Origin: Anthracocystis setariae
Taxonomy: Eukaryota; Basidiomycota; Ustilaginomycetes; Ustilaginales; Ustilaginaceae
NCBI GenBank assembly: GCA_928724745.1
Contig: CAKMXJ010000023.1
Span: 248,001-312,000 of the forward strand
DNA length: 64,000 nt
Reading direction: 5' to 3'
Below are positions 1 to 64,000 of this stretch, piece after piece (the first letter of the stretch is position 1; each line of letters begins with the position of its first letter). Under the pieces are notes generated by a model that worked only from the letters and a program-made list of their open reading frames with translations, was not told the DNA's origin and made no database searches. Both the position numbers and the translations under genes were made by a program.

Positions 1-425
1 ACGCTGATATCGCAGCTCGTATTGGCATCGAACAGCGCAACGATGGCGAGCCGGGACAGTGACGAAAGCGTGAACGTCTTGCCCGAGCCGGTCTGACCGT
101 AGGCGAGCAGGGTGGTGTGGCCGCCATTGAGGACGAAGGGGATCAAACGGTGTACGTGGTCGTGGAAGATTTGCTGAGTGGTGGAAGTTTGCAGGTAGCA
201 TTGGTCTGTACTGAAGGTGTGGATGGTGTGATTGATTTGGTGCGTGGAGAGTTTGGTGCGTGGTTCTCGAACCAAGACACTCTGTACACCTTGGACTGGA
301 GCTTGTTCTTGGGGGTCGGACTGGGAGAGCGAGATCAACTGCGGCTCATCATCAGGCTGAGTGGCAGGATCGGGTTGGATGAAGGAAGGTCGGACGCGAA
401 AGAGGACGGTGAAATCGCGTTCCAT
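1..425 (-). CDS. Kinesin motor protein, N-terminal part (cut by window edge)
   Basis: Reading the minus strand from the ATG at 425, the frame stays open to the window edge. It begins MERDFTVLFRVRPSF, the beta-1 strand region typical of kinesin heads. Further on it has the P-loop AYGQTGSGKT, preceded by LNGGHTTLLAYG. This is the nucleotide-binding half of a kinesin motor domain, which converts ATP hydrolysis into movement along microtubules. The motor starts within the first ten residues, so it is an N-terminal-motor kinesin. A 30-residue acidic, proline- and glutamine-rich insert between the first strand and the P-loop is longer than usual. Switch I, switch II and the tail lie outside the window, so the subfamily (kinesin-4/-8/-13 or other) cannot be assigned. 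No intron is needed in the visible part. The kinesin identity is clear; the start codon is likely but not proven. Confidence 0.88.
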   Translation of the reverse strand, partial: MERDFTVLFRVRPSFIQPDPATQPDDEPQLISLSQSDPQEQAPVQGVQSVLVREPRTKLSTHQINHTIHTFSTDQCYLQTSTTQQIFHDHVHRLIPFVLNGGHTTLLAYGQTGSGKTFTLSSLSRLAIVALFDANTSCDIS

Positions 426-1299
426 GATTTGTTTTTTTGGGTATCAGAGAGATAGAGATGGTGGTGTTGGTGCCAGTGTTGGTCTCAAGTACAGTACAGC
501 AGTGGCAGCACTTGGCGCATTATTGTAATTTACGCCAAAAATCGCAACGCGTTACTGTGTTGGTTGAATTTCCCGCTTTTGCTTGGCGCTGCCCCCCGCA
601 CTCTAGCTCGCTACTGCGGTGAGGGGTGGACGCGATATCGGACAACGCCGACCAATCACCTAGTGTAGTGTAGTGTAGTGTAGTGTAGTGTAGTGTAGTG
701 TAGTGTAGTGTAGTGTAGTGTAGTGTAGTGTAGTGTAGTGTAGTGTAGTGTAGTGTAGTGTAGTGTAGTGGGAATCCCTTTTTGTTCCCCTTTTTTGCTT
801 CTTAAATTCTTCTTTTTTTTTTTTAATTTATTATTTTTACAGTATGAGGGGCGCCTGCGGTTGGGAAGGTGCCGTCTCGAGATTTGGTCGGAAGATTACA
901 AGAGTGCCAAAAGTGAATTTTGGCGGCTGTCAAGTTGAGCCAAGTTTTTCAATAGACTCGCTTAGAGGCCGCAGGTGCGCCGGCTCAAAGCCATCCGAAC
1001 CATTTTCTTCTTGAGCGGTCAGTGCATGCTTTGGATGATACTGTACAATGGTTTCCGAACATCCGCAGATAAGGCTCGTCCTGTCGTCTGTCTCCATGTC
1101 TGTGTGTGGTCAGCAGGGTGGACATGCAGGAACCATTGCTTAACCTCAAGCGAGTCAAACGTGCTGGAAACAAGAAACTAGATCAACTTACTTGACCAAG
1201 TGGCGAACCAGCCATACATATGTCCGCCACAATTCTTCTTCCTTTCGACCATCCCCTTCAACTCGATTCTCACCTCTCTACAGCTGAAAACAAAGCATC
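426..1299. other. Intergenic region between kinesin and phytase genes
   Basis: Divergent promoter space for the minus-strand kinesin and the plus-strand phosphatase. It holds a GTACAGTAC motif at 489-497, the long pentanucleotide microsatellite at 661-770, an AT-rich stretch at 780-842 and a TACTGTAC at 1039-1046. Short open frames here (for example 975-1181) have no recognisable protein features. A pyrimidine-rich stretch at about 1235-1285 immediately precedes the phytase ATG and fits a fungal promoter or 5' UTR. Confidence 0.6.
661..770. repeat. (TAGTG)22 perfect pentanucleotide microsatellite
   Basis: Twenty-two uninterrupted copies of TAGTG fill 661-770. There are no point differences between units, so the tract is young or actively length-variable. 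It lies about 530 bp upstream of the phytase start and 235 bp upstream of the kinesin start. Confidence 0.97.
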
Positions 1300-2679
1300 A
1301 TGTTCGGGCTTAAATCCTCCGCGTCTTTCTTACTGCTTTTGCAATGGGTGACTCTGGTCACATCGAGCCCACTCCGACCTCGTTCCTCGGCCCAGTACTC
1401 GGAGAATTGGAAAGTCGAACACCATCTCGGCAACCTCTCGCCTTACTTTGATGCACCCGCCACACTCTCGCTCGGTGTTCCTTCCGGTTGCCACGTCGAC
1501 CAAGTCTCGTTGATCCAGCGTCACGGTTCACGCGGACCCATCTCGCAGGAAATTGGCGTGATCCGTAATCTCTCCTACCTGCTCAACAACCAGTCATCGC
1601 TCCTCACCCATCCCGTATCTGCCCCACCCCAACAGTGGCAGTTCCTCGCCGAAGACGGCGGGTGGTCTTCAGACAACCTTGTCGTCAACGATCTGAGCAC
1701 TGTGGGAAGAAAAGAGCTCTTCGACCATGGTGTCCAGATGCGTCTGGCGTATCCAGACCACAACACCACCATGTTCCTCGCTGGTCAGCAAGACCGTGTC
1801 GTCGAATCCGCACAGTGGTTCGCTGCAGGTTACCTCGGTCGCAACTACAATTCGACCGCTCATCTCGATGTGATTTCCGAGTCTGAGGGGGTCAAGTCGT
1901 ACCTCACCCCCATGGAGACCTGCACCAATTGGACCTACTCGAGTGGACAGAACCCCGTCAACGAGTGGGGCAAGGTTTACCTCCCACCCATCGCGGCTGA
2001 CTTTAACAACAAGGTCTCGGCTGTTTGGCCCGGCTTGAATTTCACCACGGACAACGTTCATGCCATGTTCTATGCATGTGCATACGAGCTTGCCGAACGG
2101 GGCAGTGTGGATAAGAGCAAGTGGTGTGGGGTGTTTTCGCCTGAACAGATCGACGAGTTCGAGTACGAGCTCGATCTGCTCATGCGTGGAGCGTTCGGTT
2201 ACGGTCTGCCCAACAACTCGGGTCAAGTAATGGGCAGTTTGTTCGTCTCCAACCTCACTGAACGACTCACTCATCCGGAACAGTTCAAGGAACCTAACGG
2301 AGCTCAACGTACGCTCTTTTTCGATTTTGCGCACGACACCACCATCGACCTCATCCTCACCGCTCTCGGTCTGGCGTACGACCAGAGCTACCCCGTCGAC
2401 GGACCACCCAACCCGGAGAGGAAGTGGAGGACAAGCTACCAAGTGCCCTTCGCAGCTCAGATGGAGTGGCGCAAGGTCGTATGCCCCTCGGGTGATTATG
2501 AGGGTCAACAGATGATCCAGTTGCATCTCAACAAGTCGCCGTTTGACCTGAGCGCCTTGTGCCAGATCGACGAGTTCGGCGGCTGCAAGCTGGATGATTT
2601 CCTCAATGCTACCGCGGTGCAGAAGGCGAATGCGATTCAGATTGGTGATGATGCTTGGACCGCCGCTTGTGGCAAGTAG
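1300..2679 (+). CDS. Secreted histidine acid phosphatase / phytase-like
   Basis: 459-residue histidine-phosphatase-superfamily enzyme that releases phosphate from organic esters such as phytate, probably outside the cell. Residues 1-23 form a classic signal peptide (hydrophobic LLLLQWVTLV core, then TSS). The phosphate-binding catalytic motif RHGSRGP sits at about residues 74-80 and the proton-donor HD pair (FAHDTT) at about 345-346, the spacing expected for fungal phytases and multiple inositol polyphosphate phosphatases. Several N-x-S/T sequons (for example NNS, NLT, NAT) and paired cysteines in the C-terminal third fit a glycosylated, disulfide-bonded secreted protein. Length matches the family (440-480 residues) and no intron is needed. 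An open frame on the opposite strand (about 1669-2526) is a codon-bias shadow. Substrate preference (phytate versus general acid phosphatase) cannot be read from the sequence. Confidence 0.93.
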   Translation: MFGLKSSASFLLLLQWVTLVTSSPLRPRSSAQYSENWKVEHHLGNLSPYFDAPATLSLGVPSGCHVDQVSLIQRHGSRGPISQEIGVIRNLSYLLNNQSSLLTHPVSAPPQQWQFLAEDGGWSSDNLVVNDLSTVGRKELFDHGVQMRLAYPDHNTTMFLAGQQDRVVESAQWFAAGYLGRNYNSTAHLDVISESEGVKSYLTPMETCTNWTYSSGQNPVNEWGKVYLPPIAADFNNKVSAVWPGLNFTTDNVHAMFYACAYELAERGSVDKSKWCGVFSPEQIDEFEYELDLLMRGAFGYGLPNNSGQVMGSLFVSNLTERLTHPEQFKEPNGAQRTLFFDFAHDTTIDLILTALGLAYDQSYPVDGPPNPERKWRTSYQVPFAAQMEWRKVVCPSGDYEGQQMIQLHLNKSPFDLSALCQIDEFGGCKLDDFLNATAVQKANAIQIGDDAWTAACGK

Positions 2680-2756
2680 AAAGAAAGGTAGACGCTTGTA
2701 TTGTCAATAATGTCAATCTGCTGGCTAACAATCACAAATTTGGTTTCGTCGTTGCC

Positions 2757-2799
2757 TGTGTGTGTATGTAAGTGTGTGTGTGTGTGTGTGTTTTTTTTT
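2757..2799. repeat. (TG)n microsatellite with T-run downstream of phytase
   Basis: A TG dinucleotide tract interrupted by ATGTAAG is followed by a T homopolymer. It lies about 80 bp past the phytase stop, in the likely 3' UTR or termination region. Nothing else is recognisable between 2680 and 3033. Confidence 0.8.
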
Positions 2800-3033
2800 C
2801 CGTCGTTGTCGAAGAAAAGCAGTGACGTAACATTCAAATCAAGTTGAGCACGTGATATAAGCCCAAGATGTGGAGTAAAGTGTATTATGTCGTCTTACTC
2901 AACGACGCGGACTTTGTCCGAGCTTGGATTTGGGCAGTGTACGCTCATAGGTTCATGTCTTGTGCTCCTCCTTCCACCACTCTACCTACGCCTTTGCCTT
3001 ACTTTTTCCAGTTGAGAATTAGGATTCGAGCTC

Positions 3034-4101
3034 ATGTTCTTGCGCCCATTCCAACTTGTTCCTCGTACCCTACGCTCTACCTTTACTACCTCGTCCTCTG
3101 TCCCCAGCTACCTTTCTAGAATCATAATCCTGCGCACCATGTCGTCGTCGTCGTCGTCGTCGTCGTCGTTGTCCTCCACCACCACCACCACCACCAACGC
3201 AACGCAGCCTACGCTGCCGACGTTTGAGAAGACGCGTGTGCCCGACTTTTCGCAATCGAACCCGCTCGGTCAGGGCAAGTACATTAGCACTGCGGCATGC
3301 ATCATCATCGGCGACGAAGTGCTGAACGGCAAAACCAAGGATAGTAATTCGAACTACTTTGCCAAATTCTGTTTCGATCTGGGAATCGATCTGCACCGTA
3401 TCGAAGTGATTGCGGATGATACGGACGAGATTGTGGAAGCTGCCAAAAGACTTACGTCCAAATACGACTTTGTCATCTCATCAGGTGGTATTGGACCTAC
3501 GCCAGACGATATCACGTACGAATCAATGGCCAAAGCGTTTTCCTCGGGTGACCTGTCGTACCATGATGAAACCATCCATCGGATGGCGGAAAACCTCAAA
3601 GCACGTCAAGTCAACACCGACGGTATCACACAAGACATGATCACAGCACGCAAACGCATGGCACTGTTCCCAGCCTCAAACGCAGAAGTCATCTTCCCAA
3701 CCACCCAACTCTGGGTCCCCGTTGTGCGCATGGCGGGCAAACTCTGCATCCTCCCCGGCGTACCCCGCCTCTTCGAAGCCCTCCTAGACGGTCTCACCCC
3801 CTACATCCCCCTAGACCCAAACCGCCCCCGCCCCTACAGAATCCTCATCCACACCAAATTACCCGAAAGCAACATCTCCCCCTTCCTAACCTCCCTCACG
3901 CAAAAGTGCAAACCCCTCAACATCAAAGTCGGCTCCTACCCAAAGTGGAACAACGGCGTAGACGTAAGCCTCATCGGAAACGATTGGAACCAGCTGCAAC
4001 AACTCATCCCAGAAGTCCAACAGGCGGTCCAGGGAAAACTCATCGAATCCGGTCAGCTCGGTAACTCTCGTGACCAGCAACAACAGCAGACCAAAATGTA
4101 A
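3034..4101 (+). CDS. MoaB/CinA-type molybdopterin-binding domain protein
   Basis: 355-residue protein built around one MoCF_biosynth (molybdopterin-binding, MPTb) domain, the fold of CinA N-termini and of the N-terminal half of animal FAD synthase. Evidence: YISTAACIIIGDEVLNGKTKDSN at about residues 85-108 and the phosphate-binding loop VISSGGIGPTPDDITYESMAKAF at about 148-170. There is no C-terminal PAPS-reductase/FAD-synthase domain, so it is the stand-alone fungal type. In animals this domain has FAD pyrophosphatase-like activity; the role here is unproven. Two starts are possible. The ATG at 3034 adds 35 residues rich in R, S and T without acidic residues, resembling a mitochondrial presequence. 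The ATG at 3139 sits in a good CACC context and begins with a ten-serine run from TCG repeats. Dual targeting from the two starts is an inference. The C-terminus is Q-rich (QQQQQTKM). Confidence 0.88.
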   Translation: MFLRPFQLVPRTLRSTFTTSSSVPSYLSRIIILRTMSSSSSSSSSLSSTTTTTTNATQPTLPTFEKTRVPDFSQSNPLGQGKYISTAACIIIGDEVLNGKTKDSNSNYFAKFCFDLGIDLHRIEVIADDTDEIVEAAKRLTSKYDFVISSGGIGPTPDDITYESMAKAFSSGDLSYHDETIHRMAENLKARQVNTDGITQDMITARKRMALFPASNAEVIFPTTQLWVPVVRMAGKLCILPGVPRLFEALLDGLTPYIPLDPNRPRPYRILIHTKLPESNISPFLTSLTQKCKPLNIKVGSYPKWNNGVDVSLIGNDWNQLQQLIPEVQQAVQGKLIESGQLGNSRDQQQQQTKM

Positions 4102-4274
4102 AAACCACTCAATTCTCTCCCCCCCCCCCTTTTTTTTCACACCCTTTCATCACTCCCTTACACATCACAACAAGATTGTTCCATACAATGCTGAAATTCG
4201 TTGATTTTGACCATGCTCGACATGCTTGTGCGGAAAACAACCCCACTGAAGGCCAAAGAAAACACCGTCATGTT

Positions 4275-7022
4275 CTAGTCGAGAGGATCCTCGATAATCC
4301 TCGCCCCATCTTCATCATCGCTCATCTCCTCATCCTCGTCCATTCCATACACCCCTGCCGTCCCCTCGTGGTTGGGCAACACCACCAACCCGTTCCTGTG
4401 TGGATCAAACTTGACCTGAATCTCGGCATCCTCCTTGATGTTGATCCTACCCGACAGAATCAGGATCGACAACGGCGACAGCAGCTCCTGCTGGATACTT
4501 CGGTTGAGTGGACGTGCTCCCATCGTCGGGCTGAATCCAGTAGCCACCAGGAAGTCCTTGGCCGCATCGTCGAGCACCAACCTCGACTTGCCTCCGTTGG
4601 CAGCAATCCTCTGCTCCACCTCCCTCAGACGCACGTCGACAATGCTCTTGACGTTGCGCCTCGACAGCTTGCTAAACACAATGATGCTGTCGATTCGGTT
4701 GACAAACTCTGTAGGCATCGCCGCCTTGATGGCTCCCATCACTAGCTGTCGTGTAGCATCGTTCATCTCGCCATCCTCCGATTCGTTGATGTATGCCGAA
4801 CCAAGGTTGGACGTCATGATGATGATCGTGTTGCGGAACGACACCTGTCTACCCTGACTGTCCTGCAATCGGCCCTCGTCCAGCACGCCGAGGAACAGCT
4901 GGACAAATTCGCGAGATGCCTTCTCAATCTCATCCAGCAAGACAATGCTGAAAGGCTTGCGACGCACAGCCTCGGTCAGCACGCCACCTTCCTCGTGTCC
5001 GACGTATCCAGGTGGGGCACCAATCAGCCTCGAGATCGAGTGCTTCTCCGAGAATTCGCTGCAGTCGATGCGAACCATCGCGTCGGCCGAATCAAACATG
5101 CACTTGGCCAGAGTCCTACTGAGGAGCGTCTTACCAGATCCTGAAGAGCCAGCAAACAGGAATGAGGCAATCGGACGATTGGCATCAGCGAGACCAGACC
5201 TCGATAGTCGAATCGCCTGAGCAACACTCTTGACTGCTTCGTCCTGCCCGATGACCTCCTTGGCCAAAGTGCGCTCGAGACGAAGCAACTTGTTCTTTTC
5301 CGACTCAAGCATGCGCGAAACAGGAATGCCAGTCCACCTCGACACGATAGCAGCGATCGAGTCGGCAGTCACAGAGTTGTTGTCTGCATTCTTGCCCTCC
5401 TCTTCGCGCTTACGTTCGGCCGCCTGGAGCTGCTGCAGCTTGGTCTCGAGGTCTGGAAGGGCGTAGAACTTGAGGTCACTGGCAGTTGCAAGGTCGTACC
5501 TCCTTTCAGCTTCGGCAATCTTGGCGCGAACTTCTTCGATCTTGCGTCGAACATTGTTGATCTCTTCACCTTTGGCCTTTTGGGCCTCGAAGGCAGCCTT
5601 GATGGGAGCAAGTTCGTCGTCGATGGCCTGGATTTGCTTCTTGGTCTCCTCGAGCGATTGCTTGGACGCGGCGTCCTTTTCTCGCGACAGCGCGTGGACA
5701 GCAATCTCCAGTTGGAGACGCTTGCGTTCGAGCTTGTCAACTTCCTCGGGAACCGTTTCTCGCGAGACTCTGACATCGGCACAGGCTTCGTCGACAAGAT
5801 CGATGGCAGAATCGGGAAGACGTCGGTCGGTGAGGTATCGCTTGGCGAGTTGAGCTGCCGAAACGATCGCCGAGTCGAGGATGCGAACTCCGTGATGAAC
5901 TTCGTACTTGTCGCGGATACCTCGGAGAATGGCGATGCAGTCCTCGACGGTAGGTTCGTTGACAAGGATCGACTGGAATCGTCGCTCGAGTGCCGCGTCC
6001 TTCTCGATGTACTGGCGATATTCGTTGGCAGTGGTACAGCCAATGACGCGAAGCTTGCCTCTGGCAAGCATGGGCTTGAGCAAGTTGGCGGCATCCATAC
6101 CACCACCGGAGCTGCCCTGACCGGCCATGAGGAGATGCATCTCGTCAATGAACAGAATGCAGGGCGTTCCATCCGCGGTCATCTTTTCGATGTCCGACAG
6201 AACCGCCTTGACGCGCTCCTCGTATTCGCCGCGGTATTTGGCACCGGCCATGAGTCCACCGACGTCCAGACTGAGGATCTTGCCCAGGAGGTTAGGAGGC
6301 ACATCTCGGTCAACGACGCGCTGAGCAAGACCCTCGACGATGGCCGTCTTACCGACACCTGGGCTACCGATCAGGACGGCATTGTTCTTGGTCCTTCTCG
6401 AGAGCACGCGGACGGCACGACGAATCTCGTTATCACGACCAATGACGGGGTCGAGGGATCCCTCAGCCGCGAGCTGCGTAAGATCGGTGCAATATTTTGC
6501 GAGCGCATCGTAGCCGGCTTCTGCGCTCTTGCTGTCAATGTGTCGTCCACCTCTTGCCTGCGTGATGGCGGTCTTGATGAGTTGTTCGTTGGCGAGACCA
6601 GCTTCCTTTAAGAGCTGCAAGATGGTCTTGTCCTGAATCAGACCGAGAAGGATGTGGTCCTGGGCAATGTAGGCATCGCGTTGGGTGCTCTTCTGATTGT
6701 CAGCTTCCTTGAGCACCTTGAGCGCTGGGTTGGAAAGGCTGATGTCATCTGGAGGTGGGGATTGGGAAGGAATCTTGCGAATTGTGGTGCGAAGCTTGTC
6801 TTGAAAGATCTTGACATCGACACCCGCCTTGTTGCAGATGCTTTTGAAGAGAGATTGGCTAGATTCGTTGGTAGACTGGACACCCTGTGTGTTGGAGGTA
6901 TCGTCGGTCAAGAGCGCCAAGGCGATGTGGGCTGGGTTGACCTGTGGATGAGAATGATCCTTGGCGAGCTGAAGTGCTGCCGAGATAGAACTCTGAGCGC
7001 GATCGGTGAATTCGAACGACAT
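4275..7022 (-). CDS. HSP104: Heat shock protein Hsp104 (ClpB-family disaggregase)
   Basis: 915-residue AAA+ disaggregase that pulls polypeptides out of aggregates with Hsp70/Hsp40, in cytosol and nucleus. Order of domains: Clp N domain from [16 protein letters not shown]1 with Walker A GSPGVGKT and Walker B ILFIDEMH; the long coiled-coil middle domain (roughly residues 410-530, rich in E, K, R and A); NBD2 with Walker A GSSGSGKT, Walker [10 protein letters not shown], the pore-loop [10 protein letters not shown] and sensor-2 GARPL; and an acidic tail ending EDPLD. Length is close to yeast Hsp104 (908), and the N domain and acidic tail mark the cytosolic form rather than mitochondrial Hsp78. 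No intron. The tail resembles the yeast DDDLD co-chaperone-binding terminus but with a proline inserted. The 7.1-7.75 kb upstream region carries several TTC/GAA repeats that could be heat-shock elements. Confidence 0.97.
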
Positions 7023-7930
7023 GGTTGCGAAACTACGCTATGTGTTGGAGAACGATCTGAGGGTGGTTGTGGAGTGAGAGATGCAGATTATGGAGGTTTG
7101 AGAAAACGTGGGAACGACAAGGATGCGGTATGAGTGCAACGTGCGTGCAGAAGCTATGTTGGGGGTATATGTGAGTTCTTAGTGCTGAGTTTTTGGAGAG
7201 TGGCGTTGGATATCGTGACTTGTAGAGCTTGGTTGTTCGAAGCTAGAAACACCTGTGGCATTCGACCCGCGGTCAGGTTTATATTCGCTTGAGCTCACGA
7301 TGAGTGTTGGTTCGGAAGCACCGAATGGAAACCTAGCTCATGAGAGGTTCGGAAAGACAAATACAAGATCAAATGGCCAAAGCGAGCGCTTAGCCATGGA
7401 TTCGCGAAACCTCCACCAAAATCGAGCGCATTCCAGCCGCTTCTCGAACAAAAGCTTCGAATTTCTCAGCGTTTCCAACCACGAATTTCTCGTTTCCTCG
7501 CCAGATTTCCGCCCCACATCTTTTCATTTTAAACTGTATCTCCCGATCGACACTTAATCGCATCAGCAACACGGTAGCCGATCCTGTTTACAGCCAAATT
7601 CGATCTTCTCAGAAAACATGCAAAAATTAATTACAAAAATATGAAGTGACGCTCAGCTCCAAGAGATCATGCATGCAAGTCCAGAGTCAAATGACTTTTT
7701 TGGCTTAAAAAGTCCAATCTTTTCCGAACGGTTCGGAAGCACAAAATACAGCCCATGACATCGACATTCAGCTCAGCGAGAGTAGAAATTTCCACAAAGG
7801 ATTTTCAACGCCATGTCATTATCAAAAAGGAAAGCATGAGGCCGATGCCAAAAGCATCAGTAGACAAGTAGCAGGAAAGGCGTGACGAACCTTGTCTCAA
7901 GTCGCGAGGGACCAGGGACCAGGAACTAGC
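7023..7930. promoter_or_regulatory. HSP104 upstream region with TTC/GAA heat-shock-element-like repeats
   Basis: About 900 bp between the HSP104 start (minus) and the stop of the b561 gene. It contains the nTTCnnGAAn-type dimer TTCTCGAA at 7441-7448 followed by TTCGAA and TTTC units, repeated GTTCGGAA words at about 7310, 7350 and 7731, and the 17-bp near-perfect palindrome at 7722-7738 (TTCCGAAC, then G, then GTTCGGAA). These fit clustered heat-shock-factor sites, but the spacing is irregular and the assignment is inference. No gene recognised. Confidence 0.45.
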
Positions 7931-9535
7931 CTAGACACGATTGTCGCCCGTCAATTGGGATTGCTGCTGACCGTAGCTCTGATACCCCTGGGATTGAAGA
8001 GGAGGAGCGCCCCAGCCGGGATGCGTCAGAGGCTGGCCGGTCGGGGTATGTGCGTGCGTCGAGTTGTCGTTGGTCGTGTGCCCTGACGATGGCTTGTGAA
8101 GGCCAAGGTGCTCCTGCTTCTCTTCTTGAGTGTTGCTCTTGGCCTCTTTCCATTGGCGCAAGTCACGTGGCAGCAGCGCCAGACCGCCCAAGTAAGCGAT
8201 AGCCAGCAATCCCGCCCAGATCCAGAGGATCCATGACGCCCACCTCGGAACCCCCCACTGCCACAAGCTCAGACCCGCCGTGCAGTTCCAGACGGCTGTG
8301 ACTGTGAGGCCCAGACCCACAACGACATGGACAATTCTCGAAGGGTTGAAGCGCTTGGTCTTGTGACCGACGGCACCAAGGATGATCTGGAGGCAAAGGA
8401 CGATGAAGATGGCAAGACCTGCTTTGCCATGATCGCTCGAGAAGTGTGGGCTATCGCTTTTTCCGACTTCTACAACGATGAGGATGAAGCCGATCAGAAC
8501 GAGGACAAAGGTGGCGATTTGGATGTTACGGTGGACGGGGAACCATTTGAAGAATGTCCTTCCATAACGACCGACCAAGATGGCTGCAGGGACGAGGAGA
8601 AGCCAGGCGACAATCATCATGACCATGTGAACGATGATGAGCTTGTTGCTCATGTTCATTGCGCGAGTCGAGTTGTCCTGTTGACCCGTGGCAGGTGTGA
8701 CGGGTTGGTTGGCGCTCGACCCGTTGGATCCAGAGTTGCTTGCAGAAGCAGTGTAAGCCTTTGTGAGATCGAGTGTGAGAGTGCCATACGCAGAGTGACG
8801 TGCGATGGTGGCGCTAGTGCTCGAGGCAGGATTGTTCTTCTTGTTGGTGGCCCAAATGAATGGCGTCGACTTGGAGGGGGTTTCGTCGGAACTCGAGACG
8901 GGGAACGACCAACGCCAGACTGTACCGCTGCTGTTAGAAAACGAGCGCGCTTCATCCAAGGTTGCGGCGGCAGCACTGATGCTGGTGGTGGGTTGAACGT
9001 GGCCAGTAGCCGTGCGTTGCGACATGACAACTTTGCCGTTGGTGTCGACCCAACCAATCTATCGTTTGGCAGGCAATCGGGACAGAAAGCACGACGGGTG
9101 TTAAAAAAGGAAGGGAAAGGAGGTTGATCAGCTTCTGCATCGTTCATGTTTGTAATGGGCGTTTTGCAAGCGTAAAACGTACCATCATGTTGGAGCCATC
9201 CATCTGCGACCCAGTGCCGACGGCGTACCAACCCATTGGAGCACCCCCTCCGTTAGCAGACATGGTCATGTCATATTTCTGCTCGGAAGGGCTGTAGATG
9301 ACGCGAAGGCATAGATTCTGTAAATGGAGAAGGGAACGAACGTGATTGAGAGGAGGAAGTTGGTTAGCGATTCGGTTACTTGACATGTATGCCAAGGGAA
9401 GGATGGGATAGAGCGGGCTGTACCTACTGAGTTGCAAGATGTGTCGGCATAGAGAGAGGATGCACTCTGGGCTGAAGCAACTGCCGAGAACAGAAAGAGG
9501 CTGAACGCGGCGAGGATCGCGGATAGCCTCGACAT
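7931..9535 (-). CDS. DOMON (CDH-type cytochrome) plus cytochrome b561 membrane protein, 3 exons
   Basis: Predicted join on the minus strand: 9428-9535, 9183-9317, 7931-9058, giving 456 residues. Exon lengths (108, 135, 1128) are all phase 0, and the introns have GTAGGT...CAG and GTACGT...TAG borders. The N-terminus is a signal peptide (LAAFSLFLFSAVASAQ), followed by a DOMON/CDH-cytochrome-like domain across exons 2 and 3 (MGWYAVGTGSQM, then IGWVDTNGKVVM). The C-terminal half has five transmembrane helices of cytochrome b561 type with four histidines in the expected places (IVHM, FPVHRN, SSDHGK, RIVHVVV) to hold two haems. It ends in a Q/H-rich cytosolic tail. Such proteins move electrons across a membrane, for example in plasma-membrane ferric reduction. 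Substrate is unknown. The spliced model explains the otherwise separate open frames. Confidence 0.86.
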
Positions 9536-12500
9536 GCTGGGTAGTAATTGCGGCCGAGCGCAGTGATGTCGGAGAATAGAGACAGAAAGCAAAGTCTGGG
9601 GCTTTTGGGGGAGCGCGACTGCGAACGCGTGGGGAGACCGAGAGCAAACAGATTATATAGATGCGAGCAGGCGAGGCAGAGAAGCAGGATGAGCCAGGGC
9701 GGAAGAGGCCGACGAAAGACAAAGTCGATGGCAAGGTTTGATGACACAGCGGAAGCGTAGGTGGTGGTTAAGGAGAAAGGGAGAGGCAGACCTGGCTGGC
9801 TTTTGGAATGACGCCGGTGGTCGGGTTGGGTGAGAGTCAATGAGGAAGCCAAGAGAGATTAGCAAGAGAAGACCGGTTGCAGGTGAAACCGTCGGTGAAG
9901 TCAAGGGACCCAACAAACAATGCTGGCCGTACTGTAGATTTGGTGCTGATCCGAGGAGAGAGATGAAGGGTACATGCCAGTTCAGGGTGGGAAAGAGTGA
10001 GACAGACGGGAAGAGAGCGACGGCGGTCCAGGTCATTGTCAGAACAGAGCAGTGAAGCGCCGACGCAGGATTCGGATGTCTTCCGACGCCGAAATTCTGG
10101 GTGGGTCTACAACACTACTGGGACAGTACAGTACAGCACTTTGGGGAGACTTGATTTTGAAGGGAGGCAAAAGACCCTTCCCTTCTCTAAAAGTGAGGCT
10201 GTGGGATCTGTTGCAAGCTGGAAAGGAGCTCCCAACGCCAAACGATCCCACGGGTTCAAGACCAGAGTTTGAGCTTGTCCATGAGCGCGAGTCTGTTGTA
10301 TGCAAATGTAAATGTAAATGCAAATGTTGGCACACAATAAGCTCCCCACCGCCGCCGCCGCCGCCGCCGACAAGCTTTGGTCGGCTCAGTGACAGAGACG
10401 TGCGCAATTCGGATTGCAGACTCGTAGCCCACCGCCACTATGAACGAGCAAGACCTTGCGATCGAATCACCTCGCAAAGTCACTAGGACAGCCAGCGTCA
10501 GATGGCCAGATCCGGTTGGTGACAAACAGCAGCAAGATCGAGAATCTGGGTGCACGGAGATTAGCAAACGTGATTGAAGCGAAGGGGGGGTTCGATTCGC
10601 ACCGAGTTTTACGACGAACGGCATACAGTACAAGAAGAGAGTTGCATTATTGCTAAGAGGGGTAACGAGCAGCGGACGACGACAAGTTGGCCGGCGGAGC
10701 GAAAAGCCTCGTGCTTGTTGATCCGACACGCACGCAGCATCAAGTGCATTCAGGCAGTTTGTTCTTAGCGCAACAGGCGGGCGCTATTTAATTGATAGAA
10801 CTGTGCACTGCAGCGCTGTAAGTAGCACCGCATTTCTGCTCGCTTCGCTCCGATGCATGTCAGAACAGAATGACACTCGTTGAAAGCCAGCATGAATAGG
10901 AAAACATGCAGAGCCTACGAGCACGTCGATTTTTTTGAGCATGCAGTCGCGGTAACCGCGTCTAAATGTACTGAGAGTACAGCATCACTCTGGCAAGACA
11001 CCGCCCTGTTGTGGCATTCAAACTATGGGCAAGTGTTGGTAGGAGGTATGAGACGAAAATGGCCTACTTGCGAGCCCCTTGCAGACAATGCGACTTGGTC
11101 CGGGGCTAACCAAATTTGTTTGTTGGAGCAGCACAGCACAGCATCGAAGAGAACAGAAAAGCTTGGCACATGGCCTCTATCAGCTGTGCGCCATTTGAAA
11201 TTCAAACCTATTACAGTATAATAAAATTGCAATCTCGTGTTTCACTGCGGCGTTTCGAGATGCAAACAAGCAAGGCCGCTGTTCTCCTGGTCACCGACAC
11301 TAACTGCTGTTCGAGGCAGCAGCTTGTTTCGCCCTTGTTCAGGACAGTGAAACCTCGAAACTGTCGGCGCTTACTCCTTGTTTTTGTTGCTTGCTTCGGG
11401 ACTCTCGGTTTGTGGTGCGAGAGCCGCGGTCTGTACTATCCAGGACTGAACCGGTTTTGTTCGCAACGCGACTTCGGGGCGAGATGAAACAAACTCATGG
11501 CAGCAACGTGTGTCATTGCTAGCGTAAAATTGCGTCTAAGCGATGCACATGATTGCCAGAGTAGTAGTGTGCTCAACTCCGTCACTTTTGGCTTTGGTGG
11601 GAGTTCATCCACAACCTCCCTGACCTAAGGTCGATCGATTGTTGGCATTCCATTCTAGCGCCAATTCGCAGGAGACCTTTTCTTTTCTTTTGGTACCAGT
11701 TTTAAAGGTGGTGGGCCATTTACAGCTGATCGTGTGCGAGTAGACCTGCATTGCCGAGCTTGTCGTTTTTGCCCAGCGTCGTCATCACCTCGATGCTCCA
11801 AGTCATGCAACGCTGCCTGCCATACTCGCTTGCCACTAAACTGCATCATCTTGTATGGTAATTTCACGATTCGCTCATGTAACCGCTATTCATGCCAGCA
11901 TCATCTCGATATCCTTTCCATCTTTCTGACATCTCAGGACATCGTAGATGTGGCTTTGCTGAGCCAACCGCCATCGTGGTGACGAACTTGGATCCAACGC
12001 TCGGCCCGAAGCAGATCATTGTTCAGTGCAAAACCACGTGCGTTGCGTCCAGGTCTCTTCTGGTGCCCCAGCTGCAGTTCTGTCCACTGTGCATGCTCTC
12101 GCATCAAAATGCGAAACAAAAAGAAGGAGCAGAATTTATAATACAGTATAATGCGAAAAGAATAAATGTAATGTGCTCCACAAAAGAGGCTGTGCGATGC
12201 AAGTCGTAGTCGTCTATGCGAGATCGTCAAAAGTGGCCTGCTGTCAGAATGGATACAGAGTAAGTAGAGCTTTCACCACTCTGCGACCAGAGAACCGCTT
12301 TTGCGAACAACATTCCTAGCCTGGAATACTCAACTTGGCCCATGCCAAGCCGCACACTAATGCAACAACAACAACAACAACAAATTCGGAACATGAACAC
12401 CGCGGTTTAGCAAGGCTTGCGTTTGGAGTTAGCTCCTTCCAACCTCCGTTTTAGCCATACTGTATCAATCACGCCCGTGCCTTATGCAATGCTGATCGGA

Positions 12501-15487
12501 CTTAAGCTAGCATGACTTGGAATCTGGATGCCGTTGATATCCTTTGTTTAGGGCACAGCCGCGATAAGCGCAGCTGCCTCTACTCCTTTCCAGCCACGAC
12601 CAGGCACTGCGTAGCATGTTGGCCTGCTTCTGTTCGCCGGAAAGTCGTTTCGAGAACTCGTCTATCATAGAACATAGGTTGAGCATCACAAATCCAAACA
12701 AGAGGTTTCTGCTCCGCTAGATACGATCATGTGCCTTTTATTCCTTGCTGCACTACACTGGCAGCTTCTCTGTGTGGGGCTTAGTCTCGTGATGCTCTCA
12801 ACAGGTGCACCCTTCCCACTTCGGACTTGACCTCCTATCAGAAACATTGTCTAAGCGATTCGACGTTGCATATTGCGCAACGCACGTGCAGTATTCATGC
12901 GGCTGAGTCTAAAATCACACTTGTTCCTTCCCGCCGACGTCTTCCTTCCCTGGTCCATCGTACTGTACTACTACATTTGATTCGCATCAATGCGTACATC
13001 ATGGAGGCATTCCATGACAAAGAGCGCGGCTGTTGTGACATCCAAATCGGGATTCAACCTTTACTCGATGGGTCACGACTGCACCGCCTCGTATATGGCG
13101 CATGAATGACGACGTCCGGTTCGCAGCGCCCGTCTCATCAGGTCTCATTCTTTCCTTCTTCAAAAGGCCAGCTTTCAGCTCCATACAAGCAGCATTGCAT
13201 GGTTTGGCCATCGAGCAACGATTGGGACCATCGAGGGATATGAACGTTGTGGCTGTGAGATGGGAATTCGTTGGTGCCAGCCACGCAAATCGCAAAGAAG
13301 CACAACCGTCACGAGAGGCTGGTGGAATAAAAAGGAGACAACATATGGATGTTCCGCGGAATCTGGCGCTTGATCAATTGCACAAAGCATTCGGCCATGT
13401 CTGACCGAGCTTCAAGCGGTCGACTAAAAGCGGATTGTGCTTCGACTGATGGCACTACTGTTGCTGACCGGCGACCCTGCACGCCTGCATACATCAAACT
13501 AAAGCTCGGAAGGCAGATCCGAGGAAGAAAGGTCTGCATTCATGCTAACGACGCCGCCGAGTTTGGGTCATGCAGGCTGTGCTCGTGGTCTCCATTCCAC
13601 CGGACCGCTCAGCTTGGCATGACACTTGGCATGAGCCATGTGGCACTTTGCTGTCTACTGTGCAACAATGCTCTACTGTACTGTAGCATGCTATTCGACT
13701 TTAATGCCGTGTGTTTTTGCAGCACGCTAAGCGACAATCACATCAGTCTTTCTTGGCGGACTCGGAAGCTTGGTGCATCCTTGTTCGTTCTTGCTTTCAA
13801 GGTCGGTCCAGCGATGCACAGCCTCATGCACCTCGATGAACCAGTTCTGCTCTCTTACATACGAACATGGGTCATTTTAGAACACTGCAGATGGTACCAA
13901 AATGGTGTGTCACGCCGAACCTTGCTTAGCGTCATGATGGTTGCCGCAGAAAAGCAAGTCCAAGTCTTGGCAGGCTTCATGAAACTTGATCTGCACTCCG
14001 ACGACTCGCCCAAGAGTCCCGCAAGAGCTGTGAGCCATTCCGAATACATGTTACGTCGAAGCTACGGACACAAAGCAGCAGAATTCGTAAAATGTTGTTA
14101 ACAGAACCGAAAGCTAACAGAGCCACAAGCGCAAAAAGTGCCAATCGCCGATGCTGGAATAGGACCCTGTACGCTGAACGGTGTCGCTTAACTCTCGTCC
14201 CACTTACAGTGCAGTACTCGCGCTCATGCGCCCGCTCGGAGCTGTAAATGGGCTCAGGGTATTGATGCGTTCTCGGTGAATTTGAGCATTCAACTCTCAC
14301 TGCTCAGAGCAGTATTTTGCATTTCCAAGTCGTGAGTTCTGCTTGCACATCCCTTAGGCCCTCACAATTCATTGGTTCGCTTGACAGTGGGCCGCCGCAC
14401 CGCGACTGCGACTGCGACCGCGCTTGACCGCCGTGGTGATTTTTTTTTTTGTTTTTTTTTTTGGCAGTTGTGGCGTGGCTTCCCTTCTTGGACAGCTATC
14501 AAGATCTGCGCGCTGCCCTTTTGGTTTTTTCAATCTTTTTGCCCGACGTCGCTTGCGGCCTTTGATTTGCCCACCTCCAATGCGCCGTACCCTGTACCCT
14601 TGCAAGGCTTCCTCGCTGCTCGTCAAGCCCACTTCCAACCCCCCTTTTCCTTTGCATTGTTCAACCCTCAACCCTTTCCGCCCTGATTGCCCACGCATCT
14701 CGCCCTGCCGCCGATTATTGCGGTGTGGTCATGTCAGTCTTGATTCTGTCACATACAGTACGTTTCACATTAATAATTGGCACAGTATGTATGCACTCTG
14801 ATCGTTTGACACCTGCACGTTGGTCCAGAGCTTCTGGGCGTATCTCTAGCCCAAGTCGCGGTGTTTTGATCAGCGCTTCCTTCCGAGCTTCCTGATCCTG
14901 CTTTTGCTACCACTCTTTCAACTTTCGCCGCTCAACTTCTTTTTAGAATTGGCAATGATTGCCTTTGCACCCTCACCGCAGTACGTACAGTACTATACTG
15001 TACTCGCCTGTGGCGTTCACCATCCTCGTACTGTGCTGACAAGTGGCAAAGCATCGTTCTCCTCACTCTCTTTTCCACCCTCGTTGTTCCTTCCTCTATC
15101 GATGTGCCTGATGGTCAGCCATGTGGAACCTTACTTTCCCTCAACCCTGGTCCCCACTCCCTCTCACACATTCAGCGGAGGACAGTCTGCCGATGAGCTT
15201 GCGACAATTTCCCTGATTTGCTCCGTGTTCATCTATGTCGGTAAAAGCACTTCTATGCAGTAGCCGTGAGTCGATTGTCAAGCTCGTGTGCCTGACTCTG
15301 CCCATCGATTTCGCCCCCGACTGAGCTCCGCCCCTTCCTCCCAAGACTATAAAGACTCGCTGCCGTTGCTCGACATACAACGATCCTGTCCGGCGTACTC
15401 TTGCCATCCCTGTCACTGTCTCTCTCCCTTTGAACACCCTGGCTTTGCATCGTTCCCGTTTCGGTCGATTTTGGCCCGTTCGTCACC
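9536..15487. other. Gene-poor region of about 5.9 kb, no supported gene
   Basis: No open frame has recognisable domains. Contents: a hexanucleotide tract (AAATGT-type) at about 10300-10326, (CCG)n at about 10349-10368, (CAA)7 at 12363-12383, T-runs at about 14440-14462, and GTACAGTAC/TACTGTAC motifs at 10126, 12961, 13674, 14985 and 14996. The longest frame (13349-14101, plus, 250 codons) is cysteine-rich without a signal peptide and is treated as unproven. Pyrimidine-rich DNA from about 14880 to 15485 leads into the ATPase and probably holds its promoter and 5' leader. Confidence 0.55.
12363..12383. repeat. (CAA)7 trinucleotide repeat
   Basis: Seven perfect CAA units, intergenic. Confidence 0.85.
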
Positions 15488-18400
15488 ATGACAGACAAGT
15501 CGGTTTCAGACATTGACCTCGAGAAGGAGCAGATCCACGAAACCTTCTATGAGTCGCTCGAACTCAAGCAGGCTCACGCTGAAACCTCGAGAGCTCCCCG
15601 TGTCAGCATCAAGGTGCCTCGCACTCAAACCACCCGCTCGCACATCCCCATTGGTTTCCGCACTCTCAGCATCCAGGTGTACGAGTCGCAGGATGTCCAA
15701 AACGCCAAGCATGACAAAAGTGATCAGTCTGACGCCGATTTCTTCGGCTCGCTCGACTACCACACCATCGAGCCCGAGAAGCTTGCTCAGCGATTCAACG
15801 TTTCCCTCGACTCGGGTCTCGACGCTTCCGCTGCCGCTCGTCGTCTGGAACGCAACGGCAAGAATGTCCTTACTCAGAAGAAGAGCCAGTATTGGAAGAA
15901 GCTGCTCAACTACACATTTGGTGGGTTCTGCTCGATTCTTTGGATTGGTGTCATCATCTTCTTCATCTCCTGGAGGCCACTCGGAGACCCTCCCGCGCCA
16001 TACAACCTCGCTCTCGCTATCGTCGTCTTGATCGTCATCTTCTTCCAGGCTCTCTTCAACGCTTTCCAGGACTGGTCAACACAGAAGGTCATGAACTCGA
16101 TCCTCAACCTCCTTCCGGAAAATGCTGTCGTCATCCGTGACGGTGAGCACCAGAGCATCTCTGCCACCGACCTCGTCGTCGGCGATGTCGTGATCCTCAG
16201 CACCGGTAACAAGGTTCCCGCCGACATGCGAATCATCAAGGCTTCCGCCGATCTCAAGCTCGACCGATCCATCCTTACCGGTGAATCCGAGGAGATTCCT
16301 GGTTCCGTTGAATGCACCGAGAACAACTTCCTCGAGACTCGCAACATTGCTTTCCTTGGCACTCACGTTTGCAATGGTAACGCCACCGGTGTTGTCGTCC
16401 TCACGGGTCAGCGCACCGTTATGGGCCGCATCAACAAGCTCACCAACGAGGACAAGGACAAAACCACCCAGCTCCAAAAGGAAATCACGCGCTTCGTCAT
16501 GATCATCATCGGCCTCACTGTCACACTCGTCGTCATCATGCTCGTCACTTGGCTCGCATGGCTCCGAAGGGATCATCCCGGCTTCCTCAACGTCGTCGGT
16601 ATCCTCACCAACTTGATGAGTCTCGTTGTCGCTTTCATCCCCGAAGGTATGCCCATCGCCGTCGCCCTCACCCTGTCGTTGATTGCCCGCCGCATGCGTG
16701 ATGTCAAGGTCCTTCCAAAGTCTCTCTCCACTGTTGAGACTCTTGGTTGCGTCAACGTCATCTGCTCTGACAAGACGGGTACTCTCACCGAGAACAGGAT
16801 GTCGGTCAACTCGATCGGCTTTGTCGACAAGGAGTGTCTGAGGAGCGAAATCTCTTCCCTCGAGGAAACTACCGCCCTCGAGCAGCTCAAGAAGGGTATG
16901 GCTCTCTGCAATGATGCTTTCTTCGACCCTTCCAGCAATGCCATTGAGATCGCCGAGCGCACCGTCCAGGGTAACGCCACCGACGCCGCTGTCCTTCGTC
17001 TTTCCGCCTCGCTTTCGAGCGATGCAGAGCTCAAGGCCGCCTACCGCCGCGTTTACGACATTCCTTTCAACTCGAAGAACAAGTTCATGCTTACCGTCAT
17101 GCGATCCAACGAAGAAGAGATGCACTCGACCTCGGCCGACGAGATGTTCGTCAAGGGTGCACCTGATGTTTTGATGCCTCGCATCACCCATTTCTACTCG
17201 GCCGTCGATGGCGAGACCAAGGAGTTCGACGACTTTGCTCGCTCGCAACTCGTTCAAAGGCAGGAAACCTGGGCTCGTCGCGGCGAGCGCGTCATTCTTC
17301 TCGCCAAGCGTCAGTTCAGCTCGTCTGCCAAGCACGGAACAAGCGAATACGAGGAAGATGTTGCTGCCGCCAGCGAAAGCCAGCTTGTCGTCATCGGTAT
17401 CCTCGGTATCATGGACCCTCCTCGTTCGGACATCCCTCACACCGTCTCCGAGTGCCGCAGGTCCGGTTCGCGTTTCTTCATGGTCACTGGTGATTTCTCT
17501 CTTACTGCGGCTGCCATTGGCAAGATGGTCGGCATCTTCACCCACAATGGGGAGCCTGACCGCATTCCCGAGTTCGAGGCCAACGGTCGATTCGCTAGCG
17601 ATGGACCTGTTCTCAGCGAAAAGCAGCTCAAGAGGCTCAATGGACCCAAGAACATCATCGAGGCTAGTCTGCTGGTCGAGGGCAAGGAAATCCCCAGCCT
17701 CACTCAGGAGCAATGGGACGTCATTTGCCGCTACGAGGAGATCGTCTTTGCACGGACTACGCCCGAGCAGAAGCTCAAGATCGTCACCGAGCTCCGCGAC
17801 CGTGGTTGTGTCGTCGCTGTCACTGGTGACGGTGTCAACGATGCACCTGCTCTCAAGGCTGCCGATGTCGGCGTCGCTATGGTCTCTGGTTCGGATGTCG
17901 CCATGGAGGCGGCCGATCTCGTCCTCATGGGTGACTTCAGCTCGATCGTCGAGGGTATCAAGCTGGGCCGTCTTGTCTTCCAAAATTTACAGAAGGTCAT
18001 CTCCTACTTGCTCCCAGCGGGTTCCTACTCCGAGGACTGGCCCGTCGTCCTCAACGTCTTCATGGGTGTCCCTCTTCCTCTCAGCTCGTTCTTGATGATC
18101 ATCATCTGCTGTTTCACCGACTTGGTCTGCTGTCTCACTCTCATCTTTGAGAAGGAAGAATTTGACCTTCTCTCGTTGCCGCCGAGGAACCCTAAAACCG
18201 ACCATTTGGTCAACAAGGCTATTTACGGACAGAGCTATCTGTTTATCGGTACGATGGAGACGATCACTGCCCACTCGATGTTCTTCCTATACATCTGGCG
18301 TTACGCTAAGATTCCCGTGAGCGACATGTTCTTCGCCTTCGAAAAGTTCAGCGACGGTTTCCACGGTTACACGATGGACGAGCTCAACCAGTTCCTCAGC

Positions 18401-18736
18401 ACTGGCCAGTGTGTCTATTTCGTCACGCTTGTCATCCTTCAGTGGGGTAACTTGCTCTCGGTTCGCAACAAGAGGATGTCGATCTTCCAAGCCGATCCCA
18501 TCCGCAAGGAACGCAGGAACCCCTACCTGATCGTCGGCGCTCTTTCTGCGCTGGTGATCGCCATCTTTGTCACCGAGGTCAAGGGTATCCAGAACCTCTT
18601 CGGAACCGCCTCGATCCCGATCGAATTCTGGTTCATCCCTATCCCGCTTGCGATTGGCCTTCTCGCCATGGATGAGTTGAGAAAGTTGCTCGTCAGGACT
18701 TTCCCCAACAGCATCATCGCCAAGGTCGCCTGGTAA
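15488..18736 (+). CDS. P-type cation-transporting ATPase, type IIC-like (Na+/K+-ATPase alpha-like)
   Basis: 1082-residue P-type ATPase pumping a cation across a membrane by phosphoenzyme cycling. Seen: N-terminal cation-ATPase domain, actuator loop LTGESEEIPGS, M4 motif FIPEGMPIAVALTL, phosphorylation site CSDKTGTLTENRM with the acceptor aspartate at residue 428, nucleotide domain FVKGAPDVLMPRI, DPPRSDIP, hinge VTGDGVNDAPALKAADVGVAM, then M5-M10. The PEGM in M4 and the overall length (about 1000-1100) fit the type II group; sequence around M4/M5 (ARRM, QNLQKVISYLL) resembles Na,K/H,K-ATPase alpha chains more than Ca2+ or plasma-membrane H+ pumps. There is no sign of a beta-subunit gene nearby. 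The M6 motif FTDLVCC lacks the DxxxD pattern of animal Na,K-ATPase, so ion specificity (Na+, K+ or other) is open. No introns. The long acidic N-terminus is unconserved. Confidence 0.9.
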   Translation: MTDKSVSDIDLEKEQIHETFYESLELKQAHAETSRAPRVSIKVPRTQTTRSHIPIGFRTLSIQVYESQDVQNAKHDKSDQSDADFFGSLDYHTIEPEKLAQRFNVSLDSGLDASAAARRLERNGKNVLTQKKSQYWKKLLNYTFGGFCSILWIGVIIFFISWRPLGDPPAPYNLALAIVVLIVIFFQALFNAFQDWSTQKVMNSILNLLPENAVVIRDGEHQSISATDLVVGDVVILSTGNKVPADMRIIKASADLKLDRSILTGESEEIPGSVECTENNFLETRNIAFLGTHVCNGNATGVVVLTGQRTVMGRINKLTNEDKDKTTQLQKEITRFVMIIIGLTVTLVVIMLVTWLAWLRRDHPGFLNVVGILTNLMSLVVAFIPEGMPIAVALTLSLIARRMRDVKVLPKSLSTVETLGCVNVICSDKTGTLTENRMSVNSIGFVDKECLRSEISSLEETTALEQLKKGMALCNDAFFDPSSNAIEIAERTVQGNATDAAVLRLSASLSSDAELKAAYRRVYDIPFNSKNKFMLTVMRSNEEEMHSTSADEMFVKGAPDVLMPRITHFYSAVDGETKEFDDFARSQLVQRQETWARRGERVILLAKRQFSSSAKHGTSEYEEDVAAASESQLVVIGILGIMDPPRSDIPHTVSECRRSGSRFFMVTGDFSLTAAAIGKMVGIFTHNGEPDRIPEFEANGRFASDGPVLSEKQLKRLNGPKNIIEASLLVEGKEIPSLTQEQWDVICRYEEIVFARTTPEQKLKIVTELRDRGCVVAVTGDGVNDAPALKAADVGVAMVSGSDVAMEAADLVLMGDFSSIVEGIKLGRLVFQNLQKVISYLLPAGSYSEDWPVVLNVFMGVPLPLSSFLMIIICCFTDLVCCLTLIFEKEEFDLLSLPPRNPKTDHLVNKAIYGQSYLFIGTMETITAHSMFFLYIWRYAKIPVSDMFFAFEKFSDGFHGYTMDELNQFLSTGQCVYFVTLVILQWGNLLSVRNKRMSIFQADPIRKERRNPYLIVGALSALVIAIFVTEVKGIQNLFGTASIPIEFWFIPIPLAIGLLAMDELRKLLVRTFPNSIIAKVAW

Positions 18737-19943
18737 TGCACGCACTTCCCTTCTGGAACGATATTATACACACAAAGGAACAACGATGACGTACATGTGT
18801 AGTATAGCAGATAGATTGGAGAGATTTACATGCTTGATGCACGCCTCTACGTGAGGCTGGTCTAATTTACCATTTGATGATCCTCCTACTTCGCTTTCTG
18901 GCGGCGCAGCCGGGCTGGTTTCGTGGTTTGAAGAGCTTCAAGTTCACGGTCTGGCTTCAAGCTGATTCCTCTTTACATCTTGGTCAGTCGAAACGCTACG
19001 TGGTGAGTTCCCGTTTCGCCACGGACCGTATGCTGCCGTCACCATGCTGCTACTTTCACAACCCAGTGGTCGATGTGTGATGTGTGATAAGCAATCATTG
19101 TCCAGAACTGCCTTCGAGGCCGAGTGTGCTAGAACATCGCGGCAGTTTTGACACGTACAATCTGCAAACCTTGTCGCACGAGACCACCACTCTGGTCATC
19201 TTCTCCTCATCCGATAGCTCACTCCGGTGTGCAATTGCTTCCTTTCCTACTCATCAATCGAATCGGCAGTCTACATTCCTCCTTCGGGTCAGATGCTCCC
19301 ACAAGAGGCAGACGGATCACTTTAGGATGCCCATCCTGCACAATCTGGTCAAGCAAAGGTCACATTCCGCGTCGCCCGCCAAATTCTGTGTTGCGAAGGC
19401 TGTCGTTTCACCTCTGATATCGAAGACCAAGCTGAAGACCTCATTGGATTGACGATCCACCCTTTCTTCGGGGCTTCAGAGCTAAAGGACGACGAGATAA
19501 AAATGCATGGATTGAGCAAAGCCATAAACGAGCGACACGGTGACGCCTTTTCGTAGAGGAGAGGCTGATGATGGAGCAGAACGGGAACGAAGTCTACATG
19601 ACGTAAGGCAAAGACAAGAGGCAAGGCATGCAAATACATCAAGATCATACCAAACGCGTCCGAATGAGCGCGCTGGAACAACACCCTTATGGAATAAGAA
19701 ACTGTGCAATGAACGATAAAAGGAGCGTGAAGCGGTCTTGAGGGCAGCGGAGGGGCCCTGTAGACGAATGGTGGGTATTCGAACAACTGGATCCTCGAAG
19801 AGAAGAGTTCATGAAGGTTCCTGAGTAGCGTTTCCAAGACCAAGTGGCCAAGCGGGATGGCAAGAAGCGAGAAGGTAAATGTCCATTGAGAAGAAGCAAA
19901 GATTCAAGGGGCAACGCAGAGGCGGATCAGGGCGGATGCAGGA
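18737..19943. other. Intergenic region between convergent ATPase and GH79-like genes
   Basis: Convergent 3' regions. Short open frames (for example 19084-19452) show no domain or signal features. No repeat or RNA gene recognised. Confidence 0.5.
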
Positions 19944-22337
19944 TCAATAAGCCCTTGCATGTCCGCCGGACCCGCCGTACCCGCCGTACCCACTGTGCCC
20001 ACTCGAACTGTGGCCGCTGTACTGCTGCTGGTGGTACTGCTGCTGCTGCTGATACTGTTGCTGTTGGTACTGTTGCTGTTGGTACTGTTGCTGTTGGTAC
20101 TGCTGCTGTTGGTACTGCTGCTGCTGCTGATATTGCTCGCGGTGGTTCTGATATGGGTCTTGCAAGTATTGATTGTTTTGCTGATAGTAATGCTGCGTTT
20201 GTTGTGGTGTCGGCGAGTGCGTCACCTGGGGTTGCTGAGGATGGTACTGGTAAGCAGCTGGTGCATAATCGTACTCTGGCTGCAGATTGTGATACGATTG
20301 TGAGGGTTGCACCTGGTGTTCATGACTGACAGAGGTCATAGGACTCTCCCAGCCGCGAAGGCCTGGCGAGTTCTTGTACGCAAACGAGTGTTGGCTATCG
20401 TCTGCGAAATCCCTCTCGAGCAGCGGGTGATCGTCGTTACGCGGAGGAGCCTTGAGGATGGCACTGGCACGCGCTTTGCGAGCACTGCTCTTCTTGGACG
20501 CGCGGACGCAGCACCAGATGAAGAGGCCAAGCAAAGCAATCAGGAAGACACCACCACCAGCAGCGATGGCAATGATGGCGGTCATGCTCAAATGAAAGCC
20601 AGTAAGGAAACCCTTGGTGGCCTTGAAGGTAGGGGCCGCGTTGGCGCCGCCGGCGGTGCCGGTACCCGGAGCTTCTGCGGCGAGCTGATTACAGTTTTGT
20701 TCATTGACAGTTTCGCGGCCGAGGCGGAAAGTGCTAGCCACGACAACCTGGCTGTCTCGAACGGGAACCATGAAAGAACCATCAGCGCCGACAGCCATGG
20801 TCCACTGGGATGCGTTGACGGTAGTAGGCTGGCCGTTGCCGCTCTGTTCGTAACTGATTCCGTTCCACTGGATGTTGGAGGTGGAATCTGCGCCATCTGC
20901 ATACAGAACGGAAAGGTAGAGGGTCTTGCCAGCAAGGCCAGGCAAACTGAGGTAAAAGTTCTGCCAGCCGGGTTGTCCCTGTCCTGCATAGTAAGGCTGC
21001 GTGTTGATCATGGTGACAGAGGCGAGAGCATCGGAACGGTAGGTGGCAAACGCTGCAAGACGGTTGTCATACTGGCCGGGAACGTTGTTGAGCTGGATGG
21101 AGGCAACTCTGGAGTTGCAGCTGGCGCCGATGATCTGGGCCCAAGCAGCCCAGGCATAGTAAGTGGGACGAACGTGAGGAGGTTGATTGTTGAAGTTGTT
21201 GGTCTGCCAGGGAGCAGCGAACGAGAACTGAGTCATGTGCATCTGAACACTGGCAACCTGGATGCTGGCAGCGTAAAAGAAGAAGAAAAAGGTCCAGAGG
21301 GAATTTGCGAAGGTATCGCTGACGCCTTGAATACCGTTGGGGCCGATACTGCCCATCTCTCGGAGGTAGTAAGGCTTGCCAGTGACGATTGCTTGCTGTA
21401 CCTGGTTGTACCATTCATTGAATTGGCCAGTGGTGATTTGGAGCTGAAGCAAGCTGTCGATGGTCACGGTTCCACCCGATACGCCAACGTAAAAGTAGTA
21501 ATCGTGCTGGTTCCATCCGGCGACATAGATACCGTTCTGAGAGGCGACGCCAGTGTTGACGAGGTTCGAGATACGGAAGGGTTGTCCATAAGGTCTGGCG
21601 GCAGTGGTGGCAGTAGCCGCGACCTCGAAGAAGTTGGAACCGATTTGCAAGGGCTTTAGTACCTGGTCGTAGACCAACTGCGCGCGTTGGACCCACTGAC
21701 CACCGAAATCGAAGACGGTCCAGTTGCTTTCACGGTAGCCGAGCGTGATGTAGAGATCCGGTTCGTTGCCGATCTCGAGACTGGCGATTTTGACCGTGTT
21801 GGAGCTGTTGCCGACGTTTTGAAACAGAGCTTGTGCTTGCTCGACGATACGTTGAAGTGCGTCACTGCCGGTGTAGGCAAGGTTGAGACCGTAGGTGATG
21901 GGAGTGCCGGCAGGGAAGTTGTTGAAAGCCTTGAAGTAGTCTGGACCAAAGAAGTAGTAGTCGGTAGGTCTGGAGTAGCCTTGGCCGGTGGGATTTGGAT
22001 TGGTCTGAAACTGATAGCCATCCACGCTGGACGAATAGAGCATGGTGTCACCTGCATTGCCACCGACACGGATGTGTGGAGGAGCGCCGGTGTAGTTGGC
22101 TAGATTGGAGAGGAGATTGTAGGTGAGCTGGTTGGGTGTGGAGCTGGCGCCGGTGTAGATGAAAAGATCTGTTGGCTCGATACCGAAACCTGCATATGAA
22201 GGGTTGATGAGGACGGAAAGGGTACCTGCCTGGCTGGCATTGAGGGCAGGGGTGAGCTGGACTTGAGCCAGGGCGGTGGTTGCTAGTAAGAGCGACGAGG
22301 CGAGGGTGGCGGCAAGCGCCGAAGTGCAAGAGCGCAT
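19944..22337 (-). CDS. GH79-like glycoside hydrolase with C-terminal membrane anchor and Q/Y-rich tail
   Basis: 797 residues from the ATG at 22337, chosen because it begins a signal peptide (SALAATLASSLLLATTALAQ); the frame is open further upstream, but that part is low complexity. The catalytic region (about 25-530) resembles GH79 beta-glucuronidase/heparanase-like enzymes: LEIGNEPDLY holds the acid/base glutamate after asparagine, and YLREMGSIG is the probable nucleophile. It should cleave a sugar from a wall or host polysaccharide. After a Greek-key-like C-terminal domain comes one transmembrane segment (AIIAIAAGGGVFLIALLGLF, then a CCVRASKK stop-transfer). The cytosolic tail of about 150 residues ends in QQQQY repeats encoded by CAG/TAC-type triplets at about 20025-20140. 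A plasma-membrane-anchored glycosidase with a glutamine-rich cytosolic tail is unusual. No intron. Confidence 0.82.
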   Translation of the reverse strand: MRSCTSALAATLASSLLLATTALAQVQLTPALNASQAGTLSVLINPSYAGFGIEPTDLFIYTGASSTPNQLTYNLLSNLANYTGAPPHIRVGGNAGDTMLYSSSVDGYQFQTNPNPTGQGYSRPTDYYFFGPDYFKAFNNFPAGTPITYGLNLAYTGSDALQRIVEQAQALFQNVGNSSNTVKIASLEIGNEPDLYITLGYRESNWTVFDFGGQWVQRAQLVYDQVLKPLQIGSNFFEVAATATTAARPYGQPFRISNLVNTGVASQNGIYVAGWNQHDYYFYVGVSGGTVTIDSLLQLQITTGQFNEWYNQVQQAIVTGKPYYLREMGSIGPNGIQGVSDTFANSLWTFFFFFYAASIQVASVQMHMTQFSFAAPWQTNNFNNQPPHVRPTYYAWAAWAQIIGASCNSRVASIQLNNVPGQYDNRLAAFATYRSDALASVTMINTQPYYAGQGQPGWQNFYLSLPGLAGKTLYLSVLYADGADSTSNIQWNGISYEQSGNGQPTTVNASQWTMAVGADGSFMVPVRDSQVVVASTFRLGRETVNEQNCNQLAAEAPGTGTAGGANAAPTFKATKGFLTGFHLSMTAIIAIAAGGGVFLIALLGLFIWCCVRASKKSSARKARASAILKAPPRNDDHPLLERDFADDSQHSFAYKNSPGLRGWESPMTSVSHEHQVQPSQSYHNLQPEYDYAPAAYQYHPQQPQVTHSPTPQQTQHYYQQNNQYLQDPYQNHREQYQQQQQYQQQQYQQQQYQQQQYQQQQYQQQQQYHQQQYSGHSSSGHSGYGGYGGSGGHARAY

Positions 22338-23398
22338 GGCACCGGCTAAGCTAGCAAGGTTGAGCGAGCGAAGAAGAGAGAATCGAGCCCGAGACAGCGG
22401 TAAAGGTAGGAGAGAGTGTAGACACCAAAGGGGCGGCTGCAAACTAAATCGATGAAGCGACAGCGTCGAGAATGCTTGTGGCCATGTATTCGGGATGTGC
22501 GGTATAGAAAGAAAATGGAGCAATGGGAGCCAATCCTGGGAGCTAGTGGCAAGATGACGAGGAGATGATGAAATGGAAAAGAAACCGATGATGATGGTGG
22601 GTAGGGAGCAGAGAGCACCAAAAGAGAGTGGACGGAATGCGAGATCGTCGAGGGTACGAGAGGGTGTACGAGGATGGTGGCGTGAGGGAGCTCCGGAGGA
22701 TGTGATGGAGAAGACGATAGCGAGTTTAGGGTCGACGCGAAGGTGTTGGATCGCCAAGAGGTGAAGATGTAGAAGCAATGGAGATGGAGATGGAAAGGGA
22801 GATGGAGATGGAGATACTGAAGGTGAATCGAGGTCGGGAGGAGGAAGGAGGCGAGCGGCGTCGGCGGCAGGCAGCCAGACAGGGAGGATGACGGTGCTTG
22901 GTTGCTGCGGAGTAGTGGGATGAGGAAGAAGAGGAACAGGGGACGGGATTCGAGGATGTAGAGTTGGAAGCGTGACCAGGGCAGCGGCAGCAGCAGCAGC
23001 AGCGTAACGGTGACGGGAGCGATACAGACAGACCGAGACCGAGAGGCTCAGAAGCAGAAGCAAAAGCAGTCAGGTCGGTGGCTCCAAAGTCCGGGGAGCC
23101 AAGTAGAGGGGGCACGGGAGCTGAGACGCGCCGGAAGCCTTGTAGAGTCTGACAGCGAAAGGGTTTCTAGGTGAGGTCAAGGGACGGGACGGAGAGCAGA
23201 AAGACGTGCATGATGCAAGAAACAAGGTGCATCTGGTGGCCGAGGAAGACTCGCTGTGATGGGTACTGTAGTTGGCAAGCTCGCATCGAGGGATCGGTGA
23301 GGCGCATAAGGACAGGGTTCGTTGCAGGCGCATCAGCAAATCCGAGCGCAACAGCACGAGCACCAAGCACAAGCATCCGCAGCAGAACTAGTCTAGTA

Positions 23399-23423
23399 GC
23401 AGCAGCAGCAGCAGCAGCAGCAG
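23399..23423. repeat. (CAG)n trinucleotide microsatellite
   Basis: About eight perfect CAG/AGC units, intergenic and not inside a supported reading frame. Confidence 0.85.
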
Positions 23424-23909
23424 ATAACGTTGGTAACAGTAAGGTGACCGAGATGCACGAGCACTAACTACGATTCAGGCCGAAGGGAAAACTGTCCATC
23501 ATTACAGTCTATGTCTCTCTTGCTCGGCTCCTAGACCGACCAAGGCATTGCGGTGACAGAAATAAACGAGCCAAGAGTAGCGCACCTACGAAGCTTGCCG
23601 CTTCGGTATTACTCTCTGGTATTAATGAAAAATTCAATATTATAGGCTGTGCTATGATGATCGCCCGCCAAAAAGAGCCTGGAATGACCACTACCACTAA
23701 TGTGAACATGAAATCGAATGGTGATATCGAGCTCGCTGACGTAGCAAGCTCCTTGCTGTTCAGAGCCTTCTTGGGCGTTGGACTGTTCGTCATCGGGGCT
23801 GGTTGCGACACGCGGGCCAACGATGAGTGAGGAACATACGAATCGCCCCGTCGCGGGCGATTCAGGAAAAGCAAAGGTAAGCAAACTCAGAAGCGCACGC
23901 CCAGCTCAT

Positions 23910-23929
23910 AAAAAAAAAAAAAAAAAAAA
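23910..23929. repeat. A20 homopolymer
   Basis: Twenty A in a row, intergenic. Confidence 0.9.
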
Positions 23930-26537
23930 TCCGAGAACAGAAATGCGTCAAGCCGGATGGCGAGGGAAAGAGGCGTGAGGTGAGAAAGGAAAGAGCGGGA
24001 AGCGCGATATTATACAAAAAGCGTAGATGACTGTGCAGGTGCCGTGTATGAGCGCCACACGGCTGTCAATGAAGCCCGCCAAAACAATTAGGCCGAGGTG
24101 CAGATCAAAGATGGTAGCGATTGGCATGTTGGCACTGAGTTTGGATGCAGTTTTCGCACAGGAGGCGCAGAAGGTTCAAGCTGCAGGTGTGCCGTTGGGC
24201 CGAGTCGAATGTTTGAACCGGCAACGGGGACGCTGCAGCTTGAATCTTGGTTGTGACTTTGATTGGCATTGCAGCAGAGCCTTTTGAAATTTCCACGGCA
24301 ATCTCGACCCGGTCGTGTACTGTACAGTAGAGTCTCACTGCCTAATTAAGCAGGCCTTGCTAAAAAATGTCTCAAGCGTACAGCAACAGTGCACCAAAAG
24401 AAAAAAGGCACACAGAATCAGACGGCAGTATGACGACCTCCGAACTCCGATGGCGCCGGGCACATGCGATGGTCATCGATTCATGACGGCCCCAAAGATG
24501 AGAGGCAAAATAAAGTCAGGAATTTTTTTGAGAATCCGCAGTCGAGTGTAGCCTTGTCCAGACCAAGCTCGGAGCCGTCTGCAGGCACCCACACATACAC
24601 ATGCACTACTCTACTGTACTTTACCTCGTGATCACTTATTCCTCTTTTTCGCTGGTGTTTAAAATTTTCCCGCCGACTGCTTGCTTTCCAACGGACAGCT
24701 GGGCCATAGCCAGCACGTTGTTGCGCGTCACTTAACCCAAGCCCAGCAGACGCCAGCAGATCTCTCTGCTCCGTACTGTGTGCTGCTGTATTGGACAGTC
24801 AGTATCACTGTACCGCGTACCGTCGTCCACTTGCAGATAGATTGGCAAGGATTGCCTGCATATCAAAAAAAAAAGGCACAAGGCACGTGTGGCTTTGGTT
24901 AGAGTGCTGTGGCTCGGTGAACTGCACAGTTCCGACGCCGCACCTTCCCAAGCCTCGGACATGTTGATCTTGTTCAGAGCAGCGGCATCGACTCGTGAGA
25001 TTGCGCTCTGAAAAGGTGGGACGACCCTCGTCCTCATGTTTCAATCTTGTCTCCAATTCGTCTGTATCGAGCTGTACATGTAGCAAGCATTTCGGCTGAT
25101 ATGGAAAGGGATCTAGAAACAGTAACGGCTCTGTACTGCGCTGCACTGCACTGCACTTGCGTTCAATCGAGCCAGCAGACAGATGAGCCAACGAATCACG
25201 ATTCGCCTGACCCAATTTACGCGCGCCGCTTACATTGATAGGCCCTCTACAATCGGCACCACATTACAGTACCGTACTATATTATATACTCAACTCAACG
25301 GAACGGTTCAGTACTACTGCGTGATCCCAGCCAATCCAACTGAACGACGCCGTCTTGCTTTGCAGACATGCCGTAGCTCAACTTCAACCTTGGCGTCTCG
25401 TCTCCTTCAACAAACCACTCCCGATTGAGTCTTACAGTTGTACAGTACGGTACATTGATCGCACTTCAGCCCTGGTAAAAGCTTCGCCGCCGTGACAGCA
25501 GAGCCGGCTCTCACGAGTGCCTGCAATACAATTTTCTGTGCATGTCCCTTGCTATGGTACACTGAGATGTCGCTCCATCATCCTGACGCCCTGCCAACCT
25601 TACAGCGTCTCGTTCGCTTCGCCGTCGTGCTCTGATCCTCGTTGCATACCCACCCTGTGTCATAGATGCCTCGCTGAATTACAGTCATGTTTACATACAG
25701 TGCTGTACTTACGACTTTGGCTTGGCATCCTGCGTTGCTCATGGAAATACTGGGCTGCACCGTTCCGTGAAACATTACACTCAAATCGCCAGAGGCGACT
25801 GACTGCGTTTCATCTGACCCCAGCTGACATTACCACTCCACTGACATGAGCCAAGCCTTCCATCAGAGAAGCCTGTAGGCTGTTCTTGGCAAACACCATG
25901 CAGTCCCAAATGTTGCCTTGGCATCTCGATCCGCTGCTCGCCAAGACTTGAAGGACTTGACTGCTGCAACACTTCCATCGGGCCAAGCCTTTAGTGTCTC
26001 GGGACCGATCAAGGCTTGGCCCGCAGTCACTGCTCGATAAAGCCACCGCCCAAAGTTGCCGACTTCTTCGTTCGATCTCTGCTGTGCAAGCTTTGCACCC
26101 TTTGTGACACCTGCTCACCAAATTTCTTCGGATCATATGGATTTGCCATCTTTCCATTTCCGGCCAAATCAAGCAAAGAAGCGAGGAAGCTGGTCGCACG
26201 GATAACGTCTGTGAATCCTTCGAGACGAGACCTTGGCCACCAGCCACTTTGACGGCACACGTCCAACTTCATTCCGAACGTTGACCAGCTTCATAATCGA
26301 ATCAATCCTTTGCTGTCAGACTGTGCGAATGCCATGCTCAGGCCAAGTACAGTAGGTCGAGCGCCCCCGTGCAACTGCAGCGCATCTTCGATCCCCGAAC
26401 GCCAGAGTCAGAATCTGCGCCGCTCTTCTGTCCAGACTCGTGTCTCATTCATAAGATGAGAAGCACATTCTTCCCAGCCGAATCTCTCGAGAACTTTTGA
26501 GATGGTTTATATATACACTATTGGCTTCGCTGGGCAC

Positions 26538-26639
26538 GGCCGGTTGGCCCAATGGTAAGGCGTCTGACTACGAAGTCAGCTTGCTTAGCAAGCGCGCATG
26601 TTAATCAGGAGATTCTGGGTTCGAGCCCCAGGCTGGTCA
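26538..26639 (+). tRNA. tRNA-Arg(ACG) with 30-nt intron
   Basis: A full cloverleaf can be folded by hand. The acceptor 5' strand is 26538-26544, pairing with 26632-26638, with discriminator A at 26639. The D arm starts GCCC at 26547. The anticodon stem TCTGA (26563-26567) pairs with TCAGG (26605-26609). The anticodon ACG is at 26570-26572. The T arm CTGGG-TTCGAGC-CCCAG is at 26615-26631, with a good B box. An intron of about 30 nt (26574-26603) sits after position 37, the canonical site for nuclear tRNA introns. A34 would be read as inosine for CGU/CGC/CGA codons. A T-run after the gene (26640-26648) fits Pol III termination. Confidence 0.93.
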
Positions 26640-27662
26640 TTTCTTTTTTGGTAGTTTTCTTCTCTTGCTTCCTCGAGGTAGTAGCCGTAGGTTGACATCT
26701 GGCAACTTCGCTTGGACAATTCGAGTCAATTGACATATAGTAGAACACATCGTGCGTCGTTGAAGCCGATCTGTGAAGTTATCGAGCGAGTACAGTGGTT
26801 CCAAGCCGCAATGTCCTGCATGATGCGAGGTTTCAGATCCAACGGTGCGCACGACGGCCAAGCATTGGAGTTCGGAAGCTTCCTCAAACAGGCTTCGTTT
26901 GACAACAGCCGACTTCTGTGTCGAGCCCCATGCTCTTGTACTGTACTGATCCGCAGATCAGACCGCTTTGCTCTGCAGGGCCGCTTGATACCATTGCAGA
27001 TGGGCAGACACCAGTGATGAGTTACTAGCAATAAGGTTGTGGTAGGCACCAGATTCAGTTGATCTGCCGAATGGACTCGCTAGAAGATATTGAGCAGCGT
27101 CGTCGGATGAACGTCAATGCGGAGATCCGAGGTCCAAGAAAGTCAAGAGCGGCAAGTCAGAACGGCATTGCACATCGTTGCGAGCTGAGATGCGGTCTCG
27201 GCAACAATGATGCCGAAGGAGTTACAGAGAGGATCGTCGGGATCAGAAGCGAGCCAGACTTCATGCAATACACTGCCGTTGCCGCAACAGTAGCTCGCTG
27301 TCGATTCGATGCTGTTCTGCGAGGTGGTGATGATCCCGAGAGTCCCTCTGGAGCACAGGTCATGAAGAGTTCACTTGTTCAAGACTGGGCGGTCCATATG
27401 AATGCCGCTCGTCTACGTCAAACCACGCACGACTCCCCGGCTGTTGGTATCATCCAATTGTCTGAATGCATCTGTGCGTCCTACCTGGCCTAACTGTACA
27501 ACTTGCTTGGTCACCATGATCTGCAGCCATCATGCATACCGGCAGGGTATGTATTACACTATGAGTTAGAGAGATGCCCTCGAATGAAGAAATGCCGTGA
27601 TCGAAGCCAGGTTGGGAGCCCTCACTCAGAGGGCCGGAGCCATGTTGGGACCCAGCACCATA
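26640..27662. other. Intergenic region between tRNA-Arg and transposon island
   Basis: Contains a GTACTGTAC motif at 26938-26946. A 144-codon open frame (27059-27493) shows no domain, signal peptide or homology I recognise and is not called as a gene. Confidence 0.45.
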
Positions 27663-27957
27663 TTAGTTTAGCAAGGTTTTAGTCTTGCGCTGCATGGCTG
27701 GAGTGGATTCTTCTTGGATTCTTGAACAAATCCCAGCAGACTTGTCTTTTTACTGTGACATTTATCTCTTTATTTGGACAAGTTGACCTTACTGGCAAGG
27801 CGGTGGGCAACCAAGCTTGATATACATGAGTTGGGTGGTCTCCAGGTCTTCCTGGAGGCCCTACATCCCTTCTTCTTGCACAGTGGTGATCAGCCTGGAG
27901 GCTAGTCTGCACCCCACTGTACAAGACATGTCTTTTGCATGACTTCTGGTGGGTGAC
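27663..27957 (+). mobile_element. Harbinger-like DNA transposon terminal segment, copy H1 (left part)
   Basis: Begins TTAGTTTAGCAAGG, then TTTTAGTCTTGCGCTG, the terminal sequence also found in inverted orientation at 49405-49428 and in degenerate form at 30084. The segment continues into a conserved ~290-bp terminal region that contains ATATACATGAGTT. It is interrupted at 27957 by a solo LTR and resumes at 28938-29092. Association with Harbinger rests on the DDE transposase piece at 29452-30060 between two such ends. Confidence 0.65.
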
Positions 27958-28932
27958 TGTTAAGCGCCAAGGGTCTGGTAACCTCTTGACTGTGCAGCGC
28001 GGCGTGCGGTGAGTGAGGCTTGGGCTTGAGGGCGCATGGCGGGAGTGGTGGCCATGAGAGTCACCGAGCACAATCCTGAGGTTAACGGTTCTACCGTTGG
28101 GTCTGCTATTCACTATTACTCTAGGTAACTAAGAATACAATTGACAAGCGGACAACTGTTAAGCGCCAAGGGTCTGACAACCTCCTGACTGTGCGGCGTG
28201 GCACGCGGTGCGCGAGGCTTGGGCTTGAGAGCGCGTGGCGGGAGTGGTGGCCACGAGAGTCACCGAGCACGATCCTGAGGTTAACGGTTCTACCGTTGGG
28301 TCTGATATTCGCTATTACTCAAGGTAACTAAGAATACAATCGACGATGGACTACAGGAGGACGGCGCGCGGCTTCCCCCTTATAAGGCATCATGCGTGCC
28401 ACGCGGCGCGCGCCCCCTCCTGGGACGCGTGGGCCGCGCGCGACCTCAACTCGCGACACCTGGGGTGGACCCCTGTGTCGAGCACTACACGGCGCGCTCC
28501 CGTCTTTGGGGGCGACGCGCGGCGCGCCCCTCCATTCACAGAAACGTCCCGCGCGGCGCGCTCCTAATGGCCTATGCTGCGCGGCCCGCTCACTCTCCTA
28601 CACGGCCTTTGGCCAGTGTTCCGGTGGCGCACTGGCTGGGAACATCTGTCCAGTTGTAACAACAACAGGGAGGTGGCGCGCGGCTTCCACCTTATAAGGC
28701 ATCACGTGTGCCACACGGCGTGCGCCTCCTCCAGGAGCATAGGCTGCGTGCAATCTCAACTTACAACATGAACCCCAGTGTCAAGCAACGCGCGGCACGC
28801 CCCTCCCTTCACAGCGTACCGCGCCGTGCGCCCCTAATGGCCTAACGCTGCGCAGCGCGCCCACTCCCCTGCGCGGCCGTTGGGCAGTGTTCCGATGGCG
28901 CGCTGGCTGGGAACCTCTGTCCAACCGTAACA
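27958..28932 (-). mobile_element. Older solo LTR of family A, itself interrupted (TSD GTGAC)
   Basis: 27958-28156 plus 28667-28932 together form one A-family LTR in reverse orientation (starts TGTTAAGCGCC, ends CGTAACA). It is flanked by GTGAC at 27953-27957 and 28933-28937, a perfect 5-bp target duplication. It is more diverged than the copy nested in it. No internal retroelement sequence remains, so it arose by LTR-LTR recombination. Confidence 0.92.
28157..28661 (-). mobile_element. Younger solo LTR of family A nested in the older one (TSD ACAAC)
   Basis: 505 bp, reverse orientation, close to the 506-bp LTRs of element A (TTATAA box and GTCGATTGTA start of R both recognisable). It is flanked by ACAAC at 28152-28156 and 28662-28666. 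The surrounding sequence joins smoothly into the older LTR once this insert and one ACAAC are removed. Confidence 0.93.
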
Positions 28933-28937
28933 GTGAC

Positions 28938-29092
28938 CTACATCCTTCTGGAAGTTTCCTGAGTCTGCTTGCTCTGATAGGTTGAGCAGATCTTTGTATC
29001 TCTTGGAATTTGAGCCTCAAGATCTGATTGGAGTCTCCCGCTACTCCACTGGAGATACTGTAGTTCTTCTGCAGTGAGTTGGGGACTCCTGG
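28938..29092 (+). mobile_element. Harbinger-like transposon H1, continuation after solo LTRs
   Basis: Matches the inner part of the terminal region seen at 48990-49150 (reverse) and 30370-30520: shared words include GGAAGTTTCCTGAGTCTGC, GATAGGTTGAGC and TGAGTTGGGGACTCC. It ends abruptly at the B-family solo LTR. Confidence 0.65.
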
Positions 29093-29451
29093 TGTTATGA
29101 CTGGGATTATCGGGAGAAGTGGTAATGGGTTTTGGCATTTAAGTGGTCGGGAGGAGCCCCCCCAATTGGACCCCAAATTGGGGAATGGGGTAGGCTGCGG
29201 CATCTCCTGGGGGGTATCTGGGAGACCACATATTCTCACGACCCAACCCCAACACACTCACAACAGGACGTCAATTGTATTTTAGCTTACTCACTCTAGT
29301 AGGTGGAGATATCAGACCTTCTCCCGCTCTCCCGCTCTCCTGTTCCGCTATCTTGGCAACGATCCCGGGAGCAACACCCGGTACCACGCCCCTGGCCTTG
29401 ATACAGACGCACAGCCATGTTCCGAGGTTCTAAGACCCCAGGAGCATAACA
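29093..29451 (+). mobile_element. Solo LTR of family B without matching target duplication
   Basis: 359 bp, exactly the length of element B LTRs, starting TGTTATGACTGGG and ending GAGCATAACA, in sense orientation on the plus strand. The flanks (CCTGG before, GTATG after) are not a duplication. The left flank is Harbinger terminal sequence and the right flank is the interior of a Harbinger transposase, so sequence was lost here, probably by recombination between two B-family copies. Confidence 0.88.
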
Positions 29452-30060
29452 GTATGGTGGTGAGATGAACAGTAGGCCATCCGGTGCAGCCACAAACTGA
29501 TACTTCAGACCATGACACCGCTTGTGTCCACTGTATGAATCCTCTTGGTTGATCAATGGCATTGCTATTGGACAAACTGTGCCATCCACTGCGCCCCAGA
29601 AGTTTGGCACACGTGTCTTGCATTCAATTTCCGCTGCATACTTGTCTAGTTGCTGAGGGCGTAGGAGGAGGTGCTTTTGGCTGGTGGCACCAAGGAGCTG
29701 ACCCCACAATTGATATATTGTGTGGCTCATATTGTGAATGTTCCAGCTACTTTGAATGTGCAACCAACCAAACAGACCTTCCAGATCCCTCAGACAATAG
29801 CCTTGCAACCATGCCAACAACATCAAGAAGCCTGTCTTGCTATCAATCACATCCCAATTGTATGTTCTCACGGGCTCAGGAAGTAACAACGCAAAGTGTA
29901 AAGCATTGAAATCTTGTATCGAGAGCCTGAGCAAAAGAGTGCTTTTTGTTGTTGGGGTTGTTTCAGGCCAATTTTGGACGCCTTCGAGGTGATCAGGGGG
30001 TAGGTGGATATGCAGGTTTATGCATCGGAGCTTGTCTGAGTTGGAAAGTTTTTCATCCAA
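29452..30060 (-). pseudogene. Harbinger/DDE_Tnp_4-type transposase, C-terminus removed by solo LTR
   Basis: The minus-strand frame from about 30060 encodes some 200 residues of a DDE superfamily endonuclease. Typical motifs are GAVDGTVCPIAMP (first catalytic aspartate region), SGHKRCHGLKYQFVAAPDG and FISPPY, in the order found in PIF/Harbinger transposases. The reading frame then runs straight into the LTR at 29451, so the distal catalytic residues are missing and the chimeric tail (CYAPGVLEP onward) is LTR-derived. The start is uncertain because the helix-turn-helix part common in active copies is short or absent. The piece sits between two copies of the same terminal region (27663 and 30084) and probably belonged to the element whose ends they are. 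Inactive as it stands. Confidence 0.75.
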
Positions 30061-30083
30061 GCACCACCACCACCTGATCAGTA

Positions 30084-30562
30084 TTAAATAGCGAGTTTCG
30101 GTTTTCCGCTTAGTGGCTGGAGTGGATCCCTCCCAGTGAATCCCGGCAGACTTGTTGTTCTTGTGTGAGATCTATTCCTCTCTTTGGACAAGTTGACCTT
30201 ACCAGCAGAGGCGGTGGGCAACTAAGCTTATATACATGAATAGGGTGGTCCCCAGGCCTCCCTGGAGACCCTACATTCCTTCTTCTTGTACAGTGGTGAT
30301 CTGCCTGGAGGCTAGCCTGCATCCCACTGTGCAAGTCATGTCTTTGTGTGACTCCCAGTAGGCAACCTTTGCCCTTTCAGGAGTTCCCTGATTCAGCTTG
30401 CCTGATAGGCTGAGCTTGCCTTTGTATCTCTTGACTTAAACCCCAAGATCTGATTGGAGGTCCTTGTTACTCACTGGATATGCCCTAGTTCTCCCGTAGT
30501 AAGTTGGGGACTCCCGGTAGTCCAATGGTCATCTGTTGACTTCATTGGCTGCATTGGTTATC
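30084..30562 (+). mobile_element. Harbinger-like terminal segment, copy H2, target of element B
   Basis: A second, degenerate copy of the terminal region in the same orientation as H1, with TATATACATGAAT, the CCTACATTCCTTCTTCTTG block and GTTGGGGACTCCCGGTAGTCC. Element B inserted at its inner end; the target TTATC is at 30558-30562 and again at 47394-47398. Confidence 0.65.
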
Positions 30563-30901
30563 TGTTATGCTCCTGGGGTCTTAGAACCTCGGAACGTGGC
30601 GGTGCGTCTGTGTCGAGGCCAGGGGCGTGGTACCGGGTGTTGCTCCCGGGATCGTTGCCAAGCTAGCGGAGCGGGTGAGCGGGAGATCGGGAGAAGGTCT
30701 GATATTTCCACCTACTAGAGTGAGTAAGCTAAAATACAATCGACGTCTTAACGTGAGCGTGGTGGAATCAGGACGTGGGATTATGTGGTCTCCCGGATAC
30801 CCCCCGGGAGATGCCGCAGTCTGCCCCGATCACCGATCCGGGGCTATATCGGGGGGAACTACCCCCGCCCATGTTAATACTAAGACCGAACACTAACTCT
30901 C
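30563..30901 (-). repeat. Element B 3' LTR, larger part (rest at 39527-39546)
   Basis: The first 339 plus-strand bases of the 359-bp LTR. The remaining 20 bases lie beyond element A at 39527-39546, after the duplicated CTCTC (39522-39526). Confidence 0.95.
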
Positions 30902-31407
30902 TGTTACAACTGGACAGATGTTCCCAGCCAGCGCGCCACCGGAACACTGGCCAAAGGCCGTGTAGGAGAGTGAGCGTGCCGCGCAGCATAAGCCATTAGG
31001 AGCGCGCCGCGCGGGACGTTCTGGGAATGGAGGGGCGCGCCGCGCGTCGCCCCCCGAAGACGGGAGCGCGCCGTGTAGTGCTCGACACAGGGGTCCACCC
31101 CAGGTGTCGCGAGTTGAGGTCGCGCGCGGCCCACGCGTCCCCGGAGGGGGCGCGCGCCGCGTGGCACGCATGATGCCTTATAAGGGGGAAAACCGCGCGC
31201 CGCCCTCCTGTAGTCCATCGTCGATTGTATTCTTAGTTACCTTGAGTAATAGCGAATATCAGACCCAACGGTAGAACCGTTAACCTCAGGATCGTGCCCG
31301 GTGACTCTCGTGGCCACCACTCCCGCCACGCGCCCTCAAGCCCAAGCCTCGCACACCGCGTGCCTCGCCGCACAGTCAGGAGGTTGTCAGACCCTTGGCG
31401 CTTAACA
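30902..31407 (+). repeat. Element A 5' LTR
   Basis: 506 bp, TGTTACAACT to GGCGCTTAACA. A TTATAA box at 31178-31183 lies about 40 bp before GTCGATTGTA (31220-31229), the inferred start of the transcript because it complements the PBS. The upstream U3 part is rich in GCGCGC palindromes. Confidence 0.97.
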
Positions 31408-31408
31408 T

Positions 31409-31418
31409 TACAATCGAC
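31409..31418 (+). other. Element A self-priming primer-binding site
   Basis: TACAATCGAC, starting one base after the 5' LTR, is the exact reverse complement of GTCGATTGTA at 31220-31229 in the LTR. It does not start with the TGG expected for a tRNA primer. In Tf1 the 5' end of the element mRNA pairs with such a site to prime reverse transcription; by analogy the same is inferred here. Confidence 0.8.
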
Positions 31419-31445
31419 CTACCCGTCACCCCGCACGCTCAAACA

Positions 31446-32549
31446 ATGCTCCCCATGCCGGTGACTCGCAGCCAGGTCGCCAACCAAAACCCCTTGGACG
31501 ACTGGTCCTCCGCCGGGGAAGACCCTCCCATGGTCGCCGCACCCTCCTCGGCGAGCGCGACCACCACCAACTCCCCCGCGCCCACCCCGGAGGCCGCCGT
31601 CCCGCTGATGGCGGTGCTCCAGGAGCAAATGGCCGTCCTACAGGAATTGGTCCTGGAGATGCGCGCGTTGCGCCGCGAGCAAAGGGGCCAACCACCCCCC
31701 GCGGCTACCCCCTCCCAGCGCTCGCCCAGGGCCGCCGAAGCGGAGCCCCCCAGAGAGGCTCCCAACCCGGTGACGGATCGCGAGACATCCGAGCAGCGCT
31801 ACGAGCGAGCCACCCGCCGGATGGAGCAGGACCCCCACCACGCCCGCGAGTCGCAGCCCGGGTACTCCCTCCCGGTCCCTCCTCTGGTGCCGTGGACCGC
31901 TCCCCTGGACGCGAGCCTCGACAAAGCTCCCGAACTCCGCATCGCTGCCCCCGACTGGGACGGTAAGCGGGAAGAGCTGGAGGCCTACATTGAGCAGTGC
32001 GAGCTGCACTTCGACCTCAACCCGGCACGCTTTGCCACAGACAACCGCCGGGTCCTCTGGGCCCTGGCACACGTGGGTGGCGCGCCTCGCGACCACCTGC
32101 GCAACATGCGCCAGGCGAGCCCCCACGACCCGATCTTCCACGACTGGCCGCGCTACTGCGGTTCCCTACGCCGCACGTACGGCGATCCTCACCCAGGACA
32201 TACGGCCAGGATGCAGCTGCAGAAGCTGCGTCAAACCGGGAGCGTCAGCCGCTTCGCTGCCGAGTTTCAGGCGCTGGCCACGCGAGCCAACGCTACCGAC
32301 AAGCAGCAGCTGCTCACTACGTTCCAGCTGGGACTCCGGGAGACGTTCCGGCGCCACCTCCTACATGTGCAGACCCACGACCTGCAGGAGTACATCAACG
32401 CTGCTGTACGCACCGAGCAGCAGATGCTCGAAACCGGCCTCGACTCGGCCGGAACCGCCCACATTCCGGGCCGCGCTACGGGCCGCAATGACGAGCGCCC
32501 CGACCGGAGCCCGGTACGACCCCGACGGGAGCCCCGACTGGTGGGCTGA
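31446..32549 (+). pseudogene. Element A gag (capsid), frame broken near its end
   Basis: Starts at ATG 31446 (MLPMPVTRSQ). After an Ala/Pro-rich N-terminus and a short coiled-coil-like stretch (EQMAVLQELVLEMRALRREQ) comes a Retrotrans_gag capsid domain (about 31920-32430) with the YGDPHPGHTARMQLQKLRQ block, closely matching the element B capsid. It forms the intracellular particle shell. The frame stops at 32547-32549, but coding similarity continues in a second frame (about 32540-32704). That frame holds the zinc-knuckle start CYTCGEKH, and a third frame follows from 32706. The first break lies between 32492 and 32545; the second falls at the (CG)3 run 32701-32706. In an intact relative gag and pol would be one frame, as in Tf1. 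Non-functional as assembled, unless the breaks are sequence errors. Confidence 0.88.
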
Positions 32550-32931
32550 ACGCCGCCCGCCCCGCCGCCGCCCCGGCCGCCGCGCGCCCAACTTTCCATG
32601 CTCCGGCCCGCGCCAACACGGCTTTGCAGAAGCTCACGGAGGACACACGCCGCTACCGGCGCGAGAACAACCTGTGCTACACCTGTGGCGAGAAGCACCT
32701 CGCGCGATTGCCCACAGGCCACGCAGGAGCGCGCGCTGCGCGCTAATGTCATTACGGTTGAGCCCACTACAGGCAACTACCTCCTGCCGCCCGAAGGAGA
32801 AGATCCCGCTTCAGACCACGCGCCTACCGAGTGCGACCCCCCGGCCGAAAGGGATGCCTACGACGAAGCGGTCTACGACCCCACCCTCGACCCCCTGGGT
32901 TTTGAGGACGCCCCTTTTCCCTCCGCGCGCG
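32550..32931 (+). pseudogene. Element A nucleocapsid/linker region with two frame breaks
   Basis: Bridges gag and protease. The zinc-knuckle half with its first two cysteines and histidine reads in one frame up to 32704, and the final cysteine plus an acidic linker (YDPTLDPLGFEDAPFPS) reads in another from 32706. The protease frame takes over at 32932, right after a (CG)4 run at 32924-32931. Comparison with element B shows the same segment order, which is how the frame changes were located. Confidence 0.75.
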
Positions 32932-35151
32932 GCCGTGGCTCAACTACTGACTCACCCCGATTGGTTCCCACTCCGCACGCATGTCGCCGCACTGGAACCC
33001 ATCGCGGAGCCATCTGTTCAGGGCGACCACATCCGTGTGAGTCGCCACCCCAGCATTCCGGCCTACGAGTGCTGGGTCACCATTGACCACCTGCGGGCGC
33101 GCGCTCTCATCGACGGCGGCGCTACCGCGTCCTTCGTGGCGAAGGATCTCCTCGAGGGCGCGGGCATCGACCTGCACGGGTTGGCCACTCCGGTTAAGAC
33201 AGCAACGTTTGACGCAGCCTCGGAGCCCATCACTCATACCTGCAGGGCAGCTGTGGGGCTGGCGGGCCTCACTGTCGCCGTCCACCACCGCTTCTTCGTG
33301 GCCCCGCGCATATCGAGCTACGACGCCATCTTAGGCTTGGACTGGATCGAGGCCACGCGCCCCGTCCTTGACTACGAGGCTCGCGCTATGCGATTTCCAC
33401 TGCCCGAGCAAGGCGAGCACGAGGCCGTGACGCCCCCGGCCGGGGCCATCCCCTCGCTGCCGTTTGCCGACAATACCGCCGAACACTGCGTCCTCGTCCA
33501 GGCGCACGCGGACGAGCTCGCCGCCGGACCATCGCCTAAGGACATCCCCGCTGCGTACCAGGAGTTTGCGGAGGTGTTCAACGAGGCCAACGCCGACATC
33601 CTGCCGCGCCCGCGCCCCCAGGACCACGAGATCAACCTCCTGCCGGGAGCCAAGATCCCACACGGGCCACTATACTCTCTGTCCGCACGCGAGCTCGACG
33701 AGCTCAAGAAGTACATTGACAAGATGCTCGCTATTGGGTTCATTCGGGAATCGCAGAGCCCCGCCGCGGCCCCTATCATCTTTGTACCTAAGAAAGACGG
33801 TCGCCTCCGACCATGTGTAGACTACCGCGCGCTCAACAGCGTGACCATCAAAGACAAATACCCCATACCCCTCATCGCCGAACACTTGGACTGCCTCGCG
33901 CGAGCGCGCGTCTTCACCAAACTCGACCTGAAGGGAGCGTACAACCTCCTCCGTATCAAGGAGGGGCACGAATGGAAAACGGCATTCCGCACGCGCTACG
34001 GTAGCTTCGAATACATGGTAATGCCATTCGGGCTGTGCAACGCGCCATCTACGTTCCAGCGCTTAATGAACCACATCCTGCACGACCTGCTCGACGTGTC
34101 CGTGGTGGTGTACCTGGACGACATCCTCGTGTTCTCCCGCGATCCCGCCGAGCACGACACCCACGTGCGCGAGGTACTCCGCCGGTTGCGCCATAACCAG
34201 CTGTATTGCGCTGCCGACAAGTGCGAATTTGGGGTCACCTCGGTGGAGTTCCTGGGCTACCGAGTCAGCCCGGCCGGCATCTCCATGGACCCGGCGAAGG
34301 TCGAGGCCGTAACTACCTGGCCGGCACCCACGACCATTCGTGACATCCAGGTATTCCTTGGCTTTGCCAACTTCTACCGACGATTCATCAAGCACTATTC
34401 GCGCGTGGCTCGCCCGCTCACAGACCGCCTCAAGGGCAAAGCAAGCGGGCGCATCTCCTTAGAGCCCTCCGAGCTGGCCGCATTCGAGACCCTCAAGCGC
34501 GCATTCACCACGGCTCCTATCCTGCAACATTTTGACCCAGCGCTGCCCACGGTAGTGGAAACCGACGCCAGCGACTACGTTGTGGCGGCCGTCCTGTCCC
34601 AATGGTACCCAATCAACCCCGCCACTACAACAGCGCCGCGCCCGAGCACGCACCGTCTCCACCCAGTGGCATATTGGTCACGGAAGATGCAACCCGCCGA
34701 GCGCAACTACGAGATCCACGATAAGGAGCTCCTGGCCATCGTCGACTCCCTTCAAGCGTGGCGCCACTACTTACACGGGCTGCACGCACCGTTTGATGTC
34801 CTCACGGACCACCAAGCTCTCCAGTACTTCCAAACCAAGCGCCAGCTCAATCGCCGTCAGGCCCGTTGGGGCATTGCCCTGGCAGAGTTCGCATTCTCCA
34901 TCACCTACCGCCCGGGCACAGAGGCCGCGCGGCCGGACGCTCTGTCACGCCGATCCGATGGTCACCCAAACCTAGCGGACGCCCAACGCCACGGCGACCC
35001 CGCTAATGTAGCTACCCTCTTGCCGCCCTCCCTGTTCATCCACCCCGAGACAACCGGCGTCGACCCCGTCGACTTCCCGCCCCGGCCGCGCGCCGCGCGC
35101 GCTCTCCTCCCCGGCGACCGTCCTTCCGGCCACCCCTTCCAGCGCGGCTGA
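32932..35151 (+). pseudogene. Element A pol: protease, reverse transcriptase, RNase H
   Basis: From 32932 the frame encodes a retropepsin (ALIDGGATASF), then reverse transcriptase (IFVPKKDGRLRPCVDYRALN, FTKLDLKGAYN, YMVMPFGLCNAPSTFQRLMN, catalytic YLDD at 34111-34122, FLGFANFYRRFI). RNase H follows (VVETDASDYVVAAVLSQW, then NYEIHDKELLAIVDSL and TDHQALQYF). All key catalytic aspartates are visible. The frame is lost at the (CG)4 run 35094-35101 and stops at 35151, while the integrase continues in the next frame. Upstream open codons back to 31990 are a gag shadow, so that apparent start is rejected. Confidence 0.9.
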
Positions 35152-36442
35152 CATCGCCGCCATTCTGTCCCGCTATCATGACCACCCCACCGCGGGGCAC
35201 CCCGGCGTGGCCACTACCACCGCGCTCGTCCGCCGCCACCACAGCTGGCCCACCCTTGCGCAAGATGTTGTCACCTACGTCGCCACCTGCTCTGCCTGCA
35301 AGCGCGCCAAAGCCCCGCGCCATAAACCTTATGGGCTGCTACTCCCGTTGGGCGCGCCCGACCGGCCGTTCGGGTCCATCTCCATGGATCACATCGAGGG
35401 CCTCCCGCGCTCGCGCGTGGGCGGCACACTCTTCGATTCCATCCTTGTAGTCGTAGACCGCCTCACCAAGTTTGTGATTTTCATCCCAGCACGGCAATCC
35501 GACACCGTTCCCGACCTCGCACGCATGCTCTTTACAAGTGTGTTTTGCTATTTTGGATTGCCTGACCAGATTGTCTCCGACCGCGGGCGCACTTTCATCG
35601 CCTCCCTCTGGCGAGCAGTGCTGCAACAACTCCAGGTCCGCCCGGCGCTATCCACCGCCTATCACCCTCAAACCGACGGCCAGACCGAGCGCACCAATCA
35701 AACCCTGGAGGTCTTTTTGCGCCTCTACGTCAACTACCAGCAAGATGACTGGGCCGCGTGGCTCCCGCACGCGCAGCTCGCCATCAACAACCGCCCCGCT
35801 GGCGCTACCGGTCTCCCATCCACCCTCCCCCTTTTCGGGTTTACGCCCAAAACGCTCCCGGGTTCCCCCGCGCTCGCCCCCGATGGTGCGCCACCCTCCC
35901 CGGCTTCCCTGCAAATGCTCATCGCGTTCTGCCAAGACAACATCGCGCGTGCCGCGCGCACCATGGCGAGCCTCGCAAACCGCTCCAGGACGGATCGGTC
36001 TTACACCGGGGGTGACCAAGTACTGCTGCGCACCAGACACCTGCGCCAGGACAGACCGTCCAAGAAGCTGTCCAACCCCCTCGCCGGACCATTTACGGTT
36101 CTAGAGGCCGTGGGCCAGCGCGCGTACAGGTTGGACCTGCCAGCAGGCTCCCGCGTTCACCCGGTGTTCCATGTGAGCTTGCTCGAGCCATACCCAGCGG
36201 GCGCGCGCCCCACGGAGCACGCGCCACAAGCCACCAACCTCCAAGACGACCGCCAAGACTTCGAGGTGGAACGACTGCTGGAGGCACGAACGAGCAGACG
36301 GGGCCTCGAGTACCAGGTCAAGTGGGCCGGTTATGACGAGCCCACATGGGAGCCGGCGCATCACCTCGCCAATAGCCAAGAGCTGGTGGACGAGTTCCAC
36401 AGGTCACACCCAGGAGCGCCCACGGGACGAAGGCAGGCCTGA
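35102..36442 (+). pseudogene. Element A integrase with C-terminal chromodomain
   Basis: Open from about 35102 to 36442. It encodes an HHCC zinc domain (AGHPGV, RRHHSWP, CSACKRAK), the catalytic core with D-D-E (SMDHIEG, VSDRGRTF, HPQTDGQTERTNQ), and a GPY/F-like domain (LAGPFTVLEAVGQRAYRLDL, HVSLLEPY). It ends in a chromodomain (about 36263-36400: EYQVKWAGYDEPTWEP), which in chromoviruses guides integration to marked chromatin. It is separated from RT-RNase H only by the frame change at 35094-35101 and has no start codon of its own in an expected place, so it is the downstream part of a broken gag-pol polyprotein. Confidence 0.9.
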
Positions 36443-36483
36443 CGGTGGCCGGGGGCAAGCGGCAACCTCATAATGCCGCGCGC

Positions 36484-36633
36484 TCCCTCAGGGCGAGCTC
36501 CTAACCCGCCTCGCGCCGTCCTACTCATGGCGCGCTCGCCACCCGTGTTGGCGCGCGCACCCCCAGAGCGAGCTCCCAACCCGCCTCGCGTCGTCTCGCT
36601 CACGGCGCGCTCGCCACCCTTGCGGGCGTGCCC
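36484..36633 (+). repeat. Two 75-bp imperfect tandem repeats between pol and antisense gene
   Basis: The words GCGAGCTCC.AACCCGCCTCGCG and GGCGCGCTCGCCACCC recur 75 bp apart (36493 and 36568 for the first). The repeat lies in the gap between the convergent 3' ends of pol and the antisense gene, so it may be part of their termination region. Confidence 0.7.
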
Positions 36634-36874
36634 GACACCCTTACACAGCCCCCCAACACCGCGCGGCTCACCAGAGATCCCGCAACCCCGCGCGCCACAG
36701 CACCCACTGGATCCCGCCATGCTCAAGCCTTACTTTTACTCAGACACGAACGCGAGGGCACAAGCACAACGACACGGGGAACATTTCGGATTTCAAGGCC
36801 GACTACGGGGTTACCGGAACCGGCCAACAGACATTGGAGTAACAGAGCAAGGGGCGCGCGGTACAACGAGAGAC

Positions 36875-38738
36875 TCAGGCCGGGCTCGCGCCTTCTCCAC
36901 CATCAGGGAGTGCTTGCCGGCGCGGACGCTTGGGCGTGCGAGGAGCCTCCGCCGCCAAGGGAGACGAGGGCGACGCGCGGCGCGCGGGCACCACAGCGAC
37001 GGGAGAGCCAGCGGCCGGGTGCGAGGCACCAGCCGGCGGCGCGTGGTCCAAGAGGCGCCCAACACGCTCGCGAGCGGCGGCAATGTGGGACGCGCTGTCC
37101 GAGTCCGACGAGTCCGAGGCCACCAGATACGCGGGACCGCTCACCCGCCAGTAGTCTACGAGCTCGTGCAGCGTCGTTCGCAGGGCAGCGGGCGTAGACT
37201 CCAGCATCATCAGGTGCCGCTTCATAGTGGACGACTGCACGTCCATACCCTCCAGCAGGCCAGCGGCGGCGCACTGCCGAATCGTAACCTTGAGGTCGTC
37301 GAGCGCGCGCTCGATAGCCTCCGTGCTGCGCTGGAGATGCACCGCCTGTTTCCGGTACGAAGCCGATGGCGCCGGCGGATTGGACACCAAGGACGACGAA
37401 CCCCCAGCGTCCTCGTCACGGTTACGCGGCGTCGCGCGAACGGTAGCGCTCACCCCCGGAAGGGCGCTGAGCGGCTTACGCGCAGCATTGCGGCGGGGAC
37501 GAGGGGCCTTGGGGGAGCCCAGAGGGCGGGGACGGTCGGCAGCGCGGCCTCGGGTGGTACGGGTAGCGCGGGGACTGGGAGTGGCGGGCTCGCGCCCCCC
37601 CTCCACAGACTCACCATCGCTCTCACTGCTCTCGTTGTCGTCGTCGTTGTCATCCCTGGTTCGACGGCTGGCACGCGGCCAGCGACGCCGGGCGTAGCGC
37701 TGTGCCACAGCGGCGCGCTCGGTCTCCATGTACGGCGGGAGCGCACCTACCGGCACCATCGACGGGGTCAGGGCGGGATTGGGACGATGGCCCAGAACGC
37801 GCATCCAGAGGTAGGCTTCCATCAGCCACGGGCCCTCAAGCCGATTCCCCAGCCACGGAATCCGGCCGCGCCAGTCGCACTTACGTTTCGTGCCGCACGC
37901 GCTGCAGGGCGTCGGCATGCCCTCGAAGGCTTGGGCGATCTCGTCGGGGATCCTGGCGCCGGCGTCGCGCCTGCCCGTCACTGCGCCACGCTCGGGATCC
38001 GCGTGGCACGCCGCGGCGTCGCAGCCCTTGTGCTCGCACGCGTAGCAGGGCGCCATGAACTCCTCGCAGTCGGGATCGCTAACTACCAGGGCGGCCTTGA
38101 TGAGACGTACGACGAAAGGGACATCGCCGATAGGCTGGTCCTTGCGCTCGCGCATCAAAGAGTCGACGATGGGGCAGCTCCGCTCGCCCCACGGCAGGAC
38201 CTCCCACACCTGGTAACGGAATTGGCTCTGGTCGGCCTGATCGCTGGTGGGAGAAGGCGCTCGATCGCGAGCCTCAGGGGAAGACTGACCGCGAGCCTCG
38301 GGGGAAGGAGCGCCGTCGCAGGCCTGGGGCGGCGGCGAAGAAGGGATTTCGATTACCGTAGCGCTTGTGGTTGCGGGTGCTGCCAGATAGTGGAACCCCG
38401 CCGGGAAAGTCAGAGTCAGTATGCGTGCCGCGTCAACACACCAAGGAAAGAGATCACTCACCGGTCTCCTCGGTCGGAGAGGCTGTGGATGGCGGGGCCC
38501 CGGTCACGGCTACCGCCGCGGGCGAGGCAGTGGTGTCGTTGGCCACCCGGGGGTCGGGGACCACGGCCAAGATCGCGCGGAGGGTGGACGCAGCCTCGGC
38601 CTCAGCGCGCGCTTTCTCACTTGAGGGCTTGTCGGCTAGCCAGGCACAGGAACGGGAAATTCAAAGTTACGCGTCAGTCAACACCTTACCGCCGGCGCCG
38701 TACCTCAGAACGTGCCCATACTCACTGTTGGAGGTCAT
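36875..38738 (-). CDS. Element A antisense gene: six-cysteine zinc-cluster-like protein, 3 exons
   Basis: Predicted join on the minus strand: 38726-38738, 38462-38635, 36875-38379, giving 563 residues. Exon phases agree and both introns (90 and 82 nt) have GTGAGT donors and TAG/CAG acceptors. The frame of exon 3 alone is open for over 500 codons. Central cysteines: CYACEHKGCDAAAC, then CSACGTKRKCDW, followed by a block shared with the element B antisense gene (GRIPW...EG..LMEAYL, GHRPNP, then LPPYMETE). This spacing is reminiscent of fungal Zn2Cys6 clusters with a long linker. The rest is Ser/Pro/Arg-rich and disordered-looking, with an acidic DDNDDDNESSESD tract and a basic TPKRPRRQ possible nuclear signal. 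The gene is convergent with pol. Function unknown; DNA or RNA binding is inference. Introns in this direction survive transposition because the packaged RNA is the opposite strand. Confidence 0.82.
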
Positions 38739-39002
38739 GGTCGTCCAGTTTTCTTGGTGACCCAGCGTGGGGGTCGAGGGGTAGTCGGATGGTGGAGAGA
38801 AGCAGAAAGGTAGACCCCCGTAAGTCAGCCATTGCGAGCCGCAACACCCCAAATGAGGCTGAGCCCCATTGCGCAACGCTTTGTGTGCGCCCGGTGATCG
38901 ACGCGTGCGCTCGCGCCACGCCCCACAAATGGAAAATTCTGGGGACCACTTTCGCCCACCACGGCCGGTGGGCCTGCGCGCTCCGGAGTGCGCGCACCCC
39001 GA

Positions 39003-39015
39003 GGCGGGGGGGTAA
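39003..39015 (+). other. Element A polypurine tract
   Basis: GGCGGGGGGGTAA directly before the 3' LTR (39016), the expected plus-strand primer position. Element B has the same G-run plus TAA arrangement. Confidence 0.8.
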
Positions 39016-39521
39016 TGTTACAACTGGACAGATGTTCCCAGCCAGCGCGCCACCGGAACACTGGCCAAAGGCCGTGTAGGAGAGTGAGCGTGCCGCGCAG
39101 CATAAGCCATTAGGAGCGCGCCGCGCGGGACGTTCTGGGAATGGAGGGGCGCGCCGCGCGTCGCCCCCCGAAGACGGGAGCGCGCCGTGTAGTGCTCGAC
39201 ACAGGGGTCCACCCCAGGTGTCGCGAGTTGAGGTCGCGCGCGGCCCACGCGTCCCCGGAGGGGGCGCGCGCCGCGTGGCACGCATGATGCCTTATAAGGG
39301 GGAAAACCGCGCGCCGCCCTCCTGTAGTCCATCGTCGATTGTATTCTTAGTTACCTTGAGTAATAGCGAATATCAGACCCAACGGTAGAACCGTTAACCT
39401 CAGGATCGTGCCCGGTGACTCTCGTGGCCACCACTCCCGCCACGCGCCCTCAAGCCCAAGCCTCGCACACCGCGTGCCTCGCCGCACAGTCAGGAGGTTG
39501 TCAGACCCTTGGCGCTTAACA
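39016..39521 (+). repeat. Element A 3' LTR
   Basis: 506 bp; I saw no difference from the 5' LTR when reading them side by side. Followed by the CTCTC duplication and the rest of the element B LTR. Confidence 0.97.
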
Positions 39522-39546
39522 CTCTCCCGATATCCCAATCGTAACA

Positions 39547-39562
39547 TTACCCCCCCCCCCCG
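39547..39562 (-). other. Element B polypurine tract
   Basis: On the plus strand TTA followed by twelve C (39550-39561). In the element's direction this is a G12 run plus TAA directly before the 3' LTR (39546 downward). Confidence 0.8.
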
Positions 39563-39747
39563 GGAAGGCCGACGTCCTCGTGGCCTGCTAGGTACTCCCG
39601 GGTCTTAAGCTTCGCCCGGGAGGCTCCCGGACCCACCACGCGTGGTCCGCGCTGAAAACAAAGGGACCAGGAACGAACGCTTTGTGTGCCTGGCGGGGCG
39701 TGCGCGGCGGAGCGTGCGCAGCGGGCTGAGCGCTAACTTCTCTTTTG

Positions 39748-39754
39748 TATATAA
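39748..39754 (+). promoter_or_regulatory. TATA box of element B antisense gene
   Basis: TATATAA, 81 bp before the ATG at 39835, followed by a C/T-rich initiator-like stretch (about 39760-39830). It drives transcription away from the 3' LTR, antisense to the retrotransposon mRNA. Inferred from sequence and position. Confidence 0.65.
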
Positions 39755-39834
39755 GACTCGCCTCGCTCCCGTTCCTGGTTCCTTCCCTTCCCCCACAACC
39801 TCGTTCCTCGACGCCCGGAACATTATTTCCCTCA

Positions 39835-41760
39835 AGATGCCTGGTAAGTACCGTCCGGGACCCGGGAGGCGGGTTAAGAACATGTGCTGACGTTCTCTTC
39901 TTTTTGCTTTTACCGCAACAGCAACAAGATCCTCCACCCGGCGAGGTGGCTCCGGCGCTGGGGTGTCGGGAGGCTCTGCCCCCGCCCCCGGCGACAACAA
40001 TGACGTGGACGAGTCCCGGGGCGTTGGTGCCCCGGAGGTAGTGGACGAGTCCCGGGGTGTGAATGCCCCGGAGGTTGTGGATGAGTCGGGTCACTATGTG
40101 GCCCAAGAGGGAGACGTAGTCTCCCTGTACGTGGACGAGTCCCCCCGTGCTCCCGCAAGGGGAAGCTGACCCCGATTTGGTCCCGGGTGTCAGGGGTGTG
40201 GACGAGTCCCCGGCGCAGGCTTCGGCCTCGCACCGGGAAGATAGGCAAAGGGCTCCCGGTCCCCCGGACAATGGCTCCGGCAGCGTGGTGGTCCCCCCTA
40301 GTGGGGCTACCCCCGGGTCCTCGAACGTGGCCGCCCCGACTCCCGGGCGTGGCGTACCGATCGGGGATCCCGGTAGGCTGGCGGAGCTGGTCCGGGAGGT
40401 GAGAGCGCGGGGTGCCCCTCCTGCTTCGGAGGGGTACGGGCAGTGCTGGTCTTGCGCAAATAGCAAGAAGAAGCCGCACCCGCAATGCTCCCTGGGGTTC
40501 GCTCACCGGGACGTCGGGGGTCCGGAGGACCCCCGGGACGGTCAGCCTGCCGCGTGTGAGAGGTGCCATGTCGCGGGGTATCCCTGTGACTGGCAGGGGC
40601 GCGTCCCGGACATTACGGGACGCCAGGAGGGTGGCTTCCTCATGGAGGCTTATCTCACCCTCCGGGCCCGGGGTCAACGTCCGAACCCCGGGATGCCCTT
40701 CACCTCGTTCTCCGCGGCCGACCTCCCGGACTACCTGGCGGCCGAGTACGCCCCCGCGCGTGCTCGGTACGAGGCTCGGCGTCAAGCCAAAGCGGGAAGT
40801 CGTCCCCGGGCTCCCGAGTCTCCCGCTGGGCCGTCTACCGGTGGGGGCGGCACTGCCCCGGGCTCCCGGCCCCCTCGGGGTCAACGGGGGTGGAAACAAA
40901 CCACCCTCATCCCCGACGCTCCCTTGGCCCTGCGCCAGGTTTGTCCCTTCGATGCTCCGGGGGACCAACATATGGCCGGGGCCCGGGAGGCAGCATCCCA
41001 CGCGGCGGGAGTTATTGCCGCGCTGGTGCAGGTCCTTCGCCGGACCGCTGCTGTTGGGGCTGAGCGTCGCCTGGAGTGGTCCTCCCGGGACGAGAGCATC
41101 CTCCGTTACCTGGAGGGTGTGAGTGGTGCTTTCGAGAGCATCACCCGGGAGCTTGGCGTCCCGCTCCCTCCCCCGCCCCCCGTGGTGCCTGTGCCTGCCC
41201 CTGTCCCTGTCCCGGCTCCCGCCCCTGCCCCTCACCTTGTGGCGGCTCCCCGGCGACCCAACGCCGAAGCTGGGCCGTCTCGCCCCCGGGGTTCTCCTCT
41301 TCCGGGTTATACCCCGGCAACCCCGGAGATGGCCCGTGCCAAAAGGCAGGGTCCCGGGACGCCATCGCGGGAACGCGCTCCCCGGGCGAGTGGCTCCCGG
41401 CCTCAGACGGGGGGAAAGCGCCCCCCTCAGACGGGGGGTAAGCGCCTCCCGGGGAGCTTCCAAACGGGCGGGAAGCGTCTCCCGGTGGGTGGGCTCCGCC
41501 CTCCCTCTCCCGAACCGGAGAGGCGTGCCCAGCGCCGCCGTGCTCAGGCGGTGGTGCGGGACATGCGGGCCCCGATCCGTGCCCGTCGTCGGGGCAGCTC
41601 CCGGGACAACTCCCCGGGCGACTCCCGCGACGAGGAGTCCTCGGGGGCGGAGGAACGCAGCCGGGAGTCCGGGGAGGACTCCGACGAGGATGTGGTGATG
41701 GTGGACTCGGACGTATACGAGTCCCGTCCCCGCACCCCTCCTCGTAAGAAACGGAGGTAG
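39835..41760 (+). CDS. Element B antisense gene: zinc-cluster-like protein, 2 exons, one frame slip
   Basis: Exon 1 is only 7 nt (39835-39841, ATGCCTG), followed by an 80-nt intron with a GTAAGT donor and a pyrimidine-rich ACAG acceptor at 39921. Exon 2 runs 39922-41760 but changes frame at the C6 run 40141-40146, where a single extra C accounts for the shift. Before and after it the same VDES motif recurs (five copies), showing the two frames belong together. The second frame gives 537 residues: six cysteines (CWSC...C, CERCHVAGYPCDW), the block EGGFLMEAYL, GQRPNPG, LPDYLAAEY shared with element A, a proline-rich stretch, repeated QTGGKR units, and an acidic then basic end (SGEDSDEDVVMVDSD, PPRKKRR, a likely nuclear signal). 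Convergent with pol (gap 339 bp). Function unknown. Confidence 0.78.
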
Positions 41761-41842
41761 GAGCCCGGGAGTTCGGTCTGGTCGTGTGTCCGGGGTCATT
41801 AGGACCCCGGGAATGAAATTGTGTTTACCTCGAGTTCCCGCG

Positions 41843-41892
41843 TGTTGTGTGTGTGTGTGTGTGTGAGAGAGTGAGAGTGAGGGTGAGAGTGT
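41843..41892. repeat. (GT)n/(GA)n microsatellite between antisense gene and pol of element B
   Basis: A GT tract passes into GAGAGTGAGAGTGAG-type repeats. It lies in the 339-bp gap between the convergent 3' ends. Confidence 0.8.
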
Positions 41893-42099
41893 GTCGGTGA
41901 GCCTTCTGTCCCCTGGGCGTGGTGGCCGGGTCAAGGGAACACCCGGGGCAAACTGCGTTTGGCGGGATGCATAACTCCCGACCGCAGTCCCGCTTCCCGG
42001 ATCGGACCACTTCGTTCCCCGTTCCCTTGCTGATGCTTCCCAGGGTGACCTCGCTGGCCGCCCTCGCGCTGGGTTCCGAGGGGCGGGGGCGACCGGGAG

Positions 42100-45000
42100 T
42101 CAGCAGTCCCGGGAGCTAACTTGGCTCCCGGACTGCCGCCGATGGAATTCCTGGAGCAACTCCTGGCTATTCTCTAGGTGAGCCGCTGGCTCCCACGTAG
42201 GTTGGGTGTAGCCTGCCCACTTCACCCGGTACTGCCGCCCCCGACGTGTCTCCCGGGAAGCCACAATATCTTCCACTTCGAAGTCCTGTCGGTCGTCCTC
42301 CAGGCGCCGGGACGTCGGGGCGTGCTCGGAGGGCCGGGTGTCCGGGGAGTGCGGTTCCAGGAGGCTGACGTGAAACACCGGGTGGATTTTCCAGGCGGGC
42401 GGGAGGTCCAACTTGTAAGCCCGGGAGCCTACCGCCTGGAGGACACGAAACGGTCCCGCTAACGGATTCCCTAGCTTCCGGGATGGTCGATCTTGACGCA
42501 GATGTCGGGTGCGGAGTAGCACCATGTCACCCCCGGAAAAAGACCGGTCCATCCTGGAGCGGTTTGCGTATCTAGACATCAGGGTGGCAGCGTGGTTAAT
42601 GTTGGTCCGGCAGTGTTGGAGGAGTCCCCGGAAAGCCAAATCGGAGGGCGGGATGCCATCCGGGGAAAGGGCTGGTGACCCGGGGAGGGTTTTCGGGGTG
42701 AAACCAAACAGGGGTAGGGTGGCCGGTAGCCCGGTAGTAGCTGACATTCTATTGTTTAGCGTAAGTTGGGCGTACGGTAACCAGGACGCCCAGTCGTCCT
42801 GCTGGTAGTTGACATAGAATCGGAGGAAAACCTCTAGATTTTGGTTAACACGCTCGGTTTGGCCATCTGTCTGGGGGTGATAGGCTGTGGAGAGGGCCGG
42901 GGTGGTCCCGAGGGCTGTTAAGATATCCTTCCACAGGGACGCTACAAAAGTGCGCCCCCGGTCCGACACGATGGCGTCCGGGAGTCCAAAATAGGCAAAA
43001 ACGCGGGAGAACAGCATGTGGGCAAGATCTTTGGCCGTATCGGACTTCCGGGCCGGGAGGAAAAGGGAGTACTTGGTGAGACGATCGACGACGACGAGGA
43101 TGGAGTCGAACGTGAGACCACCGACCCGGGAAACCGGGAGACCCTCAATATGGTCCATCGTGATGGTCCCGAACGGCCGGGTCGGGGCGTCGAGCGGGAG
43201 CAGCAGTCCGTAAGGCTTATGCCGGGGCGCTTTAGCGCGCTTACAGGCTCCACAGGTCCGAACGTATTCTGTGACATCGTGCTTGAGATTGGGCCAGGAA
43301 TGATGACGACGGACCAGTTCCAGGGTAGCGGCCACTCCCGGGTGTCCCGCCGTCGGGTGGTCGTGATAGCGCTCTAGGATTCGTTTCACTTCGGCGGGGG
43401 ACGCGGGGCTGGTCGGGAGCGGGTCGGGGCCCGGGGCTACGTCAGATACCCGGTGCGCGGCCGGGGTTCGTTGTGCCGCCAGCCCGGAATCTTGGAACAG
43501 GTGAGGGGGTAGGAGGACCGCGACGTTAGCGGGGTCATGCTGATGGTTGGTAGTGGTGGTGTTGGGATGACCATCGGAGCGCCGGGACAGAGCGTCCGGG
43601 CGGGTTGCCTGGGTCCCGGGTCGGTACGTAATGGTAAACGTGAATTCCCCGAGAGCCATGCTCCACCGGGCCTGCCGCCTGTTAAGTTGCCGTTTCGTTT
43701 GGAAATATTGGAGGGCCTGGTGGTCGGTGAGCACCTCAAACGGCTCCTGGAGCCCGTGGAGGTAATGTCTCCATTCCTGCAACGCATCTACGATTGCTAG
43801 GAGTTCTTTATCGTGGATTTCGTAATTACGCTCTGCGGGTTGCATCTTTCGCGACCAATAGGCTACCGGATGGAGCCGGTGGGTCGAGGGCCGGGGTACG
43901 GCCTCGGGGTCGGTCCCCGGGGCGGCGTACCACTGTGAGAGTACGGCAGCCACGACGTAATCGCTAGCATCTGTTTCGATCACTGTGAGCCGGGAAGGGT
44001 CGAAGTGTTGTAGGATTGGGGCGGTAGTGAAGGCTTCTTTGAGTCGGGTGAAAGCCTCCCGCTCCCGGGGCTCCAGGTTGATCTTACCGGAGGCCTTGTT
44101 CTTAAGCCGATCGGTGAGCGGGGACGCCACCCGGGAGTAGTGCCGGATGAAGCGGCGATAGAAGTTGGCAAACCCTAGAAAGACCTGGATGTCCCGGATG
44201 GTGACCGGTTCTGGCCAGGACGACACCGCGTCCACCTTACCGGGGTCCATGCTGATCCCCCCGGGACTGACCCGGTACCCGAGGAACTCGACAGACGAGG
44301 TCCCGAAGTCGCATTTTCCCGGGGCACAGTACAGCTTGTGGTCCCGGAGACGTCCCAACACCTCCCGGACGTGAGAGGTGTGTTCTGCGGGGTCGGCGGA
44401 AAATATGAGGATATCATCCAAATACACTATTACGGTGACATCCAAGAGGTCGTGGAGAACGTGGTTCATAAGACGCTGGAAAGTGGACGGGGCGTTACAT
44501 AGTCCAAAGGGCATAACTAAGTATTCGTAGCTCCCGTACCTGGTCCGGAAGGCTGTTTTCCATTCGTCGCCCTCCGCGATGCGGACAAGATTGTAGGCCC
44601 CCTTAAGATCCAATTTCGTGTAAATCTTAGCCCGGGAGAGGCAGTCCAGGTGCTCGGAGATCAGGGGAATCGGATACTTGTCTTTGACGGTGATGCTGTT
44701 GAGGGCCCGGTAGTCGACGCAAAGGCGGAGTTTGCCATCTTTCTTCGGGACGAAGATGATAGGGGCGGCTGCCGGGCTCTTGGACGGCCGGATGAACCCT
44801 ATCTCAAGCATCTTATCAAGATAGGCCTTAAGCTCCTCCATTTCTCTCCCGGAGAGGGAGTATAGTGCGCCATGTGGGATCTGGGCTCCGGGGAGGAGGT
44901 TAATCTGGTGGTCGTGAGGCCGGCGAGGCGGGAGCACATCGGCGTTGGCCTCATTGAACACGTCCGAGAAGTCCCGGTACTCTTCCGGGAGGCCTGGGGC

Positions 45001-45770
45001 CCGGGATGGCTCCAAGGAGCTGGGGTGGATAGCGAAACAGTTCTCCCCCGGGACGGGATCCTGTCCATTGGTAAGCAGCGGGGGGCCGGTAGGTTGAACC
45101 GGGGTGGTGGCATAACCCCCTCCTCCCGGGAGCGGGAAGTGCATGGTTTGGGTTTGATAATTGAGTACCGGTTCGGTCTTCTCAATCCAATCCATTCCGA
45201 GGATGATATCATAGTCGGAGATGCGGGGTGCGACATAGAATTGATGATTCAGGGTAACCGGGACGCCCGCAAGGCTGACCGATGCCCGGAGAGCGTGGGT
45301 AATAGCCTCTGAGCGGGAATCGAAGGTTGCTGTACGTACCGGGGCCCGGAGGGCCTCCGGGACGCCCACCTCCCAATCCAGCATGGCCCTGTCCACAAAA
45401 GAAGCGGTGGCGCCCCCGTCGATTAGGGCCCGGGCACGGCACCCGGCCAGCGTGACCCAGCACTCATACACCGGGATGCTGGGGTGTCGGTGTACCCGGA
45501 TGGTGTCCCCGCTGATCACCGGCTCGGCGGGGGGGATGAGGGCCGCTACATGGCTCCTGAGATCCACGAGCCCCGGGTCCTGGCGAAGTTGGGCGATGTT
45601 GGCCCTCACCGGGAGAGTCTGAGGGTGGTCGGTGAACTCGGGGTCCCACTCCGGGTCATAGGAAAGGACGGAGCGGTCATCGGGTAGGTCATCCTCGCCG
45701 TTGGTAGGTGTGGCTTCGTCCTCACCGGACCACCGGGTCTCCGGGACGTCCGGGACCAGGGGTTGGACCA
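42100..45770 (-). CDS. Element B pol: protease, RT, RNase H, integrase, chromodomain
   Basis: One uninterrupted frame on the minus strand. Its open codons reach back to 45957, but coding similarity begins at the frame change 45770-45774, so pol is fused to or shifted from gag rather than having its own start. Domains in order: retropepsin (ALIDGGATASF), RT (FVPKKDGKLRLCVDYRALN, catalytic YLDD near 44414-44425), RNase H (VIETDASDYVVAAV), integrase zinc finger (HPGVAATLELVRRHHSWP, CGACKRAK), D-D-E core (TMDHIEGLP, VSDRGRTF, HPQTDGQTERVNQ), GPY/F-like domain (LAGPFRVLQAVG), chromodomain (QYRVKWAGYTQPTWEP). No internal stop and all catalytic acids are present. Strong similarity throughout to element A pol. 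Likely competent for enzyme activity if gag-pol is expressed. Confidence 0.94.
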
Positions 45771-46987
45771 AAAAGCTCGCCGTTGGCGGGGTCCAGGATG
45801 GCCACGTTGGCCCGGAGGGGCCGAGTCTGGGCGGCCTTTGGGCAGTCCCGGACTGCGTGAGGGCCCCCGCACCCGTAGCAGAGGTTGTTTTCCCGACGGT
45901 ACTTGCGGACCTCGTCGGGAAGCTCCCGGCTGGCCAGCCCGGGGCGGGGCGGGTCACCCCGCTTGTTGGGGGTCTCGCGACGGGGTACCATCGGATTGGG
46001 TGGGCGACCGCCCCGAAGTTCGGGACGGCGTTCCGGGCGACCCGGGGGGTCCGAGTGACCCGGGGTCACCAAGCCGATTTCGTACATTCGCTGCTCGGTT
46101 CGGATAGCGGTGTCAATGTACTCGTGCAGGTCGTGGGTCTCCACGTGGAGGAGCTTCTGCCGGAGGCTCTCCCGGAGGCTAAGCTGGAAGGTAGTCAACA
46201 ATTGCTGATTGTCGGTAGCGTTAGCCTTAGTGGCTAGGGCCAGGAACTCGGCAGCGTGAGCGCTAACGCTTCCCGATTGACGCAACCGCTGGAGCTTGAC
46301 CCGGGCGGTGTGTCCCGGGTTGGGATCCCCATAGGTGCGGCGAAGATCGGCACAGAACGTATCCCATTTGTGGAACAGGTTGATTTCCGGGCGGGCCTGG
46401 CGCAGGTTGCGGAGTCGCTCCCGGGGTACACCCGAAATATGGGCTAGGGCCCATAAGACACGGCGGGGGTCGGAGGGGAAGCGTGCCGGGTTAAGATCGA
46501 AATGGAGGGTGCATTGTTCGATGAAAGCCTCCAGCTCGTCGCGCTTACCGTCCCAGGAAGGGGCGGCAACGCTAACTTCCGGGGTCTTGACCCGGGAGGA
46601 GTAGTCCTCCGTAAGGTCCCAGTTGGTAGCTACGACGGGAGCTCCCGGGGGTACCGGCTGGGGATTGGCCTCGCGCTCGCCCATAAGGCGAGTAGCGCGG
46701 GCGTACCGTTCTTCCGAGGTCTCGCGTTCCGGAGAAAGGTCTCCCGGATGCCCCATGGGCGGGAGGCTAGGTTCTGCCGGGATCGGGACGGCGGCGTCGG
46801 GGGCTCGACCACCGTTGAGCAGCCGGATCTGGTCGGCCAATCCTCCGACCAGGGCGGTTAGGCTCTGCACGGCGGCGACTAGCCCCTGGACGGGGTCGCC
46901 TCCTGAATCGGGACTTTCGGGGGTAGGGCTGCCCGAACTCGTAACAGAGTCCGGGGAGCCGGGACGAGGCTGGCTACAGGTTTGCAT
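45722..46987 (-). CDS. Element B gag (capsid and nucleocapsid)
   Basis: 421 residues from ATG 46987 (MQTCSQPRPG). Disordered N-terminus, a possible short coiled coil, capsid domain (about residues 150-300; FIEQCTLHFDLNPARF, YGDPNPGHTARVKLQRLRQ), then a single zinc knuckle CYGCGGPHAVRDC, which is CX2CX3HX4C, one residue shorter than the usual CX2CX4HX4C. The frame passes the T5 run (plus 45770-45774) and stops 16 codons later. Pol is read in the +1 frame from that run. Either a programmed +1 shift or a one-base indel in a Tf1-like single frame would explain it. Gag coats the RNA and forms the particle. Confidence 0.9.
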   Translation of the reverse strand: MQTCSQPRPGSPDSVTSSGSPTPESPDSGGDPVQGLVAAVQSLTALVGGLADQIRLLNGGRAPDAAVPIPAEPSLPPMGHPGDLSPERETSEERYARATRLMGEREANPQPVPPGAPVVATNWDLTEDYSSRVKTPEVSVAAPSWDGKRDELEAFIEQCTLHFDLNPARFPSDPRRVLWALAHISGVPRERLRNLRQARPEINLFHKWDTFCADLRRTYGDPNPGHTARVKLQRLRQSGSVSAHAAEFLALATKANATDNQQLLTTFQLSLRESLRQKLLHVETHDLHEYIDTAIRTEQRMYEIGLVTPGHSDPPGRPERRPELRGGRPPNPMVPRRETPNKRGDPPRPGLASRELPDEVRKYRRENNLCYGCGGPHAVRDCPKAAQTRPLRANVAILDPANGELFGPTPGPGRPGDPVVR

Positions 46988-47023
46988 AGTAGCTGGGGTC
47001 TCCGCGTTGATGGCAACGGGGAG

Positions 47024-47033
47024 GTCGATTGTA
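47024..47033 (-). other. Element B self-priming primer-binding site
   Basis: On the minus strand TACAATCGAC just inside the 5' LTR, exactly complementary to GTCGATTGTA of the LTR (plus 47207-47216). Identical in sequence and offset to element A even though the LTRs otherwise differ. Confidence 0.8.
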
Positions 47034-47034
47034 A

Positions 47035-47393
47035 TGTTATGCTCCTGGGGTCTTAGAACCTCGGAACGTGGCGGTGCGTCTGTGTCGAGGCCAGGGGCGT
47101 GGTACCGGGTGTTGCTCCCGGGATCGTTGCCAAGCTAGCGGAGTGGGTGAGCGGGAGATCGGGAGAAGGTCTGATATTTCCACCTACTAGAGTGAGTAAG
47201 CTAAAATACAATCGACGTCTTAACGTGAGCGTGGTGGAATCAGGACGTGGGATTATGTGGTCTCCCGGATACCCCCCGGGAGATGCCGCAGTCTGCCCCG
47301 ATCACCGATCCGGGGCTATATCGGGGGGAACTACCCCCGCCCATGTTAATACTAAGACCGAACACTAACTCTCCCGATATCCCAATCGTAACA
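47035..47393 (-). repeat. Element B 5' LTR
   Basis: 359 bp with TG...CA ends (on the plus strand TGTTATGCTCC to TCGTAACA). It differs from the split 3' LTR at one position noticed. On the minus strand it holds GTCGATTGTA (plus 47207-47216), which complements the PBS just inside the LTR and so marks the probable 5' end of the transcript. Confidence 0.95.
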
Positions 47394-47992
47394 TTATCAC
47401 GCTTCGGAGACCCTTACTGTACTTGTCCTTTGGTGGAAGATGTTTTAACCGCCAGTTCCATCGGTCTCTGTGCAGTCACCTTTTGTATATTGCCGATCGG
47501 GGAGATGTAACCCCAGTCGCCCGTACGCTAATCATTTTTCTAGCAATCAGGAGGTGGTGCGAAAACTGCCTAATGTTGTTGTTGTAGCCTGTCACCGCCG
47601 CCACAAACATCGCAAAAAAGTTAATATTCGTCTTGCAGCCACCGAATCGTTCCGTTTTTAGCAATAATGTGGTTTTCTTTTTCATGCGACATTAGATGCG
47701 GACCCCAGAATAACTCGTAAAAAAAACTAAGTAAAATTAGTCCGCGAAAGCCAGGACCCACGGCTGCTTACATGGCTCCGGTGATGGATTCTTGCTGTTC
47801 TCACGTCATGGATCCACCCGGGGTTGCTTGAGAGGGTTCGCGGTCGTAGTTTTCCCATTTTCTACGACGTGATCTATATCGTAATAAGCGGAAAAGTTGC
47901 GTCCCCGAACCCACTAGAAACCACCCGGGACGGGTCAGTGGTGTTAGAAATCATAAATTCGGTATATCGGCGATTGGGGTTACATCTTATTA
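47394..47992. other. AT-rich spacer with degenerate MITE ends
   Basis: No gene. Two partial M1-family ends lie tail to tail at 47833-47872 and 47877-47912 (GGGTTCGCGGTCGTAG ... and GTAATAAGCGGAAAAGTTG ...). A partial M2-family end is at 47949-47983 (GGTATATCGGCGATTGGGGT). The first five bases (TTATC) are the element B target duplication. Confidence 0.55.
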
Positions 47993-48107
47993 CGTTTAGC
48001 GGGTTTTAGTCTTGCGCTGAGTGGCTAGAGTGAATTCTTCAATAAATCCCGGCAGACCGTTGTTTTGCTGTGAGATGTATCTCTCTGATTGGACAAGTTG
48101 ACCTTAC

Positions 48108-48291
48108 TCACATCGTAAAAAACGGAAAGTTGAGTCCGCGAACCCACCCCCTCACCCACCCGGGTTGGGTTCACTGCGAACCCACCCGGGGTGGCTCGGG
48201 GGTGGTTCCGGGGTGTAACCCCCCCAGCAACCACCCCGGGTGGGTGACAGGGTGGGTTCGCGGACTCAACTTTCCGCTTTTTACGATGTGA
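48108..48291. mobile_element. MITE-like foldback element M1 with 42-bp TIRs
   Basis: 184 bp. The left TIR 48108-48149 (starting TCACATCGTAAAAAACGG) and the right TIR 48250-48291 are inverted copies with one mismatch. The centre is GC-rich and itself partly palindromic (ACCACCCGGGGTGG-type words). No coding capacity. Partial relatives at 47833-47912 and 49661-49702. Confidence 0.88.
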
Positions 48292-48842
48292 ATCCCAATC
48301 GCCAATATACCAGATTCATGATTTTTCAATGGTTTCAACGATGTGTTCGTCTTTGAATTGGAGGTTACCGGATTTTTTATCCTTTGTTTAATCTTTCTTT
48401 TTCCCATTTTTTCCTTCTTCGTTCTCCTCTTCTTACTTCACTTTTTCTAACACTTCAATCATAATGCAGTCGTGAGAAGCGACCACACGAAAAAACAGAC
48501 CTGTGTGAATGTCGAGTCCGCGATCCAAGCTCGAAGCCATCCGGGTCGAGTAAGAGGTTGGGTTCGCTCCGCACTCACCCATATTGCCAAAGCAACAAAT
48601 GTGTCCGAGGGAGACAGGCATGGCGTAAAAAAGGTGGCCTGAAGCCAGAAACCTTTTGCTCCTTTCAAACTCACATTTTAAAAAAGGTGAAAATACGTCC
48701 GGAGAAGCCATGGAATTTGGGGTTGGCTCCAAACCAAGAAATCCATTCGGAATACCTGGCTTTGGGTACAGACTCTTCCTACGTTTCACGATGCAACTGT
48801 TGGAAATATCATGAATCAGGTGTATCGGCGATTGGGGTTATA
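48292..48842. mobile_element. MITE-like element M2 with ~50-bp imperfect TIRs
   Basis: The left end TCCCAATCGCCAATATACCA (48293 on) and the right end (reverse of GTATCGGCGATTGGGGTTAT, about 48821-48841) are inverted. Similarity runs about 50 bp inward (ATTCATGAT shared). The interior has an open frame of 118 codons on the minus strand with no recognised domain. It abuts M1 with no spacer. Confidence 0.65.
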
Positions 48843-49660
48843 CGCCCCCAATCAGTGATGCGCAGGGATCAATTGCATGGAGGCCAATGGGCCTGGTGGC
48901 TTAAACTTCCCAAGCAAGTGTCAAACACTGCAGGAGTTCATCCCATTGGTGAGGAAGACAGCCAATGAGATCAACTTGACAGACCATTGGACTGCCAGGT
49001 GTTCCTGACTCACTACAGAGCAACTCAACCATCTCCAGTGAGTAGCAGGAACCTCCAATCAGCTCTTGAGGCTCAAAACCCAAGAGACACAAAAGGTCTG
49101 CTCAACCTATCAGAGCAAGCAGACTCAGGAAACTTCCAGGAGGATGTGAGCTGTCCACCGGAAGCCACGCAAAGACATGACTTGTACAGTGGGTTGCAGA
49201 CCAGCCTCCAGGCAGATCACTACTGTACAAGAAGAAGGGATGTAGGGCCTCCAGGGAGACCTGGAGACCACCCAACTCATGTATATAAGCTTGGTTGCCC
49301 CCCGCCTTGCTGGTAAGGTCAGCTTGTCCAATCAGAGAGACACATCTCACAGCAAAACAACAAGTATGCTGGGATATCTTGAAGAATCCACTCTAGCCAT
49401 GCAGCGCAAGACTAAAACCCGCTAAAACTAATAGTAACTGAATAAAGAGAATCCGTCCCGCAGCCACCTCCAGCAGCCACACCGGGTGGCTGCGGTATCG
49501 AAGCCACCAAAGCGCAGCCACCGAAGGTGGATCCTAAAGCCGTTTTATCGCAACCAGCCGATCGAAGTTGGCTGCTGGGGATGGTTGCTAAACGGCAACT
49601 TCCTTCACACTTGTTTAGAGTATGAGTGTCCAGGAAGCAACCCTAGCAACAGTCCCCCTG

Positions 49661-49702
49661 GGGTGGGTTTGCGGACTCAACTTGCCGCTTTGTACGATAT
49701 GA
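49661..49702. repeat. Isolated M1 MITE end
   Basis: GGGTGGGTTTGCGGACTCAA and the following TTGCCGCTTTGTACGATATGA match the right TIR of M1 (48250-48291) with a few differences; the rest of the element is missing. Confidence 0.7.
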
Positions 49703-49806
49703 ATGATGTAGAAGCACATTTCAATTCTCTAGCACGTCCTAGAGACGGAAAAGCTTTGTTGTGATTCACTCTGGTCACAGTGTCGCAGTTGTAGAGAACA
49801 CCGAAC

Positions 49807-49852
49807 TTGATCGTGGAGACTACGGTTATATTGATCGTGGAGACTACGGTTA
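49807..49852. repeat. 24-bp tandem duplication
   Basis: TTGATCGTGGAGACTACGGT occurs at 49807 and again at 49831, period 24. In one frame it encodes a repeated IDRGDYGY-like octapeptide. Confidence 0.85.
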
Positions 49853-49911
49853 CATAAAGCTACACAAAGATGCACCATACGAGCGAAGTGGGGTCTGAAC
49901 ATCAGAATGAA

Positions 49912-50242
49912 GCTGAGTTGCCGGTAGCAAGCTTAGGTTTCGCTCATACGATCATCCCGATAGAACCGGTATAGTATTCGGGACACCAACAGGAAAAGTA
50001 CTCAGCGAGCTCCAAGCGAGGTACACTGCCGCCAAAGCCGGAACCAGAGACAAATCCGTGCTTGACAACAGCTTGGTTTGAAACTATCGGCGTTTGGGAT
50101 CAGGAATAGCTGACATTTGTTCTTGGATCAACTACTACATCGCCACAAGATCGGCCAAGAGGGGATTCGAAGAAAGTCTGAGACGAGACATAAACTCACT
50201 TTTGCGGCTCAACGAGGAAGCTCGAAGCCTCAAAGGCTTTTG
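49912..50242 (+). pseudogene. Possible decayed gene with one in-frame stop
   Basis: One frame reads through VAGSKLRF..., IVFGTPTGKVLSELQARYTA, AAKAGTRDKSVLDNSLV, a TGA at about 50080, then NYRRLGSGIADICSWINYY, ATRSAKRGFEESLRRDIN and RSLKGF before a final stop. The amphipathic, charge-rich composition after the TGA looks like real protein. The upstream DRGDYGY repeat at 49807 could be an earlier exon. No family recognised; a fast-evolving secreted protein gene damaged next to a transposon island is one inference. Low certainty. Confidence 0.3.
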
Positions 50243-50883
50243 ACTCGCTGACAAAGGCGGAAGGTCCGGTCGAGAGTACGAAGATCAGATGATCGTATCG
50301 TCGAAAAAGCTCTCCCTTGTCTTCTGGGGACGGCTATCTCCTGTTCTTACGACCTGGATGTCGAGGCGGGATGCAATGGTATCGACTCGGGCAGGCAAGT
50401 GGTTTGGAAGAGCCCGCGAGAATGGACGGCGGTGAAGAGAAGAGAAACGACCGAGACAATGCGGTCGAAGGCCGTGGAAAGGAATGGTAGGTGGCAGGAT
50501 AGATGCTGCTATGTAGTACGAGCTCAGATTGATCACATCTGTGAACTCAGTTGAAAGGGATAATCAGGGGAAGGATTTTAACAACGGTTGAATGTCAGCA
50601 TCGCCAGCCTACACGTAACGACGCCTCCATCTGTTGCAACAACTGCTATCCTCAGACGCTCACAAGCTCAAGTACAAGCAAGATGCCTACTCTTTTAACA
50701 AAACGCTCACTCGCTTCAAAATGTACACAGACACAGACCAAGTACAAATCAAAAAGCATTTCGTTGCAGTCGTTACTTTAGCATTTCGTAAGGCGCTGCC
50801 ATCAAGCCACGTTATCCTGTGCAGTATCTCGTACAGCTGGCGAGGTTCCACGCCGATCTAAAATATCTTTCTCCAAGCATCAT

Positions 50884-52488
50884 CTACACCCCCGATGGCC
50901 TAAGCGGACCAGGACCACTGGGGATGCTGGAAGCACCGTTCAGCGCCGCTCTACCGCAGTCGCTTGCAAACATGGCGTAGTTGTTGTGAGGGACGTTGGG
51001 AACGACGCAATACCTCGCGCCGAACTTCCAAGGGTAAAGACTGGTCGCACCCTGGCTTTTTAGGGTGTCGTAACCGTAAAACTGCGAAACGTCGGTGTTC
51101 GTACCGCCAAGCAGGTTAAGGTACGCCCACCAGGCGTAGCCGCGGTCGCGACGGTTCTGACCACCCTGAGTCTTGACCTGACAGCTCTGGTCGCCGGTGT
51201 TGTCACGGGCGAAGGTGTCGTAATCACCCGTCATGAGGGTGATGTCCTTGGTGATCCACTGCCTGAAAGCTTCGATTCCGCCAGGGTTGCGCCACGCAAC
51301 GTAGCGCGGCAGGGGACCATCCCATCCATAGCCCCAGTTGGTGTAGCCTCCGCAAGACTGATCAGGGTTGGGGCGAGCATTGGTAAAGTAAGGATTACTC
51401 GGCGCGTTGGCGAGAATGTAACGAAGATCCTGACGCCAATTGAGCATACCGTACTTGCCGAAAAAGGAGGCGCCGGCCGAGTGGCCGACCAGGAAGACAC
51501 GCTTGAGGTTGGGGAACTTGCTTCTGTCGTAGACCAAGTTGAGCAGGTTGTCGTAAATATCCATGGACGAGCACACGGGAACACCGGCGGGTGCGACAGC
51601 ATCAGAGCCGTCGAACCATGCATTATTCGACCAAGCGAGGTTGACGTTGGGCTGGTACCATCTGCCCGAGTCAGAGGCAGCGTAAAAGTTGGGAGCTATG
51701 ATAACACCGTCATCGCCAACAACATTGTACACGGACGAGAAGTAGTCGTTGAAGTTGCGTGCAGCACCGTGCTGGACGAGCCAAACGGTTTCGGCGTCGC
51801 TTGAGCCACGGAAGGGGTACTTTTTGCTAACAAACATGGGCACTGTGTAGTCAGTGTCCGGGCAGCCTTTATACTGAATGATAGTCGCGCCGTTGGGAGC
51901 AGGGGGGAGTGAGGCCCCACTGGGACCGGGAGAGGAGCCACCGTTGGGAGGGGGTTTGGACGAGCCGCCAGAGACGCTTCCGGTATTACGAGTGAATGCG
52001 TAGGAAGAAACGACATTGCCGCCGGTGTTGCCTGGGCCTTTGGACCAGGTTGCTTTGGCCTTGCCCTGCTTTTGAGTGTAGAGAACACAAATCACATTGC
52101 CCTCATTGCCGCCTTTCATGTGGACAAGTTCAAAGAAGCCACACTTGTTTGTGTTTTCGCAGATGCCGCCGCAGTTGGATACCTGATCCTTGCCGACCCA
52201 AGCTCCGTGGATGGTTTTACGGGAGAGGTATTGTCCAGACGAAGCCCCGTAGGAGGATCGCTTGCCGTCGCTGGTCCAGGAGAGCCGGTAGCCGTTAGGA
52301 GGCTGAAGGCTGTTATCGGCTCGAGGTGCGAGCTCCGAGGACTGGAGCATGGGGTCGTAGCGTGCCTCGAGTTCTGCTCTGGCGACAAAGTCGGTCGAGT
52401 TGGCGGCGTAGGGAAGGGCAGAAGCGAGCGGAGAGGTAGCTGCCAAGAGCAGCCCGCTCGTCAGAGTAGCGACGGTGATGCGGACCAT
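50884..52488 (-). CDS. Secreted alpha/beta hydrolase-fold protein with cysteine-rich N-terminal domain
   Basis: 534 residues. Signal peptide (ATLTSGLLLAATSPLASALP) at residues 1-25. An N-terminal domain (about 60-165) has conserved-looking cysteines (CGGICENTNKCGFFELV, VICVLYTQ) resembling fruit-body/PAN-like modules. A Gly/Ser/Pro linker (GGSSKPPPNGGSSPGPSG) leads to a C-terminal catalytic-type domain with the nucleophile elbow VGHSAG and an oxyanion-side WLVQHGAARN. This suggests an extracellular esterase, lipase or peptidase-like hydrolase acting outside the cell; the substrate is not readable. A candidate acidic residue (TGDYDTFARD) and histidine (NVPHNNYAM) follow in triad order. No intron. 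It borders the transposon island, with normal codon use. Confidence 0.82.
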   Translation of the reverse strand: MVRITVATLTSGLLLAATSPLASALPYAANSTDFVARAELEARYDPMLQSSELAPRADNSLQPPNGYRLSWTSDGKRSSYGASSGQYLSRKTIHGAWVGKDQVSNCGGICENTNKCGFFELVHMKGGNEGNVICVLYTQKQGKAKATWSKGPGNTGGNVVSSYAFTRNTGSVSGGSSKPPPNGGSSPGPSGASLPPAPNGATIIQYKGCPDTDYTVPMFVSKKYPFRGSSDAETVWLVQHGAARNFNDYFSSVYNVVGDDGVIIAPNFYAASDSGRWYQPNVNLAWSNNAWFDGSDAVAPAGVPVCSSMDIYDNLLNLVYDRSKFPNLKRVFLVGHSAGASFFGKYGMLNWRQDLRYILANAPSNPYFTNARPNPDQSCGGYTNWGYGWDGPLPRYVAWRNPGGIEAFRQWITKDITLMTGDYDTFARDNTGDQSCQVKTQGGQNRRDRGYAWWAYLNLLGGTNTDVSQFYGYDTLKSQGATSLYPWKFGARYCVVPNVPHNNYAMFASDCGRAALNGASSIPSGPGPLRPSGV

Positions 52489-53449
52489 CGGGAAGGATCA
52501 GCCTCGGTACACGAGCGTTGGAAGGATGTCTAGGGGATAGAGAAACGATGCGGAGGCCGATACGGTTCAAGCTCAAAAAAGGGTATCGCTTTATACGTGT
52601 TTCTGAGGGAGGCAATTGGTGCAAGAGCGAGTGAGCTCTGACGCCCACTGATGATCACTTGCTGCATCCCGTATGGAACCGAGCGTGTAGCAAGGGGGCC
52701 ATTTGGACAATGTCGAGCTCTGCACGGAAGAACTCAGTCGAGAATGGTCGGCACTGGATCGACATTCTAGCTCACAAATCAGGGCAGAGGCTCGAGCGAG
52801 CACGATAACAGAACCTAGTCGCGACAAACACATGCAACGAGACGGACGTTCCCACATCAAGTTTGTCCATAGTGCGGTTTTGACAGGGGGAGAAGCAAGG
52901 CACTAATGAGCTGTCGAACGATATGGACAAATTCAGGCACGGATGTTGCTGTGACTTGCTGCAGGGACGACAAACCTTGGCTGACTGGTTGGTCGAACTG
53001 ATGGAGAATGTCCGGCGGATGATTCGCAAGTGCAAGCTTGGCTTGTGCTGACTGAAGAATGGGGTGTGGTACGAACCGGGAGTGAGGCGTGAAATGCAGG
53101 AGAGAGGGCGTGCCAGCCAGCAGGTGAGATCCGAATGGGTAAATGGACGGTCGATGGCAGGGTCTGGATGCTAAGCGAGACAAAGATTGTCGCAGGATGT
53201 ACCTGTCGGTGACAGAATCGCAGATTAGTGACAAGCCAAGTGCATCGCGGAACAGAACAAAGCGTTAAGCGGGCGTCCGGCGAACAAAGCAACGGTGGGA
53301 TCGAGAGGTCGTACAGTACAGTTAGCACACGAGGCATCGAGCTGTCGAGGTGTGCATAGTAGTGCAGAAACAAGTCTGAAACCCTCTTTATTCCATTCCT
53401 TCGCAATTTTTTTGGCATTTTCTTTTGTTTAATTTTTTTGGTGTTCATT

Positions 53450-53481
<32 letters not shown>

Positions 53482-55477
53482 CCGGTCGCTAATTATTGGG
53501 AGACACAGCAGCACTGGAATGCCGGCGAACGTGGAATCCAATTGTCCGTCCAATGTGGTAGTTGATGTTTGTTGAATGGTTTTCTCTGATCGCTTTACCT
53601 TTACCAAGCAGTCAGCTGATGTACCGTAGCAGCAAAGAATTCCTACATGGATGTGTTGCATCGACACTGTAGTTGGATTTCCGTAGAAAGATGCAGCTGA
53701 ACTTTGAGCTAGGTACCTAGCCTCGAGAAAGGAGATCTGCTTGTGCTGTCATACACAGCCGCGAAAACGAGCTCGATCTGGAATCGACAAATCGAGACGC
53801 CGGCGAACGAGACCCCGGGATGACGGCGGGGCAAACGCAATTTGGCGGATGCAGTAGAACATTGCTGCCAAGATCACGTTTGGTGTGGATGGAGCGCAAT
53901 CGCCAAGAACTCAAGGCACGCGGCAGACATGCGAAAAGAAAAATTTAGCATGTGGCTGCCAACGGAAGCCCCACCCTCGCACTATCACTACAGTAGAGAG
54001 GCAACGGGAACAGGGCAAGGGGCGACAGAAACACCGGGACTGAGAGGTGCATCGAATCATGTGAGCCATCACAGCGAACTCCAGGCTGCAGACGATCAGG
54101 CCCGCTTTTTCAAAAAGGACAGCATCGTGGAACGTACCTGAAGCGGAGTGCGGAATTGCAGCCACAAACAGAAAGAGAGATGCAGCTGGGAGATGGTGTA
54201 GCTTGCGTCAGTGCCCTCCCAACGTGCAGAAGCTGGTAGACAGTTCCGTTCCCGTTTTTCGCACAGCTCTACAGTTTATCGTTACGAGTCTTGGTTGCGA
54301 TCTATGTTAGCATCGTTTGAGCACAAACTCGCAGCACATTAAAATGTGACCATGTCTGACAGCGACAAGGATCTTGGTCAAAACCAAGAATAAACACGGC
54401 ATTTGGGTAGAATGACAATTGATCGCACATGGAGCATGAAACAAGGCTGGCTCAAATCCCCTGCACAAGGAACGCAGTCTGTAAACTGACCTCTGCTTTG
54501 GTTGGTGTTGCCACACGCCATCCCGTGTCTGGCGTCACTGTGTCCGATAGTCTTTCCTTGCGGTGATTCAACGATACGCTTGGACCTGATGTGGATCATT
54601 CGTTGGTATTCCGACAATCCTCCGCGCTGTGTCAGCATAAATTGGACAGGACGATTCACTTCTGCGTTCTACCGATTGGAGTTGAACCATGTCGATGTCA
54701 CGCCCGCTGTCTCCTGCTTCGGAGTCTACCTTGGCATTTAGCCGCTGGCATTGTTGCCGGTACCTTTGAGCCGTGCTGTACTGTGCTATACGATCCATGC
54801 AACCCAATCAAGCGGTCACGAGCCACGACATTGAAGGCATCGGTGCCGAAGAAGCCGAGCCGCAGTGGTGGTGGCAGTGCCGTCCAGCTCGCAATTTTAC
54901 ACCTCTCCAGCTTTTAACCCGATGAGATTCATCCACCCGATCTACACCCAAATCGGTAAGTGAAAAACTCGATGTTTGCAGCATCACGCGAGGTCGCTGC
55001 CGTCATGGTTTGCGCTGCTCTGTAGTCTATCTGTGTCACTGCGTCCATTAGGCAGGGGGCCAAGATGATCTGCTCATATTGATCTGCCACGCCGGGGAGA
55101 TTGACGCCAGTATTGCGTTGGTCAAACCAGCGTGGGACATTACTAGCAAGCCAATGCTACACGAGCCTGATGGACCTGAATCCAGGGTCTCATATTACTG
55201 ATCGGGTCTGCTTGCATCATGGCTGTTTTCTCTAGCTGGTAAAGTAGCCTGCCAGCTATTTCGGCCTTAAGACGGCGAAGCGCATTGCAGCACTCAACTG
55301 TATGAGAAGGGAATGTTTCGGACCCAATCCGACCTCGACTTTTGTTTGACCACCATGTTATCCTACACAAGCTCAAATCACGGCGCAACAAGAGCGGCAG
55401 AATGGTGCAACGTAGGATTGTTCCTGGAAATAAATTCGACTCGATACGCTGTGCGATACAATGCAATGGGTTTGGTT
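52489..55477. other. Gene-poor region of about 3 kb
   Basis: Contains GTACAGTAC at 53311-53319 and a T30 run at 53452-53481. No open frame with recognisable features on either strand; no RNA gene recognised. Confidence 0.5.
53452..53481. repeat. T30 homopolymer
   Basis: Thirty consecutive T within an already T-rich 80-bp stretch. Confidence 0.95.
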
Positions 55478-55964
55478 TCACTTGTTTTGCTGCTGGGCCA
55501 TCATCTTTGCGCTGTTTTGGCGAACATCAATACAGAGTCATGCAGACAATGTCAGTTTGCTTGGCCACCGCCACAAGCAATGCTTTCAGAGATCACGTCG
55601 TGCTACTTACTTTTCCTCGCCAAACCGCGCACCTACGCGTTCCGAGTGCTTGAGGAACTTTTGGATGCAGTTCGAGACACATGTGTCTTCCTTGGTGCTG
55701 AGTGCTTTCGAGGTGAAATCGTTGCAGCAAGACTCGAAGCATCGTTCGACGAGTCCCGTGTAGAGTTTGAGAAAGTCCTTCATCTGCTTTTGCTCGATGA
55801 TCCGAGACATGGCCTGCTGTTCAGCCGACGAGAGGCCCGAGACTGCCATCCATGCATCGATGGAGCACCGTGATATCGGGTCAAGAAGGGTGGAGAATCC
55901 TACGTTAGAGATGGAGGCCGAACCGACAAAGCCGAACGTTGAGCAGGGACTACTTACGATCCAT
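55478..55964 (-). CDS. TIM9: Mitochondrial import chaperone Tim9, 3 exons
   Basis: Predicted join on the minus strand: 55958-55964, 55611-55842, 55478-55511, giving 90 residues (yeast Tim9 has 87). The twin CX3C motifs are CFESC and CVSNC, with the intervening helix region [14 protein letters not shown] and the family signatures [12 protein letters not shown] and [13 protein letters not shown]. Tim9 forms a hexamer with Tim10 in the intermembrane space and escorts hydrophobic carriers to the inner membrane. The first exon is 7 nt (ATGGATC) before a GTAAGT donor; the joined start reads [12 protein letters not shown]. If the second intron is retained, translation ends at a TAA inside its GTAAGT donor (81 codons). 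The third exon adds [11 protein letters not shown]. Exon phases agree. The core assignment is firm; the terminal exons are prediction. Confidence 0.9.
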
Positions 55965-56568
55965 GATTGCTATGACTGCGTGCTGCGCTTGTGACTCCGA
56001 GGTACGATGGTGAGAGGAGGAGAAACTTGAGCGAATCCAAGTCAACATGCACAGATGATGGCGAGCAGGGCGTGGACTGCACCGAAAAATTGCACACTTT
56101 TGGGCCTTGTGACAGTCACCCGCCGTCACCGACTACCGACTTCCGAGGATTGGCGCATAGTCACTACGCCAAGGTGACTCGCAGTTGACTCGCTCCAGGC
56201 TCGCTAAGTCGGAAATGGCGACGAAATCGAAATCCGAGAATGGCGCTGCTTATGTCAGCAAGAATTTGCCCAATTTTTGGGCTGCAGTGGAACGCAGGAT
56301 TTTCTCCACTCTGTCTGAGAAGAACTCAGCTTTTGCGTACGCACCCACCTCGTCCATATCGTAGTTGACAGTTTCGTTCCCTTCGACCATATAAGCTAGA
56401 TCGATTCTTGCACTTTCCACCATCGACATTCTTCAACCCAACCTCCCTCGAACGCTATCTAGCCATTTAGCTAGCGAAACACACAAGCCAAGACCGCGCT
56501 CTTCCGTCGCAACTGCCATTTTCGCCGTCACCAACGCTACCACCACTACCACCGTAGCCCAATCCATC
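55965..56568. other. Divergent promoter region TIM9 / TIF6
   Basis: About 600 bp shared by two divergent housekeeping genes. A pyrimidine-rich leader precedes the TIF6 ATG. Nothing else recognised. Confidence 0.5.
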
Positions 56569-57431
56569 ATGGCCGTTCGTTGTCAATTCGAAAACTCTTC
56601 CGAGATCGGCGTCTTTGCGCGCCTCACCAATGCATACTGCTTGGTTGCGATTGGAGGCAGTGCCAACTTCTACTCGACGTTCGAGGCCGAATTGGCGGAC
56701 GTCATCCCAGTCGTCCACTGCTCGATCGCTGGAACTCGTCTCGTGGGTCGTCTCACCGTCGGCAACCGTCACGGCTTGCTCGTCCCTTCCACAACCACTG
56801 ACCAGGAACTTCAACATTTGAGAAATTCGCTCCCAGAGGCGGTAGCCATCCAGCGTGTCGAAGAACGTCTTTCTGCATTGGGCAACGTTATCGCTTGCAA
56901 TGGTACGTCAACTCTCTCCCCATCTATGATCTACCTCTTTCTTGCCCTCTTCCTGATACTGATTCGCTCCTTCTCTTCAAATGTGCAATCTGTGCAACCT
57001 TTGCAACCTTGTTCGATGCTGCAGATTACGTCGCATTAGTGCATCCCGATTTGGACCGCGAGACGGAAGAGATCATTGCCGACGTTCTCAAAGTGGAAGT
57101 GTTCCGCCAAACCGTCGGAGACAATGTGCTTGTTGGTTCGTACTCTGCGATTTCGAACCAAGGTGCCTTGACACATCCACGAACCTCGTTGCAAGACCAA
57201 GACGAACTCTCGTCTCTGCTCCAGGTGCCACTCGTCGCTGGTACCGTGAACCGTGGTAGCGATCTGATCGGTGCCGGCTTGGTGGTCAACGACTTTGCCG
57301 CCTTTGTTGGAACCGATGCCACCGCCACCGAGATCAGCGTCATCGAGAGCGTCTTCAAGCTGACAGGCGCAGGTAACGCCGGCGATACCGTCAACGAACT
57401 CAGGGACGCTCTCGTGGATACCTACGCTTAA
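56569..57431 (+). CDS. TIF6: Eukaryotic translation initiation factor 6 (eIF6/Tif6), one intron
   Basis: Exons 56569-56902 and 57025-57431 give 246 residues (245 in yeast and human). The intron 56903-57024 has GTACGT...CAG borders and splits the codon between N and D in [13 protein letters not shown]. Signatures: [30 protein letters not shown] at the start, [24 protein letters not shown], and [25 protein letters not shown] near the end. It covers the five-fold pentein repeat. eIF6 binds the 60S subunit in the nucleolus and cytoplasm, is needed for 60S biogenesis and prevents premature joining with 40S. Normal length, no oddities. Confidence 0.97.
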
Positions 57432-57667
57432 CCTCAACCCCACCTCCATCTCGCTTTGCATCCCATTGCCTTTGCTCTTCATTACCTGCCAACCATGCTA
57501 TTATTTTTTTTTGGCAACATGGACATCATACGATCGCAATGCCTCGTTGTGCCTGTCACGCCTTGTTTCAAAGTCTGACCTCACATATTTCACGCACGCA
57601 TGCACACTGTGTCCGATATCCATCTGTTTTCAACATGTATACGAAGCGGATCTAGACATTTGCTTAT

Positions 57668-59419
57668 CTAAAGTTCGTCCTTGAGCTCTTGCGCCGCCCC
57701 TGAGCCCTGCTGCTGCTGGTGGTGGTGTTCGGCTGGCGGGAAGCAAACCGCGGGCGTTACCACCTTGATCGAGTAGATACACTTTTCGGCCTCGAACACA
57801 TCGACCACCTTGTTCTCTGTGCCACACTCGAGATCGACAATCGCACTGCGCTCGGGGCCGTTCCAGCACCTCTGACCTCTGGCGTAGATCTGCTGAGTCC
57901 AGTACGCATCCTGATCGGGCGTTTGGTCCGAGACCGGGTTGAAGTTGGCAAACGTACCGAGCGAGATGTGCGCACCACCCGAGTTGGGGATCTGCGTAGC
58001 TCGTCCGAGGAAGCAGTACTCGTACGTGTATTCGCCAAAGTTGGTCGAGATGCATTGGTTTTCCAGCGTCTTGAATTCGGCTTGGCGGCCGTAGCGTGTA
58101 GCGAATTGCGAGAGTTTCTTCTTGTTGCTCGTCAGATCCGCTGTGACGCGCGACAGATTCGATGCAGCATCCGAGTGCGCCTTGCGTGCGATCGCCACGT
58201 TCTCCGGCTCAGCCTCCGATGACGAGGAGGAAGATGCGGGCCGCATGCGCTTGACATTGGTAATAACGTTGACCTTGATCAGCACATCGAGCAACGCATC
58301 AATCGCGGCTTCAAAGTAGGGCACAACGCCATCGGGAAGGTACTCGTGGATGCGGAAGAGCAAACCACTCTCGGCCGCCACTCGCTTGTCAGCAGCCGAG
58401 CCGCCGAGACCACCATCCATAATGTCGATGGGATCCTCACTCAGAATGGCGGCAAGCTTGCTACTGGCCCACTCACCATCATCGAGCAGCGCCGACAGCT
58501 TGGTGTTTTGGGCGGAAAGTGCATCGATATTGTTGTCGACAACGTCGACGTCGACGTCAGTCTCGGCAGCATCACCGGCGGCGGGTTTGGAAGCAGAAAT
58601 GCCTCGCCACTCCTTGTAAGCGACAACGGCCCCCTTGACGGCCATGTCTTGGTAGTTGGGGTTGTAGCCCTTGGCCAAGTCATCCAAGAGGAGAGTGAGG
58701 GTTTGGAGTTCGGCCTTGAGCGCAGCATTCTTTTGCTGCAAAGCGTTGATGGCGCTGTGGTGTTGCTTGAGCTTGGAATACAGCGGCGTCTTTGTTTTGG
58801 CTTGGATGAGTTCCTTGTCGCTGGTCTCGGCTCTGACGAGATCGTGTTTCAATCGCGCCTCTTTCTCGGTGGCTACTTGCACTTCGACTTCGAGTTTGGC
58901 GATGTCGGCTTCGAGGGTTTCCTTTTGCTTGCGTGCGTCCGAGATGTACTTTTCGCGGATCTTGGCACCTGCACGACGGGTGTTTTCGAGCTCGGTCATC
59001 TTTTTGCGATATTCCCTGCCGATTTTTTCGCATCGGTTGGGACAAGAGACTTTGCCATCGCGCTCGTCGGAGCCATCACAGCATTCGGGGTCGCAGATGC
59101 CATCGTCGACACGAGAGGATCGGATGTAGGAGGCAAGATGACCGTGGTTGGCGCAATAGAAGGTGGAGTTGGGACAAGCCGAAGTGCCAGGTTCATCGGA
59201 ACCATCGGGACAGTCGCAATAATCATCGTTGACGGCATTCCACAAAAGCTCCTTGGATCCATCGAGACATTTCCACCTCCATTGTCCTTGTGCATCTTTA
59301 AATGGTTGATAGTTGGCGGCGTCTTTTGGTGCAACACCTCGGATTGGGTCTGCGCCTGCTATTTGTGAGGCAGCGGCGAGGGCCATAGGTAGGGTTACAG
59401 CTAGGTTGATACGGACCAT
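57668..59419 (-). CDS. Glucosidase II beta subunit (ER, N-glycan trimming)
   Basis: 583 residues from ATG 59419, chosen because it begins the signal peptide VRINLAVTLPMALAAASQIAGA; the frame is open further upstream without support. After the signal: two LDL-receptor class A-like repeats (DDYCDCPDGSDEPG, DDGICDPECCDGSDE), a long coiled coil (about residues 110-230, rich in E, K, R), a variable acidic stretch, and a C-terminal mannose-6-phosphate-receptor-homology domain (EYTYEYCFLGRATQI..., GQRCWNGPERSAIVDLECG). The tail ends KDEL for ER retrieval. It partners the catalytic alpha subunit to remove the inner glucoses of N-glycans in the calnexin cycle. Length is typical (500-580). A (GTGA)6 tract lies in the leader at 59485-59508. 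Confidence 0.95.
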   Translation of the reverse strand: MVRINLAVTLPMALAAASQIAGADPIRGVAPKDAANYQPFKDAQGQWRWKCLDGSKELLWNAVNDDYCDCPDGSDEPGTSACPNSTFYCANHGHLASYIRSSRVDDGICDPECCDGSDERDGKVSCPNRCEKIGREYRKKMTELENTRRAGAKIREKYISDARKQKETLEADIAKLEVEVQVATEKEARLKHDLVRAETSDKELIQAKTKTPLYSKLKQHHSAINALQQKNAALKAELQTLTLLLDDLAKGYNPNYQDMAVKGAVVAYKEWRGISASKPAAGDAAETDVDVDVVDNNIDALSAQNTKLSALLDDGEWASSKLAAILSEDPIDIMDGGLGGSAADKRVAAESGLLFRIHEYLPDGVVPYFEAAIDALLDVLIKVNVITNVKRMRPASSSSSSEAEPENVAIARKAHSDAASNLSRVTADLTSNKKKLSQFATRYGRQAEFKTLENQCISTNFGEYTYEYCFLGRATQIPNSGGAHISLGTFANFNPVSDQTPDQDAYWTQQIYARGQRCWNGPERSAIVDLECGTENKVVDVFEAEKCIYSIKVVTPAVCFPPAEHHHQQQQGSGAAQELKDEL

Positions 59420-59484
59420 TTCGACGAGATGAGCGGAAGAGATGCGATTTGGTAGCAAGAGAGGAAGGATCGATCGAGGTGGAA

Positions 59485-59508
59485 GTGAGTGAGTGAGTGA
59501 GTGAGTGA
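59485..59508. repeat. (GTGA)6 microsatellite in glucosidase II beta leader
   Basis: Six perfect units, 66 bp upstream of the start codon on the minus-strand gene. Confidence 0.9.
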
Positions 59509-59752
59509 CTGGCTCGTGCTCGTTGTTGCGTTGTGACTTTGAAAGGTGAGCTGGAAGATTGGATTGGGAGTGTGGCAATCGGGCGAATGCGAATGTCAGA
59601 TTAGCGATTTGACGATGAGACCCTTGAAAATGTCGCGTCACTTTTTGGTTTTGGCGGTGCAGTTTTGACAGAACAACACCTCTTTGACTTTGCTCGCCAT
59701 CTGCTCTTGACCCCTTCGCCATCCCATAAACACTACCACCGACTCAGGAATA

Positions 59753-60774
59753 ATGTCAGCAATAGCATCACCGCCATCAGCAGCAGCAGCGGTATCACCA
59801 GAACAACCACGCCATTCCACAGCCTCTTCGTCTTCAGCATTCAGCGGCGCCACTTCCCCCATCCCTCCACCCTCCTCCTCACGCACAAGGTAAGTCCGTA
59901 CTCCCAAACAGCACCAGAATCATTCACTGATGCTCGCCTCATTCCTGATTTTGGGTGCAGATTCGACGCAGCACAACTCCAACCCCATCTCTCGAGCGTA
60001 CTCGCCACCAAACTCAGACATGCAACATGGGACAAGGCAGACAAGGAACGCAATCGTGCGCTAAGCAGGTCGATAGCTGAAAACGTCAAAGCCAAGATGC
60101 TTGGTAAGTGGATCCTATCACAATGTCGCTGTTGCGTCTCAAGTAAGAATTAAGCTGACACTCTTATGCTCCCCACGTTATTACAAACAGAGATCGAACC
60201 AAGAGGTACGCTCTTCCGCTCTCGACACTATCCCAGCTCAACCACCATCTTTCAGCTCACCATTTCACCCTACCTGGATTTCCATTCGGCTCAACAGGCT
60301 TCAAGTACATTGTTCAAGTTCAGCTCGTTCAGAACCTCGGTCAGGGAGGAAGGTGCGTAACTCTTCCATTTTCCTCTTTTCGCTCAATCACCATTTCAAC
60401 CTCAACTCATCGACGAACCAACTGATTTCCTTTTTTTTTTTCTCCATTTCATCATCTGTCACATCTCTATCTTGCACCTATTCAGAGGTATACCATCCAT
60501 CCCCTCTCCCCATCGCACACCAATTTTGCAGCACTACCACTAACCTTGGCTGTCAACCTGTTCTGATCCTCACCAGCCGATCTTGCGTGCCATTGGGAAG
60601 ACAACGACAGCGTGATACAGGACATGTATTCCAATGTAAGCCTCCTCCTCTCCTCTCTTGCCTTGTTTTCCTAGTCACAGCGTCGACACTTTATCCTGAC
60701 ACCCTTGTTCCGCTTGCGTCTCGTGTTAGGATACGCTCATCTGCACGGTGCTGTGCTTTGCCATTCGCACGTGA
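59753..60774 (+). CDS. Tctex-1-type dynein light chain, 7 exons with predicted 2-nt microexon
   Basis: Predicted join: 59753-59889, 59961-60103, 60191-60205, 60298-60352, 60486-60487, 60577-60635, 60730-60774, giving 151 residues with consistent phases. Core: TKLRHATWDKADKERNRALSRS, EIEPRGFKYIVQVQLVQNLG, GQGGR, ADLACHWEDNDSVIQDMYSN, DTLICTVLCFAIRT, collinear with Tctex-1 (DYNLT) chains without gaps. Tctex chains bind the dynein intermediate chain and cargo in retrograde microtubule transport. The first ~45 residues are a Ser/Pro/Ala-rich extension. Exon 3 is 15 nt, and the reading frame needs two extra nucleotides between 60352 and 60577; these are supplied by AG at 60486-60487, flanked by CAG and GTATAC. 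Family assignment is good; the exact exon set needs transcripts. Confidence 0.8.
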
Positions 60775-60928
60775 AACAATTCCACATCTTCTGTCAGCTC
60801 TGCTTGGTTTCGCAAAGTTAATTATGGCGTGCGGGTGCGGTGCAAGTGAGGTTTGGCTCTTGCATTTCGAGACTGGTCTATGTGTTTCAAGCGCGAGGCG
60901 GGTATATTTCACTCGTTGGTGGTGTAGG

Positions 60929-61327
60929 TTAGGCGTCTTCGACGTTGCGATCTAGAAAGTCTCTCAACTTTTCGAGCAGGTGCGTCTTGACGTGTGCGGG
61001 CAATGTGTCTTTCGAGGCAAAGTTTGATAAGCTCATCTTGCATCGGTGTGAGCAGGGAGAACGGGGATTAAACATACCTTTGGCGTACGGGGTGAGTTGA
61101 TCGATCAAGTCCGGAACGCTTAGGATGGGTTGTTGTTTCGCCTTTTCCGTCGCCGTGGCTTGGAACTGAGTTTCCCAACCACATTCGTCGAGCATGCGAC
61201 GGAGTAGGATGACAAGACGTTGCCATTCTCCCGAAGACACCAGTCGCTGATGCAGTGCATTGTACAGCTCGTCCGGTCCTGTATTCGTCGAAGAGTTTGC
61301 TGCGTTGAGTTCGCCTTCTTCCATCAT
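60929..61327 (-). CDS. SUS1: Sus1/ENY2, SAGA and TREX-2 subunit, one intron
   Basis: Exons 61078-61327 and 60929-61008 give 109 residues. The 69-nt intron (GTATGT...AAAG) is a multiple of three without stop, so an unspliced reading would insert 23 extra residues; removing it gives TPYAKDTLPAHVKTHLLEKL, which aligns without gap to the end of ENY2 (TPKARALVP...ELLQRIR). Upstream signature: LVSSGEWQRLVILLRRMLDECGW. Sus1 bridges SAGA histone H2B deubiquitination and TREX-2 mRNA export. Two adjacent ATGs (61327, 61324) are possible starts. The N-terminal 20 residues are unconserved. The acceptor AAAG is weaker than the CAG/TAG used elsewhere in the window. Confidence 0.88.
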   Translation of the reverse strand: MMEEGELNAANSSTNTGPDELYNALHQRLVSSGEWQRLVILLRRMLDECGWETQFQATATEKAKQQPILSVPDLIDQLTPYAKGMFNPRSPCSHRCKMSLSNFASKDTLPAHVKTHLLEKLRDFLDRNVEDA

Positions 61328-61551
61328 TCTAGCGTGATCGCGGTGGTGGTGTGCCAGAGATGGTGGTGGTGGTGGTAAGCAGTGGAGGCGATGATGATGG
61401 TTGACGGTGCGGGTTCGGGAATCGGATTTGTGGAGCTATTTTCCGGGATTTTTGATGTTTTTTCTTGTCTTTTCTAGATGATTTTTGGTTCTTAACTCCC
61501 AACACCATCTCTCTCTGTGTGACCCATCGAAACCTAGAGGAACGATCAAGA

Positions 61552-62343
61552 ATGTCAACGAGCAAGAGACCTCAATACGTGATCGAACACATGGAGGAGG
61601 ACGATCCGGATGCACCTTCCAAATTCCCCGAATGGGCTTTACTCGAATACCGTCACATGCTCCAACTCGTTGGACCCGGCTCCACCGTCCACTTCACCTC
61701 GCTCTCACATGCCTCGCTCGAATCTCTGCGCACCTCGCTCTCCACCACCACCTCCACCGCCGAAACCGCCGATTTTGAACTGCACACCTCCTCGATCACC
61801 ACGCTCATGCAACAACGCGGCGTGGACAAATCCAAAATCTGCCTGCTCGACCCGAAATCCCCGTTCGCCGTCTCGATCACCGATGCGGGCCGATTCACCA
61901 GCACCACCAAAGACGCAACCGCCGGCGGACCGTTCGAATTCTTCCTCTACGGCGGCATCCTAGGTGACGATCCGCCGAGGGATAGGACGAGTTCGCTGCG
62001 CCAGCTTGGGTTTCCCAGTCGTCACTTGGGTGCGATCCAGATGACCACCGATACCGCGCTCGGCGTCACGAAACGCTGCGTCGAAGATGGTTGTCTCCTC
62101 AACCTCGACGATACCAAAGAACAGGAGCAAAGGTGGGGAGATGCAAGTCAAACCGAAAGCAAGATCGAATGGGTCGATCATCCCGAACTCAACTTTGGCC
62201 ATGGCGAAAGCGTTCAGATGCCGTTCCGTTACATGGTCGACCCCAAAAGACCTACCCTGCCCAACGCCAACAAACAACCCCTCATGCCAAACGGAATGCG
62301 TCAACTCATCCACAACGACCTCTCGAGAAGCTTCGAATTCTAA
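61552..62343 (+). CDS. SFM1-like SPOUT protein arginine methyltransferase
   Basis: 263 residues from ATG 61552 (MSTSKRPQYVIEHMEEDDP); an ATG at 61465 would add 29 unconserved residues. Matches the Sfm1 family (DUF431), which methylates an arginine of ribosomal protein Rps3 in yeast with S-adenosylmethionine. Motifs: YVIEHMEE at the start, FFLYGGILGDDPPRDRT, LGFPSRHLGAIQMTTDTALGVTKRCVEDG (the SPOUT knot region that holds the cofactor), and ESVQMPFRYMVDPKRP. Compared with yeast the region between residues 40 and 110 is expanded with Ser/Thr runs. No intron. Convergent with the GTP cyclohydrolase gene 254 bp away. Confidence 0.88.
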   Translation: MSTSKRPQYVIEHMEEDDPDAPSKFPEWALLEYRHMLQLVGPGSTVHFTSLSHASLESLRTSLSTTTSTAETADFELHTSSITTLMQQRGVDKSKICLLDPKSPFAVSITDAGRFTSTTKDATAGGPFEFFLYGGILGDDPPRDRTSSLRQLGFPSRHLGAIQMTTDTALGVTKRCVEDGCLLNLDDTKEQEQRWGDASQTESKIEWVDHPELNFGHGESVQMPFRYMVDPKRPTLPNANKQPLMPNGMRQLIHNDLSRSFEF

Positions 62344-62597
62344 TCCCCGCCCCGCAATACACCAGACTAGACCTGCCAAAAGCAAACCAGAATGTGTGAA
62401 AGATTGAAAAAGTACACTGCTGTTGAAAATGCAAACCTGTAAAAAAACACTGGGAAAACTTACTATAAACAACCGATACCCAAATCGTCCTGCTGTCTGA
62501 CCCGACAAACTCTGTTGAAGCGTTTCATGGCATGCTCTCGTCTTTGTTTCAGACTGCTGACTCCTGTATCTGGTTTGGCTTGAGGAACGAGGTAAGA

Positions 62598-63950
62598 TTA
62601 CCTCTTGCCGATCAAGCTGAGGAACTCCTCCCTGGTCTTCTGCCTATCCCTGAACACGCCGAGCATGCAACTGGTCACCGTTGAAGCGCCTGGCTTTTGA
62701 ACTCCCCTCATGGCCATACATAGATGCTCGCACTCGACCACCACCGCCACGCCCTGGGGCCTCAAAGCCTCATCCAACGCCAACGCCACCTGCTTGGTCA
62801 AGCGCTCCTGCACCTGCAAGCGCCGCGCAAACGTCTCTGCGATCCTGGCCAACTTGGACAAGCCGATCACCAGCCGGTTCGGAATATAGCCGATATGGAT
62901 CTTGCCCGTAAACGGCACCATATGATGTTCGCACAACGAAAAGATCTCAATGTCGCGCACGATCACCAGCTCGTCGTGCTCCTCGTCAAAGATCGCATTG
63001 GCAATCACATCGCTCAGCCGCACTTCGTAGCCACGCGTCATCCACAGTAACGCCTTGGCATAGCGTTCCGGCGTCTTGGCCAGGCCAGAGCGCGTAGGGT
63101 CTTCGCCGATGCACTCGAGCACGGTTTCGATCGCTTTGGCGAGACGTTGCTGGTTGGCTTCGGCTTGGGCGGGCGTGTGGTTGAGACGATCGAGCGTTGC
63201 TTTGGCTGGCCAACCGAGTCCGTTGGTGTCCATGACGGGTGTAGCGGTGCCCGAGGCGGCCCATGCGGAACCGATGTAGGTGCGTTCGCCTGTGGGCGTC
63301 CCCAATCCTCCCCCGCGAGTGGTAGCGAGCGCATCCAGATCCGGCATGATTCGCGTCGACGGAGCTCCATGCTGCTGCACAGTGCCAAGGTGCGACGAAC
63401 TCGACCGCGATAGCAACGCACTCGCCGCCGCACGCGCATTCGAATGATGCGTATGAGCCGCCACCGCCGCCGAGGCAGCCGAAGGCGACATGTTGGAAAC
63501 CGAGCTCGTAGGCGCACCAGGCGACGCTGTACCGAGATTCAGCCCCGACACGCCATTCGCTAGCGCCCAAGTCTGCGATCTTGTCTTTGGCACCGCCGCC
63601 CCATTCTCTGCATCATTGTTGTTGTTGTTGGTGGTGGTGGTAGTAGTAGTGTTGTCGTCAAGTACTATATCGCCTGGATCGCTTCCACAGTCCAGACCAT
63701 TTCCATCGGCGGCATAGACGTCTTTACTACCGCTACCACTACTGCTGTTGGTATTGGTGTTGGTATTGGATGCGACGGGATGAGCGGCTGCCGAGATTTG
63801 ATCGGTGAGACCCTTGAGTTGGGACGAGGTCATGTTGGCACGCGAGAGCGCGCTGGCGAAGAATGAGTCGAAGAACGCTGAACCCGACTCGGGTTGATGC
63901 TGCTGCTGCTGCTGCTGTTGCGACGACTGCTTATCGGAGGTATCCGTCAT
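62598..63950 (-). CDS. GTP cyclohydrolase I with long N-terminal extension
   Basis: 450 residues from ATG 63950 ([13 protein letters not shown]). The C-terminal ~185 residues are a complete GTP cyclohydrolase [22 protein letters not shown], the zinc and catalytic stretch [45 protein letters not shown], and [22 protein letters not shown] with the second zinc cysteine. It converts GTP to 7,8-dihydroneopterin triphosphate, the first step of folate and pterin synthesis. The N-terminal ~260 residues are low complexity (Q runs from CAG triplets, NTNTNTN, TTTTTTNNNNN, A-rich) and not part of the catalytic fold; yeast Fol2 is about 243 residues in total. Upstream of the ATG, TTCAG precedes GTATGACGG, so a splice site near the start is possible. 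Enzyme identity is firm. Confidence 0.93.
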
Positions 63951-64000
63951 ACCTGAATGCAATCGAGAGATGAGGTCGAGGGTAGAAGCGAGGAAGCATG

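What the first reader, a model, noticed from the sequence alone, without database searches (positions are those of the whole stretch)
36875..41760. Two chromoviruses share an antisense, intron-containing zinc-cluster gene next to the 3' LTR
Elements A and B each carry an extra gene between pol and the 3' LTR on the strand opposite to gag-pol. The proteins (563 residues in A; 537 plus an N-terminal piece in B) share six cysteines and a block with EG..LMEAYL..R..G.RPNP and LP.Y...E. Both ATGs lie about 280 bp inside the 3' LTR (278 bp in A, 289 bp in B), both genes have a tiny first exon (13 and 7 nt), and both converge on pol. The LTRs of the two elements differ, so the gene has been kept through divergence, which implies selection. 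Antisense accessory frames are known in some plant Ty3 elements. I know of no description of a spliced zinc-cluster one in fungal chromoviruses, but I could not search. Possible roles: controlling element transcription, host silencing, or targeting.
Basis: partly seen in the sequence, partly recalled or inferred. Interest (0 to 1): 0.92.

Follow-up and report, generated by a model that had tools for sequence, protein, structure and literature searches.

The report
Antisense zinc-cluster gene in fungal retrotransposons
Four lineages of jumping genes in one fungal genome each carry an extra gene read backwards from the rest, coding for a cysteine-rich protein that selection has preserved in the three lineages tested, and which may recognise short DNA words packed into its own element.

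Summary
Both Ty3 chromoviruses in the window carry a gene with conserved splice sites between pol and the 3' LTR, on the strand opposite gag-pol; A is nested in B's 3' LTR. The window's B copy is frame-broken, but 21 of 30 B copies and 11 of 17 A copies examined are intact. Genome-wide, 18 of 23 A-type and 36 of 40 B-type gene loci lie within 1 kb of an opposite-strand pol. Two further lineages (pol 42-47% identical to A) carry antisense genes with a similar six-cysteine layout; two more distant Ty3 elements sampled do not. dN/dS is 0.16 (A), 0.22 (B) and 0.26 (C, one pair), lowest in the antisense gene's frame. Unexpectedly, B is packed with TCCCGG (88 against 18 expected), A's non-coding DNA with GCGCGC; B's word survives divergence better than most words. 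I propose a nuclear DNA-binding protein acting on its own family, like plant VANC. DNA binding, expression and function are untested. Antisense genes in Ty3 elements are a known kind; this is a new variant.

The parts
38726..38738 (-). Gene A exon 1 (13 nt, ATG at 38738)
   Evidence: ATG in 17 of 17 copies and donor GTRAGT in 17 of 17
38636..38725 (-). Gene A intron 1
   Evidence: GTRAGT donor 17/17, TAG or CAG acceptor 17/17
38462..38635 (-). Gene A exon 2
   Evidence: Joined frame open in 11 of 17 copies
38380..38461 (-). Gene A intron 2
   Evidence: GTRAGT donor 17/17, CAG acceptor 17/17
36875..38379 (-). Gene A exon 3, with six-cysteine cluster (37877-38047) and LMEAYL..RPNP block (37775-37837)
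39748..39755 (+). TATA-like box TATATAAG of gene B, inside the element and outside the LTR
   Evidence: TATATAAG 22, TATATAAA 4, CATATAAG 3 of 30 copies; 1 unrelated
39837..39843 (+). Gene B exon 1 (7 nt)
   Evidence: ATG in 29 of 30 copies
39844..39921 (+). Gene B intron
   Evidence: GTRRGT donor 29/30, CAG acceptor 29/30; intron body only 63% identical between 7 representatives
39922..41760 (+). Gene B exon 2, frame-broken in this copy; six-cysteine cluster 40444-40587, LMEAYL..RPNP block 40627-40689
   Evidence: intact in 21 of 30 copies
30902..31407 (+). Element A 5' LTR
39016..39521 (+). Element A 3' LTR
31408..36442 (+). Element A gag-pol region
   Evidence: ORFs; its 35207-36439 frame has 102 matches in the genome
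47035..47393 (-). Element B 5' LTR
30563..30901 (-). Element B 3' LTR, first part (interrupted by element A)
39527..39546 (-). Element B 3' LTR, last part
42100..45957 (-). Element B pol: protease, RT, RNase H, integrase, chromodomain
   Evidence: Pfam matches
45722..46987 (-). Element B gag
   Evidence: PF03732 E 7e-8
39522..47397 (.). TCCCGG/CCCGGG word field of element B (88 and 55 occurrences)

Best explanation
This is an accessory gene carried through a chromodomain Ty3 clade. Shown: a protein-coding gene lies antisense between pol and the 3' LTR, its reading frame is under purifying selection (lineages A, B and C; D not tested), and in B a conserved TATA box lies between the 3' LTR and the ATG. 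Inferred: it is transcribed only from the integrated DNA copy. The introns survive retrotransposition because the element's genomic RNA is the other strand, where these splice sites do not exist. Inferred: the basic protein with six cysteines (C-x2-C-x4-10-C ... C-x2-C-x5-7-C) folds as a zinc cluster, enters the nucleus and binds DNA of its own family in trans. Most speculative: its sites are the lineage-specific words dense in the element (TCCCGG in B, GCGCGC-type in A), and binding regulates or protects the family's chromatin (autoregulation or anti-silencing, as for plant VANC). Confidence by step: selected antisense coding gene about 0.97; nuclear DNA-binding protein about 0.6; acting on its own element through these words about 0.3.
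For: Gene beside opposite-strand pol within 1 kb: A 18/23, B 36/40, C 22/29, D 3/3 (paired by eye). Intact frames 11/17 A, 21/30 B. dN/dS median 0.160 (42 of 55 A pairs) and 0.216 (179 of 210 B pairs); pN/pS 0.03-0.11 in the most conserved core blocks; C exon 1 0.26 (one pair). Six-frame control (4 A and 7 B copies): gene frame 0.18/0.21 without stops; other frames 1.39 or more, except the mirror frame sharing third positions (0.26/0.32), which holds 10-14 stops per pair; pol about 0.09. ATG, splice sites and B TATA box conserved. pI 8.3-9.7 in three proteins. Words: CCGGGA (= TCCCGG) 88 against 17.8, maximum 30 in 100 dinucleotide shuffles; above all 300 codon shuffles in B pol, gag and two gene copies; joint top word in B non-coding DNA, 14 against 1.1; 75% kept between 7 B subfamily copies against 51% for same-GC words; 98 of 100 listed paired sites (157 genome-wide, reversed-pattern control 6) fall in B elements. 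GCGCGC in A 52 against 16.
Against: No Pfam, PDB or protein-database match supports a DNA-binding fold. The AlphaFold model is poor (pLDDT 57; zinc part below 50) and gave no Foldseek hit at E <= 0.001. The C and D samples show no word as dense as B's or A's, so the word code is not general on this evidence. In non-coding DNA B's words are kept better than only 70-86% of common same-GC words, so they are not exceptional there. In gene A GCGCGC is not above codon shuffles (P 0.19), though it is in the A pol-frame ORF (P 0.007). Homology between A/B and C/D is marginal (hhalign probability 14, 22 columns); C and D match each other by blastp in a set of eight sequences but did not retrieve each other in whole-genome searches except one weak fragment. 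In C the mirror frame is nearly as low (0.29, with 7 stops). Unlike VANC targets, B's word also fills coding sequence. No transcript or binding data.
Confidence: 0.5

Rival explanations
1. The antisense transcript itself is the functional product (dsRNA or transcriptional interference against gag-pol), and the protein is incidental.
For: The gene converges on pol, so read-through would be antisense to pol; PMC7264820 discusses antisense RNA as a possible regulator.
Against: Purifying selection acts on amino acids: pN/pS 0.03-0.11 in the core blocks; frames intact in 32 of 47 copies; the B intron body diverges while its splice sites stay.
Confidence: 0.1
2. The protein is a post-transcriptional or replication accessory (RNA export, particle assembly, nuclear import of cDNA) rather than a DNA-binding regulator.
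For: Cysteine clusters can bind RNA (recalled); PMC10309623 (title and start of abstract seen in listings) reports a C. elegans LTR element protein needed for export of its genomic RNA; PMC7264820 suggests roles like those of retroviral accessory proteins.
Against: It would not explain lineage-specific words throughout B, including the LTR and spacers.
Confidence: 0.25
3. The word enrichment has nothing to do with the protein: it reflects a mutational or composition bias, host-factor sites, or spread by recombination between copies.
For: The C and D samples lack a comparable word; the word is in coding and non-coding DNA alike; gene and pol histories differ between copies, which suggests recombination.
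Against: A and B live in the same genome at similar GC with different words; a general bias would hit both. The excess over codon shuffles and over order-2 Markov counts (88 against 25.7) is hard to get from composition.
Confidence: 0.35
4. A captured host transcription-factor gene that is merely a passenger.
For: The genome has 78 PF00172 zinc-cluster matches, so sources exist. Some gene loci have no pol within 1 kb (5 of 23 A, 4 of 40 B, 7 of 29 C).
Against: Five of those loci (4 A, 1 B) were checked and are pieces of elements: L010, L012 and L033 carry the A LTR, L023 is the other part of the copy in L033, L066 carries B LTR sequence. Searches with gene A and B (E <= 0.001), a B core piece (E <= 10) and gene D (E <= 1) showed no clear free-standing host relative. 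No Pfam match.
Confidence: 0.07

Closest known systems
Plant antisense accessory ORFs between pol and 3' LTR (Grande gene23, RIRE2, Retand ORF4, PvRetro13)
   Same: Ty3 element; gene between pol and 3' LTR; antisense; in most copies; promoter upstream of the gene in Grande; nuclear product in Grande (PMC7264820, text parts 1 and 2 of 3 read)
   Different: Retand type carries TRP28 (PF04195) in non-chromoviruses (PMC11963269, passages); here no Pfam match, six-cysteine layout, predicted introns, fungal chromoviruses
brtn of Boty elements (Botrytis cinerea)
   Same: Antisense extra gene in a fungal Ty3 element (title of Zhao et al. 2011 in the reference list of PMC8365987, and text of PMC7264820; the paper itself not read)
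   Different: Not known from what I read whether brtn has cysteine clusters, introns or a matching word; its sequence was not compared
VANC proteins of Arabidopsis VANDAL transposons
   Same: Element-encoded; VANC binds a short motif dense in its own element family and rare in others (PMC5735166, abstract and passages); B's TCCCGG is distributed in that way
   Different: DNA transposon; motif mainly in tandem repeats of non-coding DNA, whereas B's word also fills coding DNA; no homology tested; binding and anti-silencing untested here
HBZ-type antisense genes of deltaretroviruses
   Same: Antisense protein gene; nuclear protein (mentioned in PMC11963269, passages)
   Different: In HTLV the antisense promoter is in the 3' LTR (PMC7264820); here the TATA box of B lies outside it; no sequence comparison made
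Fungal Zn2Cys6 transcription factors (PF00172)
   Same: Two C-x2-C-x-C half-clusters with basic residues (Zn2Cys6 signature recalled)
   Different: Middle loop longer (18-38 residues); no Pfam match in A, B, C or D

Membership tests
Ty3 chromovirus (elements A and B) | RT, RNase H, integrase and chromodomain in pol; LTRs; 5-bp target duplication | tested here: met
   B pol matches PF00078, PF17917, PF00665 and PF00385; LTRs and duplications of both; A pol was not scanned itself but is 71% identical to B in its C-terminal part
Antisense accessory ORF (aORF-3R) of Ty3 elements | Gene between pol and 3' LTR, antisense, in most copies of the family | tested here: met
Antisense accessory ORF (aORF-3R) of Ty3 elements | Transcribed from its own promoter | tested here: inconclusive
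   Conserved TATA box and splice sites in B; no clear TATA seen for A; no RNA data
Retand-type TRP28 protein | PF04195 domain | tested here: not met
   No Pfam family at E <= 1 for A and B, none at E <= 10 for C and D
brtn of Boty | Sequence homology to brtn | not tested
   I did not have the brtn sequence and did not look for it beyond the papers
Zn2Cys6 binuclear cluster (PF00172) | Match to the Pfam profile | tested here: not met
Zn2Cys6 binuclear cluster (PF00172) | Six cysteines as C-x2-C-x6-C-x5-12-C-x2-C-x6-8-C (recalled) | tested here: not met
   Six cysteines are invariant in A and B and present in C and D, but the middle loop is too long in all four lineages and A and B differ in other spacings too
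VANC-like anti-silencing system | Short motif dense in own family and rare elsewhere | tested here: met
   B. Only partly for A; not seen in the C and D samples
VANC-like anti-silencing system | Protein binds the motif and removes silencing | not testable with these tools
   Needs EMSA/DAP-seq and chromatin data
Env-like third ORF | Sense orientation | tested here: not met
   Genes A and B in the window are antisense to their pol; the 79 loci paired within 1 kb were paired by requiring the opposite strand, so same-strand pairs were not counted

The most novel reading that the evidence does not exclude
Fungal chromoviruses carry their own antisense, spliced transcription-factor-like gene, whose product recognises a private DNA word (TCCCGG for B, GCGCGC-type for A) multiplied across the element, letting each lineage mark, regulate or unsilence only its own copies. 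It would be a protein-and-word code in LTR retrotransposons analogous to VANC in plant DNA transposons.
Probability: 0.25. Interest if true: 0.88.

Novelty: new variant of a known kind. Interest (0 to 1): 0.72.

Why it matters
The function of antisense accessory genes in Ty3 elements is an open question; PMC7264820 says it is not known. Here one genome holds 95 merged gene loci, fragments included, in four lineages, with intact copies, graded divergence, conserved introns and a candidate binding word, so the question becomes a direct binding test. The antisense arrangement also gives a simple reason why introns can persist inside a retrotransposon.

Tried and rejected
The sense-strand ORF of 868 aa opposite gene A (36473-39079) as the real gene: rejected, because the nearly open opposite-strand frame gives dN/dS 1.40.

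Search for relatives in other organisms: nothing at E <= 0.001 among the 7990 candidates scored in each search of 5.8 billion proteins with A, with an A+B alignment or with a C+D alignment, and nothing in viral contigs. Absence elsewhere is therefore not shown. PDB profile search: none. Structure: low confidence, no significant fold match, not used.

Max-order Markov ranking of words did not show the word, because it absorbs sub-words; dinucleotide, order-2 and codon-shuffle nulls were used instead. The reversed-pattern control for GCGCGC (113 and 108 against 107 and 103) is not usable, as the word is near-palindromic.

Exon boundaries were off by one base and were corrected; only one search is used.

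Selection tests used intact copies only (6 of 17 A and 9 of 30 B copies dropped); 17 of 23 A loci and 30 of 40 B loci were aligned; the six-frame test used 4 of 11 A and 7 of 21 B intact copies; gene-against-pol comparison used 36 of 55 A and 190 of 210 B pairs.
Full report
What is there. Element A (+ strand, LTRs 30902-31407 and 39016-39521, identical) is inserted in the 3' LTR of element B (- strand, LTRs 47035-47393 and 30563-30901 plus 39527-39546), each with its 5-bp target duplication (CTCTC and TTATC). B pol carries protease, RT, RNase H, integrase and chromodomain. Both elements appear self-primed: the 10 bases GTCGATTGTA of the LTR are complementary to the bases just after it (the self-priming model is recalled).

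The antisense genes. Gene A reads 38738 to 36875 on the - strand in three exons; gene B reads 39837 to 41760 on the + strand with a 7-nt first exon. In 17 A copies the ATG, both GTRAGT donors and both acceptors are present in 17 of 17; in 30 B copies the ATG, donor and CAG acceptor are present in 29 of 30 and a TATA-like box in 29 of 30. The B intron body is only 63% identical between seven representatives, against 90% for a core exon stretch. Joined frames are intact in 11 of 17 A and 21 of 30 B copies. The window's own B copy is not intact: its frame meets a stop at codon 85.

Genome survey. Similarity searches merge into 23 A-type and 40 B-type gene loci, fragments included; 18 and 36 of them have an opposite-strand pol within 1 kb of the gene's stop. 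Of the nine without, five were looked at: L010 is an intact gene in a copy that has the 3' LTR but has lost nearly all of the 5' LTR and gag-pol; L012 is truncated inside the gene but has the LTR; L023 and L033 are two parts of one split copy; L066 is a truncated B copy. The other four, all fragments of under 1 kb, were not looked at. Conversely one pol of this class, at C27:84643, has no detected gene; the other unpaired A/B-class pol hits look like second parts of interrupted pols (by eye). Reading the region after pol in a more distant lineage (C, pol 44% identical to A) showed another antisense gene, with a predicted intron inside its first cysteine half-cluster. It has 29 merged loci, 22 of them within 1 kb of an opposite-strand pol. 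A fourth lineage (D, pol 43-47%) has a single-exon antisense gene of 611 aa in three copies, all beside such pols (pairing made by eye). Two C-class pols, C18:250266 and C6:877553 (the latter at a contig end), remain unpaired.

Relatedness. A and B proteins are clearly homologous (3.6e-14 genome-wide). C and D match over 197 aa at 31% (E about 1e-15, but in a set of eight sequences); genome-wide searches with C exon 1 and with D did not retrieve each other except one weak fragment, the C core being split by its intron. A/B against C/D is marginal. All four share six cysteines as two C-x2-C-x-C half-clusters, the position and the orientation. In C and D the ATG lies about 145 bp from the apparent LTR end (read by eye). 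The regions after pol of two elements from more distant pol groups (33% identical to A or B) showed no such ORF in the ORF lists, but host-type genes (PEMT, Sec6) within 2.5 kb. So on this sample the gene belongs to a sub-clade of the Ty3 elements in this genome.

Selection. Nei-Gojobori dN/dS has median 0.160 over 42 of 55 A pairs and 0.216 over 179 of 210 B pairs (pairs with dS between 0.1 and 2); pN/pS falls to 0.03-0.11 in the most conserved core blocks and rises to 0.4-0.65 in the N-terminal parts. The same DNA read in the other frames gives 1.39 or more, except the mirror frame on the opposite strand that shares third positions (0.26 and 0.32), which carries 10-14 stops per pair. The C-terminal part of pol gives 0.09 in both families. 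C exon 1 gives 0.26 in the one pair available, with the mirror frame at 0.29 and 7 stops. D was not tested. This excludes neutral drift for A and B and argues against a purely RNA-level role.

Exchange. Gene and pol dS disagree for many pairs: L047 against L048 is 0.086 in the gene and 0.504 in pol; L015 against L022 is 0.484 and 0.104. In B this suggests recombination between subfamilies, with gene and pol moving as separate modules; in A unequal rates would also explain it.

The words. While reading B I noticed recurring TCCCGGG. In 7,876 bp of element B CCGGGA/TCCCGG occurs 88 times against 17.8 expected (100 dinucleotide shuffles, maximum 30) and CCCGGG 55 against 15.8; in eight host zinc-cluster loci (25 kb) CCCGGG occurs 0 times. 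Codon shuffles that keep protein and codon usage never reach the B counts of CCGGGA in pol, gag or two copies of the antisense gene (300 each). Element A, at similar GC, has TCCCGG at about chance (6 against 7.1), and instead has GCGCGC 52 times against 16, densest in the LTR and the pol-gene spacer. In non-coding DNA alone TCCCGG is joint top word of B (14 against 1.1) and GCGCGC the top word of A (17 against 1.5), each absent from the other's non-coding DNA. Between B subfamilies CCGGGA sites are kept in 75% of comparisons against 51% for same-GC words, 98th percentile of 186 common words; in non-coding DNA it is 74% against 43% but only the 77th percentile of 57. Of 157 paired sites in the genome (reversed-pattern control 6), 98 of the 100 listed lie in B elements; because copies share ancestry this counts as one family, not 98 events. 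Against a general rule: the C and D samples (3.0 and 2.5 kb) have no such word, and in gene A GCGCGC is not above codon shuffles, though it is in the A ORF 31990-35151 that holds much of pol.

Mechanism. The simplest account is a basic nuclear protein made from integrated copies, recognising its own family. Splicing is no burden to the element, because its genomic RNA is the opposite strand (inference). The VANC system is the nearest functional parallel: a protein whose short motif is dense in its own family and rare elsewhere (PMC5735166, abstract and passages). Whether the product represses, activates or unsilences cannot be told from sequence.

What is known. Antisense ORFs between pol and the 3' LTR are known in plants, with unknown function, and in Boty of Botrytis as brtn (PMC7264820, parts 1 and 2 of 3 read; PMC8365987, passages). 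Retand elements have TRP28 antisense proteins that probably can bind DNA (PMC11963269, passages). PMC2864245, a survey of fungal chromoviruses (passages only), mentions an additional ORF of unknown function in a figure legend; 'antisense' has 0 occurrences in its main text. Nine answered searches of the held library, seen as listings that show only the top papers, showed no report of a spliced, cysteine-cluster antisense gene in fungal Ty3 elements; subscription journals are mostly not held, so this is weak evidence of novelty.

Verdict. It is a new variant of a known kind of accessory gene, with a testable and possibly surprising DNA-recognition hypothesis. On checking, several facts were mended (C-D homology weaker genome-wide, frame-control figures, orphan loci examined); none moved a probability.

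Noticed in passing
window 30563-47393: Element A is nested in the 3' LTR of element B, with 5-bp target duplications for both; the near-identical LTR pairs (100% and 99.7%) suggest both are young insertions.
   Followed up: yes
window 28157-28661: Inverted LTR copy related to A (97% identical) with further partial LTR copies at 27951-28145 and 28662-28936: an A-family remnant.
   Followed up: no
window 29296-30060: ORF with a weak DDE_Tnp_4 (PF13359) match just under its cut-off, a possible DNA-transposon remnant; it overlaps a stretch (29093-29454) 83-87% similar to B LTR sequence in inverted orientation.
   Followed up: no
window 36473-39079 (+): An 868-aa open frame opposite gene A that is open without being selected; the high GC content of the region probably keeps it open.
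   Followed up: yes
L047/L048, L015/L022, L040: Antisense gene and pol of the same copies have discordant divergence, suggesting recombination between subfamilies.
   Followed up: partly
L010 (G000:C28:1301335-1305915): An A copy with an intact antisense gene and a 3' LTR, but only about 51 bp of the other LTR and no gag-pol: a deletion derivative keeping just the accessory gene.
   Followed up: partly
G000:C18:230808-251498: A C-type gene and a C-type pol about 18 kb apart with a D element's gene and pol between them, apparently a nested insertion.
   Followed up: no
window 48108-48291: Inverted repeat of 61-bp arms with 62 bp between them, MITE-like.
   Followed up: no
window 41846-41890: GT/GA-rich simple repeat between gene B and pol, near the converging 3' ends.
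   Followed up: no
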